Notes under the pieces: model-generated
Database searches by the model: none
The model's input: the letters and a program-made list of their open reading frames with translations, nothing else
What the model was told of the DNA's origin: nothing
Part shown: one piece after another, positions 1-64,000 of the stretch
How positions within the stretch are numbered: position 1 is the first letter of the stretch
Layout: each line of letters begins with the position of its first letter
DNA from: Flexilinea sp.
Lineage (GTDB): Bacteria > Chloroflexota > Anaerolineae > Anaerolineales > Anaerolineaceae
Reading direction: 5' to 3'
Assembly: GCA_017432685.1 (NCBI GenBank)
Contig: JAFRIR010000047.1
Coordinates: 1 to 64,000, forward strand
DNA: 64,000 nucleotides
Translations under genes and position numbers: made by a program

Positions 1-212
1 ACGGTGCCGGAGTGGAACCGTCCCCATCTGTCATTTGGTAAATTATCAAGTGACAGCGGAGACGGTTCCCTTTGCACCCTCATTGTTATGTGAAGGATGA
101 GCCTCTCCCAATTCTGATGCAAGCCAAGGACAGATCCTTTGCGGTGCGTCGGGCAACCGGCCCGCGGTCAGGCGGGTTCCGCATTGGCATGACAGTGGGG
201 CCGGTTGCCCGG
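1..212. repeat. REP-like repeat unit, copy A
   Basis: This 212-bp stretch recurs almost unchanged at 730-941 and its first 67 bases recur at 985-1051. It contains the motif GGAACCGTCCCC and the inverted-looking pair GGGCAACCGGCCC / GGGCCGGTTGCCC. It has no convincing gene. Such GGGACGGTT-type palindromic repeats resemble bacterial REP sequences, which are often spread by REP-associated transposases, but no transposase of that type is in the window. Confidence 0.75.
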
Positions 213-263
213 GGACTGTTTTCCGAGCCTGCAAAATCCGCCCTCTCCGACTCCCGGGAATTA

Positions 264-272
264 TGATACAAT
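264..272 (+). promoter_or_regulatory. Extended -10 promoter for the small peptide gene
   Basis: TGATACAAT fits an extended -10 element (TGn followed by TACAAT). No clear -35 hexamer is visible 17 bases upstream, which is usual for extended -10 promoters. The predicted start near 279 gives a leader of about 130 bases before the peptide gene at 408. Confidence 0.4.
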
Positions 273-278
273 AAGCGT

Positions 279-407
279 GGGCGCCGCCAGATATGGTGGA
301 CGGACTGGCCTTCCGGCTTATACGGAGGGACTGACTGTTTAGCCCCTCCGTGTATGGGATGTACCGATGCGGTCTGCATCGAGTCTGACCGGGAAGGAGG
401 GGAACCT
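279..407 (+). other. Structured 5' leader of the small peptide gene
   Basis: The leader is rich in potential hairpins: CCGCCA/TGGTGG near 290-305, GGAGGG/CCCCTCC around 324-348, and a perfect CGATGC-ggtct-GCATCG stem at 365-381 just before the ribosome binding site. A long folded leader in front of a tiny hydrophobic peptide is a hallmark of type I toxin mRNAs, where folding delays translation. That functional reading is an inference. Confidence 0.35.
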
Positions 408-524
408 ATGTTGACTTTGAGCGAATTCATCGCCGTGATCAGTCTGTGTATCGCCAGCTTCACGCTGGGGTATCGGATCGGCCGCGACAGATCATCTGAT
501 CAAACAAACATTAAACAGAAATAG
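408..524 (+). CDS. 38-residue single-span membrane peptide, possible type I toxin
   Basis: A short reading frame starts at ATG 408 behind a very strong ribosome binding site (AAGGAGG at 394-400, seven bases before the start). The product has a hydrophobic segment at residues 6-21 followed by a charged tail (YRIGRDRSSDQ, then a lysine end). It ends inside the left arm of a terminator hairpin. It has its own promoter, folded leader and terminator and sits between two REP-like repeat blocks. Size and topology resemble the Fst/TxpA/BsrG class of type I toxins or holin-like peptides; no antisense RNA was identified, so a small regulatory membrane protein is equally possible. Confidence 0.5.
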   Translation: MLTLSEFIAVISLCIASFTLGYRIGRDRSSDQTNIKQK

Positions 525-557
525 CCGTCCCGATCCTGGCAGTTCGAACGGCTATTT
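519..557 (+). terminator. Terminator of the small peptide gene
   Basis: The arms AAATAGCCGT (519-528) and ACGGCTATTT (548-557) pair perfectly and are followed by TTCTATAG. The stop codon TAG of the peptide gene lies in the left arm, so translation and terminator folding would compete. Confidence 0.6.
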
Positions 558-663
558 TCTATAGCTAAATGGAAGGCCAGACCGTTACCGGCGGCGCCTC
601 TTTTTTCTGTTTTCATTATAATCCATTTCCCGTTTGTTGTCAAATTCATTATCTGCCTCGACC

Positions 664-1051
664 TGACAGTGGGGCCGGTTGCCCGGAGGCACCGTATTGG
701 CGCTGCCCGGTGAAAGAAGCTCAGTTCTTACGGTGCCGGAGTGGAACCGTCCCCATCTGTCATTTGGTAAATTATCAAGTGACAGCGGAGACGGTTCCCT
801 TTGCACCCTCATTGTTATGTGAAGGATGAGCCTCTCCCAATTCTGATGAAAGTCAGGGACAGATCCTTTGCGGTGCGTCGGGCAACCGGCCCGCTGTCAG
901 GCGGGTTCCGCATTGGCATGACAGTGGGGCCGGTTGCCCGGAGGCACCGTATTGGCGCTGCCCGGTGAAAGAAGCTCAGTTCTTACGGTGCCGGAGTGGA
1001 ACCGTCCCCATCTGTCATTTGGTAAATTATCAAGTGACAGCGGAGACGGTT
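664..1051. repeat. Tandem 255-bp repeat, one and a half units
   Basis: The segment 664-918 is repeated from 919 onwards with a period of exactly 255 bases, running to 1051 where the second unit breaks off. The 212-bp REP-like unit of 1-212 is contained in the period. The two units differ at very few positions, so the duplication is recent. Reading frames here are by-products of the repeats and none has a convincing start. Confidence 0.75.
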
Positions 1052-1062
1052 GCCCGGCACAC

Positions 1063-1210
1063 GGGGACGGTTTCTGCGTTGTTGCGAAGCCTACACGCAG
1101 GAACCGTCCTCATGTGTGCGCAATTACAGGATGACCTTTCAAATCAGGCGCACAAGGTGACAGTTCTTCTGTGCAGGCTTCGCTGCAGCAGGATAACCGT
1201 CCCCATCTGT
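1063..1210. repeat. Two further REP-like hairpins
   Basis: GGGGACGGTTTCTGCGT (1063-1079) pairs with ACGCAGGAACCGTCCTC (1095-1111). A second element at about 1147-1210 runs from GGCGCACAAGGTGACAG to AACCGTCCCC and has a close relative at 32934-32986. They extend the repeat cluster up to the promoter region of the next gene. Confidence 0.6.
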
Positions 1211-1252
1211 CAAGATTTTCCGTTATAATTGAGGCAAGGGAGGACGTTCACC

Positions 1253-1915
1253 ATGAAAAGACCGGTTATTTTGTTTGTTGTGTTCATCGTGCTGCTGCTG
1301 AGTGTTTCACTTGTCTCGGCCAATCTCTCCGGTGACCGTCCGGCATCCATCATGCTGCAGACAAAGAGTTACGCCCAGGCCGGGGACAAAGATCTCTACG
1401 ACCGGGCAAACAAGCTCTACCAGGACAAAAAATACTACAAAGCCCATGAACTTTTTATCGAAAGCCAATACGGCAACTGGGAGCAGATGGCGAAAAAATG
1501 TGTCCGCAGATGGCCGAAAAACGGTGAGACATGGCACGACACCACCCAATGGCTGCGCGATACACAGGTGACCTTCCATGTAGATCAACCCAAAGACAGC
1601 GCCATTTTTATCCGCGTCTACAAGGATGACAGTCCCGTCTCATACGTTTTTATCGGTGGGTCCGATGAAGTCACCGTGGGACTGCCGGGCAACGGAAAGT
1701 ACACTTTCAAAGACGGTGTAGGCTCGGAGTGGTACGACACGACCGATACCTTCGGCGCCGACGGCGCTTACGAGACCATGACCTTCGGACAATATGAGGA
1801 TGATTTTATCTACATGGAAGCCCGCCACGAATACACCATCCTGATCAACGTGGAAGACGCGATCGGCGAAGAAATCGGCTCCAGCGAGGAAACCTGGGAA
1901 AACTTCACAAAGTAG
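1253..1915 (+). CDS. Secreted hypothetical protein
   Basis: The 220-residue product starts with a signal peptide (MKRPVILFVVFIVLLLSVSLVSA), so it is exported. The ATG at 1253 is preferred over an upstream TTG at 1229 because GGGAGGA lies at 1238-1244. After a short TPR-like stretch (YDRANKLYQDKKYYKAHELF) the rest is rich in Tyr, Trp, Asp and Thr and looks like an all-beta domain. I do not recognise the family. It is a single-gene unit: REP-like repeats lie upstream and a perfect bidirectional terminator follows five bases after the stop codon. It faces another small secreted protein across that terminator. Confidence 0.75.
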   Translation: MKRPVILFVVFIVLLLSVSLVSANLSGDRPASIMLQTKSYAQAGDKDLYDRANKLYQDKKYYKAHELFIESQYGNWEQMAKKCVRRWPKNGETWHDTTQWLRDTQVTFHVDQPKDSAIFIRVYKDDSPVSYVFIGGSDEVTVGLPGNGKYTFKDGVGSEWYDTTDTFGADGAYETMTFGQYEDDFIYMEARHEYTILINVEDAIGEEIGSSEETWENFTK

Positions 1916-1919
1916 GTTT

Positions 1920-1960
1920 AAAAACAGTACGGGACCGCAAATCGGTCCCGTACTGTTTTT
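1920..1960. terminator. Perfect bidirectional terminator
   Basis: AAAAACAGTACGGGACCG (1920-1937) pairs without mismatch with CGGTCCCGTACTGTTTTT (1943-1960) around a five-base loop. The A and T runs on either side make it work in both directions, serving the convergent secreted-protein genes at 1253-1915 and 1967-2485. Confidence 0.9.
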
Positions 1961-1966
1961 ATAGAT

Positions 1967-2485
1967 TCATCCGTAGCCGCAGCCGCAATGCTCCCATCCC
2001 CATTGGTCCGTATAACATTCGTATGTAGCTCCGGGCGGGCAGTTATGGATCTCTTCCAGCGTCTTCGGATCCTCCGGTTCAGTCTCTTCTTCCTCGCTGC
2101 CTCCACCGCCAACCGGCTTCCGGATGAACATATAATCCGGCATCCGGCCAATGATCAGCTTCTTATTTTCATATATCTGATACTTTTTTGCCTCTTTGAC
2201 CGGTCCGACATGCTTTTCCGTGGGTTGAAGATCAGAATCCGTGATCACAGTCTCCTCTGCCTCTTCCGGGGCAGCCGGATCAGCGGAAGCGGGAACCTCA
2301 ATGTCCGGTTCTTCGCCGGTCGGCGCTTCCCCCTGCCCGAGTTTTTCCGTAAGCGCCTGCAGCAGCGCATTGAGCTGCTCGCTGCTCATGTCATCCAGGT
2401 TAATCTCCTGTGCGAATGTCACAGAGGTCAGCCCGATGAAAACAAACAGAAGCAGAAATAGCAGAATTATTTTTCTGGTCGTCAT
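1967..2485 (-). CDS. Secreted hypothetical protein with Cys-rich tail
   Basis: The 172-residue product has a clear signal peptide (MTTRKIILLFLLLFVFIGLTSVTFAQ) and a GGAG ribosome binding site six bases from the ATG. The mature N-terminus is acidic (LDDMSSEQLNALLQALTEKL), followed by a Pro/Glu-rich linker. The last 25 residues hold four cysteines (NCPPG, YECY, HCGCGYG) next to aromatic residues, which suggests a small disulfide or metal-binding tail. No family is recognised. The gene stands alone, with a bidirectional terminator after it and the pyruvate kinase promoter region upstream on the other strand. Confidence 0.75.
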   Translation of the reverse strand: MTTRKIILLFLLLFVFIGLTSVTFAQEINLDDMSSEQLNALLQALTEKLGQGEAPTGEEPDIEVPASADPAAPEEAEETVITDSDLQPTEKHVGPVKEAKKYQIYENKKLIIGRMPDYMFIRKPVGGGGSEEEETEPEDPKTLEEIHNCPPGATYECYTDQWGWEHCGCGYG

Positions 2486-2587
2486 AATTCGCTCCTTTCA
2501 GCCGGGTGGGTGATACATTTGTACCGTATCGGTGATTCAATTATATCAAATTTACTTGATTTTGAGGCTGTTCCCCTTTAAACCCCC

Positions 2588-2617
2588 TTGTCAAAAAAAT
2601 CATCCTCATAGTATAAT
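2588..2617 (+). promoter_or_regulatory. Sigma-70 type promoter of pyruvate kinase
   Basis: TTGTCA (2588-2593) and a consensus TATAAT (2612-2617) are 18 bases apart. Transcription would start near 2624, giving a leader of about 55 bases before the pyk start codon. Confidence 0.65.
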
Positions 2618-2679
2618 TTACAAAACAACAATAACAGCGATCAATTTCACAGGGTTTATCTGTAAGCAGGGAGTTCATT

Positions 2680-4095
2680 ATGCGAAAGACAAAAATCATC
2701 TGCACCATCGGGCCGTCAAGCTCCGATCCGAATGTATTCAAAGCCATGTGCCAGGCAGGGCTGAATGTAGCGCGGCTCAATTTTTCCCACGGCACCCATG
2801 AGGAGCACCAGCAAAAGATCGACATGATCAAGCAGGTTCGGGAAGAAATGAACCTGCCCATTGCCATCATGCTGGACACCAAGGGACCGGAATACCGTAT
2901 TAAAACCTTTCAGGACGGAAAGATCAAACTGAAGGACGGAGACAGCTTCACCTTCACCACCCGGGATATCGTCGGAAATCATGATATCGTTTCTGTCAAC
3001 TACGCCGGGCTCATCGATGACCTTTCGATCGGTGACCGCATCCTGGTCAACAACGGTCTGGTGGTGTTCGAGGTCAAGGAACTGGACGGGGATGAAGCGC
3101 GCTGCAAGGTGATCACCGGCGGTATGCTTTCCGACCGCAAGTCCATGTCCTTCCCCGGCAAGGTGATGCGCCAGAAATACCTTTCCGACCAGGACAAATC
3201 CGACCTGCTCTTCGGCATCCGCAACGGGGTGGATTTTGTAGCAGCATCCTTCGTCTCCTGCAAACAGGACCTGGTCGACCTGCGGACTTTCCTGAACGAA
3301 AACGGTGGGGACGACATCGACGTCATCGCCAAGATCGAAAACCAGTCAGGCGTGGATAACATTGACGAGATCTGCTCGGTCTGCGAGGGCGTGATGGTCG
3401 CCCGCGGTGATTTGGGCGTAGAAGTTGCCTTCACCGAGCTGCCGGCCATCCAGAAACATCTCATCACCAAGTGCCGGCTGCTGGGCAAGCGTGTGATCAC
3501 CGCCACCGAAATGCTGGAAAGCATGATCACCAACCCCCGCCCGACCCGCGCGGAGATCAGCGACGTGGCGAACGCAGTTTATGACGGCACCAGCGCCATC
3601 ATGCTCTCGGGTGAATCTGCCGCGGGGAAATATCCGGTGGAGGCCGTCAAGGTGATGAGCGAAATCGCCGAACGGACCGAAGAACACATCGACTACAAGG
3701 GTGACTTCCAGAAACACACCTTCGAGATCCGTTCCTCTGTCGATGCCATCAGTCACGCGGCCTGCACCATGGCCATCGACCTGAACGCCAAAGGCATCGT
3801 GGTCAGTTCCCATTCCGGACTGACCGTTCGCATGGTCTCCCGCTTCCGCCCGCCGATCGACATTCTGGGACTTGCCACCAGCAAGCGCACCTGGTACAAA
3901 CTGGCGCTTTCCTGGGGCGTGCGGCCGATCCAGACGGAGCACTTCCCGAACATGGAAGTGCTGAACTTCTTCTCACTGCGCCTGGCAAAAGACGCGCTGA
4001 AGCTGCAGAAGGGCGACACCGTGGTCATGACCGGCGGCGACACCAGCGGTCAGTCAGGCAACACCAACGTGATCCGCATTGAGACGGTGAAGTAG
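2680..4095 (+). CDS. pyk: Pyruvate kinase
   Basis: Catalyses the last ATP-forming step of glycolysis, phosphoenolpyruvate plus ADP to pyruvate plus ATP, in the cytoplasm. Family motifs are all visible: ARLNFSHG near residue 31, LDTKGPEYRI, the active-site lysine block AKIENQSGV, MVARGDLGVEV and ITATEMLESM. At 471 residues it is the short form, with the C-terminal allosteric domain but no PEP-utilising extension. The start ATG at 2680 follows a GCAGGGAG site and a TATAAT promoter. It appears monocistronic; a seven-base repeat array begins at its stop codon and a strong stem-loop follows. Identification is secure. Confidence 0.97.
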   Translation: MRKTKIICTIGPSSSDPNVFKAMCQAGLNVARLNFSHGTHEEHQQKIDMIKQVREEMNLPIAIMLDTKGPEYRIKTFQDGKIKLKDGDSFTFTTRDIVGNHDIVSVNYAGLIDDLSIGDRILVNNGLVVFEVKELDGDEARCKVITGGMLSDRKSMSFPGKVMRQKYLSDQDKSDLLFGIRNGVDFVAASFVSCKQDLVDLRTFLNENGGDDIDVIAKIENQSGVDNIDEICSVCEGVMVARGDLGVEVAFTELPAIQKHLITKCRLLGKRVITATEMLESMITNPRPTRAEISDVANAVYDGTSAIMLSGESAAGKYPVEAVKVMSEIAERTEEHIDYKGDFQKHTFEIRSSVDAISHAACTMAIDLNAKGIVVSSHSGLTVRMVSRFRPPIDILGLATSKRTWYKLALSWGVRPIQTEHFPNMEVLNFFSLRLAKDALKLQKGDTVVMTGGDTSGQSGNTNVIRIETVK

Positions 4096-4143
4096 GATTC
4101 ACGATACAGGATATAGGATTCAGAATATATATAGGATATAGGG
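4093..4143 (+). repeat. Heptad array starting at the pyk stop codon
   Basis: Starting with the stop codon TAG itself, the sequence is built of 7-base units (TAGGATT, CACGATA, CAGGATA, TAGGATT and so on), with one change of phase near 4130. It is one of about 14 such arrays in this window. Confidence 0.7.
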
Positions 4144-4173
4144 GACAGCTGTCGGCAGCAGCCGACAGCTGTC
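4144..4173. other. Strong stem-loop after pyk
   Basis: GACAGCTGTCGGC (4144-4156) and GCCGACAGCTGTC (4161-4173) are perfect inverted repeats with an AGCA loop. The arms themselves contain the palindrome GACAGCTGTC. It may terminate pyk transcription, although the following T run is weak (TTTACATATTCTTTTT). Confidence 0.55.
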
Positions 4174-4277
4174 AGTTTACATATTCTTTTTGAAGATTCG
4201 GGAAAACCTAAATTCACCAAACCACTTTCAGCGGAGAAGCTGTCGTCAACTTCCAGCAGGGACTCTAAAAAGAGTTT

Positions 4278-4625
4278 CTATTGGTTTTCCGTTGGAAACC
4301 GATAGAACTCCATTAAAACCCTGTTGATATCTCTTTTCTGATAGATGATGTTTTGAATATAAACTTCGCCATACTTATCCAAAACGTTATAGAATGCAGC
4401 ATGCCCTTTAATATTCATACGACGTACACCTCGCGTATGCCATGGTTCATCATCTACCAAATGATACCTTTTCGGATTATTTCTCAGTGTCAGAAGTTTC
4501 TCTTTAATTTCCTTGATATAAGAAACAGCCACATCCGGTGCTTTAAGTGTGAATGTTATATAATCGTCAAGTTCGTTCAGATCTTTTTCTGCATCAGGAG
4601 TAATGATTATACTAAATTCATCCAT
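4278..4625 (-). CDS. RelE/ParE-type toxin
   Basis: The 115-residue protein fits the RelE/ParE superfamily of toxin mRNA interferases or gyrase poisons: an N-terminal beta strand (FSIIITPDAEKDLNELDDYI), two helices, then VRRMNIKGHAAFYNVLD and VYIQNIIYQKRDINRVL. The conserved basic and aromatic positions at the end (YQKRD) are those expected for the active surface. It lies 29 bases downstream of its antitoxin gene in the same direction. The ATG at 4625 has an AGAAAG site eight bases upstream, better than a GTG at 4634. The target (ribosome or gyrase) cannot be told from sequence alone. Confidence 0.8.
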   Translation of the reverse strand: MDEFSIIITPDAEKDLNELDDYITFTLKAPDVAVSYIKEIKEKLLTLRNNPKRYHLVDDEPWHTRGVRRMNIKGHAAFYNVLDKYGEVYIQNIIYQKRDINRVLMEFYRFPTENQ

Positions 4626-4654
4626 CAAGACCACTTTCTATCAGGCAAGCACAT

Positions 4655-4969
4655 TCATTTTGCCGTTATTTCTGAATGTTTCCGTTCGATATCTGCAAAT
4701 ACATCTTCCACTGGTCTCCCCTGCCGCCTTTGAACTTGTTCATAACTGTGCTGCAGTTTTCGATCAAGCTTTTCCTGGGAGATAGTATGTTCCACATCGG
4801 GATGATTTGTCAGCATCATAGAAAAAGGCACACCTTTTTGAATAATAATTTGATGATATAACGTATTGATTACAACTGAAACAGGAATCCCCAGCTGCTG
4901 AAGTATATTTTCCGCTTCGTTTTTTATTTTTTCATCGATCCGGGCGCTTACGGTTGCACTTTTAATCAT
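4655..4969 (-). CDS. RelB/DinJ-type antitoxin
   Basis: The 104-residue protein carries the ribbon-helix-helix pattern of RelB/DinJ antitoxins: ATVSARIDEKIKNEAENIL, then LGIPVSVVINTLYHQI. This half would bind DNA and repress the operon, while the C-terminal half (EKLDRKLQHSYEQVQR...) would wrap the toxin. The ATG at 4969 has a GGAG site at the right distance and begins exactly at the conserved domain, so the longer upstream reading is rejected. It is first in a two-gene module with the RelE/ParE toxin. It shares family and layout with the module at 9167-9804. Confidence 0.85.
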   Translation of the reverse strand: MIKSATVSARIDEKIKNEAENILQQLGIPVSVVINTLYHQIIIQKGVPFSMMLTNHPDVEHTISQEKLDRKLQHSYEQVQRRQGRPVEDVFADIERKHSEITAK

Positions 4970-5063
4970 AATATAACTCCTATTTACGATTAACACCACT
5001 GAGAAATCGAATTGTCTATAGTAATTATTGTTCGAGCAGATACCAACACCTGCCTCACATTTA

Positions 5064-5092
5064 ATCATACCACATTGTAGTGCAATTTACAA
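5064..5092 (-). promoter_or_regulatory. Promoter of the first RelBE-type module
   Basis: Read on the minus strand, TTGTAA (5092-5087) and TATGAT (5069-5064) are 17 bases apart. The predicted start lies about 90 bases before the antitoxin ATG. A short inverted repeat ATTG/CAAT in the spacer could be an operator half-site. Confidence 0.4.
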
Positions 5093-5241
5093 AACAATAA
5101 ATAAATACAGGGGAAGATTTTTATTCGGGTTATTCAGAAAAGTATGCTTCGTCGACAAATTCGATATTATGCCTGTCTGCCTGCCGGAAGTCAATTATAA
5201 TATATAGGTAGTTAAGCGACACAGAAAGGAAAAAACACCGC

Positions 5242-6777
5242 ATGAAGAGAAACCTCTTTTTACTTTTTATCTTCATTCTGACAATAACTGTATTCAGCGC
5301 GGGGAGACTCTCCGTATATGCACAAAGCGAAAACGAAACGGAACAAACCGCGATCCCGGGAGCAGAGCTTTCATCTGAAGAAGGAGACGGCGCAATCGCA
5401 CTGATCACCCGGGAAGAAAGCGCAATGAATGAGACAGAAGTTCCTTCCGGAGATTCAACAGATGGCGAAACTGCAGCCGAAAACGGAGATGCCGAAGCAG
5501 AAACCACACCGGAACCAACCGAAGAACCTGTGACAGAGGTCCCGGAGACTCCGGTCCCGGAAGCGCCGAGAGGCAACGCTCTCTCCAAAGAGGTCGGCTT
5601 CTACTGGGCTCCTTCCGCAAACGCAGAGCGCTATGAAATTGCCTACGCGAACGACCGTGGTTATGAGGGGATCGTGCTGGAACTGCCGGCTGATGACTGG
5701 ACCTGTCAGGCCGGGCGCTGCATCCTCTTCGAAGAACTGCCATCCGACGGCAACTATACCTGGACTGTGACAGCCGTCAATGAAGCAGGGACAGCTCCAT
5801 CCGAAGAGGTCAGCTTTGCCGTGAATGCTTTCATCCCTGCCTCAGAGGCCTACCTTCCGGGGTCCGTGCTTCCCAACAGCAAAGCGCTTTCCTTCCAGTG
5901 GGCGGATACCGGATACAATGCCACTGACTACCACATCCAGATCATGGACCAGGAAACCGGACAGATCTGTCTTGACAAATGGTACAGTACCGAACTGGTC
6001 GGCCGGATGAACGGAGTTTGCCAGCTGGATTCCGACGATTATCTTGCCAGCGGCAGCTATGCCTGGCGCGTGCAGGGCCGGAACAGCGCTTCCACTTCCA
6101 ACTGGTCTGCCTGGAAAGCGTTCAGTGTCATTTGTGAGGAATGTAATCTCGGCACCTACCTGAACACAGATAGCTGCATCATCGCCCCTAACGGCGCCAT
6201 CACCGACCCGAAAATGCCCTTTGCCTGGAAGACCGTAATGGGCGCTTCGAAATATCAGATTGAGATCAAACATTCCGACGGAACCGAATTGCTGCTGACA
6301 GATGTGACTCCTGAAACCTGTGGCGTCGAGCTATGCAGCTATCAACCTGAACTTGAGCTGAAAGCCGGTGAAAGCTATGAGTGGTCGCTGCTCACCTATG
6401 GCTGGAATGACATTTTCTGGGGATCGGATAACCGCACGTTTTCTGTGGCGGACCTGTCTGAGTCAGGAGAAGTGAACATCGAGTTTATTGGAGATTCCGA
6501 AAATCTCTCGCTGGACCCGGACAACCAGCAGATCATCTGGACGGACCCGGGGAAGGACGTGGTTTCCTTCCGTGTGGGTGTCAGCGACAGTAACGGGGAA
6601 TGGCTCTTTGTCGGTGACCTGACCCGCGATGAAGCGTGGTGCGACGGTCTCACCTGCTCTGTCCAGTTCCAGACCATTCCCGAGGGAGAAGGCTATCAGT
6701 TCACCCTGGTTCCCTATTCGGAGTTCAACATCCCGGGAGAGCCGGTTGCCGTTACGTTCAGCAATAAGGGAGAATAG
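5242..6777 (+). CDS. Secreted four-repeat fibronectin-III-like protein
   Basis: The 511-residue product has a signal peptide ending near VYAQ (residue 29), then an acidic Pro/Thr/Glu-rich stalk to about residue 110, and four FN3-like beta-sandwich repeats of about 95 residues (typical cores: YEIAYAND...YTWTVTAVNEAG; YHIQIMDQETG...YAWRVQGRN). Each repeat carries a cysteine pair; in three of them it is C-x4-C (TCQAGRC, TCGVELC, WCDGLTC). This suggests an extracellular, disulfide-stabilised binding or scaffold protein; the ligand is unknown and there is no catalytic domain or cell-wall sorting signal. An AGAAAGGA site precedes the ATG. Single-gene unit. Confidence 0.75.
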   Translation: MKRNLFLLFIFILTITVFSAGRLSVYAQSENETEQTAIPGAELSSEEGDGAIALITREESAMNETEVPSGDSTDGETAAENGDAEAETTPEPTEEPVTEVPETPVPEAPRGNALSKEVGFYWAPSANAERYEIAYANDRGYEGIVLELPADDWTCQAGRCILFEELPSDGNYTWTVTAVNEAGTAPSEEVSFAVNAFIPASEAYLPGSVLPNSKALSFQWADTGYNATDYHIQIMDQETGQICLDKWYSTELVGRMNGVCQLDSDDYLASGSYAWRVQGRNSASTSNWSAWKAFSVICEECNLGTYLNTDSCIIAPNGAITDPKMPFAWKTVMGASKYQIEIKHSDGTELLLTDVTPETCGVELCSYQPELELKAGESYEWSLLTYGWNDIFWGSDNRTFSVADLSESGEVNIEFIGDSENLSLDPDNQQIIWTDPGKDVVSFRVGVSDSNGEWLFVGDLTRDEAWCDGLTCSVQFQTIPEGEGYQFTLVPYSEFNIPGEPVAVTFSNKGE

Positions 6778-6816
6778 GTTTCAGGTTTCAGGTATTAGGT
6801 TTTAGGATATTTGATT
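6775..6816 (+). repeat. Heptad array starting at a stop codon
   Basis: Units TAGGTTT, CAGGTTT, CAGGTAT, TAGGTTT and TAGGATA follow one another in perfect register. The first three bases of the first unit are the stop codon of the FN3-like gene. Confidence 0.8.
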
Positions 6817-6823
6817 TAAACCC

Positions 6824-6862
6824 GGAGGCTGCCCCACAAAGAGGCAGACTCCTTCTTATTAT
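6824..6862 (+). terminator. Terminator of the FN3-like gene
   Basis: GGAGGCTGCC (6824-6833) pairs with GGCAGACTCC (6843-6852) with one mismatch, followed by TTCTTATTAT. Confidence 0.6.
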
Positions 6863-6896
6863 CAGGATACGGTTCATAAGACTGCGTTATGATAAA

Positions 6897-7214
6897 TCAG
6901 CAGCCGGTTCCATCAATTCGGCAGGCAGATCCTGTTTTAAGATTCGCAGAAACATAATTACTATTCTCTTTAAGGTATGCTTCCCAGTCCAGGGTAATAC
7001 TGCCATCTTCCCTGAGAAGAGCCGGGATCCCTACATAACCTTTTTGGCGGGCATCATCAAACACCGGATTTGTATCTCTGATATTTAAGAATTCTTTAAG
7101 ATTTCGCATACTTTCAGTAACATTAACAAAATCATAGATCACACCGTTGGCATCGAACGCCGTCTTGCATGCCACACAGTCCGGGCACAAATCACTTCCG
7201 TAAACTTTCAGCAT
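6897..7214 (-). CDS. Glutaredoxin-like protein
   Basis: A 105-residue thioredoxin-fold protein that probably reduces disulfides or mixed thiols in the cytoplasm. The redox motif CPDC is at residues 10-13 (YGSDLCPDC), followed by an extra Cys at 16, and the cis-proline region GIPALLREDG is near residues 71-80. The ATG at 7214 has a GGAG site five bases away and begins at the fold's first strand, so it is preferred to a start 15 codons upstream. The Cys-rich, short form is typical of glutaredoxin-related proteins of anaerobes. It lies between a terminator and a MITE-like repeat and seems to be transcribed alone. Confidence 0.75.
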   Translation of the reverse strand: MLKVYGSDLCPDCVACKTAFDANGVIYDFVNVTESMRNLKEFLNIRDTNPVFDDARQKGYVGIPALLREDGSITLDWEAYLKENSNYVSANLKTGSACRIDGTGC

Positions 7215-7306
7215 AAAAACTCCTGATAATAATTTTACATAAAATTGCTGTTTGTACAAGAGCGAAAAAGGATCATTTTTATTTTCAGCGAATTCTTCAT
7301 GATACA

Positions 7307-7498
7307 GGGAACCTCAAAAAACTCCAATATTTCTCTGTCCCGAGGAGATTCAGAGAATAAATTCTCTGAATCTCCTCGGGAGGTTTCCGTGGGGCGAAGC
7401 TCCTGCTCCGAATATAATTCGGGCGTCAGCCCGTACCTTACGGAGCAGGCAATAACTGCCGCCCCCATACCCCCGCCCTTTAGTTTTTAGAGGTGCCC
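7307..7498 (+). mobile_element. MITE-like element, long form (copy 1)
   Basis: A 192-bp non-coding element with terminal inverted repeats of the form GGGNACCTCTAAAAA, flanked by a 4-bp direct repeat TACA (7303-7306 and 7499-7502). It holds an 18-bp perfect hairpin (GAGGAGATTCAGAGAAT, loop AA) and, only in the long form, a second stem built from CCTGCTCCG and CGGAGCAGG. Its right end lies next to the stop codon of the nitroreductase gene (7504). Related copies: 21149, 31174, 49401, 56031. Confidence 0.8.
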
Positions 7499-7503
7499 TA
7501 CAG

Positions 7504-8031
7504 TTATTTTTGAAAAGAATTAAATCGGGCGCGATCATCAAACGGTTTCTTTTTGGGAAGAACGGGGTCTGTCTCAGCGCGTCCAACCGGGAGGAAACAG
7601 ACAAGGTCATAAGTTTCCGGAACGTTTAGGATAGCCGCCATTTTGTCACAGATCCGGTCTTTGTCGGTGATGTGTCCCTCAAACCAGCAGCTCTGATAAC
7701 CGAGCGCGGTGATGGCGAGCAGCATGTTTTCGATTGCCGCGGCATAATCCTGCGTTGCGAAGCAACGGTCAGCATAAGCGATAACACGCTGCGAGAGAAC
7801 ACAGATCATTGCCGGAGCAGTCTCCCCGACCGGAGGGTTGATGACTTTATGAAGCCGGCGCAGGATTTCCGGGTCATCCACAGCGATCAATGATGTCGTT
7901 TGTTTGTTGCAGCCGGAAGGCGCAGCCAATCCGGCTTCCATGATCAGCTTCAGATCTTCCCGCGGAACGGGATCCGATTTATATTTCCCGCGGTAGGAAC
8001 GGCGGTTCAGAATGCATTCAATTGTTTCCAT
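7504..8031 (-). CDS. Nitroreductase family protein
   Basis: A 175-residue FMN-dependent oxidoreductase-like protein. The N-terminal signature IECILNRRSYRGKYKSDPVP with the FMN-contacting RRSYR, then AAPSGCNKQ near residue 37 and the C-terminal LPVGRAE are typical of small nitroreductases, which reduce nitro compounds, quinones or flavins with NAD(P)H. The physiological substrate is unknown. It is shorter than E. coli NfsB (217 residues) but within the range of the compact subfamily. A large stem-loop separates it from azlD upstream, and a MITE-like element lies directly behind its stop codon, so it is probably monocistronic. Confidence 0.85.
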   Translation of the reverse strand: METIECILNRRSYRGKYKSDPVPREDLKLIMEAGLAAPSGCNKQTTSLIAVDDPEILRRLHKVINPPVGETAPAMICVLSQRVIAYADRCFATQDYAAAIENMLLAITALGYQSCWFEGHITDKDRICDKMAAILNVPETYDLVCFLPVGRAETDPVLPKKKPFDDRARFNSFQK

Positions 8032-8053
8032 TTGACTAATTCCTCATGGAGCC

Positions 8054-8106
8054 AACGCAGCCTGTTCTGCTGACTCAAATCTGAGTCAGCGAAAACAGGC
8101 CGCGTT
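8054..8106. other. Large stem-loop between azlD and the nitroreductase gene
   Basis: The segment 8054-8076 pairs with 8083-8106 around an AAATCT loop, with inner perfect arms GCTGACTC/GAGTCAGC and outer arms GCCTGTT/AACAGGC. It starts a few bases after the azlD stop codon. There is no clear T run, so a terminator function is uncertain. Confidence 0.55.
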
Positions 8107-8109
8107 AAC

Positions 8110-8421
8110 TCAAAACACAGTTTGAATCAAAACCATATAGACAAGGGTACCGGAGAGGATGCTGAGCAGTGAATTCCGCTTCCAGGCCTGCAGACCGACT
8201 ACACAGGCAGCCGCGATCAGTTCCGGCAGGCCATACGGCGGCACTGCCAGGCTAATATCCTTCAGGCAATAGATCACCAGCATGCCGATGATCGCACTCG
8301 GCAGCACCTTGCCGAGGTAGGTGATGTAGGCCGGAGTCTGTTTCCGGAAAATCAGGAAGGGCAGAAAACGGAGAAGCACCGTAACAACTGCCATAACAGC
8401 AATAAGAACAGCCGCGTTCAT
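8110..8421 (-). CDS. azlD: Branched-chain amino acid export protein AzlD
   Basis: The small partner subunit of the AzlCD exporter, thought to move branched-chain or other amino acids (or analogues) out of the cell. The 103-residue product has four hydrophobic segments and the conserved block [11 protein letters not shown]...[19 protein letters not shown]. The ATG at 8421 overlaps the azlC stop codon in an ATGA arrangement, which indicates translational coupling and decides the start. No regulator (AzlB-like) lies nearby. A large stem-loop follows the gene. Confidence 0.88.
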
Positions 8422-9104
8422 ATTGTCCGCTCCTCCCTCTTCCGTAACAACGTTAGCGCCAAGGTGATGAGCAGCATGGCCGGAATCAGGAACCGCTCCG
8501 GTCCGAAGACGACAAGGCATAGGAGGGTGCCAACCAGCCCGGTCAGTGCCGGAACATGGTCATGCGTATTCAGCCACTGCTCGGTGAAAGAGGCAATGAA
8601 CAGTGCAGTCATGGAAAACTCGATCCCTGCGGTGGAAAAAGGCAATACCGCACCAAGGAGACTTCCCAGGACCGATCCGGTCACCCAGTAGCACTGGTCA
8701 AACAGCGAGACGAAAAAGCGATACTGATTCGGATCGCCCTCCGCCGGTGCGTGTCCGTCACTGAGCAGGGAGTAGGTCTCATCGGTCAGCGCAAAAATCA
8801 GGTAAGGTTTGTATTTTCCCGCATTTTTGTAGCGATCGATCATGGAAATGCTGTAAAACAGGTGCCGGGCGTTCACCATGACCGTGGTAAAGGCTGTGGT
8901 CAGGATGGAAGCTCCGCCTGAGATCAGTCCGACACCGACATACTGCATGGAGCCGGCATAAATGAAGGCGCTCATGGCAAATGCCCACAGCACACCATAG
9001 CCCGCGCTGCGCAGCAGGATCCCGAAGCCGATCCCCAGCACAACATATCCTGCCATCACCGGCAGGGATTTATAAAAAGCCTGTTTTACTACGGATTTGT
9101 TCAT
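8418..9104 (-). CDS. azlC: Branched-chain amino acid export protein AzlC
   Basis: The large membrane subunit of the AzlCD exporter (LIV-E family). The 228-residue protein has about seven membrane segments and the family signatures [25 protein letters not shown] and [14 protein letters not shown]. It is first gene of a two-gene unit with azlD, overlapping it by four bases. The substrate is inferred from family (B. subtilis azaleucine/branched-chain export). The start at 9104 fits the usual short N-terminal region ([15 protein letters not shown]). Directly upstream, in the same direction, is a RelBE-type toxin gene about 60 bases away. Confidence 0.92.
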
Positions 9105-9166
9105 TTCTTTCCGATCACTACCGGTGATGTAACGGTAGAAGGCCGGAACAATTCTTCATAGCTCAT

Positions 9167-9508
9167 CTATAATTCCATCTGATCAAGTTGTATCTTCTGA
9201 TCCATTCTGCCAAGAACAACAGCAGTGACACGAACCCGTAATTCAGACTCCATAATAATAAAATAGACAATATAATGTCCGACAATAAACTTGTGCAACC
9301 CTTTGCTGCGCCATGGTTCTATATCGGCAAGAGGTACCCTTTCCGGCATTTTATCCAGGCTCAGTATCGCAGATTCCAATCGATCTACAATTTGGTTTGC
9401 AGCTTCAGGATCTTGAAATTTTCTGAGGATATACTGAGCAATCTGAAAAACCTGCTCCTGTGCCATTGATGTAATCTCTACACTGTATTCCCTGCCCATG
9501 GAAATCAC
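9167..9508 (-). CDS. RelE/ParE-type toxin, second module
   Basis: The 113-residue protein has the RelE/ParE pattern: YSVEITSMAQEQVFQIAQYIL, then RLESAILSLDKMPERVPLAD and the C-terminal strand pair HKFIVGHYIVYFI...RVTAVVLGRMD. Its GTG start (9508) overlaps the antitoxin stop codon (GTGA) and has AGAAAG five bases upstream; an ATG at 9499 is an alternative that removes three residues. It is only distantly similar to the toxin at 4278-4625. Whether it cleaves mRNA or poisons gyrase cannot be decided here. Confidence 0.8.
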   Translation of the reverse strand: MISMGREYSVEITSMAQEQVFQIAQYILRKFQDPEAANQIVDRLESAILSLDKMPERVPLADIEPWRSKGLHKFIVGHYIVYFIIMESELRVRVTAVVLGRMDQKIQLDQMEL

Positions 9509-9804
9509 AGATTCTTTCTGATTTTACTGAATGCTTCTTTGACAGGTTTTACCTTACCGGAGACCGCCTGCTGATAACCAATTTCCATCATATCATCAAA
9601 AGCCTGCTCATCCATATCGTCAAGCATAAACGATTGCTGCGGAATGGAAAAGACAAAAGGAATGCTTTTTGTCATGATAATTTGTTTATACAAAGAATTG
9701 ATCACAACAGAAGCGGGTATTCCAAGCTGCTCCATGATCGCTTCTGCCTGTGATTTAACCTCCGGCGCCACTCGAGCCATTACATTCGCTGTTTTTACTG
9801 CCAT
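9505..9804 (-). CDS. RelB/DinJ-type antitoxin, second module
   Basis: The 99-residue protein has the ribbon-helix-helix half (TANVMARVAPEVKSQAEAI, LGIPASVVINSLYKQIIM) and an acidic toxin-binding half (LDDMDEQAFDDMMEIGY). It is clearly related to the antitoxin at 4655-4969, with the same LGIP-x-SVVIN core. An AGGAGG site lies ten bases before the ATG. It overlaps the toxin gene, and its promoter carries a perfect inverted repeat that is likely the autoregulatory operator. Confidence 0.88.
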   Translation of the reverse strand: MAVKTANVMARVAPEVKSQAEAIMEQLGIPASVVINSLYKQIIMTKSIPFVFSIPQQSFMLDDMDEQAFDDMMEIGYQQAVSGKVKPVKEAFSKIRKNL

Positions 9805-9826
9805 ATTTGATGATCCTCCTGCTCTA

Positions 9827-9862
9827 ATTATACAACATTTGTATTGCTATAATCAATACAAA
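9827..9862 (-). promoter_or_regulatory. Promoter with palindromic operator of the second RelBE-type module
   Basis: On the minus strand TTGATT (9856-9851) and TATAAT (9832-9827) are 18 bases apart. A perfect inverted repeat, TTTGTATTG (9838-9846) and CAATACAAA (9854-9862) around CTATAAT, covers the -35 box and spacer, and a second pair ATACAA/TTGTAT sits towards the -10. This is the layout expected for repression by the RelB-type antitoxin. Confidence 0.7.
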
Positions 9863-9908
9863 CTCAATAATAATTCGAAGGTAACAGTCTTATTTGCCAA
9901 TCTTTTGA

Positions 9909-10361
9909 TCAAAGCTCCTTCAGCATTTGGACAGGGTTTTCAGCCGCTTTCACCTTATCAAAGGCCTTGATGATGGTTCCCTCTTCATCGATCAGGTAGG
10001 TCGAACGGACAATTCCCATGGTCGTTTTCCCGTACATTTTCTTTTCCTTCCAGACGTCATAAGCCTTGATGACTTCCAGCTCCGTATCGGAAAGCAGTGT
10101 AAAAGGCAGGCCGTATTTCTCCTCAAATTTTTTGTGAGAAGCAACACTGTCTTTGCTCACGCCCAGGATGACCGCTCCCTTTTCCCGGAACTGAGGAAAA
10201 AGCTCTCCGAAGGTACAGGCCTGGCTGGTGCAGCCGGAGGTCATATCCTTTGGATAAAAATACAGGACGACCTTTTGTCCTTTGTAATCCGATAAACTTC
10301 TCATCTCCCCGTTCTGGTCCGGCAGGGAGAATTCCGGCGCTTTGGTTCCAACTTCCAGCAT
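9909..10361 (-). CDS. bcp: Thiol peroxidase of the BCP/PrxQ family
   Basis: A peroxiredoxin that reduces hydrogen peroxide and organic hydroperoxides using thioredoxin-type donors. The active site YFYPKDMTSGCTSQAC gives a peroxidatic Cys44 and a resolving Cys49 five residues on, the atypical two-Cys arrangement of BCP. Length (150 residues) is normal. The ATG at 10361 follows a GGAG site and starts at MLEVGTKAPEF, the family's usual N-terminus. It is 26 bases downstream of ychF in the same direction, so the two may be co-transcribed. Confidence 0.93.
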   Translation of the reverse strand: MLEVGTKAPEFSLPDQNGEMRSLSDYKGQKVVLYFYPKDMTSGCTSQACTFGELFPQFREKGAVILGVSKDSVASHKKFEEKYGLPFTLLSDTELEVIKAYDVWKEKKMYGKTTMGIVRSTYLIDEEGTIIKAFDKVKAAENPVQMLKEL

Positions 10362-10386
10362 GATCTTATCTCCTGATCTCAGTCTG

Positions 10387-11460
10387 TTATTTCGATACAT
10401 TGAAGCGGATGTTGAGAATATCTCCGTCTTTGACCGGATATTCTTTGCCTTCCAGACGCAATTTTCCCTTGGCTTTCGCTTCGTTCATGGAACCAAGCTC
10501 CATCAGGTCATCGTAGGCGATCACCTCCGCACGGATAAAGCCCTTCTGCAGGTCGGTGTGGATCACACCGGCAGCTTCCGGTGCAGTCGCATGGCGGGAG
10601 GTGGTCCAGGCTCGGCATTCATCCGCCCCGGCAGTGAAGAAGGACTGCTGGTCCAGCAGGTCATAGGAAAGCTTGATCACCTGTTTGAGCGCCAGCTCGG
10701 TGATGCCGTATTCTTCCATGAACATCTCCGCATCCTCTTCCGGCAGCTGGGCAATTTCCATTTCGATCTTGCCGCGGATGGCGGAGATCATGGTCTCCGG
10801 TCCCTGTTCCGGGACAGCCGGCGCATCCTGGGTCTCATCCAGGTTCAGCAGGATCAGGATCGGTTTGAGGGAGAGCATACCGAAACCGGAAAGGGAACGC
10901 TTTTCTTCATCGGTAAGCCCGAGCGAGCGCAGCGGCTTTTCTTCACTGAGGCATTCGTGCATCCTGTCAAACAGTTCGATTTCCCGGTCGATGACAGCTT
11001 TATCCCGGCCGCCGCCCTTTTTCTTTTCGTCATGCAGCCGTTCCAGACGACGCTCCACAGAAATCGTGTCATTCAGGATAAAATCAGATTCCATAGATTC
11101 AATATCTCGGAGCGGGTCAATGGAACCGTTGGGATGGACGACATTTTCATTTTCGAAGCAGCGGACGACATGGATAAAGCCATCCATCTGCGCCAGTTTA
11201 TTCAGCAGTTCACCGGAAATACCGGACTTGGCGCTTCCGTCCAAACCGGAAATATCATCATAGGTGACTTTTGCATAGATGGTTTTCTTCGGGTTGAACA
11301 TTTCCGCCAGTTTGTCAACGCGCTCATCCGGGACGTCAACAACGGCTTCGTGAACTTCTATTTTTCCGGTAACCGTACCCGTGGGCTGAGTGCCGCGGGT
11401 CAGTGCATTAAAAATCGTGGTTTTTCCGCTTTGGGGCAGACCGACAATACCTAATTTCAT
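10387..11460 (-). CDS. ychF: Redox-regulated P-loop ATPase/GTPase YchF
   Basis: A universally conserved Obg-family P-loop NTPase that associates with ribosomes and prefers ATP. The P-loop GLPQSGKTT (residues 7-15) differs from the usual GLPNVGKST at the N/V positions. The specificity motif NLDE (in ILLNLDE) matches the NxxE form that gives YchF its ATP preference. The C-terminal TGS-like domain (AWTTSRHATAPEAAGVIHTDL...GFIRAEVIAYDDL) ends the protein. At 357 residues the length is normal. It precedes the BCP-type peroxiredoxin; YchF is itself linked to oxidative stress in other bacteria. Confidence 0.95.
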   Translation of the reverse strand: MKLGIVGLPQSGKTTIFNALTRGTQPTGTVTGKIEVHEAVVDVPDERVDKLAEMFNPKKTIYAKVTYDDISGLDGSAKSGISGELLNKLAQMDGFIHVVRCFENENVVHPNGSIDPLRDIESMESDFILNDTISVERRLERLHDEKKKGGGRDKAVIDREIELFDRMHECLSEEKPLRSLGLTDEEKRSLSGFGMLSLKPILILLNLDETQDAPAVPEQGPETMISAIRGKIEMEIAQLPEEDAEMFMEEYGITELALKQVIKLSYDLLDQQSFFTAGADECRAWTTSRHATAPEAAGVIHTDLQKGFIRAEVIAYDDLMELGSMNEAKAKGKLRLEGKEYPVKDGDILNIRFNVSK

Positions 11461-11569
11461 GGATCACTTGCTCCTTACATCTTGTCTTGTTCGCGTCTAA
11501 TTATAATGCGGTTAGTTCCTTCCGTGAGGCAATGGGGACGGTTTTCCGTCATTTTTTCGGGTCGAATCC

Positions 11570-11597
11570 TTGACGGCATGGAATTTCGGTATAAAAT
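11570..11597 (+). promoter_or_regulatory. Promoter of tRNA-Leu
   Basis: TTGACG (11570-11575) and TAAAAT (11592-11597) are 16 bases apart, 14 bases before the mature 5' end of the tRNA. A REP-like GGGGACGGTT motif lies just upstream at about 11534. Confidence 0.65.
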
Positions 11598-11611
11598 AGA
11601 ATTAGTGTTGA

Positions 11612-11692
11612 GCCGAAGTGGCGGAACTGGCAGACGCGCACGACTCAAAATCGTGTACCTTGTGTATGTGGGTTCGATTCCCACCTTCGGCA
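11612..11692 (+). tRNA. tRNA-Leu (anticodon CAA)
   Basis: The acceptor arms GCCGAAG and CTTCGGC pair perfectly, the T-loop region GGTTCGATTCC is canonical, and the anticodon stem CACGA/TCGTG encloses CTCAAAA, giving anticodon CAA (codon UUG). A long variable arm confirms a class II tRNA. The CCA end is not encoded. The gene has its own promoter and a terminator six bases downstream. Confidence 0.95.
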
Positions 11693-11697
11693 CTGAC

Positions 11698-11732
11698 AAA
11701 ATAAAAACCCGCGAAACGCGGGTTTTTATTTT
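11698..11732. terminator. Bidirectional terminator after tRNA-Leu
   Basis: AAAATAAAAACCCGCG (11698-11713) pairs perfectly with CGCGGGTTTTTATTTT (11717-11732) around AAA. It ends tRNA transcription and also the convergent membrane-protein gene at 11749. Confidence 0.92.
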
Positions 11733-11748
11733 GTCAGCATTCAGACAG

Positions 11749-11994
11749 TTATTTTGATTTCTTCCTGCCAAAAACCAAAAGGATCACCCCACCGAGCGCC
11801 ATGACCAGAACAACGACAAGCATCATCTGTTCTTCGGTCGTTTTGGGCACTTTCAGTATAGCAGGCACATTGTAAAGGGCACCGGCAATCAGGACGATCC
11901 CCAACAACCCGGGGAAGCCGAATTTTTCAGGCTCATTTTCCGGCTGCTCAGAGCCAGTTTGCGTCTGCGTTTTCTTCTTCGGTTCCGTCTTCAT
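11749..11994 (-). CDS. Small two-span membrane protein
   Basis: The 81-residue product has a polar, Thr/Gln/Glu-rich N-terminus (MKTEPKKKTQTQTGSEQPEN) and two hydrophobic segments near residues 28-47 and 57-75, ending in a basic GRKKSK. No family is recognised. Its first 47 bases overlap the end of the zinc-ribbon membrane protein gene in another frame, so the two are probably translated from one mRNA; the exact start is uncertain because no strong ribosome binding site precedes it. A bidirectional terminator follows. Confidence 0.5.
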   Translation of the reverse strand: MKTEPKKKTQTQTGSEQPENEPEKFGFPGLLGIVLIAGALYNVPAILKVPKTTEEQMMLVVVLVMALGGVILLVFGRKKSK

Positions 11995-12724
11995 TGATCA
12001 GCCTGTTTTCTGTGGTATCAGGTTCCTGCGGCACTTCATCATTAACATCTGCCGGTTCAGCATCTGCTTCCAGTTCAGAGGTCTCATCAGCTTCATCACC
12101 GCTGGCTTCGGGTCCTGTCTCTTCTCCGGCAGCTTCGGGAAGCGCTTCTGAATTTTCATCACGCTCCGCGGCAGTGCCGGTTTCTCCAGAAACTTCCGTA
12201 TTATCCGTTTCAGTCTGTTCTTCAGTCTCGTCTTCATCCGGGAGATGACGAAGCTTGCGCCAGCCTTTCTTGATCAGCGGCCAGGCCATCAACAGACCGG
12301 CAGCCAGCCAGATGACCTGCGCCCCATAAGCCAGCGCGGTATTGACTGTCTGACCTTCAGCTTCTGCCGCTTTGATTTGACGGTTGATGTCAAAACATCC
12401 CGTGATGGCATAGTAGATCAGGTAAAGGCCCAGCCAGGGCATGACCCGGCGGAACCCGTTTTCCTGTTTTTTCTGCTTTTTTGGCTGTTCCGGTACAGCC
12501 GCCGCACGGTTGGCAGCAAGCTCCTCTTCCGTTTCCTGTGCCGTAAAGGAATCAGGATCAACACCCTTGTGAAGGGGCATGCCGCAATATTTGCAGACAG
12601 CAAGGTTTTCCGTGTTCGGCTCCAGACAATTCGGACAGATATCCAGATTTGCGTATTCTTCAGTTTCTTCTGTATTGTCCAATCCGGGATTTTCATCAGA
12701 AACGGATTTTTCGTTTTTTTCCAT
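11948..12724 (-). CDS. Zinc-ribbon membrane protein with acidic tail
   Basis: The 258-residue protein begins with a zinc ribbon of two CxxC knuckles (ICPNCLEP near residue 30, VCKYCGMP near 44). Two hydrophobic segments follow, around residues 92-110 and 130-150, and then a Glu/Asp/Thr-rich tail of about 90 residues to the end. Zinc-ribbon membrane proteins are common in this kind of genome, but their function is generally unknown. A second zinc-ribbon protein lies close by at 13423-13926. The overlap with the 81-residue membrane protein downstream suggests a two-gene unit. Confidence 0.7.
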   Translation of the reverse strand: MEKNEKSVSDENPGLDNTEETEEYANLDICPNCLEPNTENLAVCKYCGMPLHKGVDPDSFTAQETEEELAANRAAAVPEQPKKQKKQENGFRRVMPWLGLYLIYYAITGCFDINRQIKAAEAEGQTVNTALAYGAQVIWLAAGLLMAWPLIKKGWRKLRHLPDEDETEEQTETDNTEVSGETGTAAERDENSEALPEAAGEETGPEASGDEADETSELEADAEPADVNDEVPQEPDTTENRLINEDGTEEENADANWL

Positions 12725-12757
12725 AATTTTGTTTTCCTTCTTTATTTACTACGTTAT

Positions 12758-13161
12758 TTATATTGTCATTACACATTTTTCACTATATCCAGCAAGGAGT
12801 TTATCATGTGTAATAAATATCATTTCTTCAACTTTTGCCTGAGAAATCAATAATTTATCAAAAGGATCATTATGTTGAGGTTCATTATTACTCCGATGTA
12901 AATTACTTACAGCCAAGACATGATCATATTCTATAGACAAAGGGATAAACCCGGCATTAAAACATTCATTTAGAAATTTTTGACCACTAACTGGCATTTT
13001 CTGCGGATTTTTCTCATGTTTTATTACGACTTCCCAAACTGATGCAATGCTGAAAAAAAAGCATTTTCTCTGTTATTTATAAGGTCCAGTATCTTTTCCG
13101 GTATCTTGTTTTCTTCACTCATTGCCCAGAATAAAATATGAGTATCCAACAAGTATCTCAT
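12758..13161 (-). pseudogene. VapC-type PIN-domain toxin, frameshifted
   Basis: The N-terminal half, from ATG 13161, reads MRYLLDTHILFWAMSEENKI, and the C-terminal half reads VWEVVIKHEKN...NDPFDKLLISQA...ITHDKLLAGY. Together they are a PIN-domain ribonuclease of the Sll0205-like class, with the acidic residues in LLDTH, NDPFD and ITHD. The halves are in different frames and join at a run of eight A bases (13053-13060) where nine would restore the frame. The start overlaps the antitoxin stop (ATGA), so the locus was a normal toxin-antitoxin pair. It could be a true mutation, phase variation, ribosomal slippage or a sequencing error. Confidence 0.8.
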
Positions 13162-13406
13162 TCGTTATCTCCGCTGAATAAAGAGGCAATCTCACTATTT
13201 AAATCATCAAAATGTTCGTCAAAATCATCCGGCAGATTGAAATCTGACAGTCCCGTTCTTTTGAATGGTGCAGCCTTTTGCTTCATATCCTTATTCTCTG
13301 ATCTGTTGGAATTATTACTTATCATCCGTAGAAAATCTACTGCCATCAGTTGCTTTTTTTGAGGCATTTTTTCCAGGAGTACTGTTGCTTCTTCAATTAG
13401 TGTCAT
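13158..13406 (-). CDS. Antitoxin of the VapC-type module, DUF2281-like
   Basis: The 82-residue protein starts with a helix (LIEEATVLLEKMPQKKQLMAVDFLRMI) and ends with LSDFNLPDDFDEHFDDL, the acidic pattern found in DUF2281-type antitoxins that pair with PIN toxins. A GGGAG site precedes the ATG. It overlaps the broken toxin gene by four bases. With the toxin frameshifted, it may survive as a relic or may still neutralise related toxins encoded elsewhere; that is inference. Confidence 0.65.
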   Translation of the reverse strand: MTLIEEATVLLEKMPQKKQLMAVDFLRMISNNSNRSENKDMKQKAAPFKRTGLSDFNLPDDFDEHFDDLNSEIASLFSGDNE

Positions 13407-13422
13407 AATTTTTTCTCCCTAA

Positions 13423-13926
13423 TTAGATGATTATAAGTCCAAGAACGATGATCAGAATAATCAACAGCGCCAATGTGAGACATCCCGCGGACTTTTTTGA
13501 CGGTCCGGGACGAGGACCGGGGTTCCTGTGCGGAGAACCGGGACCGAAACGCGGGTCATCCCCTTCCAAACCGATGTTCGGAAGTTTGATGCCGCCGGCG
13601 CCAACTTTCTTTAAGGTTGAAGCAGCCGAACCGGTCAAAATCGTTCCCGCAAGAGCAGCAGCTTTTTCGACCGGGTCATTGATGCGGATCGTCTGCCCGT
13701 TTGGCAGGTTCACGTTAACATGCTGGTCATTTTTACTGTCCAGATTGAACTCGACGAGATCCTTCTCACGGTTAGCCTCAATCCAGGCCTCCCGGTCAAG
13801 CTTTGCCTGTTCCCGGGGATCGATGGACCCTTCGGGAATCGTTTCTTCATCAAAACCCATCCCGCAGTAATCACAGATTCGGTTTTCGGGAGCGTTCGGC
13901 CCGCCGCAATGCGTGCATTCTTTCAT
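13423..13926 (-). CDS. Zinc-ribbon protein with C-terminal membrane anchor
   Basis: The 167-residue protein has a zinc ribbon at the N-terminus (ECTHCGG and ICDYCGMGF), an acidic helix-rich middle, a Gly/Pro/Arg-rich linker (FGPGSPHRNPGPRPGP), and a single hydrophobic C-terminal segment (LTLALLIILIIVLGLIII). It is therefore probably tail-anchored with the ribbon in the cytoplasm. The ATG at 13926 has an AAGGAGG site and overlaps the stop codon of the upstream gene (ATGA). The family is not recognised. It appears to be the third gene in an operon with holB and the 101-residue gene. Confidence 0.7.
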   Translation of the reverse strand: MKECTHCGGPNAPENRICDYCGMGFDEETIPEGSIDPREQAKLDREAWIEANREKDLVEFNLDSKNDQHVNVNLPNGQTIRINDPVEKAAALAGTILTGSAASTLKKVGAGGIKLPNIGLEGDDPRFGPGSPHRNPGPRPGPSKKSAGCLTLALLIILIIVLGLIII

Positions 13927-14228
13927 GAAAAGCCTCCTTCCCATTGGTTTTCACGGGGATAAAGCTGTTCTTCACAGAAAAACTGTGTGCCGTCGGTAAC
14001 ATAGCCATAAAAGATTTCCGTTTTGCGTCCCCCGGAGACATAGAACTGGAGCATTCCTCTGGAAAGAATAAACTGCAGCTTCTGGTCTGCCTGCTCGTTG
14101 ACATAAAAACAGATCAAGGGTCTGCCATCCTCCACCATCAGCACTCCATAGGAGAAACCGTGATAGGCAGGATGCTGAGGAACCCCTTCCATGTCAAAAA
14201 TGTTATCATATAAATCTTCAAATTCCAT
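13923..14228 (-). CDS. Hypothetical protein of the holB operon
   Basis: The 101-residue protein has no signal peptide or membrane segment and looks like a small alpha/beta fold (FSYGVLMVEDGRPLICFYVN, then LQFILSRGMLQFYVSGG). The ATG at 14228 has GAGGAA at a good distance; a GTG at 14240 that overlaps the holB stop is an alternative. It overlaps the following zinc-ribbon gene by four bases. I do not recognise a family. The tight packing behind holB suggests co-expression rather than a shared function. Confidence 0.65.
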   Translation of the reverse strand: MEFEDLYDNIFDMEGVPQHPAYHGFSYGVLMVEDGRPLICFYVNEQADQKLQFILSRGMLQFYVSGGRKTEIFYGYVTDGTQFFCEEQLYPRENQWEGGFS

Positions 14229-14236
14229 GAATTTCC

Positions 14237-15238
14237 TCACAGGTTCGGAAGGTTCAGCAGCAGGTTCTCTGCCAGCAGCTGAAGGTTGGCATTGGCGTTC
14301 AGATAGGTGATCATGCGGTTGATCTCGCTCAGCGTCTTCCGGAACACCTCCGGATCACCTTTGGCAGCCAGCTTTTCCAGCTCATCCTTCAATTCCAAAA
14401 AACTGATGGGCGGATCTGCTTCCTGCCCGGAAGCGGAAAGGAGCAGCAGATCCCGGAAGAGCGACTGCCAGACCTGAAGGATCTCCCGCAAAACCGGGCG
14501 CTTTTTGACATCCTTGAACGCCGCAGCGTAAGCAAAGCGCTGCAGCGTGTCCGCGCTCAGGAGCTCCACACCATCTGAGGCAATACTCACAATGCGGTCC
14601 GCCTCATCCGGATCGTCCGCCAGGCGCAGTGCATAACCCGGACGGCCGGCAGACATATGCGCCAGCCGAAGGGCGTCCGAACGGAGCATCATGCGGGAGC
14701 TTTCCAGCCTGTCCGCCAGTTCGTTCAGCGCCATCGGGCGCAGACGGATAACCTCACAGCGGGAGCTGATGGTGGGGAGCAGCGCATTTTCGTTGCTGGC
14801 GGTCAGCATCAGTTTCGAGAGCGGAGTTGGCTCTTCCAGTGTTTTGAGGAGGGCATTTTGCGCGTTGATGTTGGCTTCTTCAAAACGCAGGAACAGCGCT
14901 GTCCTCCAGGGGGCAGCATAAGGCTGCATGTTGAGATTATGCTGGATCTCCCGGACCGTATCGATCTTCAGCGTTTCGCCCTGTCCTGCCGACTGACCAA
15001 TAAACAAATCGGTGTGCTGCAGCTTGCTGAGCTGTTTGCAGTTCCGGCAGCTGCCGCAAAACTCACCGGGTTCCGGCGGATCCTGACAGTAAAGCGCTTT
15101 GATAAAAGCCAGGGCAAGCGTCCTTCTGCCGATGCCGGGAGCGCCCGTAAAAAGATACGCATGGCGTGTCAAACCGCCTGCGATGTGTTTTTTCAGCAGG
15201 GCTTCCGCCCATTCATGTCCCCAGACATCCCAGCTCAT
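14237..15238 (-). CDS. holB: DNA polymerase III delta' subunit
   Basis: A clamp-loader subunit (AAA+ fold) that helps load the beta clamp during replication. The N-terminus has the collapsed P-loop GAPGIGRRT (residues 32-40) with Arg replacing the catalytic Lys, as expected for a delta' subunit that does not hydrolyse ATP. A four-cysteine zinc module (C-x11-CGSCRNC) follows, then EEANINAQNALLKTLEEP and the sensor-1 block NENALLPTISSRCEVI, both diagnostic of HolB. At 333 residues it is of normal size. It is first gene of a three-gene unit, and a heptad-array spacer separates it from secA upstream. Confidence 0.93.
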   Translation of the reverse strand: MSWDVWGHEWAEALLKKHIAGGLTRHAYLFTGAPGIGRRTLALAFIKALYCQDPPEPGEFCGSCRNCKQLSKLQHTDLFIGQSAGQGETLKIDTVREIQHNLNMQPYAAPWRTALFLRFEEANINAQNALLKTLEEPTPLSKLMLTASNENALLPTISSRCEVIRLRPMALNELADRLESSRMMLRSDALRLAHMSAGRPGYALRLADDPDEADRIVSIASDGVELLSADTLQRFAYAAAFKDVKKRPVLREILQVWQSLFRDLLLLSASGQEADPPISFLELKDELEKLAAKGDPEVFRKTLSEINRMITYLNANANLQLLAENLLLNLPNL

Positions 15239-15246
15239 AGGTTTTA

Positions 15247-15390
15247 TCTAAAGAGTAAAGAGTAAGTAGTAAGGAATAAGGAAAAAAAACTGATTTTTAA
15301 CACTTGACTCCTACTTTTTACTCCTGACTCCTGTTTCCTCATTCCTCATTATCTATCAACTAATAACTATCAACTAACAACTAACTACTA
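15247..15390 (-). repeat. Heptad-array spacer between secA and holB
   Basis: Read on the coding strand, 13 heptads follow in unbroken register from the secA stop codon (15390 down to 15300): TAGTAGT, TAGTTGT, TAGTTGA and so on, drifting to TGAGGAA. After a short centre with a T run, five more units of the opposite, pyrimidine-rich type (CCTTACT-like, 15281-15247) lead into the holB start. The two parts are roughly complementary. Confidence 0.85.
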
Positions 15391-18300
15391 TTTTTTCTTT
15401 TTCCCGCCGGATTTCTCCGCGGGTTTGTTTGCTTTCGGCGTTTCGACCGCTTTCGGTTTTTCACTCTCTTCCGCTGTTTCAACCTTCGGAACCGCCGTCA
15501 TCATACTGACCCGCGGCAGGCTGACAAACATATGCTCCACAACCGATTGCCGGATGTCGTTGAGCAGATCCGCGAACATACCGGCAGCTTTGGTTTTATA
15601 AGCCACCAAAGGATTTTTCTGTGCGTAGCTCTCCATGCTGATCGAAACACGCAGTCCCTCGATCTGGGTCAGGTAATCAACCCATTGTTTGCTGATGGAC
15701 TGCAGGAACACGCTGCGGTTGACCTCATTCTGGATGCGCTGTCCGAAGACTTCGCGGATCTTTTCCGTGTCTGCTTCCGGAATTTCTACAGGAGGCAGAG
15801 ATTGAATCGCGTCAAACTCGCCGCCCAATGCGCCACGGAGTTTTTCCTGCTGATTTTCCGGCAATTTATCCAGTGTCACGTTCGCGGAGCGGACACGGGA
15901 CCAGTCGATCTTCCCAAAAATATCTTTCAGTCCGTTTTCGGATTCAATATAGTGATCCCATATCTTAGAGCGCAGCTGATCACGGCTCAGGCCTTCGAGC
16001 AAACTGCCGCAGAAGAAGGTAAAATTGCAGCGGTGATATTCTTTGGCTTTCTTCTGATGGGTCTTTGCATCAAAGGTAAAGCGCTGTCCGGTCGTCATCA
16101 CACGGGTAAGCTGAGACCATTGCTGGTCGGTCAGTTCGGTTTGTTTGTAATTGATCAGCGCATTGGAAAGATCCGTGCGGACCTGCATTTGTTTGCCGTA
16201 GAGCCGGTCACAGCGTGACGCGTATCCATCCTGTACGGCATCCATGATCTTCCGGCCGAGTGCATCCCAGTTTCCGGTTTCAATTTCTTCCTCCACCGGC
16301 ACATAATCGCCTTCCATACGGTTGGTGATCAGCAGGTTAAGCCGCTGCCGGTAAGATGCCCACAGCAGCTCTTCCAACTGGTCGCGAAGTGTTTCGATCA
16401 CTTCACCATCGCCCTCAGCCAGTCTGCGCTGCTGATCGTTGGAAAGTTTGAACTGGGTGCGGGCAAAGGAACAGGCATCTGCGAACACATCCGCAGGTTT
16501 CAGGTTTTCCACGACCTGGCCTTCATCAACAGCATCGGAAATCTGTTTGAGTTTGTCATCCAGTGTCTCACAGAAGAGGTCAAAGTTCGCATTGCGTTCC
16601 TGCAGCTGGACGGCATAATTTTCCCGCGAGCTGCTGACCAGTTTTTCCATCAACTCCTGCCCGTTTGCCTGTTCAACTTTGAAAGCTACCTGTCCGAATT
16701 GGACAAGCCCATCGATCAAGGCCTCTTTTTCCGGTGCGGAACCGATGTGAGATCGCAGATGATCGATGATCATCTTCTGTGTGAAAGAAGGCAGGAACTG
16801 GGTATCCATCTGCATGGAAGGCTGGACACTGTCCAGATAGGCAGCCAGCTTCCATTTTTCCTCGGATTCGGCTTTACTCAGGCGGTTATCCAGATCGGCG
16901 CTCAGCATTTCCAGGATGTCTTCGCTCAGATCATCCTTCAGAAATGCCTGATCGCGCTGGGCATAGATCTTCTGACGCTGAGTATTGAGCACATCATCAT
17001 ATTCCAGAGTATGTTTGCGGACATCAAAATTCGTGCCTTCCACACGCTCCTGCGCCTGTTCGACCACCCGGGAAAACATGTTGTGCTCCAGCGGGATGTT
17101 TTCATCAAACATATTGATGCGCTTCAGCATTCCTTCCAGGCGTTCACCGCCGAACAAACGGACGATCTCATCCTGTAGGGAGAGAAAAAAGCGGGATGAG
17201 CCGGGGTCACCCTGACGGGCAGAACGTCCGCGCAGCTGGTTGTCGATCCGGCGGCTTTCATGCCGTTCGGAACCGATGACGTGCAGACCACCCAGAGCAC
17301 GGACCTTCAGCATGTTTTCATAATACTCGATATAAGCCCGGATCGATTCTTCATATACGCCATATTCTGCCGGGTCCACCTTCATGACCGCATGATAGCG
17401 TTCCTCAACAGTCATATTGTAGGGATCCTGTCCGAGCTTGGAAAGGACACGATTGGTGTCACGAAGTACATCTTCTTCCAGTTCACCGCCGAGCTTGATG
17501 TCAACACCGCGGCCCGCCATGTTTGTAGCGATCGTCACGGAACCGAAGGCACCGGCTTTCGCAATGATCATGCCTTCTTCGTCATGCTTGCGGGCATTCA
17601 GTACCTGATGAGGAATACCGCCGTTTGCTGCTTCCAGCAAGCGGGGATAATCTTCTTCATCCAGGCGGAATTCCTGCAGCAGCAGCTGCTTATTATCCGG
17701 GTCTTCGATGCTCAGCTGAATGCCAAGCTCGCGGGCAAGCGGACGGAGATCACCCGGCTGGATGTTCTGCAGCGCTTTGTTGAAGGGTTCGAAATCCTTG
17801 AGCGGAGTTTCGTAATCCGTGATGTTGTTTTTGTTCATGTATGCCCGGCGCATCATCTGGATCTGCATCAGACGGCGCAGCGGCTCACGGGTGAGCCGCC
17901 CGGAAAGGAATTCCGAATGCTCCACCGATGCGGTACCGATCAGCTGCGGGCGGCCTTTGATATAGTTGTAAAGGATCTCGACGGTAATGGCACGGAATTT
18001 TGCCTCCTCCGAGCGGTAGATCACATCCGGATAGTCTTTGCGTTTGTAATAAAGGGCTTTGCCCGGGTTCTTCGGATCGGCATAGTAAGTATATTTATAG
18101 CCATCCTCGTCTTTTGCTTCTTTTTCGACCAGCGGACTGCCCTTTTGCCGGGCGGTATATTCCAGGTTGGTCGGGATCGGGATAACGTCCAGACCATAGA
18201 TCTTGTAAAACTCTTCCTTTTCGGTCAGCGCCGTACCGGTCATACCGCAGATCTTGTCATACATACGGTAGTAGTTCTGCAGGGTGATGGTGGCATAGGT

Positions 18301-19449
18301 GACGTTTTCCGGTTCAACCTTGACGCCTTCCTTGGCTTCAATGGCCTGATGCAGACCGTTGGACCAGCGGCGTCCGGGCATCAGACGACCGGTGAAGGAG
18401 TCGATGATGATGACTTTGCCGGACTGGACCAGGTAGTCTTTGTTGCGCTTGAAGATGAATTCCGCCTTCAGCGCCTGTTCGATATAGCTCATCATGCGTT
18501 CCTGTTCGATGGTGATCTCTTCCGGGCGGGAAGGGTCACGAAGAACCATACCCAGCATTTCTTCGATGTGGTCCAGCCCGTTATCGTTCAGGTAGACGTT
18601 GCGGTCTTTTTCACTGATTTCATATTCATCCGGACGCAGTTGTTTGATGACTCGTGCAACACGATAGTATTCTTCCACATCATCCGATGCCGGGCCGGAG
18701 ATGATCAGCGGAGTTCTGGCTTCATCGATGAGGACGTTGTCTACTTCGTCTATGACAGCATAGGAATGCCCACGCTGGACCCGTTCGGAAAGGCTCATGA
18801 CCATGTTGTCACGCAGGTAATCGAAACCGAATTCGCTGTTGGTGCCATAGGTAATATCGGCATCGTAAGCCAGTTTGCGCGGGACCATGCGCAGCTGATC
18901 CTGGTCTTCTTTTGTGGAGGTAACGGAAGGGTCGACAAGAAATGCTTTCTTGCCGTTATCGGTCCGGGCAGCCATCTGCAGCACGCCGACACTCAGCCCG
19001 TGGAAACGGTAGATCGGCGCCATCCAGCGGGCGTCACGGCGGGCCAGATAGTCGTTGACAGTGATCAGGTGAACACCCTTGCCGGCAAGCGCATTGAGGT
19101 AAACCGGCAGTGTTCCGACCAGTGTCTTCCCTTCACCGGTGCGCATCTCCGCGATGTTCCCCGCATGCAGGGCCATACCGCCGATCATTTGTACATCATA
19201 GTGACGAAGACCCAGCACACGTTTGGAGGTTTCCCGGACCACGGCAAAGGCTTCCGGCAGGATGTCATCCAGGGTTTCGCCTTTCGCCAGCCGCTGTTTG
19301 AATTCCGGCGTCTTGGCAGCCAGTTGTTCGTCACTCAGTTTTTCATATTGACTTTCAAGTTTGTTTATGTCAGCGACGCGCTTGATATAGGCATCGGTTT
19401 GGTTTTTGATTGGGTCAAGTCCCAGGGCTTCTTTTAGTCTTTGAAACAT
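15388..19449 (-). CDS. secA: Preprotein translocase ATPase SecA, extra-long form
   Basis: The motor that drives unfolded preproteins through SecYEG. DEAD-like motor motifs are clear: Walker A RTGEGKT (near residue 103), Walker B VIDEVDN, and NBD2 motifs ATNMAGRGVDIKLGG and GLHVIGSERHESRRIDNQLRGRSARQGDPGSS (given here in two familiar blocks). The protein has 1353 residues against about 900 in E. coli. Extra sequence lies before the NBD2 core (around residues 430-660, including the Tyr/Lys-rich KYTYYADPKNPG stretch) and in the helical scaffold. It lacks the C-terminal zinc motif and ends in a lysine run. Long SecA of this kind is known from Chloroflexota. It has its own upstream region with TATAAT/TATGAT elements. 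Confidence 0.95.
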   Translation of the reverse strand: MFQRLKEALGLDPIKNQTDAYIKRVADINKLESQYEKLSDEQLAAKTPEFKQRLAKGETLDDILPEAFAVVRETSKRVLGLRHYDVQMIGGMALHAGNIAEMRTGEGKTLVGTLPVYLNALAGKGVHLITVNDYLARRDARWMAPIYRFHGLSVGVLQMAARTDNGKKAFLVDPSVTSTKEDQDQLRMVPRKLAYDADITYGTNSEFGFDYLRDNMVMSLSERVQRGHSYAVIDEVDNVLIDEARTPLIISGPASDDVEEYYRVARVIKQLRPDEYEISEKDRNVYLNDNGLDHIEEMLGMVLRDPSRPEEITIEQERMMSYIEQALKAEFIFKRNKDYLVQSGKVIIIDSFTGRLMPGRRWSNGLHQAIEAKEGVKVEPENVTYATITLQNYYRMYDKICGMTGTALTEKEEFYKIYGLDVIPIPTNLEYTARQKGSPLVEKEAKDEDGYKYTYYADPKNPGKALYYKRKDYPDVIYRSEEAKFRAITVEILYNYIKGRPQLIGTASVEHSEFLSGRLTREPLRRLMQIQMMRRAYMNKNNITDYETPLKDFEPFNKALQNIQPGDLRPLARELGIQLSIEDPDNKQLLLQEFRLDEEDYPRLLEAANGGIPHQVLNARKHDEEGMIIAKAGAFGSVTIATNMAGRGVDIKLGGELEEDVLRDTNRVLSKLGQDPYNMTVEERYHAVMKVDPAEYGVYEESIRAYIEYYENMLKVRALGGLHVIGSERHESRRIDNQLRGRSARQGDPGSSRFFLSLQDEIVRLFGGERLEGMLKRINMFDENIPLEHNMFSRVVEQAQERVEGTNFDVRKHTLEYDDVLNTQRQKIYAQRDQAFLKDDLSEDILEMLSADLDNRLSKAESEEKWKLAAYLDSVQPSMQMDTQFLPSFTQKMIIDHLRSHIGSAPEKEALIDGLVQFGQVAFKVEQANGQELMEKLVSSSRENYAVQLQERNANFDLFCETLDDKLKQISDAVDEGQVVENLKPADVFADACSFARTQFKLSNDQQRRLAEGDGEVIETLRDQLEELLWASYRQRLNLLITNRMEGDYVPVEEEIETGNWDALGRKIMDAVQDGYASRCDRLYGKQMQVRTDLSNALINYKQTELTDQQWSQLTRVMTTGQRFTFDAKTHQKKAKEYHRCNFTFFCGSLLEGLSRDQLRSKIWDHYIESENGLKDIFGKIDWSRVRSANVTLDKLPENQQEKLRGALGGEFDAIQSLPPVEIPEADTEKIREVFGQRIQNEVNRSVFLQSISKQWVDYLTQIEGLRVSISMESYAQKNPLVAYKTKAAGMFADLLNDIRQSVVEHMFVSLPRVSMMTAVPKVETAEESEKPKAVETPKANKPAEKSGGKKKK

Positions 19450-19618
19450 TTCAGCCTCGTAATTTAAAAATATCCGAGTTAATCATACCATTATATTTGT
19501 TCATCGCTAAGGAAGATTTATTTTATTTTTATAAGAATAATGGATTTTATTGAAGGTAAATCATAGTTGAATATTTACAACATTATAATATGTATAAATT
19601 GATTATGAGGTTCCTGAT

Positions 19619-20623
19619 ATGGCATATTCTGATTTGACAGATAAAAATGATAATTCAGAAATTCGAATTGTCACTCCTATGGATAAAGAGCACATAAAAA
19701 TACAAATTTTTTATATTCGTGGGCAAAAAGTGATGATAGATCAAGATATAGCTTTATATTTTGGTGTCACTACAGGAAATCTTAATAAAGCCATGAAACG
19801 AAATATTGCACGATTTCCCGAAAACTTTTGTTTCCAATTGAATGAAGATGAATTTTTGAGATTCCAAATTGGAATCTCAAAAGGACCTGGCGGACGAAGA
19901 TTTTTACCCTATGCTTATACTGAACAAGGTGTAGCAATGCTGACATCTGTTCTCCATACTGACCGAGCAATTCAGGCAAGTATTATGATAATGGAAGCTT
20001 TTGTCGAAATGGCTCATATGATACAGCAGAACAGACAATTACTTCCCTATAATGAACTGAAATTACTTGAAAACAAAACATACCAATTAGATGAGAGAGT
20101 CCGAAACATAGAACAGAAAATGGTTACACGGGATGGTCTTTCAGATTTTTTAAAGTTTTTCGATCAGGATAAAGAAAGTGAAGAAATACTGATCCTGAAC
20201 GGAGAACCGTTTAAGGCAGATCTTGCTTATCAGCGGATCTACAGCATGGCAAAGAAGAACATTATTGTTGCAGATGATTATATCGGGATTAAAACACTGC
20301 ATCATCTTGCACACGCAAAGCTGCCGGTAAAAATCACGATCATCAGTGATAATAAAGGCACGAAATTACGTCAGTCTGAATATAATGATTTTGGAACAGA
20401 ATACCCCGGACATCATATAGACTTCATCAAATCAGCCAATATGATCCATGACAGGTATATTATCATAGACTATAACACGAAGGATATGAAATTGTTCTTG
20501 TGCGGGAGCAGCAGCAAGGATTCCGGGAACAGGATCACCACCATCCTTCAGGTAAATGATATTTCGGAATATGTTCCAATGATTAGCGCTTTACTGTCCA
20601 ATCCACCACTGGTCTTGAGCTAA
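19619..20623 (+). CDS. ORF6N-domain protein with C-terminal HxRYIIID domain
   Basis: The 334-residue protein has an ORF6N DNA-binding-like domain at about residues 20-125 (VMIDQDIALYFGVTTGNLNKA, ARFPENFCFQL, YAYTEQGVAML), a coiled middle, and a C-terminal domain with IYSMAKKNIIVADDYIGI and a terminal HDRYIIID motif. ORF6N domains are typical of phage and plasmid genes, and in chromosomes they are often of unknown function. The gene is clearly AT-richer than its neighbours, above all in its first half, which suggests horizontal acquisition. A TATAAT box lies at 19584-19589 and GAGG precedes the ATG. Its stop codon touches the start codon of the next gene. Confidence 0.8.
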   Translation: MAYSDLTDKNDNSEIRIVTPMDKEHIKIQIFYIRGQKVMIDQDIALYFGVTTGNLNKAMKRNIARFPENFCFQLNEDEFLRFQIGISKGPGGRRFLPYAYTEQGVAMLTSVLHTDRAIQASIMIMEAFVEMAHMIQQNRQLLPYNELKLLENKTYQLDERVRNIEQKMVTRDGLSDFLKFFDQDKESEEILILNGEPFKADLAYQRIYSMAKKNIIVADDYIGIKTLHHLAHAKLPVKITIISDNKGTKLRQSEYNDFGTEYPGHHIDFIKSANMIHDRYIIIDYNTKDMKLFLCGSSSKDSGNRITTILQVNDISEYVPMISALLSNPPLVLS

Positions 20624-21148
20624 ATGAATAAATTCTTCGGACATCTCAACAATGTTTTGACGCACCGTCACATGGTTTTCCGCTATTGCTGCCGGGTGGG
20701 GATCCCACTGCAGGGGCTGGTCCATGATCTCAGCAAGTTCACTCCGACCGAGCTGATCCCCTCCGTGCGCTACTATCAGGGAAACTCTTCTCCCATCGGA
20801 GCAGAACGGCGGGAGAAAGGTTATTCCGAGGCCTGGCTGCACCACAAAGCGCGGAATAAACACCATTGGGAATACTGGGTCGAATTCAGGGATGACGGAA
20901 CGGAGTATTTTGTAAAAATGCCGATGAATTACCTGAAAGAGATGCTTTGCGACTGGCTCAGCGCGGGAAAAACCTACAACCGGACCACCTGGCAGCCGAA
21001 CTATCCGCTGATTTATTTTACGGAACACGAGAATTATTACAAACTTCATCCGGAGACAAAAGCCTTCGCTCTGAAGGTGCTGCATATGTTTGCGGAAAAG
21101 GGCGAAGAGGAAACGCTGGACTGGCTCGCAAAACAAAAAACTTATTAG
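20624..21148 (+). CDS. DUF5662 family protein
   Basis: The 174-residue protein matches the DUF5662 pattern of short phage/plasmid-associated proteins: LTHRHMVFRYCCRVGI, GLVHDLSKFTPTEL and WLHHKARNKHHWEYW. The histidine/aspartate set (HDLSK, HHKARNKHH) recalls HD-type metal-binding sites, so a phosphohydrolase-like activity is possible but unproven. Its ATG follows the ORF6N stop codon without a gap, so the pair is likely co-translated. A MITE-like element begins right after the TAG stop codon, whose bases form part of the apparent target duplication. Confidence 0.75.
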   Translation: MNKFFGHLNNVLTHRHMVFRYCCRVGIPLQGLVHDLSKFTPTELIPSVRYYQGNSSPIGAERREKGYSEAWLHHKARNKHHWEYWVEFRDDGTEYFVKMPMNYLKEMLCDWLSAGKTYNRTTWQPNYPLIYFTEHENYYKLHPETKAFALKVLHMFAEKGEEETLDWLAKQKTY

Positions 21149-21277
21149 GGGCACCTCTAAAAACTCCCGGGCGGGGGTATGGGGGCGGCAGCCCCCGGAA
21201 ACCTCCCGAGGAGATTCAGAGAATAAATTCTCTGAATCTCCTCGGGACAGAAAAAAATTGATATTTTAAAGGTTCTC
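21149..21277 (-). mobile_element. MITE-like element, short form (copy 2)
   Basis: A 129-bp copy in inverted orientation. It begins GGGCACCTCTAAAAAC and ends with a degenerate partner repeat (GGTTCTC), flanked by TTAG and TTAA. The central hairpin is identical to copy 1, but the 62-bp insert of the long form is missing. It starts immediately after the stop codon of the DUF5662 gene. Confidence 0.75.
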
Positions 21278-21289
21278 TTAAAAGTCACG

Positions 21290-21318
21290 GGGCGCCGGCC
21301 GGCGCCCTCTTGTTTTAT
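21290..21318. terminator. GC-rich palindromic terminator
   Basis: GGGCGCCGG (21290-21298) is followed directly by its complement CCGGCGCCC (21299-21307) and then TCTTGTTTTATT. It lies between the convergent DUF5662 gene and the small gene at 21315. Confidence 0.65.
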
Positions 21319-21638
21319 TCATTATTGGCTTTATATTCCTCAATCGCCCGAAGGGCTTCCTCCCAATAAGCCTGTTTTTCTCCATTGAGACGTACACGGA
21401 AGTTCGAGCGTTTTTCCATATCACTGATGACCTGCATCAGGGAAATCGCCAGTTCCTTGGCAACACCAATGGGCATGAAAAGATAATTCTCATCGATGAT
21501 CTTGTGCGCGTCAAAAACCGGGGGAGTACCGTAACCGGTTTTTTCAATGTTCGGCGCAGTACATTTTGCATCCAGAATGACGTTCATGTTCTGGGCACTG
21601 ATGGTGAAATTGTTTACAAATGTTGCATGATTCGACAT
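21315..21638 (-). CDS. Small hypothetical protein, possibly DUF3467-like
   Basis: The 107-residue protein begins ATFVNNFTISAQNMNVILDA and has a later helix LFMPIGVAKELAISLMQVISDMEKR. This strand-then-helix layout, with a middle 'P-x-x-A-K-x-L' pattern, resembles DUF3467 proteins, but the match is loose. There is no signal peptide. It lies 12 bases downstream of the DUF177 gene in the same direction and is probably co-transcribed with it. Function unknown. Confidence 0.6.
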   Translation of the reverse strand: MSNHATFVNNFTISAQNMNVILDAKCTAPNIEKTGYGTPPVFDAHKIIDENYLFMPIGVAKELAISLMQVISDMEKRSNFRVRLNGEKQAYWEEALRAIEEYKANNE

Positions 21639-21650
21639 ACTTCGCCTTTC

Positions 21651-22118
21651 CTACTCTTCTTCCGTATGGTTGTGAGGCTCAAGATTCAGGTTTTTCCCGC
21701 ACACAGGGCAAAGTCCTTTGCAGTCCTGCCTGCAGACCGGTGCATAGGGAACCTCCATCACCAGGTACTCCCGGATGATCTCACCCAGGTCCATATAACC
21801 GTTTTCCGGTAAATATTGTTCTGCTTCCTGGTTTTCACGCAGGCCATGAAAGGAAAATAACTCTTCAAAATGAGCGTTCAGGGAAGTCTCAAACGGTTCC
21901 AGGCAGCGGGTGCACTCCAGCTCTGTTTTTGCAGAGCAGTCTGCCGTGGCAAGAATGCCCTGCTGGACCCTGGATGCCCTGACAGTGCAGTGAATTTCAT
22001 CGGCATGGAGGTCATCAGCAAGCTCCATGGAAGACTCGGAAAGTTCAAAATCGCGGTAGGTACCGACAGGTGCGTTGATCAAAAAACCGACATTGATTCG
22101 ATAAGGATGATTGTTCAT
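21651..22118 (-). CDS. DUF177 / YceD family protein
   Basis: The 155-residue protein is of the YceD/DUF177 family, which is linked to large-subunit rRNA accumulation in bacteria and plants. Diagnostic blocks are ELECTRCLEPFETSL and the C-terminal zinc-type motif CRQDCKGLCPVCGKNLN; the two cysteine pairs probably bind zinc. In most bacteria the next gene is rpmF (ribosomal protein L32), but here a 107-residue gene of unknown function follows and no rpmF is in the window. A short AT-rich divergent region upstream also carries the promoter of the DUF4956 gene. Confidence 0.85.
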   Translation of the reverse strand: MNNHPYRINVGFLINAPVGTYRDFELSESSMELADDLHADEIHCTVRASRVQQGILATADCSAKTELECTRCLEPFETSLNAHFEELFSFHGLRENQEAEQYLPENGYMDLGEIIREYLVMEVPYAPVCRQDCKGLCPVCGKNLNLEPHNHTEEE

Positions 22119-22189
22119 AATTTCGCTCCTTCATTTTTATTATATCAAAGAGGGGAAAAGTAAAAAAATAAAGGTGAATTATAAAATTT

Positions 22190-22198
22190 TGGTATACT
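22190..22198 (+). promoter_or_regulatory. Extended -10 promoter of the DUF4956-CotH pair
   Basis: TGGTATACT is an extended -10 box about 70 bases before the DUF4956 start codon. No convincing -35 is seen in the A-rich upstream region. Confidence 0.4.
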
Positions 22199-22266
22199 TT
22201 ATCATGATATCAGGGGAATGCGGAACTTTTTTCTGAAAACAACCTATATTGGGAAGGTGCACTCAA

Positions 22267-22938
22267 ATGAACTATTTACGTGCAATTATTGAAAACATCA
22301 GAGAATTTTACACAAGTGAAATGATTCCGGCAACGGTGATTCTGTCTGTTTTGTTCGTTGTACTGGTGCTCTCGATTTACGAATTTGCGGTATACCGGCT
22401 GGTATCTCATCGCAGTTTCTATAACCGGTCATTCAATATCTCGATTGCTGTTGTTCCTTTTTTCATTGCAACGATTGTTTTATGTCTTCAATCGAACCTG
22501 GTTTTGACATTGGGAACAATTGGCGCCCTGGCTATCATCCGTTTCCGTACTGCGGTGAAAGATCCGGTTGATATGGTTTACCTGCTGTGGTCTATCCATA
22601 CAGGAATCATCTGCGGCTGCCGTCTTTTTGAGATTGGCGTGCTGACTTCTCTTGTTGTAACCATCGTTTTACTGATTTTTGAAAACGTGAAAATTGGCGG
22701 TTATTCACAACTTCTCACAGTCCATACCAGAACATATGATGAGAAAAGTATCGTAAACATACTGAAGGAAAAGACAAAGCATTTCCGGGTTAAGAGCCGC
22801 AGTTCTTCCTCGCATGGTTTTGATTATATATTTGAACTTTCTGTCAAAAATCCCGAAGAACTGATGACTATGCTGGATCAGGCAGCGGATATTGAACGTT
22901 TTTCGCTGCTTGAATATGATTCTCAGGATATTTTCTAA
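22267..22938 (+). CDS. DUF4956 membrane protein
   Basis: The 223-residue protein has about four hydrophobic segments in its first 145 residues, the signature LGTIGALAIIRFRTAVKDPVDMVYLLWSI, and a soluble C-terminal domain. This is the DUF4956 family, commonly encoded next to CotH kinases and VTC-type polyphosphate polymerases. The ATG at 22267 has GGAAGGTG upstream. The CotH gene follows after 12 bases. No VTC-domain gene is present here, so the usual trio is incomplete. Function is unknown; the neighbourhood suggests a role at the envelope. Confidence 0.85.
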   Translation: MNYLRAIIENIREFYTSEMIPATVILSVLFVVLVLSIYEFAVYRLVSHRSFYNRSFNISIAVVPFFIATIVLCLQSNLVLTLGTIGALAIIRFRTAVKDPVDMVYLLWSIHTGIICGCRLFEIGVLTSLVVTIVLLIFENVKIGGYSQLLTVHTRTYDEKSIVNILKEKTKHFRVKSRSSSSHGFDYIFELSVKNPEELMTMLDQAADIERFSLLEYDSQDIF

Positions 22939-22950
22939 AATAAAACCTTT

Positions 22951-24567
22951 ATGAACCGGCGAAATCTGTCAGCTTGTCTGCTGTTTTTTTTCTCTGCCTG
23001 TATTTTCGGATGGCTGCTTTCCGATCGGGGAAAAACCGCACATTTGTCTGCATATTTTCGTCCGTCGGATGAATTGTATGACTTTATAGGGGGTGCGAAA
23101 GCCACAACAGAACCGTTGATAAAAGACATCAGATTTAATGACTACAGTCTGTTTTTCGATGACGATGCTTCCACTTTTTATTATTCCCTTGTGGAAAAGG
23201 CTTCAAATGCTTATGACCCTCTTGTTCAGATCCATTGCAGATCCGAAAATGTAAAAGTGCTGATTATCGGGGAGCCGATAACGCTGCAAACCATTGAGCA
23301 GAATATTCCCCTGCGGATTTTTGCTTCTGACGGTAAACAATATCGGGAATATCGTGTTGTTTGTACAACGCTTCCGCTTCTGAAAATCGACTCGGACATA
23401 GTCCTTTTCGAAGGAAAGGGCAAGGATCAGGAAATGCAGATGATGCTGTTTGACAACCGGGCTGATGTTCGGCAGCGACTTTTGGGTTTCTCCGGCCTGA
23501 TTCATTTGCGTGGAAACTCCACGCTTTATTATCCAAAGAAAAATTATAAAATGACAATTCATCAGGTCAGTCCGGGAAACAATCTCCGGGAGGCGGATCT
23601 TTCACTGCTCGGAATGGATCGGCATGACGGTGAATGGCTTTTGTACAGCGCCTATAATGACCAGGAACGAATCAGAAATGTCTTTTCAACCAATCTTTGG
23701 GATCTTAGCAGCGCAGGAAAGAATAAATACGGCATTCGCAACGGCATGCAGTATCGTTTTGTTGAAATGTTCCTGAATGGAAAGTATCACGGGTTGTATG
23801 CTCTCGGTTACCCGCTGGATACCAAACAAATGACACCTCTTTATCATACCGATGAAGTGAAAAATATTTATCTCTATAAAAAAATCTTTTGGAATGAAAT
23901 ATTCACCGAAACAGAAAATGACAAAATTCTGCCGGATTACGAGCTTCGCGGTTTAAAAGACAGTGCTGATGAAGAAAAAATTCGTCTTTTACTTTCAGAA
24001 TATATCCGATCGATGGACAACGGTTTTCCTGAAGGTTCGCGCATTTTGCCGGACATGGAGAATGCGATCGACACCTGGCTGTTCGTCAACCTGGTTCAGG
24101 GAATGGATATCGTCCGTCCCGATGGGGACTTTTATAATATGTTTCTGACATTGGTCCTGACTGACGGAATCTCTGTCATGCTTTATACTCCCTGGGACTT
24201 CGACATGACATGGGGAAATTTCTGGTTAAGTGATGCTGTAAATTATACGCTCGAATATGAACTCTCTCCCTGCGATAACAGTTATGTCATGTACAACAAT
24301 CCGGCACAACTGCTTTTACCGGATGACGCAGCCCAAATCGCAGACCGATATGCGGAATTGCGTAACAGCGTCTGGCAGGAAGATTTCCTGATGGGTATGC
24401 TCGGAGACTTTGAAAATCAGATTTTTAATTCCGGTGCTTATCTTCGGGATGTAGATCGATGGCCCGATTCTACACAAGAGGATCCAGAGCTTAAACTGAA
24501 ACTTTTCTCAGCCTATGTAAAAAACAGATTGGCATGTATGGATATTTATATCAGTCAGCTAAACTGA
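22951..24567 (+). CDS. CotH kinase family protein, membrane-anchored
   Basis: The 538-residue protein starts with a hydrophobic anchor or signal (LSACLLFFFSACIFGWLL) and has a CotH kinase core: LRGNSTLYYPKKNYKMTI, DGEWLLYSAYNDQERIRN, NGKYHGLYALGYP and the metal-binding YTPWDFDMTWGN. CotH of Bacillus spore coats is an atypical protein kinase; homologues in non-spore-formers are extracytoplasmic and their substrates unknown. The N-terminal 150 residues look like a beta-sandwich. It is probably co-transcribed with DUF4956. Its last 34 bases overlap an open frame upstream of priA, but priA itself starts later at 24609. Confidence 0.85.
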   Translation: MNRRNLSACLLFFFSACIFGWLLSDRGKTAHLSAYFRPSDELYDFIGGAKATTEPLIKDIRFNDYSLFFDDDASTFYYSLVEKASNAYDPLVQIHCRSENVKVLIIGEPITLQTIEQNIPLRIFASDGKQYREYRVVCTTLPLLKIDSDIVLFEGKGKDQEMQMMLFDNRADVRQRLLGFSGLIHLRGNSTLYYPKKNYKMTIHQVSPGNNLREADLSLLGMDRHDGEWLLYSAYNDQERIRNVFSTNLWDLSSAGKNKYGIRNGMQYRFVEMFLNGKYHGLYALGYPLDTKQMTPLYHTDEVKNIYLYKKIFWNEIFTETENDKILPDYELRGLKDSADEEKIRLLLSEYIRSMDNGFPEGSRILPDMENAIDTWLFVNLVQGMDIVRPDGDFYNMFLTLVLTDGISVMLYTPWDFDMTWGNFWLSDAVNYTLEYELSPCDNSYVMYNNPAQLLLPDDAAQIADRYAELRNSVWQEDFLMGMLGDFENQIFNSGAYLRDVDRWPDSTQEDPELKLKLFSAYVKNRLACMDIYISQLN

Positions 24568-24595
24568 TCTGCCTGTTTTTTGGATATTTCCTTAG

Positions 24596-24601
24596 TATAA
24601 T
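24596..24601 (+). promoter_or_regulatory. -10 box placing the priA start at the transcript 5' end
   Basis: A consensus TATAAT ends seven bases before the priA ATG (24609), and there is no ribosome binding site in between. A transcript from this box would start at or next to the ATG, that is, be leaderless. Confidence 0.45.
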
Positions 24602-24608
24602 TGGGCTT

Positions 24609-27059
24609 ATGAATTTGTCAGGACAAATCGTTCGTGTTCTCCTCAATACGCCGGCGAAGACCGGCCTTTTTGATTACAGTGTGCCGGCGGAATTGGCAGG
24701 GCAGCTGAACCCCGGGCAAATGGTCGTCGTTCCGTTTAATCGTGGTGTTTATCAGGCCGTTGTCTGGGCTGTCGGAGTGACCCCGGAGGTAAAAAAAATA
24801 CTCCCGATCCAGGAAATAGTGGACCCGATCCCGGTGCTGACGGACGCACAGATGCGGCTGGCAGTAATGATCTCGGAACGCTCTCTGGCTCCGCTGCATG
24901 AATGTGTCAATTTGCTGCTGACAGACAAAGTCCGCCGCATTTCCAACCCGGTCTACCGGTTGATTAAGACGGATATATCATATCAGACAGCGCTGAATAT
25001 TCCTGACCCAAGCCTTGCCGGAGAGCCCTCTTTGCCGAATCTGTTCAGAAAATATCAGGGTGAATTGGATGAAACAATCCTGAATAAAACCTTCGGGAAA
25101 AACGGCTGGCAGTCAAAACTTTACCCGTTGATCCGCTCCGGTGCAGTGCAGAAAACGCTGCGGCTGGAACCGCCCGGGAAAGCCCCGAAATTCGAACCGA
25201 CCGCGGCATTACGTCAGGAGATCCCGGCTTTAGAGGACGCAGTTTTCAGCCGTATACGCACTGTAAATGAAAGACGAAAATCTGTATTGACTTACCTGCG
25301 GGAACATGGTCTGGAGGTATTCCAGGCGGAATTGCTGGGAGAAACCGGAGCACGGCGGGATGACCTGACTTATCTCGAAAAAAACGGGTGGATCACACTG
25401 CAGAGCCGTGAGGTCTGGCGTTCTCATCAGCATTATATGCAGGAAAAACAGGAGAACGCCGTTGATCTCACCCCGGAACAGCACGCAGCCTGTGAAGCAA
25501 TCACCGGCGGGTTGGGAGAAAACGGCCCGGGGAAACCGGTTCTGCTGCACGGGGTGACCGGGTCCGGAAAAACAGAGGTCTACCTGCGGGCTGCCTCAGA
25601 AGCGATTCGCAGAGGGAAACAGGTGCTGATGCTGGTTCCCGAAATTGCCCTGACACCTCAAATTCTGGCAAGGTTCGAACGGCGCTTTCCCGGCAAAGTC
25701 GGTGTATACCACTCCCGTCTGGGTGAGGGAGAGCGTTATGATACCTGGCGCCGGGGACGCAGCGGTGAATTCCGCGTGATCGTCGGTCCCCGTTCCGCCC
25801 TGGCTGTCCCACTGCCGGAGCTGGGACTGGTGATGGTTGACGAATGTCATGAGGATGCCTATTATCAGACCAACGAACGGCCTTATTTCTCCGCCGTTCG
25901 GGCAGCTTCCGACTACGCTGAAATCACCGGTTCGCAGCTGGTTCTGGGATCTGCCACACCGACCACAGCACAGATGTTCAAAGCGCAGCGCAGCGGCTGG
26001 CAGATCGAAACACTGAAGAAACGTGCCACCGGCGTCAAACCACCGCGGGTTATGATCGCTGACATGAGGTCAGAGTTGAAAAGCGGAAACTCCGAAATTT
26101 TCAGCCGGGCATTGACACGGGAGATCGGGAAAACCCTGGAAATGGGGAAACAAAGCATTCTTTTTCTCAACCGCCGCGGAACCGCTTCCTATACTTTCTG
26201 CCACAGCTGTGGTGAGGCGCTGAAATGTCCGAATTGCGATATTCCTTACACCTGGCATGCCTCACGGCAGCGTCTGGAGTGTCATTACTGCGGATCGACC
26301 ATGAAACTGCCGGAAGTTTGTCCTGCCTGCGGTTCTGCTGAGATCCGCCAGTTCGGGGCCGGCGTAGAGAGGATCGAAGAGCTGATCGCGGAGAAATTCC
26401 CGACCGCAAAAGTCATACGGCTGGATGCGGATACAGCTGAGGGGGTCGGCAATCATGAAAAGCTGCTTTCCTGTTTTGCCCGCCATGAAGCGGATATCCT
26501 GATCGGTACACAGATGGTGGCCAAGGGGCTGGATTTCCCGGATGTACGGTTAGTGGGAATTTTACTGGCAGATGTTGGTGCAAATTTTCATGATTACCGG
26601 GTCGATGAGCATACGTTCCAGATGCTCACACAGGTCGCGGGCAGGGCCGGACGGTCTGCCGAACAGGGGCTCGCTATTTTACAGACCTATCAGCCGGAAC
26701 GTTATTCGATCCGCGCGGCTGTCTCAGGCGATTATGAACGTTTTTATCAAAATGACCTTGCTTACCGCCGGACGATGGGCTATCCGCCCTTCAGTCGGAT
26801 GGTCCGGATGGAGATCCGCGATGCGGACCCGGAATCCGCAAAAAACCGGGCATGGGAACTGGCTGCTTTATTGAAGGGAATAATCTATGATAAGCAGATG
26901 AAGCTGCGGCTCATCGGTCCGGCTCCCTGCTTTTTCCCGCGGCTCAGCGGAAAATACCGCTGGCACATCATCCTGCGCGGCGCTGACCCGGTACGGCTGG
27001 TTCGAGATCTTGACCTGCCCGGTGTCCGCGTGGAAGTTGATCCCGCATCTTTGCTGTAA
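24609..27059 (+). CDS. priA: Primosomal protein N', replication-restart helicase
   Basis: PriA recognises stalled forks, unwinds lagging-strand DNA and reloads the replisome. The N-terminal 3'-DNA-binding domain (GLFDYSVPAEL...GQMVVVPFNRGVYQAVVW) is followed by a helicase with Walker A HGVTGSGKTEVYLR, Walker B MVDECHEDAYY (the usual DEEHE is here DECHE), and motif QVAGRAGRS. Eight cysteines (CHSCGEALKCPNC, CHYCG, CPACG) form the two zinc sites. Length is 816 residues from ATG 24609, a normal size with a conserved beginning MNLSGQIVRV. No ribosome binding site precedes this ATG, and a TATAAT box lies directly upstream. Confidence 0.95.
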   Translation: MNLSGQIVRVLLNTPAKTGLFDYSVPAELAGQLNPGQMVVVPFNRGVYQAVVWAVGVTPEVKKILPIQEIVDPIPVLTDAQMRLAVMISERSLAPLHECVNLLLTDKVRRISNPVYRLIKTDISYQTALNIPDPSLAGEPSLPNLFRKYQGELDETILNKTFGKNGWQSKLYPLIRSGAVQKTLRLEPPGKAPKFEPTAALRQEIPALEDAVFSRIRTVNERRKSVLTYLREHGLEVFQAELLGETGARRDDLTYLEKNGWITLQSREVWRSHQHYMQEKQENAVDLTPEQHAACEAITGGLGENGPGKPVLLHGVTGSGKTEVYLRAASEAIRRGKQVLMLVPEIALTPQILARFERRFPGKVGVYHSRLGEGERYDTWRRGRSGEFRVIVGPRSALAVPLPELGLVMVDECHEDAYYQTNERPYFSAVRAASDYAEITGSQLVLGSATPTTAQMFKAQRSGWQIETLKKRATGVKPPRVMIADMRSELKSGNSEIFSRALTREIGKTLEMGKQSILFLNRRGTASYTFCHSCGEALKCPNCDIPYTWHASRQRLECHYCGSTMKLPEVCPACGSAEIRQFGAGVERIEELIAEKFPTAKVIRLDADTAEGVGNHEKLLSCFARHEADILIGTQMVAKGLDFPDVRLVGILLADVGANFHDYRVDEHTFQMLTQVAGRAGRSAEQGLAILQTYQPERYSIRAAVSGDYERFYQNDLAYRRTMGYPPFSRMVRMEIRDADPESAKNRAWELAALLKGIIYDKQMKLRLIGPAPCFFPRLSGKYRWHIILRGADPVRLVRDLDLPGVRVEVDPASLL

Positions 27060-27155
27060 ACACAATTATCCATGCAAGCACACGGAAACTGCTCTGCTGA
27101 TGCCGCTATGCCGGTACAGCAGGATTGTATTCCGTGATGCGCCACCGATTATGAA
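27060..27155 (-). repeat. 95-bp dispersed repeat (family B), copy 1
   Basis: Read on the minus strand it shares the core TACAATCCTGCTGTACCGG...GGCATCAGCAG with copies at 29389, 32811 and 53415. It fills the gap between the convergent priA and acyl-carrier genes. Confidence 0.6.
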
Positions 27156-27162
27156 AAGTTAT

Positions 27163-27405
27163 TCAGGCAAGCAAAGATTCGATCGCAGTGACGATCTCCC
27201 CTGCAGTTTTCAGGTGCAGAGCGGTTTTGATGTCAAAGCGGATGCCGAATTCATTTTCGATGGCAGCAATCAGGGAAATATGTGCCAGGGAATCCCAGTC
27301 ATCAATATCATCCGCTCCGGTCCGGTCCGTAAGAACAATGCTCTCATCGTCAAAAACGTCCCGGAAAACATCATTTAATTTCTTTAAGATTTCTTCTTTC
27401 GTCAT
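27163..27405 (-). CDS. Acyl carrier protein
   Basis: A small (80-residue) acidic four-helix carrier. The phosphopantetheine attachment site is Ser39 in DDWDSLAHISLI, which has the DSL motif with the usual acidic surroundings. It overlaps the FkbH-like gene upstream by four bases (ATGA), so the two are translationally coupled. Together they form the known pair in which an FkbH enzyme loads a glyceryl unit from 1,3-bisphosphoglycerate onto a dedicated carrier protein. It is thus a specialised carrier and probably not the fatty-acid ACP. No polyketide or other condensing gene lies nearby. Confidence 0.9.
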   Translation of the reverse strand: MTKEEILKKLNDVFRDVFDDESIVLTDRTGADDIDDWDSLAHISLIAAIENEFGIRFDIKTALHLKTAGEIVTAIESLLA

Positions 27406-29204
27406 GCTTCCTCTACCGTGATAACCGTATTTTTACGCTCATATGATTTTGAAATATCCAGCTCCCAGACAGTGTTTCCTTCATCATCTTCCGAAACCTT
27501 AACAAAACCAATCTTTTCGTAAAAATCCAAGACCATTTTGTTTTTCTTCGTAGGGTAATAATAGCCCTTCAGAATTCCGATTTTCTCTGACCGGCAGCGG
27601 CTGACCAGTTCATCCAGCATGGCGTATTCCATGTCCCGTTTCAGCGCCCGGCAGCTCATCAGCCACAGATCAATATGAAAGACATCCTCCGCTTTATGTC
27701 CGAAAACCACGGACACCACACCGTTATCTCCAAAACGGTCCGTCAGGGTACCGTAAAGAGTAATGTATTCCGGGTCACCCGCTATCTGTGTCAGTTCCGC
27801 TTCGGAACAGCGCCGGGTCGTCAGGTTAAACTGATTGGACTTGTTCGTCAGCTGTGCGATACGGGACATATAGCGGCTGCTGAAGGGTTTTATCTCCGCC
27901 TTCATTTCCAGTGAGAGCAGGTAGTCCCGGTAATCCGTGAACTGCGTCTGCTGCCGTGCCCGCTCGATATTGGCCTTGTACATCTCATTGCGCTGAATGT
28001 CATCTTCGGAAATATTTGTCACCTCAAAAAAACCAGAGCGGTCCAGTGTCGTGATGAGGTCTTCCGGCCTTTCTATTTCCGGTACGGCGGCATCAGGGAG
28101 CTGTGAACGCACGATATGGCGCTCTGCCGGGTTGTCATCCACAAAGACCAACGCATCTGTACCGATGTTCAGCTCCTTTGCAATTTCTTTAAGGTTCTGA
28201 TCCTTGGGCTCCCAGTTTGCTTTGATGATCAGGAAATCTTCCGGCTTGAGGACACTGTCCGGCCGGTTCAGCCCTGCCAGTGCATTTTCCATATCATTCT
28301 TGGAATCGATGGTCAGCAGCGTTCCGAGAGCTTTTTGTGCTTTGAGATAAGTCTGGAATTCGGTATAAAGCTGACCTCCGGCGGTTTCCTGACCGATCTC
28401 GATCCTGTCTGCACCGTCTTCGCCGACGATCCCGCCCCAAAGGGTGTTATCCAGATCAAGCACCAGCGCTTTCTTGTTTTTTCCGTAGATCGATTTGATA
28501 ATGTTTGACAGGTTAAAAGCCAGCTCCGGTACAGCCGGCAAAGCAGGAGCACATTTGTACATATACCAATAGGACGGATCATTCCATTTTTGAAGCCCAA
28601 AGGATGAGGAGAGAAAGTCGATGTCATTGATAAAGAAGTTATGATGGTCCCGGGCATACTCATAAATTTTTCCGTTGAGACGGGCAACAAAACTGCTCAT
28701 GCCATGTTCGTCTGAAACATCCCGGTTACCCATAAGTCGATACCAGGGTCTCTCGAAGTTGTTCTGTATGACAGGGCAGTGATAAGTATCGGATATTTTG
28801 TCCCACATCATACGGTAGGTTTCATAAACTTCATTCAATTTCCGTTCAATGGTTTCGCTGTCGTCTGTCAAATCAGGCAGGATATTGAGATTGCGGGTGG
28901 TGGTATGAATGATGATGACTTCCGGATGAAAATCTGCCAACCGTGGATTTTCAAACATCACATCCTGCCAATAGCGGTTATATTCGGATTCGTAAAATTC
29001 CGCTTCAATGCCCTGATGGAGTAAAAACAGGTCCAGCATATCCCGAATTCCGGCAGTCGTTGACCCACCCAGGATCGCGATCTTTTTTTTGATCCGGGAA
29101 CTGCCGTCCGCAAGAAGTTCTCTGCGGATCTTTTTTTTCATCCGCAATATCAGCTGGGAATCAAAAGGGTATTGTAATATCTCCATTATGCTCCGATCTG
29201 TCAT
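27402..29204 (-). CDS. FkbH-like HAD-IIIC family protein
   Basis: The 600-residue protein has three parts: an SGNH-like N-terminal domain (IAILGGSTTAGIRDML, residues 42-57), a HAD core with the catalytic DLDNTLWGGIVGEDG (250-264), and a C-terminal GNAT-like domain (QLTNKSNQFNLTTRR, VLDFYEKIGFVKV). FkbH proteins dephosphorylate 1,3-bisphosphoglycerate and transfer the glyceryl group to an acyl carrier protein, giving glyceryl-ACP for secondary metabolites or surface glycans. The tandem acyl carrier gene supports that reading. What receives the glyceryl unit is not evident here. A family B repeat and the divergent tat operon lie upstream. Confidence 0.9.
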   Translation of the reverse strand: MTDRSIMEILQYPFDSQLILRMKKKIRRELLADGSSRIKKKIAILGGSTTAGIRDMLDLFLLHQGIEAEFYESEYNRYWQDVMFENPRLADFHPEVIIIHTTTRNLNILPDLTDDSETIERKLNEVYETYRMMWDKISDTYHCPVIQNNFERPWYRLMGNRDVSDEHGMSSFVARLNGKIYEYARDHHNFFINDIDFLSSSFGLQKWNDPSYWYMYKCAPALPAVPELAFNLSNIIKSIYGKNKKALVLDLDNTLWGGIVGEDGADRIEIGQETAGGQLYTEFQTYLKAQKALGTLLTIDSKNDMENALAGLNRPDSVLKPEDFLIIKANWEPKDQNLKEIAKELNIGTDALVFVDDNPAERHIVRSQLPDAAVPEIERPEDLITTLDRSGFFEVTNISEDDIQRNEMYKANIERARQQTQFTDYRDYLLSLEMKAEIKPFSSRYMSRIAQLTNKSNQFNLTTRRCSEAELTQIAGDPEYITLYGTLTDRFGDNGVVSVVFGHKAEDVFHIDLWLMSCRALKRDMEYAMLDELVSRCRSEKIGILKGYYYPTKKNKMVLDFYEKIGFVKVSEDDEGNTVWELDISKSYERKNTVITVEEA

Positions 29205-29388
29205 GTTGACAAGCTGTTACCATTATACACGGATATTGAATTCGGGAAGAATACATTCGGGAAATATCGCGGCGTACAGTCCCATGAGACACAGCAGGAA
29301 TTGTTACAAAACGCATATTTCGGGTAAAATATCTTCATATGAACAGGAGCCGCCAATCCTGCGCCGATAAAATTATACGGACGCAGGT

Positions 29389-29484
29389 GTTCAGAACTCT
29401 GTGACGCAACACGGAGTACAGCCCTGCTGTGCCGGCTTTGCGGCAACATCAGAGCCGTCCCCGTGTGCTCCGCATTGAATAGAT
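29389..29484 (+). repeat. 95-bp dispersed repeat (family B), copy 2
   Basis: Runs from TTCAGAACTCTGTGACGC to GCATTGAATAGATA with the core ACAGCCCTGCTGTGCCGGC. It occupies the region between FkbH and tatA and ends about 30 bases before the tatA start codon. Confidence 0.7.
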
Positions 29485-29515
29485 ACATACTTGGAAATCA
29501 GAAAGGGGTTAGGCT

Positions 29516-29707
29516 ATGTGGAGACCCGGATTTGCTGAAATATTGATCGTACTGGTGATCGTCATCCTGCTTTTCGGACCGGGACGCATCAGTAAAATTG
29601 CCAAAGAACTCGGCGCCAGCATCAGCGCATTTAAAGACGGGCTGAACGGCGAAAACAAAGAAGCCAGGCCGGAACAGACTGCAGAAGAAACGAAAAAAGA
29701 AGAATAA
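29516..29707 (+). CDS. tatA: Sec-independent translocase protein TatA
   Basis: TatA oligomers form the pore-like assembly through which folded Tat substrates cross the membrane. The 63-residue product has one N-terminal membrane span (FAEILIVLVIVILLFGPG) with the conserved FGP hinge, an amphipathic helix (ISKIAKELGASISAFKDGL), and a polar Glu/Lys tail. A GGGGTTAGG stretch precedes the ATG. It is first gene in a tatA-tatB-tatC operon, with three bases between it and the next gene. Confidence 0.93.
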   Translation: MWRPGFAEILIVLVIVILLFGPGRISKIAKELGASISAFKDGLNGENKEARPEQTAEETKKEE

Positions 29708-29710
29708 TCT

Positions 29711-30088
29711 ATGCGCATTTTCAATGTCGGCATACGAGAAGTGATCCTGCTGCTGGTCATCCTGCTGATCCTTTTCGGTCCGCGCCAGCTCCAGGAAAAC
29801 GCACGAAAAACGGCTCAGGCGATCAGGCGTTTTGTCCGCTCGGATACCTGGAGGTCATTTCTCGGCATTTATGATGACGTAAACAACATAAAGGAAGAAG
29901 TTATCCGGGAGTCCGGTATCCGTGAGGTTCAGGACTCTCTGCGGGGGATAAACCGTCAGCTTTCAGGAATCGACAGCGATCTGCATCAGCCTGACTGGAC
30001 GGGAACCGGTTCGGTCACTCAAAATGAGCCGGAAACGGCTGACGGGGCACAGGACTTAAACGAAATCCATGAATCAGAACAGCTTTGA
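29711..30088 (+). CDS. tatB: TatB-like Tat translocase component
   Basis: The 125-residue protein repeats the TatA/B plan: an N-terminal span (VGIREVILLLVILLILFGP) with the FGP hinge, then a long amphipathic helix and a polar, acidic tail. Its greater length and position between tatA and tatC suggest the TatB role of receiving substrates with TatC. The charged residue in the span (Arg-Glu at VGIREV) recalls TatB. It overlaps tatC by 20 bases. TatA and TatB are hard to separate by sequence, so a second TatA-type protein is an alternative. Confidence 0.8.
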   Translation: MRIFNVGIREVILLLVILLILFGPRQLQENARKTAQAIRRFVRSDTWRSFLGIYDDVNNIKEEVIRESGIREVQDSLRGINRQLSGIDSDLHQPDWTGTGSVTQNEPETADGAQDLNEIHESEQL

Positions 30089-30809
30089 AGGGGAAGCTTC
30101 CCCTCTCGGAGAGATTTTTTCGGCGATGGAGGAGCACATCACGGAACTGCGCACCCGGCTGATCATCGCTGCAGCGGGACTCGTGGTCTGTGTAGTGATC
30201 TGTTTCTTTTTTTCAGAACCGATCATGAATTTTCTTTGCAGACCCATCGGAGGATTGGACAACCTGAAGGCTATTGAAATAACCGAAAATGTCTCTTCCG
30301 TTTTTGAGGTAGCGCTGCTGGCCGGTTTTATTCTGGCTTTTCCGCTGATCGCTTACGAAGCTTTTGCCTTTATCCTCCCCGGCCTCAAGGAGACGGAAAA
30401 GTCGGTTTTGTTTCGTTTTCTGCCTCCGGTGATCCTGTTTTTCCTTGCCGGGGTCTGTTTTGCCTTTTTTGTCGTGCTGCCGGCAGCGATCCCTTTCCTG
30501 ACCTCATTCATGGGAATCAAAACTGAGATCCGGCCCTCGGATTATATCTCCTTCAGCACAAACCTTATCTTCTGGATCGGTATCGTGTTCGAAATGCCGG
30601 TCATCATTTATATCGCTGCCCGGATGAAGCTTGTCCGTTCGTCCCAGCTGCTGAAGAATTGGCGGCAGGCTGTGGTCGTATGCGCGGTGCTGGCGATGCT
30701 GATCACTCCGACCGTCGACCCCGTCAACATGCTGCTGCTGATGGTGCCGCTGATCGCACTCTATTTTCTCAGCATCCTCGGCGCAAAAATCGCGGAAAAC
30801 AAAGCTTGA
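30069..30809 (+). CDS. tatC: Sec-independent translocase protein TatC
   Basis: TatC is the membrane receptor for twin-arginine signal peptides. The 246-residue protein has six membrane spans and the conserved N-terminal block EEHITELRTRLIIAA, the loop ENVSSVFEVALLAGF, FAFILPGLKETEKS and FEMPVIIYIA. The family usually starts just before 'HLxELRxR'; the first 18 residues (MNQNSFEGEASPLGEIFS) are a short extension, so a start at Met20 is possible. It is last gene of the tat operon. No Tat substrate is encoded nearby. Confidence 0.93.
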   Translation: MNQNSFEGEASPLGEIFSAMEEHITELRTRLIIAAAGLVVCVVICFFFSEPIMNFLCRPIGGLDNLKAIEITENVSSVFEVALLAGFILAFPLIAYEAFAFILPGLKETEKSVLFRFLPPVILFFLAGVCFAFFVVLPAAIPFLTSFMGIKTEIRPSDYISFSTNLIFWIGIVFEMPVIIYIAARMKLVRSSQLLKNWRQAVVVCAVLAMLITPTVDPVNMLLLMVPLIALYFLSILGAKIAENKA

Positions 30810-30849
30810 CGAAAAAGGAGGAAAGCGGTAAAATAATAATCAGGATGAA

Positions 30850-30876
30850 GGCGGGAATGCCTGATACATTCCCGCC
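30850..30876. terminator. Stem-loop after the tat operon
   Basis: GGCGGGAATG (30850-30859) pairs perfectly with CATTCCCGCC (30867-30876). It lies 40 bases after tatC and, on the other strand, 16 bases after the 28-residue gene, where TGATTATTATTTT follows the stem. Confidence 0.6.
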
Positions 30877-30892
30877 CAGTTGTCAATTTAGG

Positions 30893-30979
30893 CTACTTGA
30901 CCTTGACTGTGAAGGTCAAAACAATAATGGTACCGTCAGGTCTTTTGATCTTGACGGTTATTGTTTTAGTAACTTCCAT
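30893..30979 (-). CDS. Possible 28-residue beta-rich peptide
   Basis: A very short frame with an ideal ribosome binding site (AGGAGG, seven bases before ATG 30979). The product alternates hydrophobic and charged residues (VTKTITVKIKRPDGTIIVLT), which suggests a two-stranded beta hairpin around the turn RPDG. A stem-loop follows as a possible terminator. Because the evidence is only the start signal, amphipathic pattern and terminator, this is a candidate, not a proven gene. Nothing recognised. The remaining sequence up to 31173 shows no gene. Confidence 0.4.
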   Translation of the reverse strand: MEVTKTITVKIKRPDGTIIVLTFTVKVK

Positions 30980-31173
30980 CTTCAACCTCCTGATTACCGC
31001 CTCACTGTCAGCATTCCATTTGCAGGCAGTGTTTGGCGGAATTTGGCGATAGGTATCGCCAATCAGACTGAGAAGCAAGTCGTTCTCAATCCTGTCGGAG
31101 ATACGTATCGATCAGGATTCTGTTGTCAACGTTCTGAATTAAATTATAAAACAATTCATTGATAGTTTATATT

Positions 31174-31207
31174 CCCATACCCCCGCCCGGTAGTTTTTAG
31201 AGGTGCC
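31174..31207 (+). mobile_element. MITE-like element, 3' fragment (copy 3)
   Basis: Only the right end is present: CCCATACCCCCGCCCGGTAG followed by TTTTTAGAGGTGCC. The left part and central hairpin are missing and replaced by AT-rich sequence. It lies close to the stop codon of the membrane-protein gene at 31238, with the same relative orientation as the other copies. Confidence 0.7.
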
Positions 31208-31210
31208 ATT

Positions 31211-31247
31211 AATTCATAATTTCTCATTCCTCATTCTTCATTCATCA
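31211..31247 (-). repeat. Heptad array overlapping a stop codon
   Basis: Units TGATGAA, TGAAGAA, TGAGGAA, TGAGAAA and TTATGAA run in register on the minus strand. The last codons of the membrane-protein gene (Asn-Asp-Glu-stop) lie in the first units, and almost every unit holds a TGA. Confidence 0.75.
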
Positions 31248-32788
31248 TTTCCCAGTATTACCCCATCCTCATAAAACCCGAATACCGGCAGGCCGTCCAG
31301 TACTGCTTCCAGCCAGACCCGGTCACCTTCATTTTCCATCATTTCCTGATAATTGAACACGACCACATAACCATTCCCGGAAAGGACCTCTTTCGTCATC
31401 CAGGCACGATCCTGTTCAAAGGACTCCCGTTCCGAGAAGGAAGCCGCGTCAAACATGGGCGGCAGAATAAAGGAAGGCTGGTCATTCAACAGCGAAAGCG
31501 CCGTCTGCCGGTTAGACCAGAGCAAATGATCTTTCGGAAGCTTCAGAGCAGCCAGCCTGGTTTCAGACTCACGCCATTCCTCTCCCGCAAAGCCCTGCCC
31601 ATTCCGGTGGTATTCTTTGATCAGGTCCAATTCATCCTCAAACAGCAGCGCAGCAAAGCCGAGCATAAACACAATTGACGCGATCCGCGGGAATCCGGCA
31701 CGGTTCAGGAAGCGTGAACAAAATGCAGCGATCAACAGCATCGCACAGACATAAAACGGCAGCAGGATGCGGTTATCGAACAGGGTAGAGCCGTCAATGA
31801 AAAAAACAGTGAAAAACAGCATGACCATGTATGCCGCGCCATGCAGGGCAGGAGCAAACCATGTAGACCTACGCAAATGACCGGAAGGACGGAAAAATCC
31901 CTTCAGCCCGGCCCATATGACCGCCCCGAGCAGGAAGATCAAAGCTCCGGCAATGACAAAGCCCCAGATCTTCAGCGGCTTTTCCACGATCCCGCCAAAT
32001 TCCGGCAGGAAGAAACCGGCAAAATTGCGGATTCCCTCTTCAACTTTAGAGGCGGAAGGAAGATGCAGTGCAAGCACCCGGTTCACCGGTGAGTCACCGC
32101 TCTCATTGCTTTTTGACAGCCAATAGCCAAAGGGAAGGTTAAAGGCCGCAAAATAAAGCAGAACGCTTTGGATCCTCATCTTCCAGGTTGAATGAACACA
32201 TAAAATATAAACAGCCACTGCCGCCACTGCCGCCAGACCCGCATAACGGGTCAGAGCCAGAGCACCGGCGAGCAAACCGATCAGCAGCCATTGCCAGACA
32301 CTGTTCCTGCGCACAGCGCGGACGGACAGAATAAATACCTCCAAAAACAAAGTCAGGTAAAGCGCCTCGCTCAGACCGTAAACGTTCGCCTGCAGCACCG
32401 GTCCCGCACATAGAAAGACGATCCCGCCGAGAACTGAGGCAAATGGTGAATGCGTCAGAGCCAAAATGGCGCCCATAAACAGCGCCTGGTTCAGCACCGA
32501 ACAGCAAAGGTTCACCCGCTTTGCCGTCTCCAGCGGGTCGGTTTTAATGATCCGGGAAACAACGGCCAGAACGATGGAATAAAAGGGCGGAAAATGAGTG
32601 ATGGGACGCGGCAGACCGTCACCGCCAATCCGTACGTAGCCCTGACGGGCGAGCAGACCGCGTGCCCCGCCGATATAGGCAGAAGAATCGTTTGTCAGCC
32701 CGACCCCATGAGGCGTGCAATACAGGAACAACGCGGCAGCCCCACCGCATAAAACGATCACTGAGAGAACAAACCATTTATTTTTCAT
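31238..32788 (-). CDS. GT-C-like polytopic membrane glycosyltransferase
   Basis: The 516-residue protein has about ten membrane segments, with the acidic first-loop motif LTNDSSAYIGGARGLL followed by FPPFYSIVLAVV, the layout of lipid-linked-sugar GT-C transferases (PMT/ArnT-like). The C-terminal 110 residues are soluble (LPKDHLLWSNRQTALSLL) and probably face outside. Donor and acceptor are unknown. A similar but unrelated-looking polytopic protein is at 51718-53400. Its C-terminus is encoded by a heptad array, and a family B repeat lies upstream of its start. Confidence 0.7.
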   Translation of the reverse strand: MKNKWFVLSVIVLCGGAAALFLYCTPHGVGLTNDSSAYIGGARGLLARQGYVRIGGDGLPRPITHFPPFYSIVLAVVSRIIKTDPLETAKRVNLCCSVLNQALFMGAILALTHSPFASVLGGIVFLCAGPVLQANVYGLSEALYLTLFLEVFILSVRAVRRNSVWQWLLIGLLAGALALTRYAGLAAVAAVAVYILCVHSTWKMRIQSVLLYFAAFNLPFGYWLSKSNESGDSPVNRVLALHLPSASKVEEGIRNFAGFFLPEFGGIVEKPLKIWGFVIAGALIFLLGAVIWAGLKGFFRPSGHLRRSTWFAPALHGAAYMVMLFFTVFFIDGSTLFDNRILLPFYVCAMLLIAAFCSRFLNRAGFPRIASIVFMLGFAALLFEDELDLIKEYHRNGQGFAGEEWRESETRLAALKLPKDHLLWSNRQTALSLLNDQPSFILPPMFDAASFSERESFEQDRAWMTKEVLSGNGYVVVFNYQEMMENEGDRVWLEAVLDGLPVFGFYEDGVILGNDE

Positions 32789-32810
32789 ATCTTCATTCTT
32801 TATTCATACC

Positions 32811-32907
32811 TGTTCAGAACCAGACAGCGCATCACAGGATACAGCCCTGCTGTGCGGGCTTCGCCGCAGCATCAGAGCTGTCTCCGTGTGCTTCGTGCTG
32901 AATAGAT
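32811..32907 (+). repeat. 95-bp dispersed repeat (family B), copy 3
   Basis: Runs from TTCAGAACCAGACAGCGC to GCTGAATAGATA with the core ACAGCCCTGCTGTGCGGGC. It is located just upstream of the start of the GT-C-like gene, pointing away from it. Confidence 0.7.
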
Positions 32908-32933
32908 ATCTTCATTCTTTATTCGGCGCACAG

Positions 32934-32986
32934 GGTGACAGTTCTTGTGTGCCGGCTTCGCAGCAGCACAATAACCGTCCCCAAGC
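32934..32986. repeat. REP-like element
   Basis: GGCGCACAGGGTGACAG ... AACCGTCCCC is the close relative of the element at about 1147-1210, with the same GGCTTCGC centre. Confidence 0.6.
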
Positions 32987-32995
32987 GCTTCATTC

Positions 32996-33037
32996 CTGCT
33001 CCCTACATCCTATATCCTAATTCCTAATTCCTAATTA
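32996..33037 (+). repeat. Heptad array upstream of murE
   Basis: Six units in register (CTGCTCC, CTACATC, CTATATC, CTAATTC, CTAATTC, CTAATTA) of the pyrimidine-rich type seen before start codons. It lies about 130 bases before murE. Confidence 0.7.
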
Positions 33038-33134
33038 AGAACAGTATACCTTCGAAACCCATCCCCCTGTTACTCCTCACATGTTTTTGAGGACAAATAT
33101 CATGGCGATAAAACTGAAAAAAACTTCCAAGTTT

Positions 33135-33143
33135 TGGTAAAAT
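33135..33143 (+). promoter_or_regulatory. Extended -10 promoter of murE
   Basis: TGGTAAAAT fits an extended -10 box about 25 bases before the murE ATG, leaving room for the AGAAGGAA ribosome binding site. Confidence 0.4.
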
Positions 33144-33167
33144 AGTCCATTAGAAGGAAATTGAATA

Positions 33168-34799
33168 ATGAACAAACCCAGCTTGAAGCTGATGCAGTGT
33201 ATCGGCATCCTTCCGGGGATCCGCGAGATCACCGGGAACTTGCCTAATGTTGAGTATAATGATGTCACTTTTGACAGCCGCAAAGTCCAACCCGGTTCTA
33301 TCTATGTAGCGATCCCGGGAATCAACACAGACGGACATGACTATATCTCCGCCGCCATCCAAAACGGCGCTGCTGCCGTCATCGGCAGCAAAAGCCTGCC
33401 TGTTGCTCCTTCGGTCCCGTATATCCGGGTCGAAGACTCCCGGGAAGCCATGGCATGGGCGGTGGCAGCCCTTTACGGGTTCCCGTCAGAATCCATGACC
33501 GTGATCGGTGTCACCGGCACAGACGGCAAGACCACCACCTCCATTTATCTTTATAACATTCTGCGGGCAGCCGGACTTCACACCGGCATGATCTCCACTG
33601 TTTCCGCGATCATCGATGATGAAGAACTGGACACCGGATTCCATGTCACCACCCCAGAATCTCCGGACATTCAAAGATATCTCGCCATGATGCGGGATAA
33701 AGGCGTTACCCACGTGATCATCGAGTCCACATCTCACGGGCTGGTACAGAAACGGGTCTCCGCCATTGATTTTGATATCGCGGTGGTGACCAACATCACG
33801 CATGAACATCTGGATTTTCACAACTCCCGTCAGGCATATTTTGAAGCCAAGGGGCTGCTGTTCCAGAAGCTCGGTGTGAACCAGGACCGCAAAACGCCGC
33901 CGCTGGCTGTTTTGAATTATGACGATCCGGACTCCTATAACTTTCTGGATAACCTCATCAATGTCCGGAAGGTGGCTTATTCTGCCAACGGACACATCCA
34001 TCATGCCAGCGCTACCATCCGTGAGATCAACTCCTCACCCTCCGGCATCAAAGCCATTGCCCGCTTTACCGACCTGCCGGGCGGTCCGCAGGAGACCGAA
34101 GTCCGCACCAGCCTGCTGGGTAACTACAACGGAGCAAATTTCCTGGCCGCCATGACCGCGGCTATTTACGGTCTCGGCATCAGTCCGGAAACAGCGGCTT
34201 ACGGCATTGCGAATGTGACCGGCGTTCCGGGCCGCATGCAGGTGATCGATGAAGGACAAAACTTCATCGCGATCGTGGACTTCGCTCATACCCCGAACGC
34301 CCTTGAAAAGGCGCTGACCGCAGCCCGAAAGATGCTGCCGGTGGATCAATACGGGAACCCGCAGGGACGCATTATCGCGGTTTACGGTTCAGCAGGTCTG
34401 CGCGACCGGGAAAAACGCCGCATGATGCCCGATGTTTCTGCCCGATTCGCGGATATCACCGTGCTCACCGCGGAAGACCCGCGTACCGAACCGCTGAACA
34501 AGATTCTCAAAGACATGGCGGATGAAGCTGTCGACAAAGGCGCTGTCATGAACGAGACACTGTTTGTCGTACCGGACCGCAGGGATGCAATCCGCAAAGG
34601 GCTGGCGCTGGCCAACCCGGGTGATATTGTTCTCTCCCTGGGAAAGGGGCATGAACAGTCCATGTGTTTCGGAACCACGGAATATCTGTGGGATGACCGA
34701 ACGGCCATGCATGCCGCCCTTTGCGAAATGCTCGGCAAAGAAGGGCCCGAGATGCCCTTCCTCCCGGACGTGGAACCTTACAGTCCGCCGCAGGAATAA
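33168..34799 (+). CDS. murE: UDP-N-acetylmuramyl-tripeptide synthetase MurE
   Basis: Adds the third amino acid to UDP-MurNAc-dipeptide in peptidoglycan synthesis. Domains appear in order: N-terminal uridine-binding part (VTFDSRKVQPGSIYVAIPG), central ATPase with GVTGTDGKTTTS (residues 115-126) and THGL-x-QKRVSAIDFD, then the ligase domain (VTGVPGRMQVID, VDFAHTPNALEKAL, LGKGHEQ). The specificity loop reads LTAEDPRTEP. Enzymes adding diaminopimelate usually have DNPR here, so the acidic variant leaves the amino acid (diaminopimelate, ornithine or lysine) open. It is not in the usual dcw cluster. The presence of MurE supports a peptidoglycan wall. Confidence 0.93.
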   Translation: MNKPSLKLMQCIGILPGIREITGNLPNVEYNDVTFDSRKVQPGSIYVAIPGINTDGHDYISAAIQNGAAAVIGSKSLPVAPSVPYIRVEDSREAMAWAVAALYGFPSESMTVIGVTGTDGKTTTSIYLYNILRAAGLHTGMISTVSAIIDDEELDTGFHVTTPESPDIQRYLAMMRDKGVTHVIIESTSHGLVQKRVSAIDFDIAVVTNITHEHLDFHNSRQAYFEAKGLLFQKLGVNQDRKTPPLAVLNYDDPDSYNFLDNLINVRKVAYSANGHIHHASATIREINSSPSGIKAIARFTDLPGGPQETEVRTSLLGNYNGANFLAAMTAAIYGLGISPETAAYGIANVTGVPGRMQVIDEGQNFIAIVDFAHTPNALEKALTAARKMLPVDQYGNPQGRIIAVYGSAGLRDREKRRMMPDVSARFADITVLTAEDPRTEPLNKILKDMADEAVDKGAVMNETLFVVPDRRDAIRKGLALANPGDIVLSLGKGHEQSMCFGTTEYLWDDRTAMHAALCEMLGKEGPEMPFLPDVEPYSPPQE

Positions 34800-34987
34800 G
34801 TCAATTTTCGCAAACAACCCGAAGCGAACGGAGACAGCCCAACTTTTTCAGGCTGTGGATTTTGGTTCTTTGCCTCGCATATCGTTTTCGTAAAAATGCC
34901 GAAGACCCAGTCATCGTATATGGCTGGGTCCATTGTGATCATAATCTCATAGCGTTCTGGTTCCACGGTATCCAGTGAATTGCAGCT
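34800..34987. other. Gap after murE with one stem-loop
   Basis: GACCCAG (34904-34910) pairs with CTGGGTC (34924-34930) with a loop of 13 bases. A minus-strand frame of 62 residues crosses this gap but has no ribosome binding site and overlaps murE, so it is not called. Nothing else seen. Confidence 0.4.
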
Positions 34988-36577
34988 TTATATCCGGATC
35001 GTTTCGATTTTGCAGGCGTGTTCTTTTGATTGGCTGTCGTAATTGATCCCGGCGAGAACAATGTCTCCTCCGTAATCTTTCAGGACTGCGGGATAATTCT
35101 TCTCTTTGATCTGTTCGATTGCCCCTCCGGCGGAGCGATTCCATTTCAGTTCAACAACCAGCGGAGGCAGCAGGGAACGGCGTTTCGGGATATAGACCAC
35201 ATCTGCAATTCCTGTTACGGACGGCAGCTCTTCCACTTTCAAATACTGATCGATCCCGGCGATATAGGCGAATTTGATCACATAACGCAATGCCTGTTCA
35301 TTGTTATAAAATGTCGGTGCATATTCCGTTTCCCGGATCGCTGCAATCGCTTCCGAAACAGCCTTTTCATTGCCATGGATCGTGTCATCGAGCAGTTTGC
35401 GGCTTTTTTGAATCAGCTCAAGCCATTTCGGATTCGCATCAATGCCCCTCAATATATTCCTGAACTCGATCCGTACCTCTTCATTCGGAATGCGCACGGT
35501 TTGCTCATTCTCAAGAAATGTCAGATATCCCAGATGAATCAGCAGCGTCAAAACATCATCCCGGCTTTTGAAAGTAACAAAATCATTTTCAAAATAGTCT
35601 GTGTTAACTTCTATTTCCTCACCGGCAATCAGGCGGGTGATCACCTCTCGCAAACCATCAAAATCCATATTGATAAAAGACATCAGTGATTCAGCGGAAG
35701 AAGTCTTCTGCCAATACGAACGGCATTTTTTTTCTTCAATCGCACGCATCACAGAATATGGATTATAAATATCGCCAAAATCAGAGATTTCATAACCGTC
35801 ATACCAGGCCTTGATCTCATCATAGGACATCTCATATTTTCCGCAAAGTTCCAGCACCTCCCGGTTTGTAAAACCGGTGTATTCGGCAAATTTTCCCGGA
35901 TAAAGAATCGAATATTCCCGAAAATCAGAAATGGCGGATTGGCTTCCGTCTTTTTTGATCGGCAGGATACCGGTCATATAAGCCGCTGCCACCGCTTTCG
36001 GGGTAAAAGTTGAATTCTTAAACCATTCCCGCAGCAGACTCAGCCAGGCTTTCTGCGTTTCCCGGTCATCTTTTGCTTCCCGGATCAAGGCATCCCATTC
36101 ATCAATAATAAAAACAAATTGACATCCGCTTTTTTCAACATAGCGCAGAACACAATCTGTAAATGATTTTTCTCCGGAAAGATCCGGATCCATTTGGATC
36201 AGTTCAGCACGGAGGGTATCAGCAATGATTCCCGGGATCCTCTGTAACGGCTTTCCCTCCCGTTTTGCGGCGGAAATAAAACCGGTCACATCAAAGCAAA
36301 TCACATGATACTGATTCAAATGTTTTTTATAATCAGCAGATGCCGCAATTTCTTTATCGTCAAAGAGCGCATGGGAATCACAGGAACAGTCATAATACGC
36401 TGTAAGCATTTTGGCGGCATAGGATTTCCCGAACCGGCGCGGACGGCTGATGCAGGTCAATTTCCCAACCGTACCGGCTGTATCATTGATCAAACGAATT
36501 AATCCGGTTTTATCGACATAATTTGTTTGCACTATTTCAGAAAAACCAGCATTGCCGGGGTTGATATATTGTCCCAT
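34988..36577 (-). CDS. AAA-ATPase with C-terminal PD-(D/E)XK nuclease-like domain
   Basis: The 529-residue protein belongs to the AAA-ATPase-like plus PDDEXK_9 family, widespread in anaerobes and often in many copies per genome. The N-terminal half has NYVDKTGLI, the modified P-loop SRPRRFGKS (residues 44-52) and Walker B FVFIIDEWDALI. The C-terminal part has a nuclease-like core with GIADVVYIP and PPLVVELKW spaced as D...ExK. Its role is unknown; links to mobile DNA or defence have been suggested for the family but not shown. It stands alone, next to an IS remnant region. Confidence 0.88.
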   Translation of the reverse strand: MGQYINPGNAGFSEIVQTNYVDKTGLIRLINDTAGTVGKLTCISRPRRFGKSYAAKMLTAYYDCSCDSHALFDDKEIAASADYKKHLNQYHVICFDVTGFISAAKREGKPLQRIPGIIADTLRAELIQMDPDLSGEKSFTDCVLRYVEKSGCQFVFIIDEWDALIREAKDDRETQKAWLSLLREWFKNSTFTPKAVAAAYMTGILPIKKDGSQSAISDFREYSILYPGKFAEYTGFTNREVLELCGKYEMSYDEIKAWYDGYEISDFGDIYNPYSVMRAIEEKKCRSYWQKTSSAESLMSFINMDFDGLREVITRLIAGEEIEVNTDYFENDFVTFKSRDDVLTLLIHLGYLTFLENEQTVRIPNEEVRIEFRNILRGIDANPKWLELIQKSRKLLDDTIHGNEKAVSEAIAAIRETEYAPTFYNNEQALRYVIKFAYIAGIDQYLKVEELPSVTGIADVVYIPKRRSLLPPLVVELKWNRSAGGAIEQIKEKNYPAVLKDYGGDIVLAGINYDSQSKEHACKIETIRI

Positions 36578-36859
36578 AATATTGCTCTCCCTTTTACGAC
36601 ACCATTCAAAAATTTAAACTGATTATATCGATCCAGAATATGCTGATCGGAACTGCCGCAGTAAACTCAGACCTGAGCCGAAGTGAATCCGAATATCAGG
36701 CAGGTGAAGACCATTTTTTACAGATCAGGATTCGTCCCCGTCACAACACACGGCAACTGAAATTTTTTACTATATTATAACGGCTTTTCCAAACCGCTTC
36801 AAATGCGGTTTTCCAACATAACGAAATATTACGTTACCGTCCCCCAGTAACCACCTTGG
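36578..36859. other. Gap with hairpins, no gene
   Basis: The stem AAACCGC/GCGGTTT (about 36792-36812) may end the sortase-fusion gene on the minus strand. GTAACC/GGTTAC (36847-36863) overlaps that gene's stop codon. Short REP-like fragments (CGTCCCC) occur near 36725 and 36838. Confidence 0.4.
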
Positions 36860-38897
36860 TTACAGCGGCTTGGCGGCGATCAAGCGGCGGTTGGCGTAGC
36901 CGCCTTCCGGGCGTTCATCCTCACAGGTGATGAGCGTCAGGGAAAGCGGATCTCCGGCGATGAGCCGGTTCACGGCATTGACGTCATCTTCGGCGACCTT
37001 CACATTCGCGGTAACTTTGAAAATGAGCAATTGACCCCGTTCATCACGGACGAAGATGCGGTCGTCCGGCTCCAAACTGCTCAATCCGGCAAAGGGACCG
37101 GCTGCCGTCGTATTCAGGTGATTGTGTCCGGTGATGACGCTTTGTCCTTCGCCGGGCAGGGCTGATCCTTCCAGCAGACCGGCATTCTCACCCAGCCAGG
37201 TAACCGGATATTCGCCGTCTGTGAGCGGAACCAGAACGATCTCCGCTGCGGCTGAAAGGGAGGGAATCTCCAGTATCTGCCGCATCGCCTGATAGTTCAG
37301 ATCAGGCGCTTTTTCCGTCAGCGGCTGCGGCCTTGCCGTCGGGAATCCCGTCTTCGGCAGGATGTCTAATGTTTCCAGACGGAAGAAGCCCGGATGATCA
37401 GGATCATTGTTTTCTTTCACAAAGACAGCATGAACCGTTACATCCGCTGCCGGCATCTCGAACTGTTTCCGATCAGTGATATCTACGGCAGTTTCGCCTG
37501 ACGGCGTATAAGTGAGCCGGTCCAGCTTATAACCGGCGTCCGGAGCAACGATCAGTGAGACAGTATCCCCGGGCTGCGCTTCTGCAGATTTGCCGACCAC
37601 AACATCAACGGCGCCTTTCCCCGTGATAATCACATCGATCGAATAGAATTCCTGATGGATCGTCTTATAGTTTGCCGTGACCGTTACTGCTTTCGCAGGC
37701 ATAATGAAGGTGGTTACAGCCGCGTTTGCGTCATCAAAGATCACGCCATCGTTCGTCGTCCACTTATCAAATTCCTTACCCGTTTCCGGAGCATCGGCTG
37801 TGATGGTCACAGTCGCTCCCTCCTCAAAGCTCCCATCTCCTGTGCCATGCTCAACCGTAACCGCATAGACGGGTTTATCCGTGATCGTTACAGTGATCGG
37901 CGCCGCAGTCAGCGCTTCATAATTGTTATCCGCCGCTACAGTGACGTTGACGGTCACACTGCCCGTGCCAGAACCGGATTTCAGCACACTGCCGCTCATG
38001 GAGCAGCCTTTTGCATCACCGCTGATTGCATAGCTTACCTCACCCGTCGCGCCGTTCAGAGAAACATACGGGGAGAGATCGACCGTATTGCCGCCCTTTG
38101 TGACGGAGGCTGTTCCCGTGACCGTTGCCGGGTTCGCAGCCTTGTTGATCGTCACCGTCACATCTGTGGGCTGCTCTGAAAGTGCATAGTTGCCCGCGTC
38201 CGTGCCGCTGAGTTTTACGCCGGTAACGGTTACGGGCTTGTTCTCGCCCGCGTTCGCATCTGCCATCGTGCCGATTGCAGCAGACACATCAACCGTCACC
38301 GTGTCTCCGTCAATAAGACCATTGACATCGCCTGCTGTCAGGGCAACCATTTTGTTCCCCGCAATATAGCCGCGGTCAACAGCCATGACTGCCACTGTCA
38401 CAGGTATTGGTTTGATCGTCAGTTTACCGGACTTCTTTGTGATGTTGTAGTTAGCGGTCGCTGTTGCACTGTTATTGATTTGCCATCCGGTCAATACAAT
38501 ACTGTTTTCGTATTCGCCGGCGTCTGTTTTTGTTCCGGTCAGTATGATGGATGTCAGCTTATCCTCGCCCACCAAACCGGAAACCTCGACCTTTGCGGCA
38601 ATCACATCCGGATTTGCATAAGCCGGGTCTGCTTCTCCCTGCTGCTGCCTGTTATAGGTATATTCCTGATCTTTGACCGTGATGGTCAGCTGCGCCCGAC
38701 CAACCGTCACCTTTGCCACACCGGATATTATTTCAGCGGTCTGATTGTTATCTGTGCGCGTGGCAGTGACAACGCAGTAATAGTATTCAGTTGTTCCGGC
38801 GTTCTTCCCTGTGGGAATATTGTAGCTTGCCTGCTCCGCACCATTGATTTTTGTGCCGCCTGTGTTGCTGTCCGTTGTGTTGGAATACCACTTAAAA
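36860..38897 (-). pseudogene. Adhesin-sortase fusion, 5' end cut by an insertion element
   Basis: About 678 residues remain: an Ig-like domain, an MBG-type repeat (LTITVKDQEYTYN), a YDG-type repeat (GVKLSGTDAGNYAL), a second Ig-like domain, two InlB/Flg_new-like beta repeats, an LPKTG motif near residue 540, and a C-terminal sortase domain with His618 (VITGHNH), Cys685 (LTLITC) and Arg697 (NRR). (Numbers follow an open frame that starts at 38977.) The first 27 residues of that frame are encoded by the insertion element, so the true N-terminus and signal peptide are missing. A substrate-like LPxTG directly before a sortase domain suggests self-anchoring or an intramolecular role. The rest of the protein is intact, so the break may be recent. 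Confidence 0.8.
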
Positions 38898-39081
38898 TGT
38901 ATCCGTAAAAATGGACACAAGCCCTTTCTGAAATACCACTTTTCGGACACAGCCTTTTTGTTCTTTTCAGCTGACATCCCCGTAAAGTAGACACGGTTTT
39001 TTTCAGAAACCCCGTTTTATGGACACACAATTTTTTTATGTGTTCACAGACCTATTATAACATTAAGTGGAGGTTTATATC

Positions 39082-39519
39082 ATGATCCAAAGTCACAAAT
39101 ATTCTTTATTCACTCCGGAACAGATGGATATCCTGGCTGCCAACAAATTCACTGCGAAAGTAAACCGTCGTCAGATCATCTTTAAGCTGGAGTTCAAAAA
39201 CCTGTTCCTCTCGCGCTATGAGCAAGGCTATACAAGTGTCGAGATATTTGAATCCTGCGGCTATGATCCTAAAATTCTTGGTCGCAACCGCATTTATGGC
39301 TTTGCCAGAAGGCTCCGTGAACTGGTTGAATCCGGCAGGCCTCTTACTGAAGATTACTCAAAGGCATTGGCAAAAGCTCCCGTAAACATCGACTACAACA
39401 CCATGCCTTCCCAACTCTCGGTATCTGCCATGCAGCGTGAGCTTATCTATCTTCGCCAGCAGGTTGAGTTTCTAAAAAAAATTACCGTACTGGACAACGA
39501 AAGAAAGCCGAGGAACTGA
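39082..39519 (+). CDS. IS3-type transposase OrfA, helix-turn-helix subunit
   Basis: The 145-residue protein (from MIQSHKY) has a helix-turn-helix region (FLSRYEQGYTSVEIFESCGYDP) and a C-terminal leucine-zipper-like helix (ISAMQRELIYLRQQVEFLKKI-type), as in OrfA proteins of IS3/IS150-like elements that bind terminal repeats and pair with OrfB. GTGGAGG lies upstream. OrfB follows three bases later but is truncated, so the element cannot move on its own. A five-residue longer start at 39067 is possible. Confidence 0.75.
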   Translation: MIQSHKYSLFTPEQMDILAANKFTAKVNRRQIIFKLEFKNLFLSRYEQGYTSVEIFESCGYDPKILGRNRIYGFARRLRELVESGRPLTEDYSKALAKAPVNIDYNTMPSQLSVSAMQRELIYLRQQVEFLKKITVLDNERKPRN

Positions 39520-39521
39520 TC

Positions 39522-39633
39522 ATGGATAAACCAAGCGCGAAATACGAGGTCATCCATGAGATCATATCCATGGAAGGCAATCTCCAAAATATCAAGGAAC
39601 TCTGTGCCATCGCAGGCGTTTCTCGCTCAGGTC
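39522..39633 (+). pseudogene. Transposase OrfB, 5' fragment
   Basis: Only the first 37 residues remain (KYEVIHEIISMEGN...LCAIAGVSRSG), the typical N-terminal HTH_21-type beginning of an IS3 OrfB. After VSRSG the sequence changes abruptly to unrelated DNA. The integrase core with its DDE residues is absent. Confidence 0.75.
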
Positions 39634-39830
39634 GCTCCTCAGCGTTGCCTTATCCTCCATCCGAACAAAGAGAGTGTAACACAATTATTAAGTTTTATCT
39701 ATAGCAATTATGAGAGATGCCTCATACACCTGAAATTATGCTTTTATGTTTTTGAATTTGTACTTGACAAGGGGTACACTTTAAGCATGGCTGTCAAGCC
39801 CCTTTCTGAAAATTCCTCTATAGCTTTTAA

Positions 39831-40328
39831 CTATTTTCCATGAATCATGTCAAGCGCTTTGCTCATCAGCTTTTCACTGATGTGCCTGTTGGCTTTTCGG
39901 ATTCTGTTAAAAGCATCATCCGCTTCTTCTTCTGTAATGATTCCTGATTGGAATGCCCTGATCAAAATTCCTGTACTTCCAGTAATCGGAATTTTCATGT
40001 TTTGCGCAACCCTGCGTCCGGCAGCCTCATCCATCAAAAGCAAGTCTGCCTTAATTTCATCAGCATAGATAATAGCTTCGCTTTCACCAAGATCCAGTCC
40101 TGTTGCCCTCTGCAAAAATGAAACCTGGCTTCCGTCATTGACTTTCACAACCCTAATATACTCACTATTTCTAATGATATCCGCTTCCTCTTTGAAAGAC
40201 TCGTTATCTGTGACTTCAGAAAAAACAGCCTCCGGAATCAAAACCTCTCCAAACAAACTGTGAAGAACATACAGTTTCTCTGCTTTCATCAATGTGATAA
40301 GCGGTGTGGTATCTGATACAACAATCAT
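39831..40328 (-). CDS. DUF3368 PIN-domain toxin
   Basis: A 165-residue PIN-like ribonuclease of the DUF3368 family: VVSDTTPLITL at the N-terminus with the first acidic residue, LDLGESEAIIYA in the middle and LLLMDEAAGRRVA with the later acidic residues. DUF3368 proteins are the toxin-like partners of UPF0175 proteins. The gene overlaps that partner by four bases. RNA cleavage is inferred from the fold. It lies just beyond the IS remnant. Confidence 0.85.
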   Translation of the reverse strand: MIVVSDTTPLITLMKAEKLYVLHSLFGEVLIPEAVFSEVTDNESFKEEADIIRNSEYIRVVKVNDGSQVSFLQRATGLDLGESEAIIYADEIKADLLLMDEAAGRRVAQNMKIPITGSTGILIRAFQSGIITEEEADDAFNRIRKANRHISEKLMSKALDMIHGK

Positions 40329-40606
40329 TTTGCCACCTCCACCACCCGATTTAGAGTTTCCAAATCCTCCATCAATTCTTCTTCGCTCTGATCCAGATAC
40401 GGGATTCCCATGGAATCATAAAACTCAATAAGGTCTGTTTTATGCACGCCCAGAATCTCAGCAGCCCTTCCGTGAGAGATGGTCAAATTGCGAATAAATG
40501 GATACAGAAGCATGGCATTTCTTTCAAATACCTGTTCGTAGTCTGAATTATTCAGGTATGTGCTCATGTCTTCAGGTACTGTTATCTGAACACTTACTGT
40601 CCTCAT
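40325..40606 (-). CDS. UPF0175 antitoxin-like protein
   Basis: The 93-residue protein begins with a strand-helix segment (TVSVQITVPEDMSTYL) and has the UPF0175 helix-turn-helix (NLTISHGRAAEILGVHKTDLIEFYDSMGIPYLD), a likely DNA-binding and toxin-neutralising unit. It precedes the DUF3368 gene with an ATGA overlap, the standard order. It would repress its own promoter; the AT-rich 40607-40740 region upstream is the probable site. Confidence 0.85.
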   Translation of the reverse strand: MRTVSVQITVPEDMSTYLNNSDYEQVFERNAMLLYPFIRNLTISHGRAAEILGVHKTDLIEFYDSMGIPYLDQSEEELMEDLETLNRVVEVAK

Positions 40607-40808
40607 ATAATCACCGCCTTCTCCTTTGGCAGGTTTTTGCTAACGAACCGTCTGATTGCCTCCGGATTCTTAACCCATCCGAGAAGGCATAGTAATACGA
40701 TTAAATTATAACAGAATCCAGGCTCGATTTCAAGTCCGGCATTTTCACCTTATGAGCTGACTTAAGAGAACGTTGATTTACGATGTTATAGTTCACGGGT
40801 TCGCCAAC

Positions 40809-40887
40809 GGGGACTGTCCCTTTATGGGACTGTCCCCACCGGATGAGCGTTTTGGGATGGGGACAGTCCCATAAAGGGACAGTCCCC
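40809..40887. repeat. Large perfect inverted repeat of GGGACTGTCCC units
   Basis: Two 29-base arms (40809-40837 and 40859-40887) are exact reverse complements around a 21-base spacer. Each arm is itself a pair of small near-palindromes (GGGACTGTCCC). Outside the arms, TTCACG...GCC and GGC...CGTGAA extend the pairing with two mismatches. This is a BIME/REP-like structure. The rest of 40607-41002 holds no gene. Confidence 0.85.
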
Positions 40888-41002
40888 GGCTAACGCGTGA
40901 ATCGGTTACTTTCCACGGGACAGACACTGTCCCACTTTGGCGAAGCAGTGAAAACGGCGACTTTATCACTTCAGCACAATATCATGAATCACATTTTTTT
41001 TA

Positions 41003-41031
41003 TTGACAAAACAATTTTTTTTCGATAGAAT
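41003..41031 (+). promoter_or_regulatory. Strong sigma-70 promoter of the oligopeptide transporter
   Basis: Consensus TTGACA (41003-41008) and TAGAAT (41026-41031) with the ideal 17-base spacing. The leader of about 43 bases holds a small hairpin (GTTGT/AACAAC) and the GGAGGA ribosome binding site. Confidence 0.85.
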
Positions 41032-41080
41032 TTGAAAGTTGTACGAATAACAACCTAACCTTAAAGTAATTGGAGGAATT

Positions 41081-42670
41081 ATGAAGAGAACTTTGTTCGC
41101 AATTCTTATGGTTGTGGCTCTGCTTGCCTGCAGTGTTCCCGCAATGGCTCAGGATAACGTTCTGCACACATATGTAGACCGTGTCTTCCGTACCTTCAGC
41201 CAGGTCAAGGGCTCCGATGGACACCTGTTCATCGTTCTCGGCTCCCTTTCCGAAGGTCTGCTGCGTCTGGATGAAAATCACAACCCGCAGCCGGCTTTGG
41301 CTGAAAGCTATACCGTTTCCGATGACGGTCTGGTCTACACCTTCACCCTGCGTGACGGCATCACCTGGAGTGACGGCACCCCCATCACCGCGAAAGATTT
41401 TGAATTTTCATGGCTTGAAGCCATGTCCGATCAGGATGCCAATGGTTATGCTGACGTGATCGCCCCCTTCATCAAGAACGGCTGGGCCTGGATGAACCAC
41501 GAAGTGGAAGCTTCCGAAGTCGGTGTCAAAGCGATTGACGACAAGACCTTCGAATGCACGCTGGAAAACCCCACCGCATTCTGGGATCGCTTCATTACCC
41601 TGCCGGTCTTCTTCCCCCTCAATGAAGAATTCTACCGTGCACAGGATGGCGGCGAACTTTATGCGACCTCTGTTGACACCATTATGTGCTGCGGCCCGTT
41701 CGTCGTCACCTACATGGACCTGGGCGTGGGCGTCACCATGGAAAAGAACCCCAACTACTGGGATGCCGAAAATGTCAAACTCGACGGCGTCGACATCAAA
41801 GTCATCACCGATTCCTCCGCTGCCCTCAATGCCTATGAAGCCGGCGAACTGGATCGCGTGAACCTTTCCTCCATCGACGTTGTCCTTTACAATTCCGATC
41901 CGGAATTCGGTTCCTACTCTGACTTCCGCAACTACTTCGTCCAGTTTGATGTCGCCAACCCGGAAATGAACCTGAACATCCGCAAGGCCATCAACTACGC
42001 GATCGACCGCGAGACACTGGTCAATGAGATCCTGATGACCGGTGCAGTCGCTGCCGGCGGTGTTGTTTCCCGCGGCATTCATGGCAATGACGAGATGACC
42101 TACCGCGATTATGCCGGTGATTTCTCCTACTACGATCCGGAACTGGCAAAACAGTACTGGGATGCCGGTGTTGCCGAACTCGGTTACACTCCTGAAATCG
42201 TCATGCTGACCGCTGAAGGTACCGACTTCGACGACATGGCCACTTTCCTGCAGGACTGCTTCCGCAAGGTTCTCGGCGTTGAAGTGACCATCAACAAGAT
42301 GACACAGAAAGCCCGCAATGAGATCATGAAGTACGAAACCTATGACTTCGCGCTCAATGCCTGGGGCGCTGACTACGATGACGCCATGACCTGGCTCGAA
42401 CTGTGGATCAACAACTCCAACGGTTATCGCGGCAATTACGGCACTCCGGAATATATCGCCATGATCGAAGATGCCCGTTCCGAAACCGACAGCGCTGTCC
42501 GCCTGGACAAGCTGGTGGCAATCGAAAAGAAGCTCATCGATGAAGACTGTGTCGTCGCCGGTATCTATGACCGCGGTTATTCCTACCTGCAGCGCCCGTA
42601 TGTGGACAAATACATCGTCCACCCGGTCGGTCAGTCTGCCGAATTCAAGTGGACAAGCATTAATAAGTGA
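41081..42670 (+). CDS. Oligopeptide ABC transporter substrate-binding protein
   Basis: An extracytoplasmic SBP_bac_5-type binding protein that captures peptides (or similar ligands such as nickel complexes or oligosaccharides). The 529-residue product has a signal sequence ending in LLACSVPAMAQ; it could be processed as a lipoprotein at the Cys or by signal peptidase I after AMA. Family blocks include LSEGLLRLDENHNPQPALAESY, VYTFTLRDGITWSDGTP, and NIRKAINYAIDRETLV. It is highly acidic. First gene of a five-gene operon; a heptad array plus partial terminator follows, which would make this gene more abundant than the permeases. Confidence 0.93.
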   Translation: MKRTLFAILMVVALLACSVPAMAQDNVLHTYVDRVFRTFSQVKGSDGHLFIVLGSLSEGLLRLDENHNPQPALAESYTVSDDGLVYTFTLRDGITWSDGTPITAKDFEFSWLEAMSDQDANGYADVIAPFIKNGWAWMNHEVEASEVGVKAIDDKTFECTLENPTAFWDRFITLPVFFPLNEEFYRAQDGGELYATSVDTIMCCGPFVVTYMDLGVGVTMEKNPNYWDAENVKLDGVDIKVITDSSAALNAYEAGELDRVNLSSIDVVLYNSDPEFGSYSDFRNYFVQFDVANPEMNLNIRKAINYAIDRETLVNEILMTGAVAAGGVVSRGIHGNDEMTYRDYAGDFSYYDPELAKQYWDAGVAELGYTPEIVMLTAEGTDFDDMATFLQDCFRKVLGVEVTINKMTQKARNEIMKYETYDFALNAWGADYDDAMTWLELWINNSNGYRGNYGTPEYIAMIEDARSETDSAVRLDKLVAIEKKLIDEDCVVAGIYDRGYSYLQRPYVDKYIVHPVGQSAEFKWTSINK

Positions 42671-42844
42671 TCAGTGGTTAGTGGTCAGTGATCAGCAGAT
42701 ACTTCAAATGATAATCTCTTAGACACTGATCGAACCCATAGACAGAAAAAGAGGAGCGGTACGTTTCGCGCCGCCCCTCTTCTTAATTACAACCGGGAAC
42801 CGACAACAGGCAACCGGCAACATGAAAAACAGTCAGAAAGGAGA
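42668..42844 (+). repeat. Heptad-array spacer between the binding protein and permease genes
   Basis: From the stop codon TGA the units TGATCAG, TGGTTAG, TGGTCAG, TGATCAG follow in register. Beyond an attenuator-like hairpin, a second array (ACAACCG, GGAACCG, ACAACAG, GCAACCG, GCAACAT, 42789-42823) runs in register into the ribosome binding site AAGGAG of the next gene. Confidence 0.8.
42749..42783 (+). terminator. Attenuator-like hairpin inside the transporter operon
   Basis: AAGAGGAGCGG pairs with CCGCCCCTCTT with one mismatch, followed by a weak CTTAATT. It probably stops or processes part of the transcripts after the binding-protein gene. Confidence 0.55.
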
Positions 42845-42846
42845 CA

Positions 42847-43794
42847 ATGCTTATGGCGAAATATATCGGTAAACGACTGATCTATATGGCCGTAACTCTG
42901 TTTGTCGTTGCGGCTCTGACTTTTACACTGATGAAAATTCTCCCGGGCTCCCCGTTTGACGAAGAACGTTTTCTCAGGCTGGAAGAAGCAAAACAAGCCG
43001 AGGCTTTAGCCCGGTACGGTCTGGATAAACCGGTCCCGATCCAGTTTGCCAGATATATCGGCAACATGCTGAAAGGTGATTTCGGAATCTCATTTTACTA
43101 CACCAATATTCCCGTAACAAAGGTCATTTTTTCACGCATCGGGCCATCAGCGCTCATCGGTGCACAGGCGATCCTGATCGGTCTGGCAATCGGACTGTCA
43201 CTGGGTATTATTGCAGCCTGCCGGCATAACGGGTTCATAGACAATTTCACCATGGTCCTGGCAGTGCTGGGGATTTCCGTCCCGAACTTTGTCGCAGCCG
43301 CGCTCCTGCAGTATTATTTCGGGCTCAAATTGGGCTGGCTGCCGATCGGTTTCTGGAAAAGCTGGTCCTGCTCTGTGCTGCCTTCAGTCGCGCTGTGTTT
43401 TTCGCCGCTGGCGACCTGTGCCCGTTTCATCCGCACGGAAACGCTGGACGTACTGCAGCAGGACTATATCGTCACTGCCCGTTCCAAGGGCATGACCCAG
43501 GCACGGATGCTGATCAAACATACCCTGCGAAACTCCATCATTCCGGTAATCACGATCATGGGGCCTATGGTGGTCAATTTGCTCACAGGTTCTCTGGCAG
43601 TTGAAAGCATTTTTTCAATCCCGGGAATCGGCGGATTATTTACGGAATCAGTCAAAAACAACGACTACAACGTGATCATGGGGCTCACGATGTTTTACAG
43701 TCTCTTTTATATGGTCACGATCCTGATCGTTGATGTAACCTATGGTCTTGTGGATCCCCGCATCCACATCGCCGGAGAGGAGGCAGCGGAATGA
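42847..43794 (+). CDS. Oligopeptide ABC transporter permease, DppB/OppB type
   Basis: Forms half of the membrane channel. The 315-residue protein has six membrane segments, the N-terminal LMKILPGSPFD signature, and the coupling-helix region YIVTARSKGMTQARMLIKHTLRNS that contacts the ATPase. An in-frame ATG at 42853 is better placed relative to AAGGAG (nine bases rather than three), so the real protein may lack the first two residues. It overlaps the next permease gene by four bases. Confidence 0.93.
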   Translation: MLMAKYIGKRLIYMAVTLFVVAALTFTLMKILPGSPFDEERFLRLEEAKQAEALARYGLDKPVPIQFARYIGNMLKGDFGISFYYTNIPVTKVIFSRIGPSALIGAQAILIGLAIGLSLGIIAACRHNGFIDNFTMVLAVLGISVPNFVAAALLQYYFGLKLGWLPIGFWKSWSCSVLPSVALCFSPLATCARFIRTETLDVLQQDYIVTARSKGMTQARMLIKHTLRNSIIPVITIMGPMVVNLLTGSLAVESIFSIPGIGGLFTESVKNNDYNVIMGLTMFYSLFYMVTILIVDVTYGLVDPRIHIAGEEAAE

Positions 43795-44717
43795 ACGCAC
43801 AAATGAATATTCCTCAGGAGCTTTTCACCCCCGCCGGTGATAACACCGCCAAACAGGAACATATCGCACGTCAGCATCACTCTGCCTTCTATGATGGCTG
43901 GATACGCCTGCGCAAAAACAAGGCTGCCGTGGTCTGCGCCGTCATCATCCTCATCATCGCAGTGATGTCGATCGTTGTTCCGATGACCTCAAAATATACT
44001 TATTTCGACACCGATTACGCCAACAAGATCGCCAAACCCAGCGCCGAACATCCTTTTGGAACTGACCTTTTCGGACGTGACCAGTGGGTCCGTATCTGGT
44101 ACGGAACCGGGATCTCCCTGCTGATCGGTCTGGCAGCAGCGCTTATCAATCTGCTGATCGGGGTTTTTTACGGCGCCATTTCCGCCATCATGGGCGGAAA
44201 GGTCGATGCCATCATGCAGCGTATCATTGAAGTGCTGGTCGGCATTCCGTCACTGATCATTGTCATCCTGTTTATGATGGCGCTGCCGCCGGGCATCTGG
44301 ACCATTATTGCCGCCATGTCCGTCACAGGCTGGGTCAACATGGCACGCCTGGTCCGGGCCAAGATACTGAACCTGAAGAGTCAGGAATTTGTTCTTGCGG
44401 CTCAGCTGCTGGGCACAAGTACCTGGAAGATCATTCTGCGCCACCTGATCCCCAACACCATCAGCGTTATCGTGATCCAGGTGATGTTCGCGATTCCTTC
44501 AGCCATTTTCACCGAAGCTTTTTTGAGCTTCATCGGGGTCGGTTTGAGCGAACCAAAAGCATCGCTGGGCGTCCTGATCAATAACGGCTACAAGGCCCTG
44601 CGCGCCGCACCGTTTCTGCTGATCTACCCGGCGATCGCCATCATTTTGATCATGATCTGCTTCTCGATCGTCGGTGACGGGCTCCGTGACGCCTTTGATC
44701 CACGGATGAAACACTGA
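43791..44717 (+). CDS. Oligopeptide ABC transporter permease, DppC/OppC type
   Basis: The second channel subunit. The 308-residue protein has a polar N-terminal tail, the HHSAFYDGWIRLRKNKAAVV entry segment typical of OppC, the HPFGTDLFGRDQWVRIWYG block, six spans, and the coupling region FVLAAQLLGTSTWKIILRHLIPN. It is translationally coupled to the DppB-type gene (ATGA) and followed after 16 bases by the ATPase genes. Confidence 0.93.
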   Translation: MNAQMNIPQELFTPAGDNTAKQEHIARQHHSAFYDGWIRLRKNKAAVVCAVIILIIAVMSIVVPMTSKYTYFDTDYANKIAKPSAEHPFGTDLFGRDQWVRIWYGTGISLLIGLAAALINLLIGVFYGAISAIMGGKVDAIMQRIIEVLVGIPSLIIVILFMMALPPGIWTIIAAMSVTGWVNMARLVRAKILNLKSQEFVLAAQLLGTSTWKIILRHLIPNTISVIVIQVMFAIPSAIFTEAFLSFIGVGLSEPKASLGVLINNGYKALRAAPFLLIYPAIAIILIMICFSIVGDGLRDAFDPRMKH

Positions 44718-44733
44718 GAAAGGAGACTGGAAA

Positions 44734-45726
44734 ATGAAAAAACTGTTAGAAGTGAAAAACATGCATGTCTCCATTCATACCGACAGCGGCGTGATCCAGG
44801 CTGTACGCGGCGTCAGTTTTGACCTGTACGAGAGTGAAACGCTGGCTATTGTCGGGGAATCCGGATCCGGCAAGTCAATCACGAATAAGGCTATCATGGG
44901 ACTGCTCCCGGTAGGCGGACGTATTGACGAAGGAGAAGTGATCCTCAACGGACGCGACATCACTCATTTCAGCGAAAAAGAGATGAACATGATTCGCGGA
45001 GCGGAAGTTTCCATGATCTTCCAGGATCCGCTCACATCGCTGAACCCCACGATGACCGTCGGAGACCAAATCACTGAGATGCTGATGCTCCACAAACCGG
45101 AAATGACTGCGGAACAACGCAAAAACCGCGCACTGGAACTGCTGGACATGGTCGGCATTCCCAACCCGGCGGAACGCTTCGGCCAGTATCCGCATCAGTT
45201 TTCCGGCGGTATGCGCCAGCGTGTGATGATTTCCATCGCACTGGCCTGCGAACCCAGGATCCTGATCGCAGACGAACCGACCACCGCACTGGATGTGACG
45301 ATTCAAGCCCAGATCCTGGAACTGATGAAGAAACTCCAGAAAAAAGTGAACACGTCCATCATCATCATCACCCACAACCTGGGTGTCGTTTCCTCCATGG
45401 CTGACCGTGTCGTTGTGATGTATGGCGGACGGTTTGTCGAATGCGGAGACCTGGATGAGGTCTTTTACCAGACAAAACATCCCTATACGAAAGGGCTTCT
45501 GGATTCGATCCCGAATCTTCAGCTTTCGGATCAAAAGCTCTACTCCATTCCCGGTACGCCGCCGGATCTGATCAGCCCGCCGCACGGATGCCCGTTTGCC
45601 GCCCGCTGTGAACGCTGCATGAAAGTATGCGAAAAATATCAACCGTCTGAGTACGAATTCTCCCAGACCCACCGGGCAAGCTGCTGGCTTTATGATGAAC
45701 GTGCAAAGGGGGGTGCTCTGATATGA
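44734..45726 (+). CDS. Oligopeptide ABC transporter ATPase, DppD/OppD type
   Basis: Cytoplasmic motor subunit. Walker [11 protein letters not shown] near residue 40, signature [18 protein letters not shown], Walker [14 protein letters not shown] and the H-loop ITHNLGVV are intact. The C-terminal oligopeptide-transporter extension has [17 protein letters not shown], whose cysteines match the iron-sulfur-type cluster motif seen in this subfamily. At 330 residues it is a normal OppD. It pairs with the following OppF-type ATPase, which it overlaps by four bases. Confidence 0.94.
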
Positions 45727-46685
45727 CAAAAACTTTACTCGAAATCAAAGATCTGTCCCGGTTCTTCACGCTCAGCAAAGGCCAGGTACTGGAAGCTGTC
45801 AACGGCGTTTCCTTCGATATCCATCAGGGAGAAACCTTCGGGCTGGTCGGTGAATCCGGCTGCGGGAAGTCAACACTCGGACGGACTGTTGTCGGGCTTT
45901 ATCCGCCGACAAAAGGTAAGGTTATCTTTGACGGGATCGATGTTGCGGGAAGCAAAAGCCAGACACAAAAGATGGAGCTTTCCCGCCGTATGCAGATGAT
46001 CTTTCAGGACCCCTATACGTCCCTGAACCCGCGCATGAAGGTGATGGATATTATTGCTGAAGGCATTGACAACCATCACATGGCAGCTTCCCGCTCAGAG
46101 CGGAACCAGATGGTGCTGGATCTGCTGCACAGCGTAGGTTTGGACGAAGAACACGCCAACCGTTATCCGCACGAGTTTTCAGGCGGGCAGCGGCAGCGCG
46201 TCGGGATCGCGCGGGCACTTTCCGTGAATCCGGACTTCATTGTCGCGGATGAACCGATTTCCGCCCTGGACGTCTCCATTCAGGCACAGGTGGTCAACCT
46301 GATGAAGCACCTGCAGGAAACCCGCAACCTGACCTATCTGTTCATTGCCCATGACCTGAGCATGGTGAAATATATCTCCAACCGCATCGGGGTGATGTAC
46401 CTTGGGAATCTGGTGGAGCTGGCCAGCAGCGATGAGCTCTTCAAAAACCCCCTGCATCCCTATACGAGTGCGTTGCTTTCGGCTATTCCTCTGCCGGACC
46501 CGAAGGTTGAACGGAACCGCTCCCGGATCGTTTTGGAAGGGAATGTCAAGAGCCCGATCAACCTGCCAAAGAACTGCCATTTCTGCACCCGCTGTCCGAA
46601 AAAACAGGCGATCTGCGAACGGGAGGTTCCGGAATTGAAAGAAGTTTCACCGGGACACTTCGTGGCATGCCACTTGATCAGATAA
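45723..46685 (+). CDS. Oligopeptide ABC transporter ATPase, DppF/OppF type
   Basis: The second motor subunit. Walker A GESGCGKSTLGRTVVGLY, signature HEFSGGQRQRVGIARAL, Walker B FIVADEPISALDVS and H-loop IAHDLSMV are visible, with the C-terminal extension CHFCTRCPKKQAICERE. The two ATPases form the heterodimer under the permeases, completing a full transporter with one binding protein. It is the last gene of the operon, with a GC-rich terminator eight bases after the stop. Confidence 0.94.
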   Translation: MTKTLLEIKDLSRFFTLSKGQVLEAVNGVSFDIHQGETFGLVGESGCGKSTLGRTVVGLYPPTKGKVIFDGIDVAGSKSQTQKMELSRRMQMIFQDPYTSLNPRMKVMDIIAEGIDNHHMAASRSERNQMVLDLLHSVGLDEEHANRYPHEFSGGQRQRVGIARALSVNPDFIVADEPISALDVSIQAQVVNLMKHLQETRNLTYLFIAHDLSMVKYISNRIGVMYLGNLVELASSDELFKNPLHPYTSALLSAIPLPDPKVERNRSRIVLEGNVKSPINLPKNCHFCTRCPKKQAICEREVPELKEVSPGHFVACHLIR

Positions 46686-46693
46686 AAAAAACA

Positions 46694-46718
46694 GCCCGCC
46701 ACTAATGAAACGGCGGGC
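46694..46718. terminator. Terminator of the transporter operon
   Basis: GCCCGCC (46694-46700) pairs with GGCGGGC (46712-46718), with an A run before it and GCTATTTATGATTTT after it, so it can also serve the convergent secreted-protein gene. Confidence 0.65.
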
Positions 46719-46732
46719 GCTATTTATGATTT

Positions 46733-48472
46733 TCACCGGATCTCTCTGATGCTCACCGAGCCGCCATCCGACGCACGTCCTTCCCGATGGACGGTAGCAC
46801 CGACACGCCCGGAAATTTGTGCAGAGGCCGTATCTACCGTCACGCGGGAATTATTGTAGGCCCGTCCGCCGTACCAGACACTCTGCCCCACGTTCCCACT
46901 GGGCTGAAGGTTGAGAAATGCATGTCCGGTTGTCACAGCCGAGGAACTCTGGTCGGCATATCCTCCAAGGAACACCGCATAAATCACAGAACCGGAAACA
47001 TCCATCACGGAATCTTTGACGACCGATTCAGAACCGGCGCCAAAGGCGTAACCGCCTCCGGCAACGCTCAGGTCCAGTGATGCGCCCTGAGCGATAACCA
47101 GATTGGCAGTGCCATCCACCACGGAATAACCACCGTAGAGGGCGGCGCCCCCGCCATAAAGCCAGCCGGTAGCTTTCCCGCGGAATATCAGAGTGGTATT
47201 TCCCACATGAGCAGAAGCGGCAGAACCCTTCGCCTTGGAACCGGCAACCACTTTGTTCACTTTCCCGGCTATATCCAGATAAGTCGTCTGAAGGTTGGAC
47301 TGCTGTCCCGACCCCACATTGGCGCCCCCGTAAATCACCCCTTCACTGAAATAAACACTATCGGCAATCGTTGTAGGGATACCATTGGCAAAGAAACCAA
47401 CATCCTCCGGCCAGGAGACCGTCATGCGGATGTTATTATTGCCGGTGACCGTCAGGGAGAGAATCCCGCGGTTCGCGGGGATCACAACATCATTTTCCTG
47501 CCTGAAATTGCCCATGATGCGGAATTCAACGTTACCCGCATTAGCAGGAAGCAGGTTGACGGCATCCGTGAAATTCTGAGCCTGCTGACCGGGACCGATA
47601 TACATGACTGTGGCTGCCGGAGCCGGGATCGGCTGAACAGGGAGCGGATTCTGGACCGGTGCCTGTACCGGCGCTGTGCTGCGATTGATCAGCTCGATGT
47701 TATAGGAACCGATCACCGCACTGCCGCCATTTTCGGCCAATCCGGCATCCCGATTCAGTCTGTTTACATCTCCCAGGGCGATCACATTCGCGGCTGCCAC
47801 CGGAGCGCTGGAGCCCTGTCCTGCAGCATAACCACCGGCATAAGCTGCATTATTGACCGCACTGCTGCGGGTCAAAATCAAATTCACATTTTCACTGACG
47901 TCGGCAACTCCACCATTGAAGGCATACCCGCCGCCATGAACATTATTAGCGCTTCCATTGACAACAATGTTCACTCGCTTTACTGAAGAAACAGCGCCTT
48001 GATTCATCGCCAGTCCCCCGCCGATCACATAGTCGGCAGAACCATTGACGACCAGCACCGATTCTTCAGCCTTTTCCGTGTCGTTTATCGCTATGCAATA
48101 GCCACCGACCAGGAAACCGTTACGGAGTGAAACGCCCTGTTCCAGCGTAAAGGGGATCCCGTTGGCGCAGAGCACACTGCCGCCCATAGAAACCTCAACC
48201 GGAACACCGTTGTAGGAAGCAAGCGTTACAGATTTCAGTCCTTTCAGTCCATAGGGAATTTCAACCTGTTGATTCAGGTTCAGCGGACCGTTCAGATAGA
48301 TCACCGCATGCCCCGCATCCTGTCTTAAAGCCAGCATCGCACTGTTCAGGTCATAGATTCCGTTCTGTCCGATAACAATGATCTGGTAATCCAATTCTTC
48401 CATTGCGCTGCAGCTCAAAACCATGACCAGCATAACAACAAGCAGTAATCCGATAATTCCTGTTTTTTTCAT
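46733..48472 (-). CDS. Secreted beta-helix-like protein with duplicated halves
   Basis: The 579-residue protein has a signal peptide (IIGLLLVVMLVMVLSCSA; the LSCS could also be a lipobox). Two halves of about 270 residues are similar: each starts with a strand pair (IIVIGQNGIYDLNSAM / VMYIGPGQQAQNFTDAV), passes through an ANGIP motif, and continues with many GGG-Y/A repeats (VIGGGLAM, VHGGGYAF, YAGGYAAG; WLYGGGAALY, VAGGGYAFGAG). This regular pattern suggests a parallel beta-helix, such as an adhesin or polysaccharide-binding protein. No catalytic motif is seen. The ATG at 48472 has AGGAGG seven bases away and overlaps the methyltransferase stop. Confidence 0.75.
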   Translation of the reverse strand: MKKTGIIGLLLVVMLVMVLSCSAMEELDYQIIVIGQNGIYDLNSAMLALRQDAGHAVIYLNGPLNLNQQVEIPYGLKGLKSVTLASYNGVPVEVSMGGSVLCANGIPFTLEQGVSLRNGFLVGGYCIAINDTEKAEESVLVVNGSADYVIGGGLAMNQGAVSSVKRVNIVVNGSANNVHGGGYAFNGGVADVSENVNLILTRSSAVNNAAYAGGYAAGQGSSAPVAAANVIALGDVNRLNRDAGLAENGGSAVIGSYNIELINRSTAPVQAPVQNPLPVQPIPAPAATVMYIGPGQQAQNFTDAVNLLPANAGNVEFRIMGNFRQENDVVIPANRGILSLTVTGNNNIRMTVSWPEDVGFFANGIPTTIADSVYFSEGVIYGGANVGSGQQSNLQTTYLDIAGKVNKVVAGSKAKGSAASAHVGNTTLIFRGKATGWLYGGGAALYGGYSVVDGTANLVIAQGASLDLSVAGGGYAFGAGSESVVKDSVMDVSGSVIYAVFLGGYADQSSSAVTTGHAFLNLQPSGNVGQSVWYGGRAYNNSRVTVDTASAQISGRVGATVHREGRASDGGSVSIREIR

Positions 48473-49245
48473 CACTGCACCTCCTGCTCTCTGACTTTTA
48501 TCTCAAAATACAATCCCAGGTTTCCTTCAGCTCCGTCAGAATAAAAGCTGTCTACAAAGGTGAACCCGCATTCCTCTGCCAGGTCCAGAAGCTCAGACGC
48601 TGTGAAAAGATGAACATAGCGCAGCCCGGTCTTCTCTTTGTTTTCCGGCAGGGCATGGCGCCAATCCAATAAAGTGTCTCCGCTTTCCAGCTGTTCCGGC
48701 TGTAAACCGGCCTGCTCCCAGGGCTGGACACGCTGCATCAGCTTCGGCGAATTTTGGAACTGCCAGACAGAGAAAATGAACCGTCCGCCGGGTTTCAACA
48801 AATCACGAACCTGACGAAAAATTCGAAGATGATTTTCGTGGCCCGGAATATGATGCAATGATGCAAATGCCACCACACCGTCAAACTTCTGCTCCTGAAG
48901 AGTCTCCGGCCATACCGGATCCATCAGATCAGCGGAGAGATAGCGAAGGGTCAGATTCTCATTCGAAAGACCGGCTGTCATTTTCTCTGCCTCCCGCAGC
49001 AGCGGTCCGCTGAAATCAAGGCCGGTATAAGAACCGGAACGGCCCTGCTGTGCCCAAATTTTTCCCAGCTCACCGGAACCGCAGCCCAGATCCAGCCAAT
49101 CAAAGGCACCTTCTATGGGAATGGTATCCAGGACTTTCCTGACCCCCGGCTGGATCCTGTGCCGGGTCGCGGCAAAAGCATCACCGAACTCAGTGTAAAA
49201 ACGCCGGTTTATCTCCAAAAGTTCCGCGGTGGTTTGAGTGTCCAT
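48472..49245 (-). CDS. Class I SAM-dependent methyltransferase
   Basis: The 257-residue protein has a Rossmann-type methyltransferase core: motif I WLDLGCGSGELGK near residue 48, motif II acidic strand YTGLDFSG, motif post-II YLSADLMDP and motif IV FDGVVAFASLHHIPG, followed by LLKPGGRFIFSVWQ. Such free-standing enzymes methylate small molecules, tRNA wobble bases or others; the substrate cannot be named. It overlaps the secreted-protein gene, so they are co-translated, an odd pairing. A heptad-array spacer of 13 units lies directly before its start codon. Confidence 0.85.
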   Translation of the reverse strand: MDTQTTAELLEINRRFYTEFGDAFAATRHRIQPGVRKVLDTIPIEGAFDWLDLGCGSGELGKIWAQQGRSGSYTGLDFSGPLLREAEKMTAGLSNENLTLRYLSADLMDPVWPETLQEQKFDGVVAFASLHHIPGHENHLRIFRQVRDLLKPGGRFIFSVWQFQNSPKLMQRVQPWEQAGLQPEQLESGDTLLDWRHALPENKEKTGLRYVHLFTASELLDLAEECGFTFVDSFYSDGAEGNLGLYFEIKVREQEVQ

Positions 49246-49400
49246 TTTATTAGTTGTCGGTTATCAGCTGTCGGTTGCCGGCTGACAATAATTCCTGATT
49301 TCCCGATTCTTCATCCTTCATTCACAATTCTTCATTGCTATAAAATCCGCCGCGAAGCGGCACCACAATTATTCATTATTCATTATTCTTTATTCATTAA
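49246..49400 (-). repeat. Heptad-array spacer before the methyltransferase gene
   Basis: Thirteen units in register run from 49336 to 49246 on the coding strand, ending at the start codon. A small hairpin GCCGC/GCGGC (49349-49361) separates them from a second group (TAATGAA-like, 49365-49399), into whose TTAA the MITE-like element inserted. Confidence 0.8.
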
Positions 49401-49591
49401 GGGAACCTCTAAAAACACAAATTTTTCTCTGTCCAGAGGAGATTCAGAGAATTCATTCTCTGAATTTCCTCTGGAGGTTTCCGGGGGCGAAGCTCCTGCT
49501 CCGAATATAAATCGGGCGTCAGCACGTACCTTACGGAGCAGGCAATAACTGCCGCCCCCATACCCCCGCCCGATAGTTTTTAGAGGTGTCC
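49401..49591 (+). mobile_element. MITE-like element, long form (copy 4)
   Basis: A 191-bp copy flanked by perfect TTAA duplications (49397-49400 and 49592-49595). The central hairpin differs from copy 1 by paired changes (C-to-A on the left matched by G-to-T on the right) that keep the stem. Right end two bases from the stop codon of the L-serine dehydratase gene. Contains the 62-bp long-form insert. Confidence 0.85.
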
Positions 49592-49597
49592 TTAATT

Positions 49598-50815
49598 TTA
49601 GGCTCCGGTCGGAATACGGTAGACCTTCGCCAGACCGCCTTCCGAGGTTTCCCGGTAGAGGGCGGGCATATCGATCCCGGTGTTCATCATTACCTTGATC
49701 ACATCGTCAAAACTGACCCGGTGAGAGCCATCGGAGAACATAACGAACTGCGCGGCAAAAAGCGCGGCATTAGCCGCTGCCGCATTGCGCTCAATGCAGG
49801 GCACCTGTACCAGTCCGGCGACCGGATCGCAGGTCAACCCGAGATGATGTTCCAGCCCGGATTCTGCGGCATATTCGATCTGCCGGCTGGTACCGGAATA
49901 GAAATATTCTGCTGCCGCTGCTGCCATGGCACAGGCAACACCGATCTCCCCCTGACAGCCAACCTCCGCACCGGATATCGACCCGGTATGCTTCACAACA
50001 TTGCCGAACACACCGGCAGTCGCCAAGGCACGCAGGATATTCTCTTCGGTGATATCCATTTTCTGCTGAAAATAACGCAGAACAGCCGGCAGCACACCAC
50101 AGGATCCACAGGTTGGAGCCGTAACGATCCTGCCGCCGGTGGCATTCTCTTCCGAAACAGCCAGCGCATAGGCAGACATCGGTGTGGAATGAATAAAGCC
50201 GGGACGGGTAAGCTGAGAGCGCCGAAAATAGAGATTTGCCTTCCGTGTGATTCCCAATCCACCGGGGATCACACCTTCCTGACGAACCCCCCGGTCAACC
50301 GCATCACTCATCACATGCCAAATCATCCGCAGGTAATCCCAGATATCCGAACCTTCACATTCTTCGACATATTCCCAGAAATTCAAACCATTCTCCATCA
50401 GATATTGCTGAATTTCGTTCATGTTGTGATGTGGATAGATATTGCTGATGGTTTCCGGCGGGATCCGGTCACCCTTGTCATCGATCCGTCCGCCGCCCAC
50501 GGAGTAGACCGTCCAGTCATCCGTGACAGTTCCGGCTTCATTAAAAGATTCAAACTCCATCCCATTCGGATGGTAAGGCAAAACCACATCCGGAAGCCAA
50601 CTGATCGAAGTCCGGTCTGCGCCCAAAACATCAAGGATCGCCTTATCCGTCATATGTCCCTTGCCGGTGGCGGCCAGACTGCCATAAAGGGTCACCAGGT
50701 AATGACTGGCATTGGGATTTTTCTGCACAAAAAGCTCTGCAGCCCTTTTCGGTCCCATGGTATGAGAACTGCTGGGTCCGTATCCGATTCGAAACAAGTG
50801 CTTGATGGTATCCAT
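49598..50815 (-). CDS. sdaA: L-serine dehydratase, iron-sulfur type
   Basis: Deaminates L-serine to pyruvate and ammonia with a [4Fe-4S] cluster, feeding amino-acid fermentation. The 405-residue single chain has the N-terminal lobe (FRIGYGPSSSHTMGP with the SSSHTMGP motif, then YGSLAATGKGH) fused to the catalytic part (APTCGSCGVLPAVL, GCQGEIGVACAMAAA and CDPVAGLVQVPCIERNA, which supply the cluster cysteines). The ATG at 50815 begins at MDTIKHLFRIG and has GAGGAA upstream. It may be co-transcribed with rdgB across a spacer made entirely of heptads. Confidence 0.93.
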   Translation of the reverse strand: MDTIKHLFRIGYGPSSSHTMGPKRAAELFVQKNPNASHYLVTLYGSLAATGKGHMTDKAILDVLGADRTSISWLPDVVLPYHPNGMEFESFNEAGTVTDDWTVYSVGGGRIDDKGDRIPPETISNIYPHHNMNEIQQYLMENGLNFWEYVEECEGSDIWDYLRMIWHVMSDAVDRGVRQEGVIPGGLGITRKANLYFRRSQLTRPGFIHSTPMSAYALAVSEENATGGRIVTAPTCGSCGVLPAVLRYFQQKMDITEENILRALATAGVFGNVVKHTGSISGAEVGCQGEIGVACAMAAAAAEYFYSGTSRQIEYAAESGLEHHLGLTCDPVAGLVQVPCIERNAAAANAALFAAQFVMFSDGSHRVSFDDVIKVMMNTGIDMPALYRETSEGGLAKVYRIPTGA

Positions 50816-50831
50816 AATCGATTTCCTCAAC

Positions 50832-51069
50832 AAAGAGTCAGTAGTAAGTAGTAAATATTAAGTAGTAAGTAGTAAGTAGTTAATTAGTAGTTAGGAATGA
50901 GGAATAAAAAATGAGGAATGAGAAATGAGAATCAGTTCTGACTTCTTTACTCCTTACTCCCTACTCCTTACTCCCTACTCTTTACTCCCTACTCTTTACT
51001 CCCTACTCCTTACTCTTTATTCCCTACTCTTTATTCCTTACTCCTTACTCTTTACTCGTTACTCCTTAC
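50832..51069 (-). repeat. Heptad-array spacer between rdgB and sdaA, 34 units
   Basis: All 238 bases are 34 consecutive 7-base units with no change of phase. The first 18 (51069-50944) fit GTANNGA on the coding strand, mostly GTAAGGA or GTAGGGA. Two bridging units follow, then five of CTCATTC type, then ACTACTT-type units, the last (GTTGAGG) holding the sdaA ribosome binding site. The rdgB stop codon lies inside the third unit. Confidence 0.95.
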
Positions 51070-51648
51070 TAAGAACGGTTTTGCCTTTTTGATCGCATTT
51101 CCCCGATGAGAAATGGCATTTTTCTCCGCTTCCGAGAGTTCGGCAAGCGTCTTGCTCAATTCAGGCTTATAAAAAACCGGATCATAGCCAAAACCGTTGG
51201 AGCCCCGTTCTTCCGGAATAATCTCGCCCTCGCAGGCTCCGGAAGCTGTGAGCGTCTTGTTTTCTCCCGGAAAAACGATTGCGATCTCGCAGCGAAAACG
51301 GGCAGTCCAGGGACGCTCCGCACCGCACTTTTGAATGTTCTCCAACAGGTAATGTCTGCGGTCCGCGTCATCAGCTCCGGGTTTCGGGCAATATCTTGCC
51401 GAATAGATACCCGGTTCACCGTTCAGGCAGTCAACTTCCAGTCCTGAATCGTCCGCCAGCGTCACCATGCCGGATGCCTCCGCAAAAGCTTTCGCTTTGA
51501 TCATGGCGTTTTCTTCAAAAGATTTTCCGTTTTCATCCACATCCAGTTCCAACCCGATGTCTTGCGGGCGAACGATCTCAATTCCCGGCAGCATATCGCG
51601 AATTTCCTGTGCTTTATGCGCATTATTGGTACCAATCAAAATCTTCAT
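51052..51648 (-). CDS. rdgB: XTP/dITP diphosphatase, RdgB/HAM1 family
   Basis: House-cleaning nucleotide pyrophosphatase that removes dITP, XTP and similar bases before they enter DNA or RNA. The 198-residue protein has the family blocks ILIGTNNAHKAQEIRDML, KSFEENAMIKAKAFAE, LADDSGLEVDCLNGEPGIYSARY, and GSNGFGYDPVFY and ISHRGNAIKKA. Its last five residues (Val-Arg-Ser-Asn-Glu) and stop codon are encoded by the start of a long heptad array, so the natural C-terminus has been replaced or extended by repeat sequence. Transcription probably continues into sdaA. Confidence 0.95.
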   Translation of the reverse strand: MKILIGTNNAHKAQEIRDMLPGIEIVRPQDIGLELDVDENGKSFEENAMIKAKAFAEASGMVTLADDSGLEVDCLNGEPGIYSARYCPKPGADDADRRHYLLENIQKCGAERPWTARFRCEIAIVFPGENKTLTASGACEGEIIPEERGSNGFGYDPVFYKPELSKTLAELSEAEKNAISHRGNAIKKAKPFLVRSNE

Positions 51649-51717
51649 TCGGGAGACCTTTCCTCATTTCTTTACGAAACACTGTCTACAAACCGCTACT
51701 CTCTATTATAAACGCAT

Positions 51718-53400
51718 TCACCAATTTGATTTGATTTCGCTTTCAGCGCTCACGTCAGAAAAGATATTATTTTCATAGACGAAAATAAAGAAACCGGCCG
51801 GTCCCTCATAAAATGTCCGGTTCTGTGTTGCCCGGTAGGTTTCGATAGCCCCCTCGGCAAATTCCGGATGCCGCCAGAACTCATCTTCCTGACAGATCAG
51901 AAAATAGCGGTCGACCTCCGGCTGATCTTCATACCAGTGGATATTCGACTGGTGATAAGAAGGGATCAGATAATCATCGTTGCGCAGGATCACTTCGCGA
52001 ACCCGGATCCGCTCGTCAGTCAGGACCGTGATGCTGTTGGTAAACCAGTAATCCAGATTATAGCCATAGCTCAGGCTGTGGTCCGCAAGGGTTTTCAGGA
52101 TCGTTCCCTGCCCAAACCAGAGATCGGTGCTGATGCTTTGGTGAAAAACCGTCACACTGCAAATTCCGGCATAAAGCAGCACGGACACAGCCGTACCGAA
52201 ATCAGCCAGTTGAACTGCCGGAACCTTGTTTTTCAAATCATGTAAATCATTTTTCAGCACGATCAGCACGGTGACAAGAGAGGTAAAAAACATGGGGATT
52301 ATCCGCCAGCTTGTGGAGGAAATTACACCGAAAACATAAAAGAACAGAATCGCCGCAGAAATGAACCAGTGCACACAGAAAAATATGCGTTCCAGCTGAG
52401 AACGAACGCGCGAGAAGACAAAAAAAGAGCGGACAGAGAGCAGTGCGATAAACAGAGCCGCCGCCAGTCGGATCAGCAATTTGATTCCCACACTGCTGAA
52501 AAACGGAATGTTCTCTTCCGGAAGCGTGGTAAACATGGTGAACCAGTTATTGGGAAAAGCAAGCAGATTCTGTATCCACTCATCTGCCGCTGAATATTGC
52601 GAAAACATCTCCGCATAAGCCGTTGAAGCATTGGAAGTCAGCGCTTTACCCAGAAGAAACCCGACCAGAATTCCGGCCAGGGTTTGAATGATGATCCTCA
52701 GGTTTTCCTTCTTCACAATACCCCGGATGCCAACGGATAGAAAACGTTCCAGCACAACACCGCAGAAAAACGCCGCAGAAAAAAACAGGAACACTGCGAT
52801 ATCATTTGCGCTGCCAAGCACCAGGCAGATTTCAAAACCGATCAAACCGGCTGCTCTGACTTTTTTGCTCTTCCGAAATGTCATACTCAGAAAAATAAAA
52901 GCAAGCAAAAGATAGAAAAGCGGAAGGTTGTAATGCACCACATGGGACCAGAAAATATCACGCAGTTTTGACGTTCCGGAAAGGAACATCAGGATGATCG
53001 CCGCAGAGGAAAAGGATAGCGGAAAGCCCCAGTCCAGACATAGAAAAAAGGCCGCCAAAACCAGTGCGAATAATGCCGAGCAGATGCTCATGCCGAGACG
53101 AAGGGCATATAAAGTCACTCCGAAATGCTGAACGACCGGGATGAATATCAGCTGCCCGCCAAAGGGAAGCAAATGGGTGTAATAAAAATCAGGGTTGACA
53201 AGTTTCCCGGACTCGATGGCTGCCTGCGCCCAGATCACATTTTCAGCCACGTCTGCGTCAAATTCCTGGACAAAAAGATCACTCCAGATAAAATACTGCA
53301 CGATCCCGCAGGCAAACAGGAACAGCAGCAGAGAGATCACTGAAATAATAATATAGGCGCCTGGTTTTTTTGACATTGACATATTCAGCAGGAGATACAT
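51718..53400 (-). CDS. Polytopic membrane protein, possibly GT-C fold
   Basis: The 560-residue protein has about 11-12 membrane segments and an early acidic loop (VQEFDADVAENVIWAQAAIES) followed by YYTHLLPFGGQLIF, the usual place for the catalytic acid in GT-C glycosyltransferases. The C-terminal 130 residues (VLTDERIRVREVILRNDDYLI...YFLICQEDEFW) form a soluble extracytoplasmic domain. No exact family is assigned, and the enzymatic role is an inference from topology. The start codon is uncertain: ATG 53400 has GAAAGG close by, while an ATG at 53382 lacks a site. A family B repeat precedes the gene. Confidence 0.65.
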   Translation of the reverse strand: MYLLLNMSMSKKPGAYIIISVISLLLFLFACGIVQYFIWSDLFVQEFDADVAENVIWAQAAIESGKLVNPDFYYTHLLPFGGQLIFIPVVQHFGVTLYALRLGMSICSALFALVLAAFFLCLDWGFPLSFSSAAIILMFLSGTSKLRDIFWSHVVHYNLPLFYLLLAFIFLSMTFRKSKKVRAAGLIGFEICLVLGSANDIAVFLFFSAAFFCGVVLERFLSVGIRGIVKKENLRIIIQTLAGILVGFLLGKALTSNASTAYAEMFSQYSAADEWIQNLLAFPNNWFTMFTTLPEENIPFFSSVGIKLLIRLAAALFIALLSVRSFFVFSRVRSQLERIFFCVHWFISAAILFFYVFGVISSTSWRIIPMFFTSLVTVLIVLKNDLHDLKNKVPAVQLADFGTAVSVLLYAGICSVTVFHQSISTDLWFGQGTILKTLADHSLSYGYNLDYWFTNSITVLTDERIRVREVILRNDDYLIPSYHQSNIHWYEDQPEVDRYFLICQEDEFWRHPEFAEGAIETYRATQNRTFYEGPAGFFIFVYENNIFSDVSAESEIKSNW

Positions 53401-53414
53401 CACCCTTTCTTGTA

Positions 53415-53512
53415 TCTATCAGAACGGAGCACACGGAGACTGCCATGATGCTGTCGCGAAGCCGACACAGCAGGGCTGTATCCTGTGCTGCGTTGTCGGG
53501 TTCTAAACAGTT
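53415..53512 (-). repeat. 95-bp dispersed repeat (family B), copy 4
   Basis: On the minus strand it carries the core ATACAGCCCTGCTGTGTCGG and ends CGTTCTGATAGATACAAG, next to the start region of the polytopic membrane protein gene, as copies 2 and 3 lie next to gene starts. Confidence 0.7.
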
Positions 53513-53584
53513 ACCCTTTCTTTATATTCTGACAGTTCAATTGTATCAGGAAAATTGCGGGGCTGCAACTGTAAAAATAAGTGA

Positions 53585-53615
53585 AAAGAGTGCGGAAAAA
53601 CGTTCCGCACTCTTT
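53585..53615 (-). terminator. Terminator of the DUF308 gene
   Basis: AAAGAGTGCGGAA (53585-53597) pairs perfectly with TTCCGCACTCTTT (53603-53615), followed on the minus strand by TTCACTTATTTTT. Confidence 0.85.
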
Positions 53616-53639
53616 GAAAACTCTCAGAATTTCAGATTT

Positions 53640-54185
53640 TTAGAGGAAAAAACTGAAAATGAAGGTAAACAGGTCGACTACACCTTCAACAATGAGGAAG
53701 ATGCCGGTATAGGTCCAGGCAGCTCCGGTTGCGGAGAAGGGGTTCAGGAAAACCACAATACCGAGGACGATGGTCAGAATCGCACTGACAACAATCAGCC
53801 AGGAGCGGTTGACGCCGAAATCTTTGAGAACCAGATAGTTGCGGATCTTGTGGATACCGGAAATAACCATGATGATACCGTAAATCATCACCAGAACCGG
53901 GAAAAGGCCGACGACCTTTGTGCTGAAGAAAGCACAGAGCACACCGATGACCAGGTCAAGGATACCGCCCCATAATCCCAAACGATAAGCGAACATACCT
54001 GATGCTTTTGCCTGAATAGCCCGAATGATGCTGACCAGGCCAATGATGATCATGACGATACCAAAGATGACCACGACACTGTTGGTGAACTCAACAGGAT
54101 TGGTCAGCAGCCGGACACCGGCGTAGACTTCAAAAAAGATGAAGAAAACAATGGTTAAATAACCCAGGATTTTTTTTCCATTCAT
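53640..54185 (-). CDS. HdeD/DUF308 family membrane protein
   Basis: The 181-residue protein is almost all membrane segments (about six) with the DUF308 repeat pattern: two similar three-helix units with short GI-DL-VIGV and GI-VVFLNP turns (WGGILDLVIGVLCAFF; AILTIVLGIVVFLNPFSA). HdeD proteins of E. coli relate to acid resistance, but family members elsewhere are uncharacterised. There is a perfect terminator 25 bases after the stop. Twenty-one bases upstream lies a methyltransferase-like gene in the same direction, so co-transcription is possible. Confidence 0.85.
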   Translation of the reverse strand: MNGKKILGYLTIVFFIFFEVYAGVRLLTNPVEFTNSVVVIFGIVMIIIGLVSIIRAIQAKASGMFAYRLGLWGGILDLVIGVLCAFFSTKVVGLFPVLVMIYGIIMVISGIHKIRNYLVLKDFGVNRSWLIVVSAILTIVLGIVVFLNPFSATGAAWTYTGIFLIVEGVVDLFTFIFSFFL

Positions 54186-54206
54186 AGAAAACTCCTTATA
54201 CCTTTT

Positions 54207-55280
54207 TTACGGGCTATATTTTACCCCTTTTTTGCGGAAGCGCAAAGGACAACTGACATTCTTCATCCAGTCCTCTGTGCTAAGCATCTTCGCACGCTCC
54301 CGGGTATTGGCATTGTTCAGCCAGCGGTAAGGGTCACGGACATCTGCGGGCATATGGTCAAAATCGTACCAGCGCAGATAGGAGAGCATGCTATCTTCGA
54401 TCCAGTAATCAAATTTTGTTTCCGGGAAGCGCTTTTCATATTTGTTGAAGCGAAGATAGAGCGGTACCCCATCCCCCGCGTCATGCCATATGTCGGCATA
54501 AGCATAATCGAACACCTCACCCGGCATTACCCGATCCAGATAATCAAAAGCATCCATACAAACCAGCCGGATCTTCTCAGGATAAGAAAACTGCGGAAGG
54601 ATATACGTGCTGAACAGATCGATGACCCGCTCATCCAGCTCCACCACTGTTACCTGTTCCACTTCCGGTTTTAAAGATGCCATATAAGGAAAGTATCCCA
54701 GGCCCAACCCGAAGGTCACCACCTGCCCATGGGCTGCCTTGACCGCAGGACGAATGGTTTCCACCTCGTTGGGGGTCACCAGCATCCATTCCCGTCCGTC
54801 TTCCAAAACGACCGGGTAGGAGAATTCTTCCGTAAAATAACCCAGCGGAGGCAGCTCACGCAGCTGTTCATCCGGGTGGATATCATCCCAGATAAAAGGC
54901 TGAAACGGTTTCAGTACGTCATTACGCAATTCCCAGCTGCCTTTCCGAACATTCGGGAACCGGATGTTCCGGTAATAGGGATCGGAACGGTAAACCTCCG
55001 CATCCAGACGGCTTACAGACGGCGCAAGATAATTCTGAAAGAATTGGCTGTCTTCCCCGCCATCGGTCGGATGGACCCCGCAGGCCTCAGCGAATAATAT
55101 CAGGAATGCCTCTTCCTCACTGAATCCGCCGATCCCGGCGATCTCCCGCACCATCTCTGCCGTTATAAAATCCGCCCGCTCATTAAGGTACAAGCTATAT
55201 AGATGAAGGAGGCGAAAATTCGCCTCCCGGGTTTGTTCGATTTTCTGAATTTGATGTACAATGTTCACTTTTTGTTCCAA
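54207..55280 (-). CDS. Spermidine-synthase-like / class I methyltransferase-fold protein
   Basis: The 357-residue protein has an N-terminal helical part and a Rossmann domain with VVTFGLGLGYFPYMAS (glycine-rich loop near residue 190), QVTVVELDERVIDLF and VFDYAYADIWHDAGDG. The ELD motif after the second strand and the YADIW strand are like those of polyamine synthases and related methyltransferases. It lacks the full catalytic signature of spermidine synthase, so the substrate is open. It precedes the DUF308 gene. Confidence 0.7.
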   Translation of the reverse strand: MEQKVNIVHQIQKIEQTREANFRLLHLYSLYLNERADFITAEMVREIAGIGGFSEEEAFLILFAEACGVHPTDGGEDSQFFQNYLAPSVSRLDAEVYRSDPYYRNIRFPNVRKGSWELRNDVLKPFQPFIWDDIHPDEQLRELPPLGYFTEEFSYPVVLEDGREWMLVTPNEVETIRPAVKAAHGQVVTFGLGLGYFPYMASLKPEVEQVTVVELDERVIDLFSTYILPQFSYPEKIRLVCMDAFDYLDRVMPGEVFDYAYADIWHDAGDGVPLYLRFNKYEKRFPETKFDYWIEDSMLSYLRWYDFDHMPADVRDPYRWLNNANTRERAKMLSTEDWMKNVSCPLRFRKKGVKYSP

Positions 55281-55325
55281 TCAACATAAATGCTTCCGTT
55301 TATATCTTTATTCTTTCATAAGAAT

Positions 55326-55706
55326 TCAGGAAATTCGTTTAATTTTTTTATTCAGTTTTTCATCAAAACTAAAGACATTATAATCCCGACAAACCTGATA
55401 GCCGCATAAAATACAATCAATGAAATCCAGTTTAGGTGTCTCAATAAAAAAATCCAATGCTTTCAGCAATACATCGTCATCACAAATCGATATCACCTCC
55501 GACAATGAAGAAAAAATCTGTTTAATCGGTTCGCGAGGTATCGCATAATATCCATTTAAAACATAGACTGCTTCCTGTATAACAGACAAAATACAAAAAC
55601 AGTCTTTTGTTTTAATTGTTTCAAGAACCTGAAGGTGTTGCTCATGATTATCATCAAGCAGATAACGTAAAATAGCATTCGTGTCAAGGAGAACTTTACT
55701 TGCCAT
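55326..55706 (-). CDS. PIN-domain ribonuclease toxin
   Basis: The 126-residue protein has a PIN fold with the acidic catalytic residues in place: LLDTNAILRYLLDDN at the N-terminus, Glu in VIQEAVYVL, PKLDFIDCILCGY in the middle and VFSFDEKLNKKI near the end. It overlaps the Phd-like antitoxin gene by 11 bases. VapC-like toxins of this type cut tRNA or rRNA at single sites; the target here is unknown. Confidence 0.85.
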   Translation of the reverse strand: MASKVLLDTNAILRYLLDDNHEQHLQVLETIKTKDCFCILSVIQEAVYVLNGYYAIPREPIKQIFSSLSEVISICDDDVLLKALDFFIETPKLDFIDCILCGYQVCRDYNVFSFDEKLNKKIKRIS

Positions 55707-56004
55707 ATTTCTCTGCTAATATTTGGGAATAGTATTCCTTTTCGCCGTTGATCTTTGATACATCTGCATATTTCTGAAAAATTCCTGCGAGATGCTCAGC
55801 TTTTAACTTGTTGTCGGACTTCAATTTGTTTTGTTTGTACAGCAGTTCCCGATAATCTGCCATAGACAACATTACCGCTTCCGGATCATTATTTCGCAAT
55901 ATATAAACCACTGAATCATTTTCTTTCATCTGATCAATGATTCGTCCAGCATAACCTCTGCCCAGCTTTGACACCGGTACATAATCTATAATTTTCTCAG
56001 TCAT
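55696..56004 (-). CDS. Phd/YefM-like antitoxin
   Basis: The 102-residue protein has the Phd/YefM N-terminal fold: YVPVSKLGRGYAGRIIDQM, then VYILRNNDPEAVMLSMADYREL, the last segment being the classical Phd signature. The C-terminal region (LKAEHLAGIFQKYADVSK) would wrap the PIN toxin. It is the first gene of the module. A MITE-like element lies 26 bases upstream of its start codon and may separate the promoter from its original upstream region. Confidence 0.85.
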   Translation of the reverse strand: MTEKIIDYVPVSKLGRGYAGRIIDQMKENDSVVYILRNNDPEAVMLSMADYRELLYKQNKLKSDNKLKAEHLAGIFQKYADVSKINGEKEYYSQILAEKYGK

Positions 56005-56030
56005 TCATTCTGTCCTGTTTAATTATTTAA

Positions 56031-56160
56031 GGGGACCTCTAAAAACATCGATTTCTTTCTGTCCCGAGGAGATTCAGAGAATAAATTCTCTGAATCTCCT
56101 CGGGAGGTTTCCGGGGGCTGCCGCCCCCATACCCCCGCCCGATAGTTTTTAGATGTGCCC
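56031..56160 (+). mobile_element. MITE-like element, short form (copy 5)
   Basis: A 130-bp copy with perfect TTAA duplications (56027-56030 and 56161-56164). The hairpin is the same as in copies 1 and 2, and the long-form insert is absent. It sits upstream of the Phd-like gene, with its right end facing the distant sufU stop codon. Confidence 0.85.
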
Positions 56161-56296
56161 TTAAGTTTATACTGTCTATTTTACACCAAATATTACGTAA
56201 CAATAATGATTTTTTAGAGAAAACTGAATAATTCTGATTTCACGTCATACGAGTCAACAGAACAGGTCACATTGACTCTATCTGAATAAATCAGCG

Positions 56297-56331
56297 TTTT
56301 TCTAATTCCTCATTCCGAATTTCTAATATTA
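56297..56331 (-). repeat. Heptad array at the sufU stop codon
   Basis: From the stop codon TAA five units run in register: TAATATT, AGAAATT, CGGAATG, AGGAATT, AGAAAAA. The following 130 bases up to the MITE show no gene. Confidence 0.7.
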
Positions 56332-56727
56332 GATAATGTCTTCCCAGGCATGACCTTCGACACCGTAAAGGCCGGCTTTGAGGCACTTGAGGGAGAGCAT
56401 CGCGCATTTGATGCGGGCCGGACCGAGCGTTTCCAGGCCCAGCAGGTCCAGAACGTCTTCCTTGGTCATGTTCTTGACCTCATCCACGTTTTTCCCGATC
56501 ACTTCTTCCAGCAAAAGATCCGCGCTTGCCTGAGAAATGGCGCAGCCATGTCCCTCAAAACGGGCATCAGTGATGATATTGTTCTCGTCTACATTGAGCA
56601 TGATCCGCAGTTCATCACCGCAGGAAGGATTTTCATCCTCATAACTGTGGTTACAGGGATCCAGCGTTCCCCGGTAGGAAGGGTTTTTGTAATGCTCAAT
56701 GATCAGTTCGCGGTACATGTCGTCCAT
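56329..56727 (-). CDS. sufU: Iron-sulfur cluster assembly scaffold SufU
   Basis: Zinc-containing IscU-like protein that accepts sulfur from SufS. Three cysteines are conserved: Cys36 (NPSCGDEL), Cys62 (GHGCAISQAS) and Cys108 (RIKCAMLSL), with Asp38 nearby. The 132-residue product starts at ATG 56727 behind GAAGGAAA, at the family's usual MDDMYRELIIEHYKNP. A longer upstream frame is just the translation of a heptad array. It is the last gene of the suf operon, adjacent to sufS as in Firmicutes. Confidence 0.95.
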   Translation of the reverse strand: MDDMYRELIIEHYKNPSYRGTLDPCNHSYEDENPSCGDELRIMLNVDENNIITDARFEGHGCAISQASADLLLEEVIGKNVDEVKNMTKEDVLDLLGLETLGPARIKCAMLSLKCLKAGLYGVEGHAWEDII

Positions 56728-56753
56728 AGTTATTTCCTTCGTATTCAAATTAG

Positions 56754-56889
56754 AATGAGGTTTTGAAAATGAAAAATGAGAAATTAGAAATGAAAAATTT
56801 TGGTGTCGCTTCGCGACTTCTGAAGACAAAGGGACTTATATTGTGTTTTCGATAATTTCTCATTTATCATTTCTGATTTCTCATTCTCA
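56754..56889 (-). repeat. Heptad-array spacer between sufS and sufU
   Basis: From the sufS stop codon (TGA, 56889) six units follow (TGAGAAT, GAGAAAT, CAGAAAT...). In the centre is the hairpin GTCGC-TTC-GCGAC (56805-56817). Seven units of the complementary type (read on the plus strand as AATGAGA, AATTAGA and so on) run from 56802 to 56754 towards the sufU start. Confidence 0.85.
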
Positions 56890-58113
56890 TCCAAATAATC
56901 TATATACGTACATCAGCGCCTCACAGAGACGCTCGATATCTTCTTCAGTGTTATAAATGTAAAAACTGGCGCGGGTAGTCGCCGGGACATTGAAGCGTTC
57001 ATGCAGCGGCATGGCACAATGGTGTCCCGCCCGGACACATACATTCCGTGAGCCGAGAATGTCAGCGGTGTCATGCGGGTGCACATAATCGAGGGTAAAG
57101 CTCACAGCGCTGCCGCGATTTCCCTCTTTCGGGCCGAAGATCTTCAGCCCCGGGATCTCCGACAGACGATCGATCGCCAGCTCTGTCAGCATTTTTTCGT
57201 GTGCAAAAACGTTTTCCATACCCAGCCCATTGAGATAATCGATTGCCGCGCCAAAGCTGACTTCCTCTGCGATGGAGGGTGTTCCGGCTTCGAATTTATA
57301 GGGCAGTTCATTGCAGGTGAAGGAACCGAAATGGACCTTGCCGATCATGTCACCTCCGCCCAGAAACGGGGGCATGGCGTTCAGCAGTTCTTTTTTCCCG
57401 TAAAGCGCCCCAAGCCCGGTCGGGCCCAGCATCTTGTGAGCGGAAAAGACCATGAAATCCACATCCAAATCCTGTACATCAACGGGCATATGCGGGACAG
57501 ACTGGGCACCGTCCACCAGGAACAATGCTCCGGCCGCATGGGCATCCCTCACCATCTCCCGAATATCGGGGATCGTACCGAGAACATTGGACATACCCGT
57601 GACGGATACGAGTTTCGGTGCGCAGCGTTTCAGCAGGTCCCGCCAGGCATCCATATCCAGCTGAAAATCATCCGTGACCGGGATAAATTCCACTTTAATG
57701 CCGATCTTTTCCGCAAGCATATACCAGGGGACCAGGTTGGAGTGATGCTCCATCTGACTGAGCAGTACCGTATCCCCTTGCTTCAGGTTTGTTTCACCCC
57801 AGCTGCGGGCAACAAGGTTGATCGCTTCGGTAGCATTACGGGTGAAAATAACCTCGCTGACGGACTTCGCATGGATAAAATCCCGGATCTTTTTCCGTGT
57901 CGTTTCCGTGGCTTCCGTTGCCCGTTCGGAAATAGCATAAATACCCCGGTGAACGTTGGCGTTATATTCGCTGTAATATTCACTGACGGCATTGATGACC
58001 GAAAGCGGTTTCTGAGAAGTAGCTCCGGAATCAATATAGCAGATGCGTTTCCCATCCGGACCTGTCTGCTGCAAAATCGGAAAATCTTTGATGATTTCTG
58101 AACTGTTAAACAT
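56887..58113 (-). CDS. sufS: Cysteine desulfurase SufS
   Basis: PLP enzyme that removes sulfur from cysteine as a persulfide for cluster assembly. Landmarks: YIDSGATSQKP near residue 26, TRNATEAINLVARSW, SQMEHHSNLVPW, the PLP lysine in VFSAHKMLGPTG, and the persulfide cysteine in VRAGHHCAMPLHE. With 408 residues it is a normal group II desulfurase. It lies between the 88-residue gene and sufU, separated from both by heptad arrays. Confidence 0.96.
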   Translation of the reverse strand: MFNSSEIIKDFPILQQTGPDGKRICYIDSGATSQKPLSVINAVSEYYSEYNANVHRGIYAISERATEATETTRKKIRDFIHAKSVSEVIFTRNATEAINLVARSWGETNLKQGDTVLLSQMEHHSNLVPWYMLAEKIGIKVEFIPVTDDFQLDMDAWRDLLKRCAPKLVSVTGMSNVLGTIPDIREMVRDAHAAGALFLVDGAQSVPHMPVDVQDLDVDFMVFSAHKMLGPTGLGALYGKKELLNAMPPFLGGGDMIGKVHFGSFTCNELPYKFEAGTPSIAEEVSFGAAIDYLNGLGMENVFAHEKMLTELAIDRLSEIPGLKIFGPKEGNRGSAVSFTLDYVHPHDTADILGSRNVCVRAGHHCAMPLHERFNVPATTRASFYIYNTEEDIERLCEALMYVYRLFG

Positions 58114-58134
58114 GAATCGTATCGATCAGCCTTT

Positions 58135-58267
58135 CTTGGTTGCTGGTTATCAGTTGCTGGTTGCCTGTTTTCAGTTATCGGTTGTCAGTTTTCTATAATC
58201 AGCAACCAGAAACCAACAACTATCAACTACCAGCAACTAATAACCAGTAACCAGCAACTATCAACTA
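58135..58267 (-). repeat. Heptad-array spacer upstream of sufS, 19 units
   Basis: From the stop codon TAG (58267) 19 units follow without phase change to 58135. The first ten are of the type TAGTTGA / TGGTTAC, the last eight of the type AACCAGC / AACTGAT, which are the reverse complement of the first type in shifted phase. The array therefore forms one large imperfect inverted repeat. Confidence 0.92.
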
Positions 58268-58531
58268 TTCTCTCGTATTTGGCCGCACAGCAGGAGATGT
58301 GATGGGATACCAGAGAATATGATCCGGCACCATCCATCCGTCCGTAAGATATACATTGGCACGGAACTGCACCGCGATCATCTTCGGATCGGATTGAACG
58401 ACAATGCCGCGGATCCAGCCGTGACGGCGTTCGCCCTTGCGCTCATAGTCACAGTTGACCTCGACGATATCGCCGACTTCATATTGCTGCCCCCAATCGG
58501 TGGCTTTCAGTGGAGGTGTGGAATGAGGCAT
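58265..58531 (-). CDS. 88-residue protein embedded in the suf operon
   Basis: A small soluble protein with many beta strands: YEVGDIVEVNCDYERKGER, HGWIRGIVVQSDPKMIAVQF, YLTDGWMVPDHILWY. The strand pattern with conserved Gly, Trp and Tyr residues looks like an SH3-like or Tudor-like barrel. It has a single cysteine, so it is unlikely to be a classical scaffold. It is placed two bases after sufD and before sufS, where other suf operons have no gene or sufE-like genes. A role in cluster assembly is suggested only by position. No family recognised. Confidence 0.7.
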   Translation of the reverse strand: MPHSTPPLKATDWGQQYEVGDIVEVNCDYERKGERRHGWIRGIVVQSDPKMIAVQFRANVYLTDGWMVPDHILWYPITSPAVRPNTRE

Positions 58532-58533
58532 GT

Positions 58534-59697
58534 TTATTCTCCTTCTTCCATTTTGGAATCAATTTTGCTCTGCAGTTTCCCTCGGATCGGCGAATAGGTG
58601 ACAAGGTTCAGGATCGTGTCAAAGAAACCACGGATCACCAGTTTTTCCGCTTCGCGTTCCGGAATGCCGCGGCTGGTGAGATAAAAGATCTGGTCATCAT
58701 CGATGTTTGTGATGGTGGTCCCGTGAGAGCATTTGACATCGTCCATGATGATCTCCAGCCCCGGTTTCGCAAAGACCTGAGCCTCATCGGAAAGCATCAG
58801 GTTTTCATTTTTCTGATAGCCATCTGTCTTATTGGCTTTTGGATCCACGTAGATCATCCCTTCCCAGCTGGCATTGGCGCGGTCCGCAAGAGCGCCTTTG
58901 TAATGAAGGTTCGAGAAGGTACGCGGTACCAGATGATCCTGCCGTGTTTCGATGTGCATCAGCTGATCTTTGACCGGGAAATAAAGTCCATAAACGACAG
59001 CCGAAGCGTTTTCACCTTCCATTTTCACGTCAAGACTGTCATAGCTCTTTGCGCTGCCCAGCTCGCAGATGTTCCAGTGGAAATCACCGCCTTCCCGTAC
59101 AATGCTCTGTTCACGGCGGACAGCAATGGTTTTGTTTCCGAAATCCTGTACTTCATTCAGCACCAGATGGGCATTTTTCCCCACAGAGCAGTAAATCTGT
59201 CCGGCAAAAAGGTTTTCATTGCCGCCGCCGCGGGAGTGCATGTTCAGCGTAACGATTGCAGAGGCATCATCATCAAGGATGACAAAGATCTTCAACAGCG
59301 CTGCGCGGGAGGCTTCGCAAAGCTCCACATCCAGCAGAAATTCCCGTTTCTGGCACATTTTCCGCGGAATAAACAGCACAATGCTGTCGGCTGTCAGCGT
59401 TACGATTTCTTTCGCAAACGGATCATCTGCATCATTTCTGATGAATGCTGCGAGTTTTTCCGCCAAACTCAGATGATCGTTCAGAACCTCATTTCCTGTA
59501 GTGAAAACAGCGCCTTTTTCAACCGCTTTCGGGCACAAAAATACCGACTGCTGTCCATCCTTCCAGATAAAATGGGCACAGAGATCATCAACGTGCTTCT
59601 CTTTTTCGAGTTTTTCCACCGGCAGGGAATACCGTTCCGTTGTGTTCGCAAGTGCATTTTCCAGGATTTCTGATAAGTTTTCTTTAAGCTTCGCCAT
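58534..59697 (-). CDS. sufD: Fe-S cluster assembly protein SufD
   Basis: Partner of SufB in the SufBC2D scaffold complex. The 387-residue protein has the divergent N-terminal part and the beta-helix core ending in DVKCSHGTTITNIDDDQIFYLTSRGIPEREAEKLVIRGFF (the SufD histidine is in KCSHGTT). The ATG at 59697 (MAKLKENLSEIL) is preferred to an upstream start whose extension is the translation of a heptad array. It follows sufB after about 60 bases and precedes the 88-residue gene by two bases. Confidence 0.92.
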   Translation of the reverse strand: MAKLKENLSEILENALANTTERYSLPVEKLEKEKHVDDLCAHFIWKDGQQSVFLCPKAVEKGAVFTTGNEVLNDHLSLAEKLAAFIRNDADDPFAKEIVTLTADSIVLFIPRKMCQKREFLLDVELCEASRAALLKIFVILDDDASAIVTLNMHSRGGGNENLFAGQIYCSVGKNAHLVLNEVQDFGNKTIAVRREQSIVREGGDFHWNICELGSAKSYDSLDVKMEGENASAVVYGLYFPVKDQLMHIETRQDHLVPRTFSNLHYKGALADRANASWEGMIYVDPKANKTDGYQKNENLMLSDEAQVFAKPGLEIIMDDVKCSHGTTITNIDDDQIFYLTSRGIPEREAEKLVIRGFFDTILNLVTYSPIRGKLQSKIDSKMEEGE

Positions 59698-59719
59698 TCT
59701 GTATCCTAATTTTATTCCA

Positions 59720-59761
59720 GAATACTGATCACTGACCACCAGCCACTGACCACTAAGATTA
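59720..59761 (-). repeat. Heptad array between sufB and sufD
   Basis: From the sufB stop codon TAA six units run in register (TAATCTT, AGTGGTC, AGTGGCT, GGTGGTC, AGTGATC, AGTATTC). The AGTGGTC unit is the same as after the oligopeptide-binding protein gene at 42668. Confidence 0.8.
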
Positions 59762-61174
59762 TCCGACCGAATCCGACATCTGCAGCTGAATCAGGCGGTT
59801 CATTTCCACCGCATATTCCATCGGCAGCTCTTTGACCAGCGGCTCGATGAAGCCGGAAACGACCATCGAGGTCGCGTCTTCTTCACTCAGCCCGCGGCTC
59901 ATCAGGTAAAACAACTGCTCCTCACCCACTTTGGAGACAGATGCCTCGTGCCCGATGGAGACATTCTTCTGTTTCACATCCATGGTCGGGTAGGTATCCG
60001 ATTGAGAGATCGGATCCAGGATCAGCGCGTCGCACACCACATTCACTTTGGCATTGACCGCACCCGGCATCACCTTCACCAATCCGCGGAAGGAAGACCG
60101 GCCACCGTTCTTGGAAATGGACTTGGATGTCACTTTGCTGGATGTGTTCGGTGCAAAGTGAACCATCTTGGAACCCGCATCCTGGATCTGGTTCCGTCCG
60201 GCAAAAGCCATGGAAAGCATTTCACCGTGAGCTCCCTCTTCCATCAGGTAGCAGGCGGGATATTTCATGGTCACATGGGAACCAAGGTTGGAGTCGACCC
60301 ACTCCATCGTCCCGTTAGCAAATACCTTGGCACGCTGGGTCACGAGGTTATAGACATTGGTGGACCAGTTCTGGATGGTCGAATAGCGCACCCGGGCATC
60401 CCGCTTGACCACGATCTCGATCACACCGGAATGGAAGGAGTTCGTGGTGTACTGCGGGGCAGTGCAGCCCTCCACATAATGGACCTGAGAACCCTCATCC
60501 GCAATGATGAGCGATCGCTCAAACTGACCGACATTGGCCATGTTCATGCGGAAGTAAGCCTGAAGCGGCAGCTCCACATGCACGCCCTTCGGTACATAAA
60601 CGAAGGAACCGCCGGACCAGACCGCACCGTTCAGCGCGGCAAATTTGTTGTCGTTATATGGCACCACCGTGCCGAAATATTCCCGGAACAGGTCCGGATA
60701 AAGCCTCAGCCCGTCTTCAATGCTGACGAAGATCACGCCCTGCTTTTCCAGCTGTTCCTGGATGGAGTGGTAAACCATCTCGGATTCATACTGTGCACCG
60801 ACACCGGCCAGGAACTTCTGTTCGGCTTCCGGGATACCCAGCTTGTCAAAGGTGTTTTTGATGGTCTCCGGGACGTCATCCCAGCTTTTTTCGGACTTTT
60901 CCGACGGACGGACATAATACACCAGATGATCCAGATCCAGATTCGAGACATCCGGACCCCAGTCCGGCATCGGACGCTTACGGAAATGGTCCAGGCTCTT
61001 GAGCCGGTAATTCAGCATCCATTCCGGTTCTCCCTTCATGGCTGAGATCTGCCGGACAACTTCCTCATCCAGTCCCTCTTTTGTTTTGAATACAGAGACA
61101 TCGGGATCCTGAAAGCCGTAAGCCTCATTGTTCAGCCCAAGATCATCGTAGTTTTGTTTAACGCTGTCATTCAT
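59759..61174 (-). CDS. sufB: Fe-S cluster assembly protein SufB
   Basis: Core scaffold subunit on which nascent clusters form. The 471-residue protein has the typical N-terminus ([17 protein letters not shown]), [24 protein letters not shown], the [10 protein letters not shown] block containing a conserved cysteine, and the end [40 protein letters not shown]. Length is normal. Its start codon overlaps the last unit of a three-unit heptad array right behind sufC. Confidence 0.97.
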
Positions 61175-61194
61175 TTCTTATTTCTTATTTCTTA
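61174..61194 (-). repeat. Three-unit heptad array between sufC and sufB
   Basis: The stop codon TAA of sufC starts three identical units TAAGAAA, and the sufB ATG begins with the last base of the third unit. The stretch serves as both stop region and leader of the next gene. Confidence 0.85.
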
Positions 61195-61956
61195 TTTCTG
61201 ATTTTCTTTCAGCCACTCGTAGCCCTTCTCTTCCAGTTCCAGAGCCAGGGAATCGTCGCCTGAGCGGACAATGTGACCGTCCATCATCACATGGACAGCA
61301 TCCGGTTTGATGTAATCCAGCAGGCGCTGATAATGGGTAATGACCAGAACACCCATCCCGTTTTCCTGCACCAGCATGTTGACACCCTCCGCGACAATGC
61401 GCAGCGCGTCGATGTCCAGACCGGAGTCGATCTCATCCAGAATAGCGATTTCCGGCTGCAGTACAGCCATTTGCAGGATCTCGGTGCGTTTTTTCTCGCC
61501 GCCCGAAAACCCGTCATTGAGATAACGGGAGGCAAAGGACGAATCCATCTTGAGCTTATTCATCTTTTCCCGCAGCAGCTTGCGGAAAGCCGGTACCGGA
61601 ATGCCATGATCCTCCGGGTCCCGGGCTTTGCGCTGGGTGTTCAAAGCAGTTCTCAGGAAATTAGCCACGGTAACACCGGGGACAGCCACAGGATATTGAA
61701 GCGCAAGGAAGAGACCGGCATGAGAACGCTGGTCCGGGGTCCAGTCGTTGATGCGTTCGCCGTTCATCAGGATATCACCGGAGGAGGGACGATAGGCAGG
61801 GTGACCCATAATGGTATAGGAAAGGGTGGATTTGCCGGTCCCATTCGGGCCCATGATAGCATGGATCTCACCTTTCGGAACTGTTAGTGAAAAATTTTCG
61901 ATGATCTGTTTTTCGTGAACACTGACGTAAAGGTTTCTAATTTCCAATCCACTCAT
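61192..61956 (-). CDS. sufC: Fe-S cluster assembly ATPase SufC
   Basis: ABC-type ATPase of the SufBC2D complex. Walker [17 protein letters not shown], signature [13 protein letters not shown], Walker [15 protein letters not shown] and the H-loop [11 protein letters not shown] are all clear, and 254 residues is the normal size. It is the first gene of the suf operon, preceded by an extended -10 promoter and a leader with a hairpin. A CAGGAGTG site lies before the ATG. Confidence 0.97.
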
Positions 61957-61994
61957 GAATACACTCCTGGTGTTTTTAACGCATGAAATCAGAC

Positions 61995-62042
61995 ACCAAT
62001 CCGCCTGAGCGCATTGGTCCTGTATAACACCGCATTATACCA
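61995..62042 (-). promoter_or_regulatory. Promoter and leader hairpin of the suf operon
   Basis: On the minus strand TGGTATAAT (62042-62034) is an extended -10 box about 75 bases before sufC. The leader holds an inverted repeat ACCAAT/ATTGGT (61995-62000, 62013-62018) that might be an operator or RNA hairpin. No known SufR or IscR site is recognised. Confidence 0.5.
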
Positions 62043-62053
62043 CAGCTTATTTA

Positions 62054-62081
62054 AAACAAGAAACAAGAAATAAGAAATAAG
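62054..62081. repeat. Short heptad array upstream of the suf promoter
   Basis: AAACAAG, AAACAAG, AAATAAG, AAATAAG in register on the plus strand, between the Asp-box lipoprotein gene and the suf promoter. Confidence 0.7.
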
Positions 62082-62142
62082 AAGGGCTGTCTGTCGGAAA
62101 AAAATCAAACAGGATAACTACCCGGAACCCGGCAAGGCAGAG

Positions 62143-63474
62143 CTACGGGTTGATGAAGGCAAAGAACTGTTCCCAGGCAAAGCCGCTGTTGGAGGTTTTG
62201 ACCAGTGCGGGCATGCCGTTATAGGTGGCGATGGCGAAGCCGATGGAAGGCGTAATGAATTGGAGGCGGCTGTCCCAGGCCAACTGAGCGGCAGTCCGCC
62301 AGTTTTCCCCGCCGTCTTCCGTGAAAAGGATCTGATAAGGGAAATCCGAGCCCGGTGCATTTTGGACTGCATACCAGCCATATTCAATTCCATAGAAAGA
62401 CAGGTCGCCCTCCGCGGCCGGCAGACGCATGGTCCGCCAGGTGGAAAGACGGTCATAAGTCCAGTATAAAATGGAAACCGGTTCGCTCAAACTGCCCCCA
62501 CTGCATTTCAGCACGGTCCAGGCATATTGATACTGGAAATCCACAAATTTCGGGACACCGAGGCTGCAGGAGATGGAAGGGTCGCTCAGCAGTCCGGCCG
62601 GGATGTTCAGTCCCCACGGTTCAGGAAAGAGCTGCTGGTACCAGGTATTTCCGCCGTCAAAGGTATGCCAAAGCACTGCGGAAGGATCGTTCATTGTGTT
62701 CTCACCGGTGATCCATCCCTCCAGATTGTCCCGAAAGACCGCACCGTTCTTGTGAGCAGCAGAAGGCAGATTGCCAGTGTTGGAAGATACCATCGCAGAC
62801 CAGGATTTCCCGCCGTCATAGGTGGTATAAAGCCCGTTATACTCCCGTCCTTCGATTCTGGCGACCCCGGCGAAGATCCAGCCGGTCTGGGTATCCAAAA
62901 AGGTGATTTTCGGATCAGCAAAATACTGCACCGAAGTGCCGGAAACCGGAAGATCTGCCGAAGCCCAGGTTTGTCCACCGTCCTCCGTGTACCAGACCCG
63001 GATCCCTTTTTTCGGATCAAAGCTGTCTTCCTCCTGAAAGATCAGCCACGCATGATCCGCATCCCGGAAGCAGCCGGTAACCTCTGTGACCATGCCGGCG
63101 CTGTCATAGATCACCTGGGAAGGGGTCACATTTTTCCAGTTTTCCGCCGCATCCGTTGTACGCAGAACCAGCTTGTCCCTGCTGCCGGGGATCCTGCCGA
63201 CAGCCCAGCCGGTACCGCCATCGACCATGGTAATTTCCAGAACGTTGACCGAAACTCTCTGACTGATCGGGGTCGGAGCAATATGCACAGGCGGGGTCGA
63301 TGAGGGAATTTCACGGGCAGGTGTAGGCGTGCTGTTCACGAAAGCACGGGCCGTGGTCGCCGTCGGTAAAGGGGTGTTGGTCCCGACGATGATAGGCTGC
63401 AGGTCATAAATCTGTATCGAGCAGGCACAGAGCAGAAACAGGAGCCCAAGCACAAAAATTGAGAAATGTTTCAT
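62143..63474 (-). CDS. Ycf48-like Asp-box (BNR) repeat lipoprotein
   Basis: The 443-residue protein has a lipoprotein signal (LGLLFLLCACS; lipidation at the Cys), a Thr/Pro-rich linker to about residue 75, and a beta-propeller-like region with Asp-box repeats YTEDGGQTWA, YDGGKSWS, FDGGNTWY and TEDGGENWR, as in Ycf48/sialidase-type folds. There are no sialidase catalytic residues, so a structural or binding role on the outer face of the membrane is likely. It overlaps the upstream methyltransferase gene by four bases (ATGA). Confidence 0.8.
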   Translation of the reverse strand: MKHFSIFVLGLLFLLCACSIQIYDLQPIIVGTNTPLPTATTARAFVNSTPTPAREIPSSTPPVHIAPTPISQRVSVNVLEITMVDGGTGWAVGRIPGSRDKLVLRTTDAAENWKNVTPSQVIYDSAGMVTEVTGCFRDADHAWLIFQEEDSFDPKKGIRVWYTEDGGQTWASADLPVSGTSVQYFADPKITFLDTQTGWIFAGVARIEGREYNGLYTTYDGGKSWSAMVSSNTGNLPSAAHKNGAVFRDNLEGWITGENTMNDPSAVLWHTFDGGNTWYQQLFPEPWGLNIPAGLLSDPSISCSLGVPKFVDFQYQYAWTVLKCSGGSLSEPVSILYWTYDRLSTWRTMRLPAAEGDLSFYGIEYGWYAVQNAPGSDFPYQILFTEDGGENWRTAAQLAWDSRLQFITPSIGFAIATYNGMPALVKTSNSGFAWEQFFAFINP

Positions 63475-64000
63475 GCCCGTTCATCCTTTCGGCGGACATC
63501 AAGAATGATGATCTTGGTAGGATGATTGAAAGGGGCGGGATCTGCCGGGAAATGATCGGGAGTAACCGGAGAAAAGCCATAAAAGGAGTCCGGAACCGGG
63601 ATGGTTTCAGCTATTGACAGACAATCACCGCATAAGGATTTGATCTGGCTCAGAAAATCTTTTCCGGAAAGGTAGAGTGCATTATTGAGTACGATGATCT
63701 TCCCCTGATGAGCGATCAGCGGACGGATCTTGTTGATGAGCCCAGCGGCATTGCGGGCCTGATCCACTCTGGCGCTGCGCCCGGCAGCTGCGAAAAAGGG
63801 CGGGTCCAGCACGACCAGGTCAAACAGCCGTCCCGAACGGCGAAGCGAAGCCGTCACATGAAAGAAATCACCGAAAAGATATTCCTGGTCACTGTGCCGC
63901 GCACTGAGATAGTTATGATTCAGATCGGTTTGTGTCACGGAAAGGGCCCCGCCCGCCCGGGCTGCATCACCGAGACTGCCGGTGTAAGCGAAAGTATTGA
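63471..64000 (-). CDS. Class I SAM-dependent methyltransferase, cut by the window edge
   Basis: The C-terminal part of a methyltransferase; the reading frame is open up to base 64000, where NTFAYTGSLGDAARAGGA (motif I) is seen, followed by LFDLVVLDPPFFA, the motif IV DPP-F of N- or C-methylating RNA enzymes of the RlmI/RsmD-like kind. The N-terminus lies outside the window; a GTG at 63938 is internal. It overlaps the Asp-box lipoprotein gene by four bases. Confidence 0.8.
   Translation of the reverse strand, partial: NTFAYTGSLGDAARAGGALSVTQTDLNHNYLSARHSDQEYLFGDFFHVTASLRRSGRLFDLVVLDPPFFAAAGRSARVDQARNAAGLINKIRPLIAHQGKIIVLNNALYLSGKDFLSQIKSLCGDCLSIAETIPVPDSFYGFSPVTPDHFPADPAPFNHPTKIIILDVRRKDERA

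Follow-up and report, generated by a model that had tools for sequence, protein, structure and literature searches.

The stretch of DNA analysed here, 64,000 nucleotides long and hereafter called the window, is contig 12 of a source genome of 3.97 Mb in 151 contigs, whose bin has an estimated contamination of 4.7%. By SdaA protein sequence, its closest named relatives (89-90% identity) are bins labelled Anaerolineaceae, from goat abomasum, and uncultured Chloroflexi bearing RUG isolate names, which we take to denote a rumen series, and these nearest relatives suggest a gut origin for the window's DNA. Genes were called with a simple ORF caller of our own rather than a published one, and the identities of rdgB and sdaA, both on the minus strand, were borne out by Pfam and NCBIfam. 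Rfam, searched at gathering scores, returned no family at the arrays described below, its sole match in the window being a tRNA at 11612, which ARAGORN identified as tRNA-Leu. The bin also holds a second sdaA neighbourhood (L153, contig 141, C141), with about 70-88% protein identity and different heptad arrays of its own, which may reflect a bin mixing two species, or a duplication. The two genes and the sequence between them are laid out as follows, in the direction of transcription:

51052-51648, minus strand: rdgB/HAM1 (XTP/dITP diphosphatase), by Pfam and NCBIfam; its C-terminus finishes in array sequence
50944-51070, minus strand: arm adjoining rdgB, purine-rich on the minus (gene) strand, with units like AAGGAGT; includes the rdgB stop codon
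50932-50943, no strand assigned: turn between the arms, about 12 nt
50836-50931, minus strand: arm adjoining sdaA, pyrimidine-rich on the gene strand, with units like ACTACTT and TCATTCC; reaches the sdaA ribosome-binding site
49598-50815, minus strand: sdaA, L-serine ammonia-lyase, from an ATG start (simple ORF caller); 49598-50833 from a TTG in the ORF list

Between 50832 and 51069 the sequence matches itself with an identity of 0.727 at lag 7, 0.719 at lag 14 and 0.654 at lag 21, and the other lags up to 24 give 22-42% (best 0.423). The original prediction had read this spacer as 34 consecutive heptads without a phase slip, and one register is indeed kept throughout, with a lag-7 identity of 0.73. 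That the heptads make up one uniform array did not hold, as they form two opposed arms around the turn; nor are they confined to the spacer, as the array extends into rdgB, whose stop and last codons are array sequence. The RdgB protein ends in ...KPFLVRSNE, with its stop codon supplied by the array, and RdgB of relatives ends 1-4 residues past the matching PFL or PLL (translated by eye). One long imperfect hairpin is predicted for the RNA of this spacer (-74 kcal/mol, z -3.3).

Arrays had been claimed at 14 places in the window, the focal one included. The claim stood for 12 of them, which beat all of 1000 Markov shuffles, and less firmly for 61174, matched once, and 56297, matched 8 times in 1000; where a place had been given by a single coordinate, its end was set by us after viewing the repeats. 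Three of these places, 42668-42844 (0.41), 49246-49400 (0.49) and 56754-56889 (0.47), consist of heptad arms around non-heptad middles. The further arrays of the window, whose suf genes lie at 56329-61956, are:

4103-4142, plus strand: weak heptad array after ORF 2680-4095
6776-6806, plus strand: AGGTTTC array, beginning at a stop codon
15249-15390, minus strand: heptad array with two opposed arms
31210-31249, minus strand: array holding the stop codon of ORF 31238-32788
33002-33036, no strand assigned: array in a divergent spacer
42666-42822, plus strand: two short heptad arms with a non-heptad middle
49368-49399, minus strand: ATTATTC array in the spacer downstream of sdaA
56755-56889, minus strand: inverted heptad array between sufS and a sufU-like gene, with a hairpin in 5 of 5 genomes
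58135-58268, minus strand: array of inverted heptads separating ORF 58265-58531 from sufS (fold z -7.4); 3 of 4 relatives have a 6-nt spacer at this place
59724-59754, minus strand: weak heptad array between two SufBD-core genes
61173-61204, minus strand: AAGAAAT array across the junction of a sufC-like and a sufB-like gene, common to the relative G006
62054-62083, no strand assigned: AAACAAG/AAATAAG array

The seven-base period is specific, and it extends over the genome. Across 713,514 bases of the same bin, lag 7 at a threshold of 18 returned 101 segments between genes and 4 in coding sequence, with lags 5, 6, 8-11 and 13 returning none; at a threshold of 14 the same bases gave 131 and 5 at lag 7, 2 at lag 5, 2 at lag 9, 1 at lag 10 and 0 at the rest. 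Lag 12, counted separately in two sets from this genome, gave 2 and 3 segments. Most stretches of one set from this genome had been picked for a match to TTACTCC; another set, picked by contig number (272 kb without N, threshold 16), held 19 segments at lag 7 and 0 at seven other lags. Exactly doubled k-mers were counted in 1.02 Mb and in one Markov shuffle, and numbered 1124 against 1149 for k=5, 705 against 310 for k=6, 2131 against 75 for k=7, 17 against 29 for k=8, 53 against 7 for k=9 and 7 against 0 for k=10. This 1.02 Mb of one genome contains 164 lag-7 segments. Among spacers of at least 20 nt, the tandem type carries an array in 76 of 246 cases, the convergent type in 12 of 51 and the divergent type in 7 of 51. 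The loci thus belong among intergenic heptanucleotide SSR arrays, tandem units of 7 nt exceeding other lengths, mainly between genes; the lag-7 excess was tested for in intergenic regions other than the focal one and was found there as well.

Read in gene direction, the purine-rich arm comes first and the pyrimidine-rich arm second, an arrangement that, in sense as well as order, is repeated elsewhere in the genome and in its relatives. With the purine strand defined by an EM motif, and 28-nt blocks taken within 50 nt of genes, gene 3' ends had 88 blocks in sense and 5 in antisense orientation, and gene 5' ends 30 in antisense and 5 in sense. A PWM arm finder was dropped, having called 152 arms against 126 in reversed sequence; as it did not discriminate, polarity and pairing were redone with purine content only. 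The ratios by purine content alone were 71:8 at 3' ends (71/79) and 28:4 at 5' ends (28/32) in this genome, and 32:3 (32/35) and 9:3 (9/12), respectively, in four relatives together. Tandem spacers with both arms run from purine to pyrimidine in 27 cases against 1 reverse in this genome, with two further ones mixed, and in 12 against 0 in the relatives; one arm only is present in 45 of the 75 array-bearing tandem spacers of this genome (32 purine, 13 pyrimidine). The purine strand of the arrays had no link to the GC skew of the stretch (37/35/33/31), and by that measure there is no replication-strand bias.

The stop codon lies at or in the array in 57 of 83 pairs of an array and a nearby gene 3' end, and 22 genes have ends that lie 7 nt or more within an array. 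Compared with column-permuted controls, stop codons in the units were slightly more numerous in sense (631 vs 584) and clearly more numerous in antisense (280 vs 146), and ATG fell below its control (88 vs 179). A stop-signal function is not claimed here; a phase bias could jointly explain the stop and ATG counts. The original prediction, partly supported as a whole, had not noticed that purine arms precede pyrimidine arms, that sense follows a rule at gene ends, or that stop codons lie inside arrays.

One way to account for opposed arms is that the arrays are mainly RNA hairpins kept by selection, for termination, processing or protection of transcripts, with the heptads being the way in which stems are built and rebuilt. 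The purine-to-pyrimidine order of tandem spacers is in keeping with this, and so is the pairing of arms, which on average are complementary: over 52 opposed pairs from this genome and its relatives, arms pair better with their own partner (-20.8 kcal/mol) than with a swapped one (-13.8), with 0 of 5000 permutations doing as well (7 of 2000 in an earlier version with 30 pairs from this genome). Array spacers also fold better on average (mean z -3.6, 13 of 22 below -2.5) than array-free ones (mean z -2.2, 11 of 32), and the sufS-sufU spacer has a hairpin in all five genomes compared (z -2.4 to -8.2), built of opposed heptads, whose sequences differ by eye, in this genome, G005, G006 and G013, and as an ordinary hairpin in G012. 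However, several array spacers have no fold (z near 0) or have relatives without a hairpin there, 45 of the 75 spacers mentioned above bear a single arm, and the focal arms pair no better with each other than with arms swapped between loci (-20.2 vs -19.5). Nor is the order of units clearly mirrored between arms (14 better, 8 worse, n=22), a count that likewise gives no support to fold-back copying with mirrored unit order. We thus consider it unlikely that the arrays are mainly hairpins of this kind, and the sufS-sufU site may be a special case.

The fixed sense of the arrays relative to genes would also suit units that a regulator recognizes on RNA or DNA, a role proposed for TAACTGA in Beggiatoaceae, and a TNAG tendency in the units points the same way, being found in this genome (G000; 405 vs 169 expected by column permutation), G005 (87 vs 42) and G006 (86 vs 31). 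Yet TNAG is a local bias and no universal consensus, as it is not enriched in G013 (28 vs 27), in G070 and G122 (14 vs 11) or in other taxa (13 vs 12). Moreover, exact doubling inside 192 lag-7 segments involves 65 heptad families, 51 of them reaching at least 5 positions against 0 in a shuffle, and the same gene carries different arrays in sister species, all of which makes a regulator reading these units very unlikely. A count of 127 families over the whole sequence was set aside, one shuffle already giving 61.

Within arrays, unit identity falls with distance, from 0.79 at one unit, a value raised by the lag-7 selection of segments, to 0.42 at sixteen, a value resting on 8 segments (42 segments of at least 56 nt in all). 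Related copies of an array region, which may be paralogues or strain variants, lie on three contigs of the bin, and their lengths differ by 35, 28 and 7 in one array, with two of them differing by 7 in a second; the three pairwise differences amount to two independent ones, giving three independent multiples of 7 in total. The L091/L221 pair shows otherwise just 1-nt internal gaps, and the L091/L142 copy pair differs by 6, not 7. No difference in length was seen in two arrays of a G006 copy pair (L204/L207) and in one array shared by the window and G006. Over 57 listed pairs, the flank-to-flank difference was zero in 6; in the remaining 51 every residue modulo 7 was represented (residue 0: 10), which is what non-homologous arrays in different species would be expected to give; most of these pairs are between species and many come from the same few sites, and the length-step result uses the pairs within the bin alone. 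The six zeros are three L155/L170 rows and the three arrays just named. L155/L170 (the same stretch twice) and L085/L085 and L235/L235 (flank matches within one stretch) were left out of the length counts. Taken with the lag-7 specificity, the decay of identity and the copy lengths, most of which differ by multiples of 7, render the earlier proposal that a process copies seven bases at a time well supported.

To follow the arrays between species, we compared 24 spacers with both neighbours conserved in 1-5 other sequences (G005, G006, G012, G013 and the second copy on C141). Fifteen of the 24 hold an array in at least one sequence at a threshold of 14, 9 of them in this genome, and 10 of the 15 hold it in one sequence only, counts that depend on the threshold, as at sufS-sufU three relatives also count at a threshold of 12 and at 59698-59758 G006 resembles G005 by eye. 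Sites that are shared mostly have differing units; the clear exception is 61173-61204, common to G006, and at L096 site 6 this genome and G006 have AGGTNTC-type units in common. The median length of tandem spacers is 152.5 nt with an array (n=16) and 22 nt without (n=75), those with an array being longer by medians at 10 of 11 sites. Unit numbers at conserved spacers are thus not fixed among relatives.

Could arrays that change so between genomes stem from short-read metagenome assembly or binning? The genome is in 151 contigs with the contamination given above, a second, diverged sdaA neighbourhood lies on C141, and repeat lengths can be wrong in short-read assemblies, an origin that we assume for this one. 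Against this, G005, G006 and G013 follow the same sense rule with units that differ at a given junction, and a preference of purine arms for positions after stops is not expected of an artefact, which leaves such an origin scarcely credible.

The occurrence of the arrays is lineage-specific. Lag-7 segments per 100 kb numbered 18.8 in the window, 23.1 in the set mostly picked for TTACTCC, 7.0 in the contig-number set and 15.2 in a further set of this genome, and 14.9 in G005, 13.6 in G006, 4.4 in G013 and 0.6 in G012; these densities are no fair averages, many of the relatives' stretches having been chosen because they were syntenic with arrays of this genome or gave a match. Seven further genus-mates whose stretches could be read (about 156 kb; two more held only N) had none, and neither did eleven genomes from other genera in the family (164 kb). 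A 21-letter AAGGAGT probe, allowing up to 3 mismatches, matched 13 of 121 family genomes, some of them once and weakly; the reversed control found matches in several others. Among 77 loci of other taxa (threshold 16), lag 7 gave 12 segments in 9 loci, lag 8 gave 5, lags 6 and 9 gave 3 each and lag 10 gave 1. Heptad arrays were also seen in Bacteroidota-labelled loci fetched with sdaA (L035, L049, L070, L073, L075, L076 and L080). Loss of sbcD or mutS was considered as a cause and was not supported: all 25 genomes examined had MutS-type genes, and 24 of the 25 gave an sbcD match (only a fragment in G002, a genus-mate, and none in G028, of another family), and with matches so nearly universal, no repair loss tracking the arrays was found.

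The original prediction had regarded arrays of this kind as new, and this was not supported, as heptamer arrays have been published for Xanthomonas and Nostoc (PMC4692102), Beggiatoaceae, cyanobacteria and Bacteroidetes (PMC4679880) and Chloroflexus (PMC6749651). Heptamer repeats are over-represented in many bacteria, and the comparisons that follow draw on the accessible portions of these sources. The GGGAATC repeats of Xanthomonas and GGGGA(C/T)T repeats of Nostoc are intergenic, lie at many loci near ORF ends and vary in length, with the G-rich strand coding-sense downstream and non-coding upstream and few repeats between divergent ORFs; two Xanthomonas genomes hold 70 and 75 inverted pairs, with variation in length and sequence between sister species, and the majority of repeats lie between the same genes in both (PMC4692102). 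The arrays studied here likewise have their purine- or G-rich strand in sense downstream of ORFs and in antisense upstream, and they resemble the Xanthomonas heptamers further in being intergenic, at many loci, in inverted pairs, variable between sister species and few in divergent spacers. Polarity, inverted pairs and length variation between sister species are thus already known (Xanthomonas, PMC4692102). Unlike Xanthomonas and Nostoc, with one G-rich unit type, this genome has many units, mostly at non-shared junctions, and no GGGAATC or GGGGAYT doublet occurs in 1.02 Mb of it.

Similar comparisons apply to other systems, again as far as the available text of the sources goes. TAACTGA forms intergenic direct repeats in Beggiatoaceae, cyanobacteria and Bacteroidetes, Microcystis has mixed heptamers, TAACTGA is accompanied by further heptamers in Bacteroidetes, close relatives of Gramella and Aequorivita have shorter, repeat-free spacers, and indels between two Cyanothece strains are mostly 7 nt (PMC4679880). 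Intergenic heptamers, mixed units and relatives with shorter, array-free spacers are found here too, whereas in Maribeggiatoa a single unit recurs in 2-6 copies, for the most part immediately ahead of start codons, and the available text describes neither arms nor sense at stop codons (PMC4679880); TAACTGA doublets number 0 in our stretches of this genome, G005 and G006. Chloroflexus aurantiacus, of the same phylum, has 22 satellites but from one heptamer, (GATAGRA)n (PMC6749651), doublets of which number 0 in our stretches of this genome and 1 in G005. The tandem heptanucleotide elements of Geobacter metallireducens, putative regulator sites that are mostly paired, are short and of fixed consensus (49 aligned copies in one family, 16 in another; PMC2700814), and a Xanthomonas typing locus contains three different 7-bp motifs (PMC8002079). 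As for Geobacter, no GGGACCG doublet was found in the stretches checked here. Tandem heptanucleotide repeats are known from Calothrix as well, presumably those that go by the name STRR. They comprise three heptanucleotides (PMC4692102), set families in a cyanobacterium, and are set apart here by description only. Distinctive of the present genome are the many different units and their fast turnover between sister species; the published literature searched, with subscription journals thinly covered, yielded no report of differing heptads at the same junction in sister species and none of a sense rule tied to array-carried stop codons.

The explanation that we consider best, with a probability of about 0.72, is local tandem growth in 7-nt steps that recurs and on which selection acts as a filter at gene ends. 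Growth would start from a short seed where two genes meet, duplicated in seven-base steps, most likely by slipped-strand replication, and point mutations would then make the units drift. The birth of arrays would be frequent and independent, leaving the same spacer with different heptads, or none, in sister species, and selection would filter their survival, so that arrays stay mostly outside coding sequence and are purine-rich on the sense strand after stops, often carrying the stop itself, and pyrimidine-rich before starts. Polarity would fit such selection in that purine units may supply stops at gene ends, and spurious ribosome-binding sites ahead of starts may be kept away by pyrimidine units, although on C141 a purine array reaches the next start codon directly. 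In some spacers, a pair of opposed arms with related units would give the RNA a long hairpin, and certain sites, for example sufS-sufU, may make use of it. Slippage has been proposed for heptamers before, and a link of heptamer excess to the DNA stretch touched by the polymerase has been proposed as well (Mrazek et al. 2007, as cited in PMC4692102 and PMC4679880); on its own, slippage leaves both the number 7 and the complementarity of arms unexplained.

A distinctly doubtful idea ties array growth to transcription: the purine-rich transcript after a stop, where ribosomes leave the RNA, may form an RNA-DNA hybrid, replication or repair there would add seven-base steps, and the opposed arm would arise by strand switching. 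If so, the sense rule would be an imprint of mechanism and not of selection, and the clade would be a natural experiment on the bacterial preference for seven-base repeats. This genome has many units, several genus-mates have no arrays in the stretches examined, and a given junction can be set side by side in its array-bearing and array-free forms, so that both the source of the seven-base step and that of the sense rule are testable by comparison. The comparisons made here show that bacterial operon spacers can be rewritten species by species.

Several dispersed repeats were also noted. A repeat of about 170 bp adjoining several heptad arrays (L086:12893-13070) has matches in at least 10 stretches of the bin. 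Within the window, a dispersed repeat of ~140 bp at about 56014-56181, not heptad and with a 44-nt palindromic core at 56062-56105, has at least 39 further copies in the bin at 87-94% identity, and a repeat of about 209 bp (7292-7499 and 49385-49592, 90% identity) has matches in ten other stretches of the bin. A repeat of about 100 bp at 53406-53528 recurs, among the matches listed, in the bin itself and in all four sister genomes, at 74-87%.
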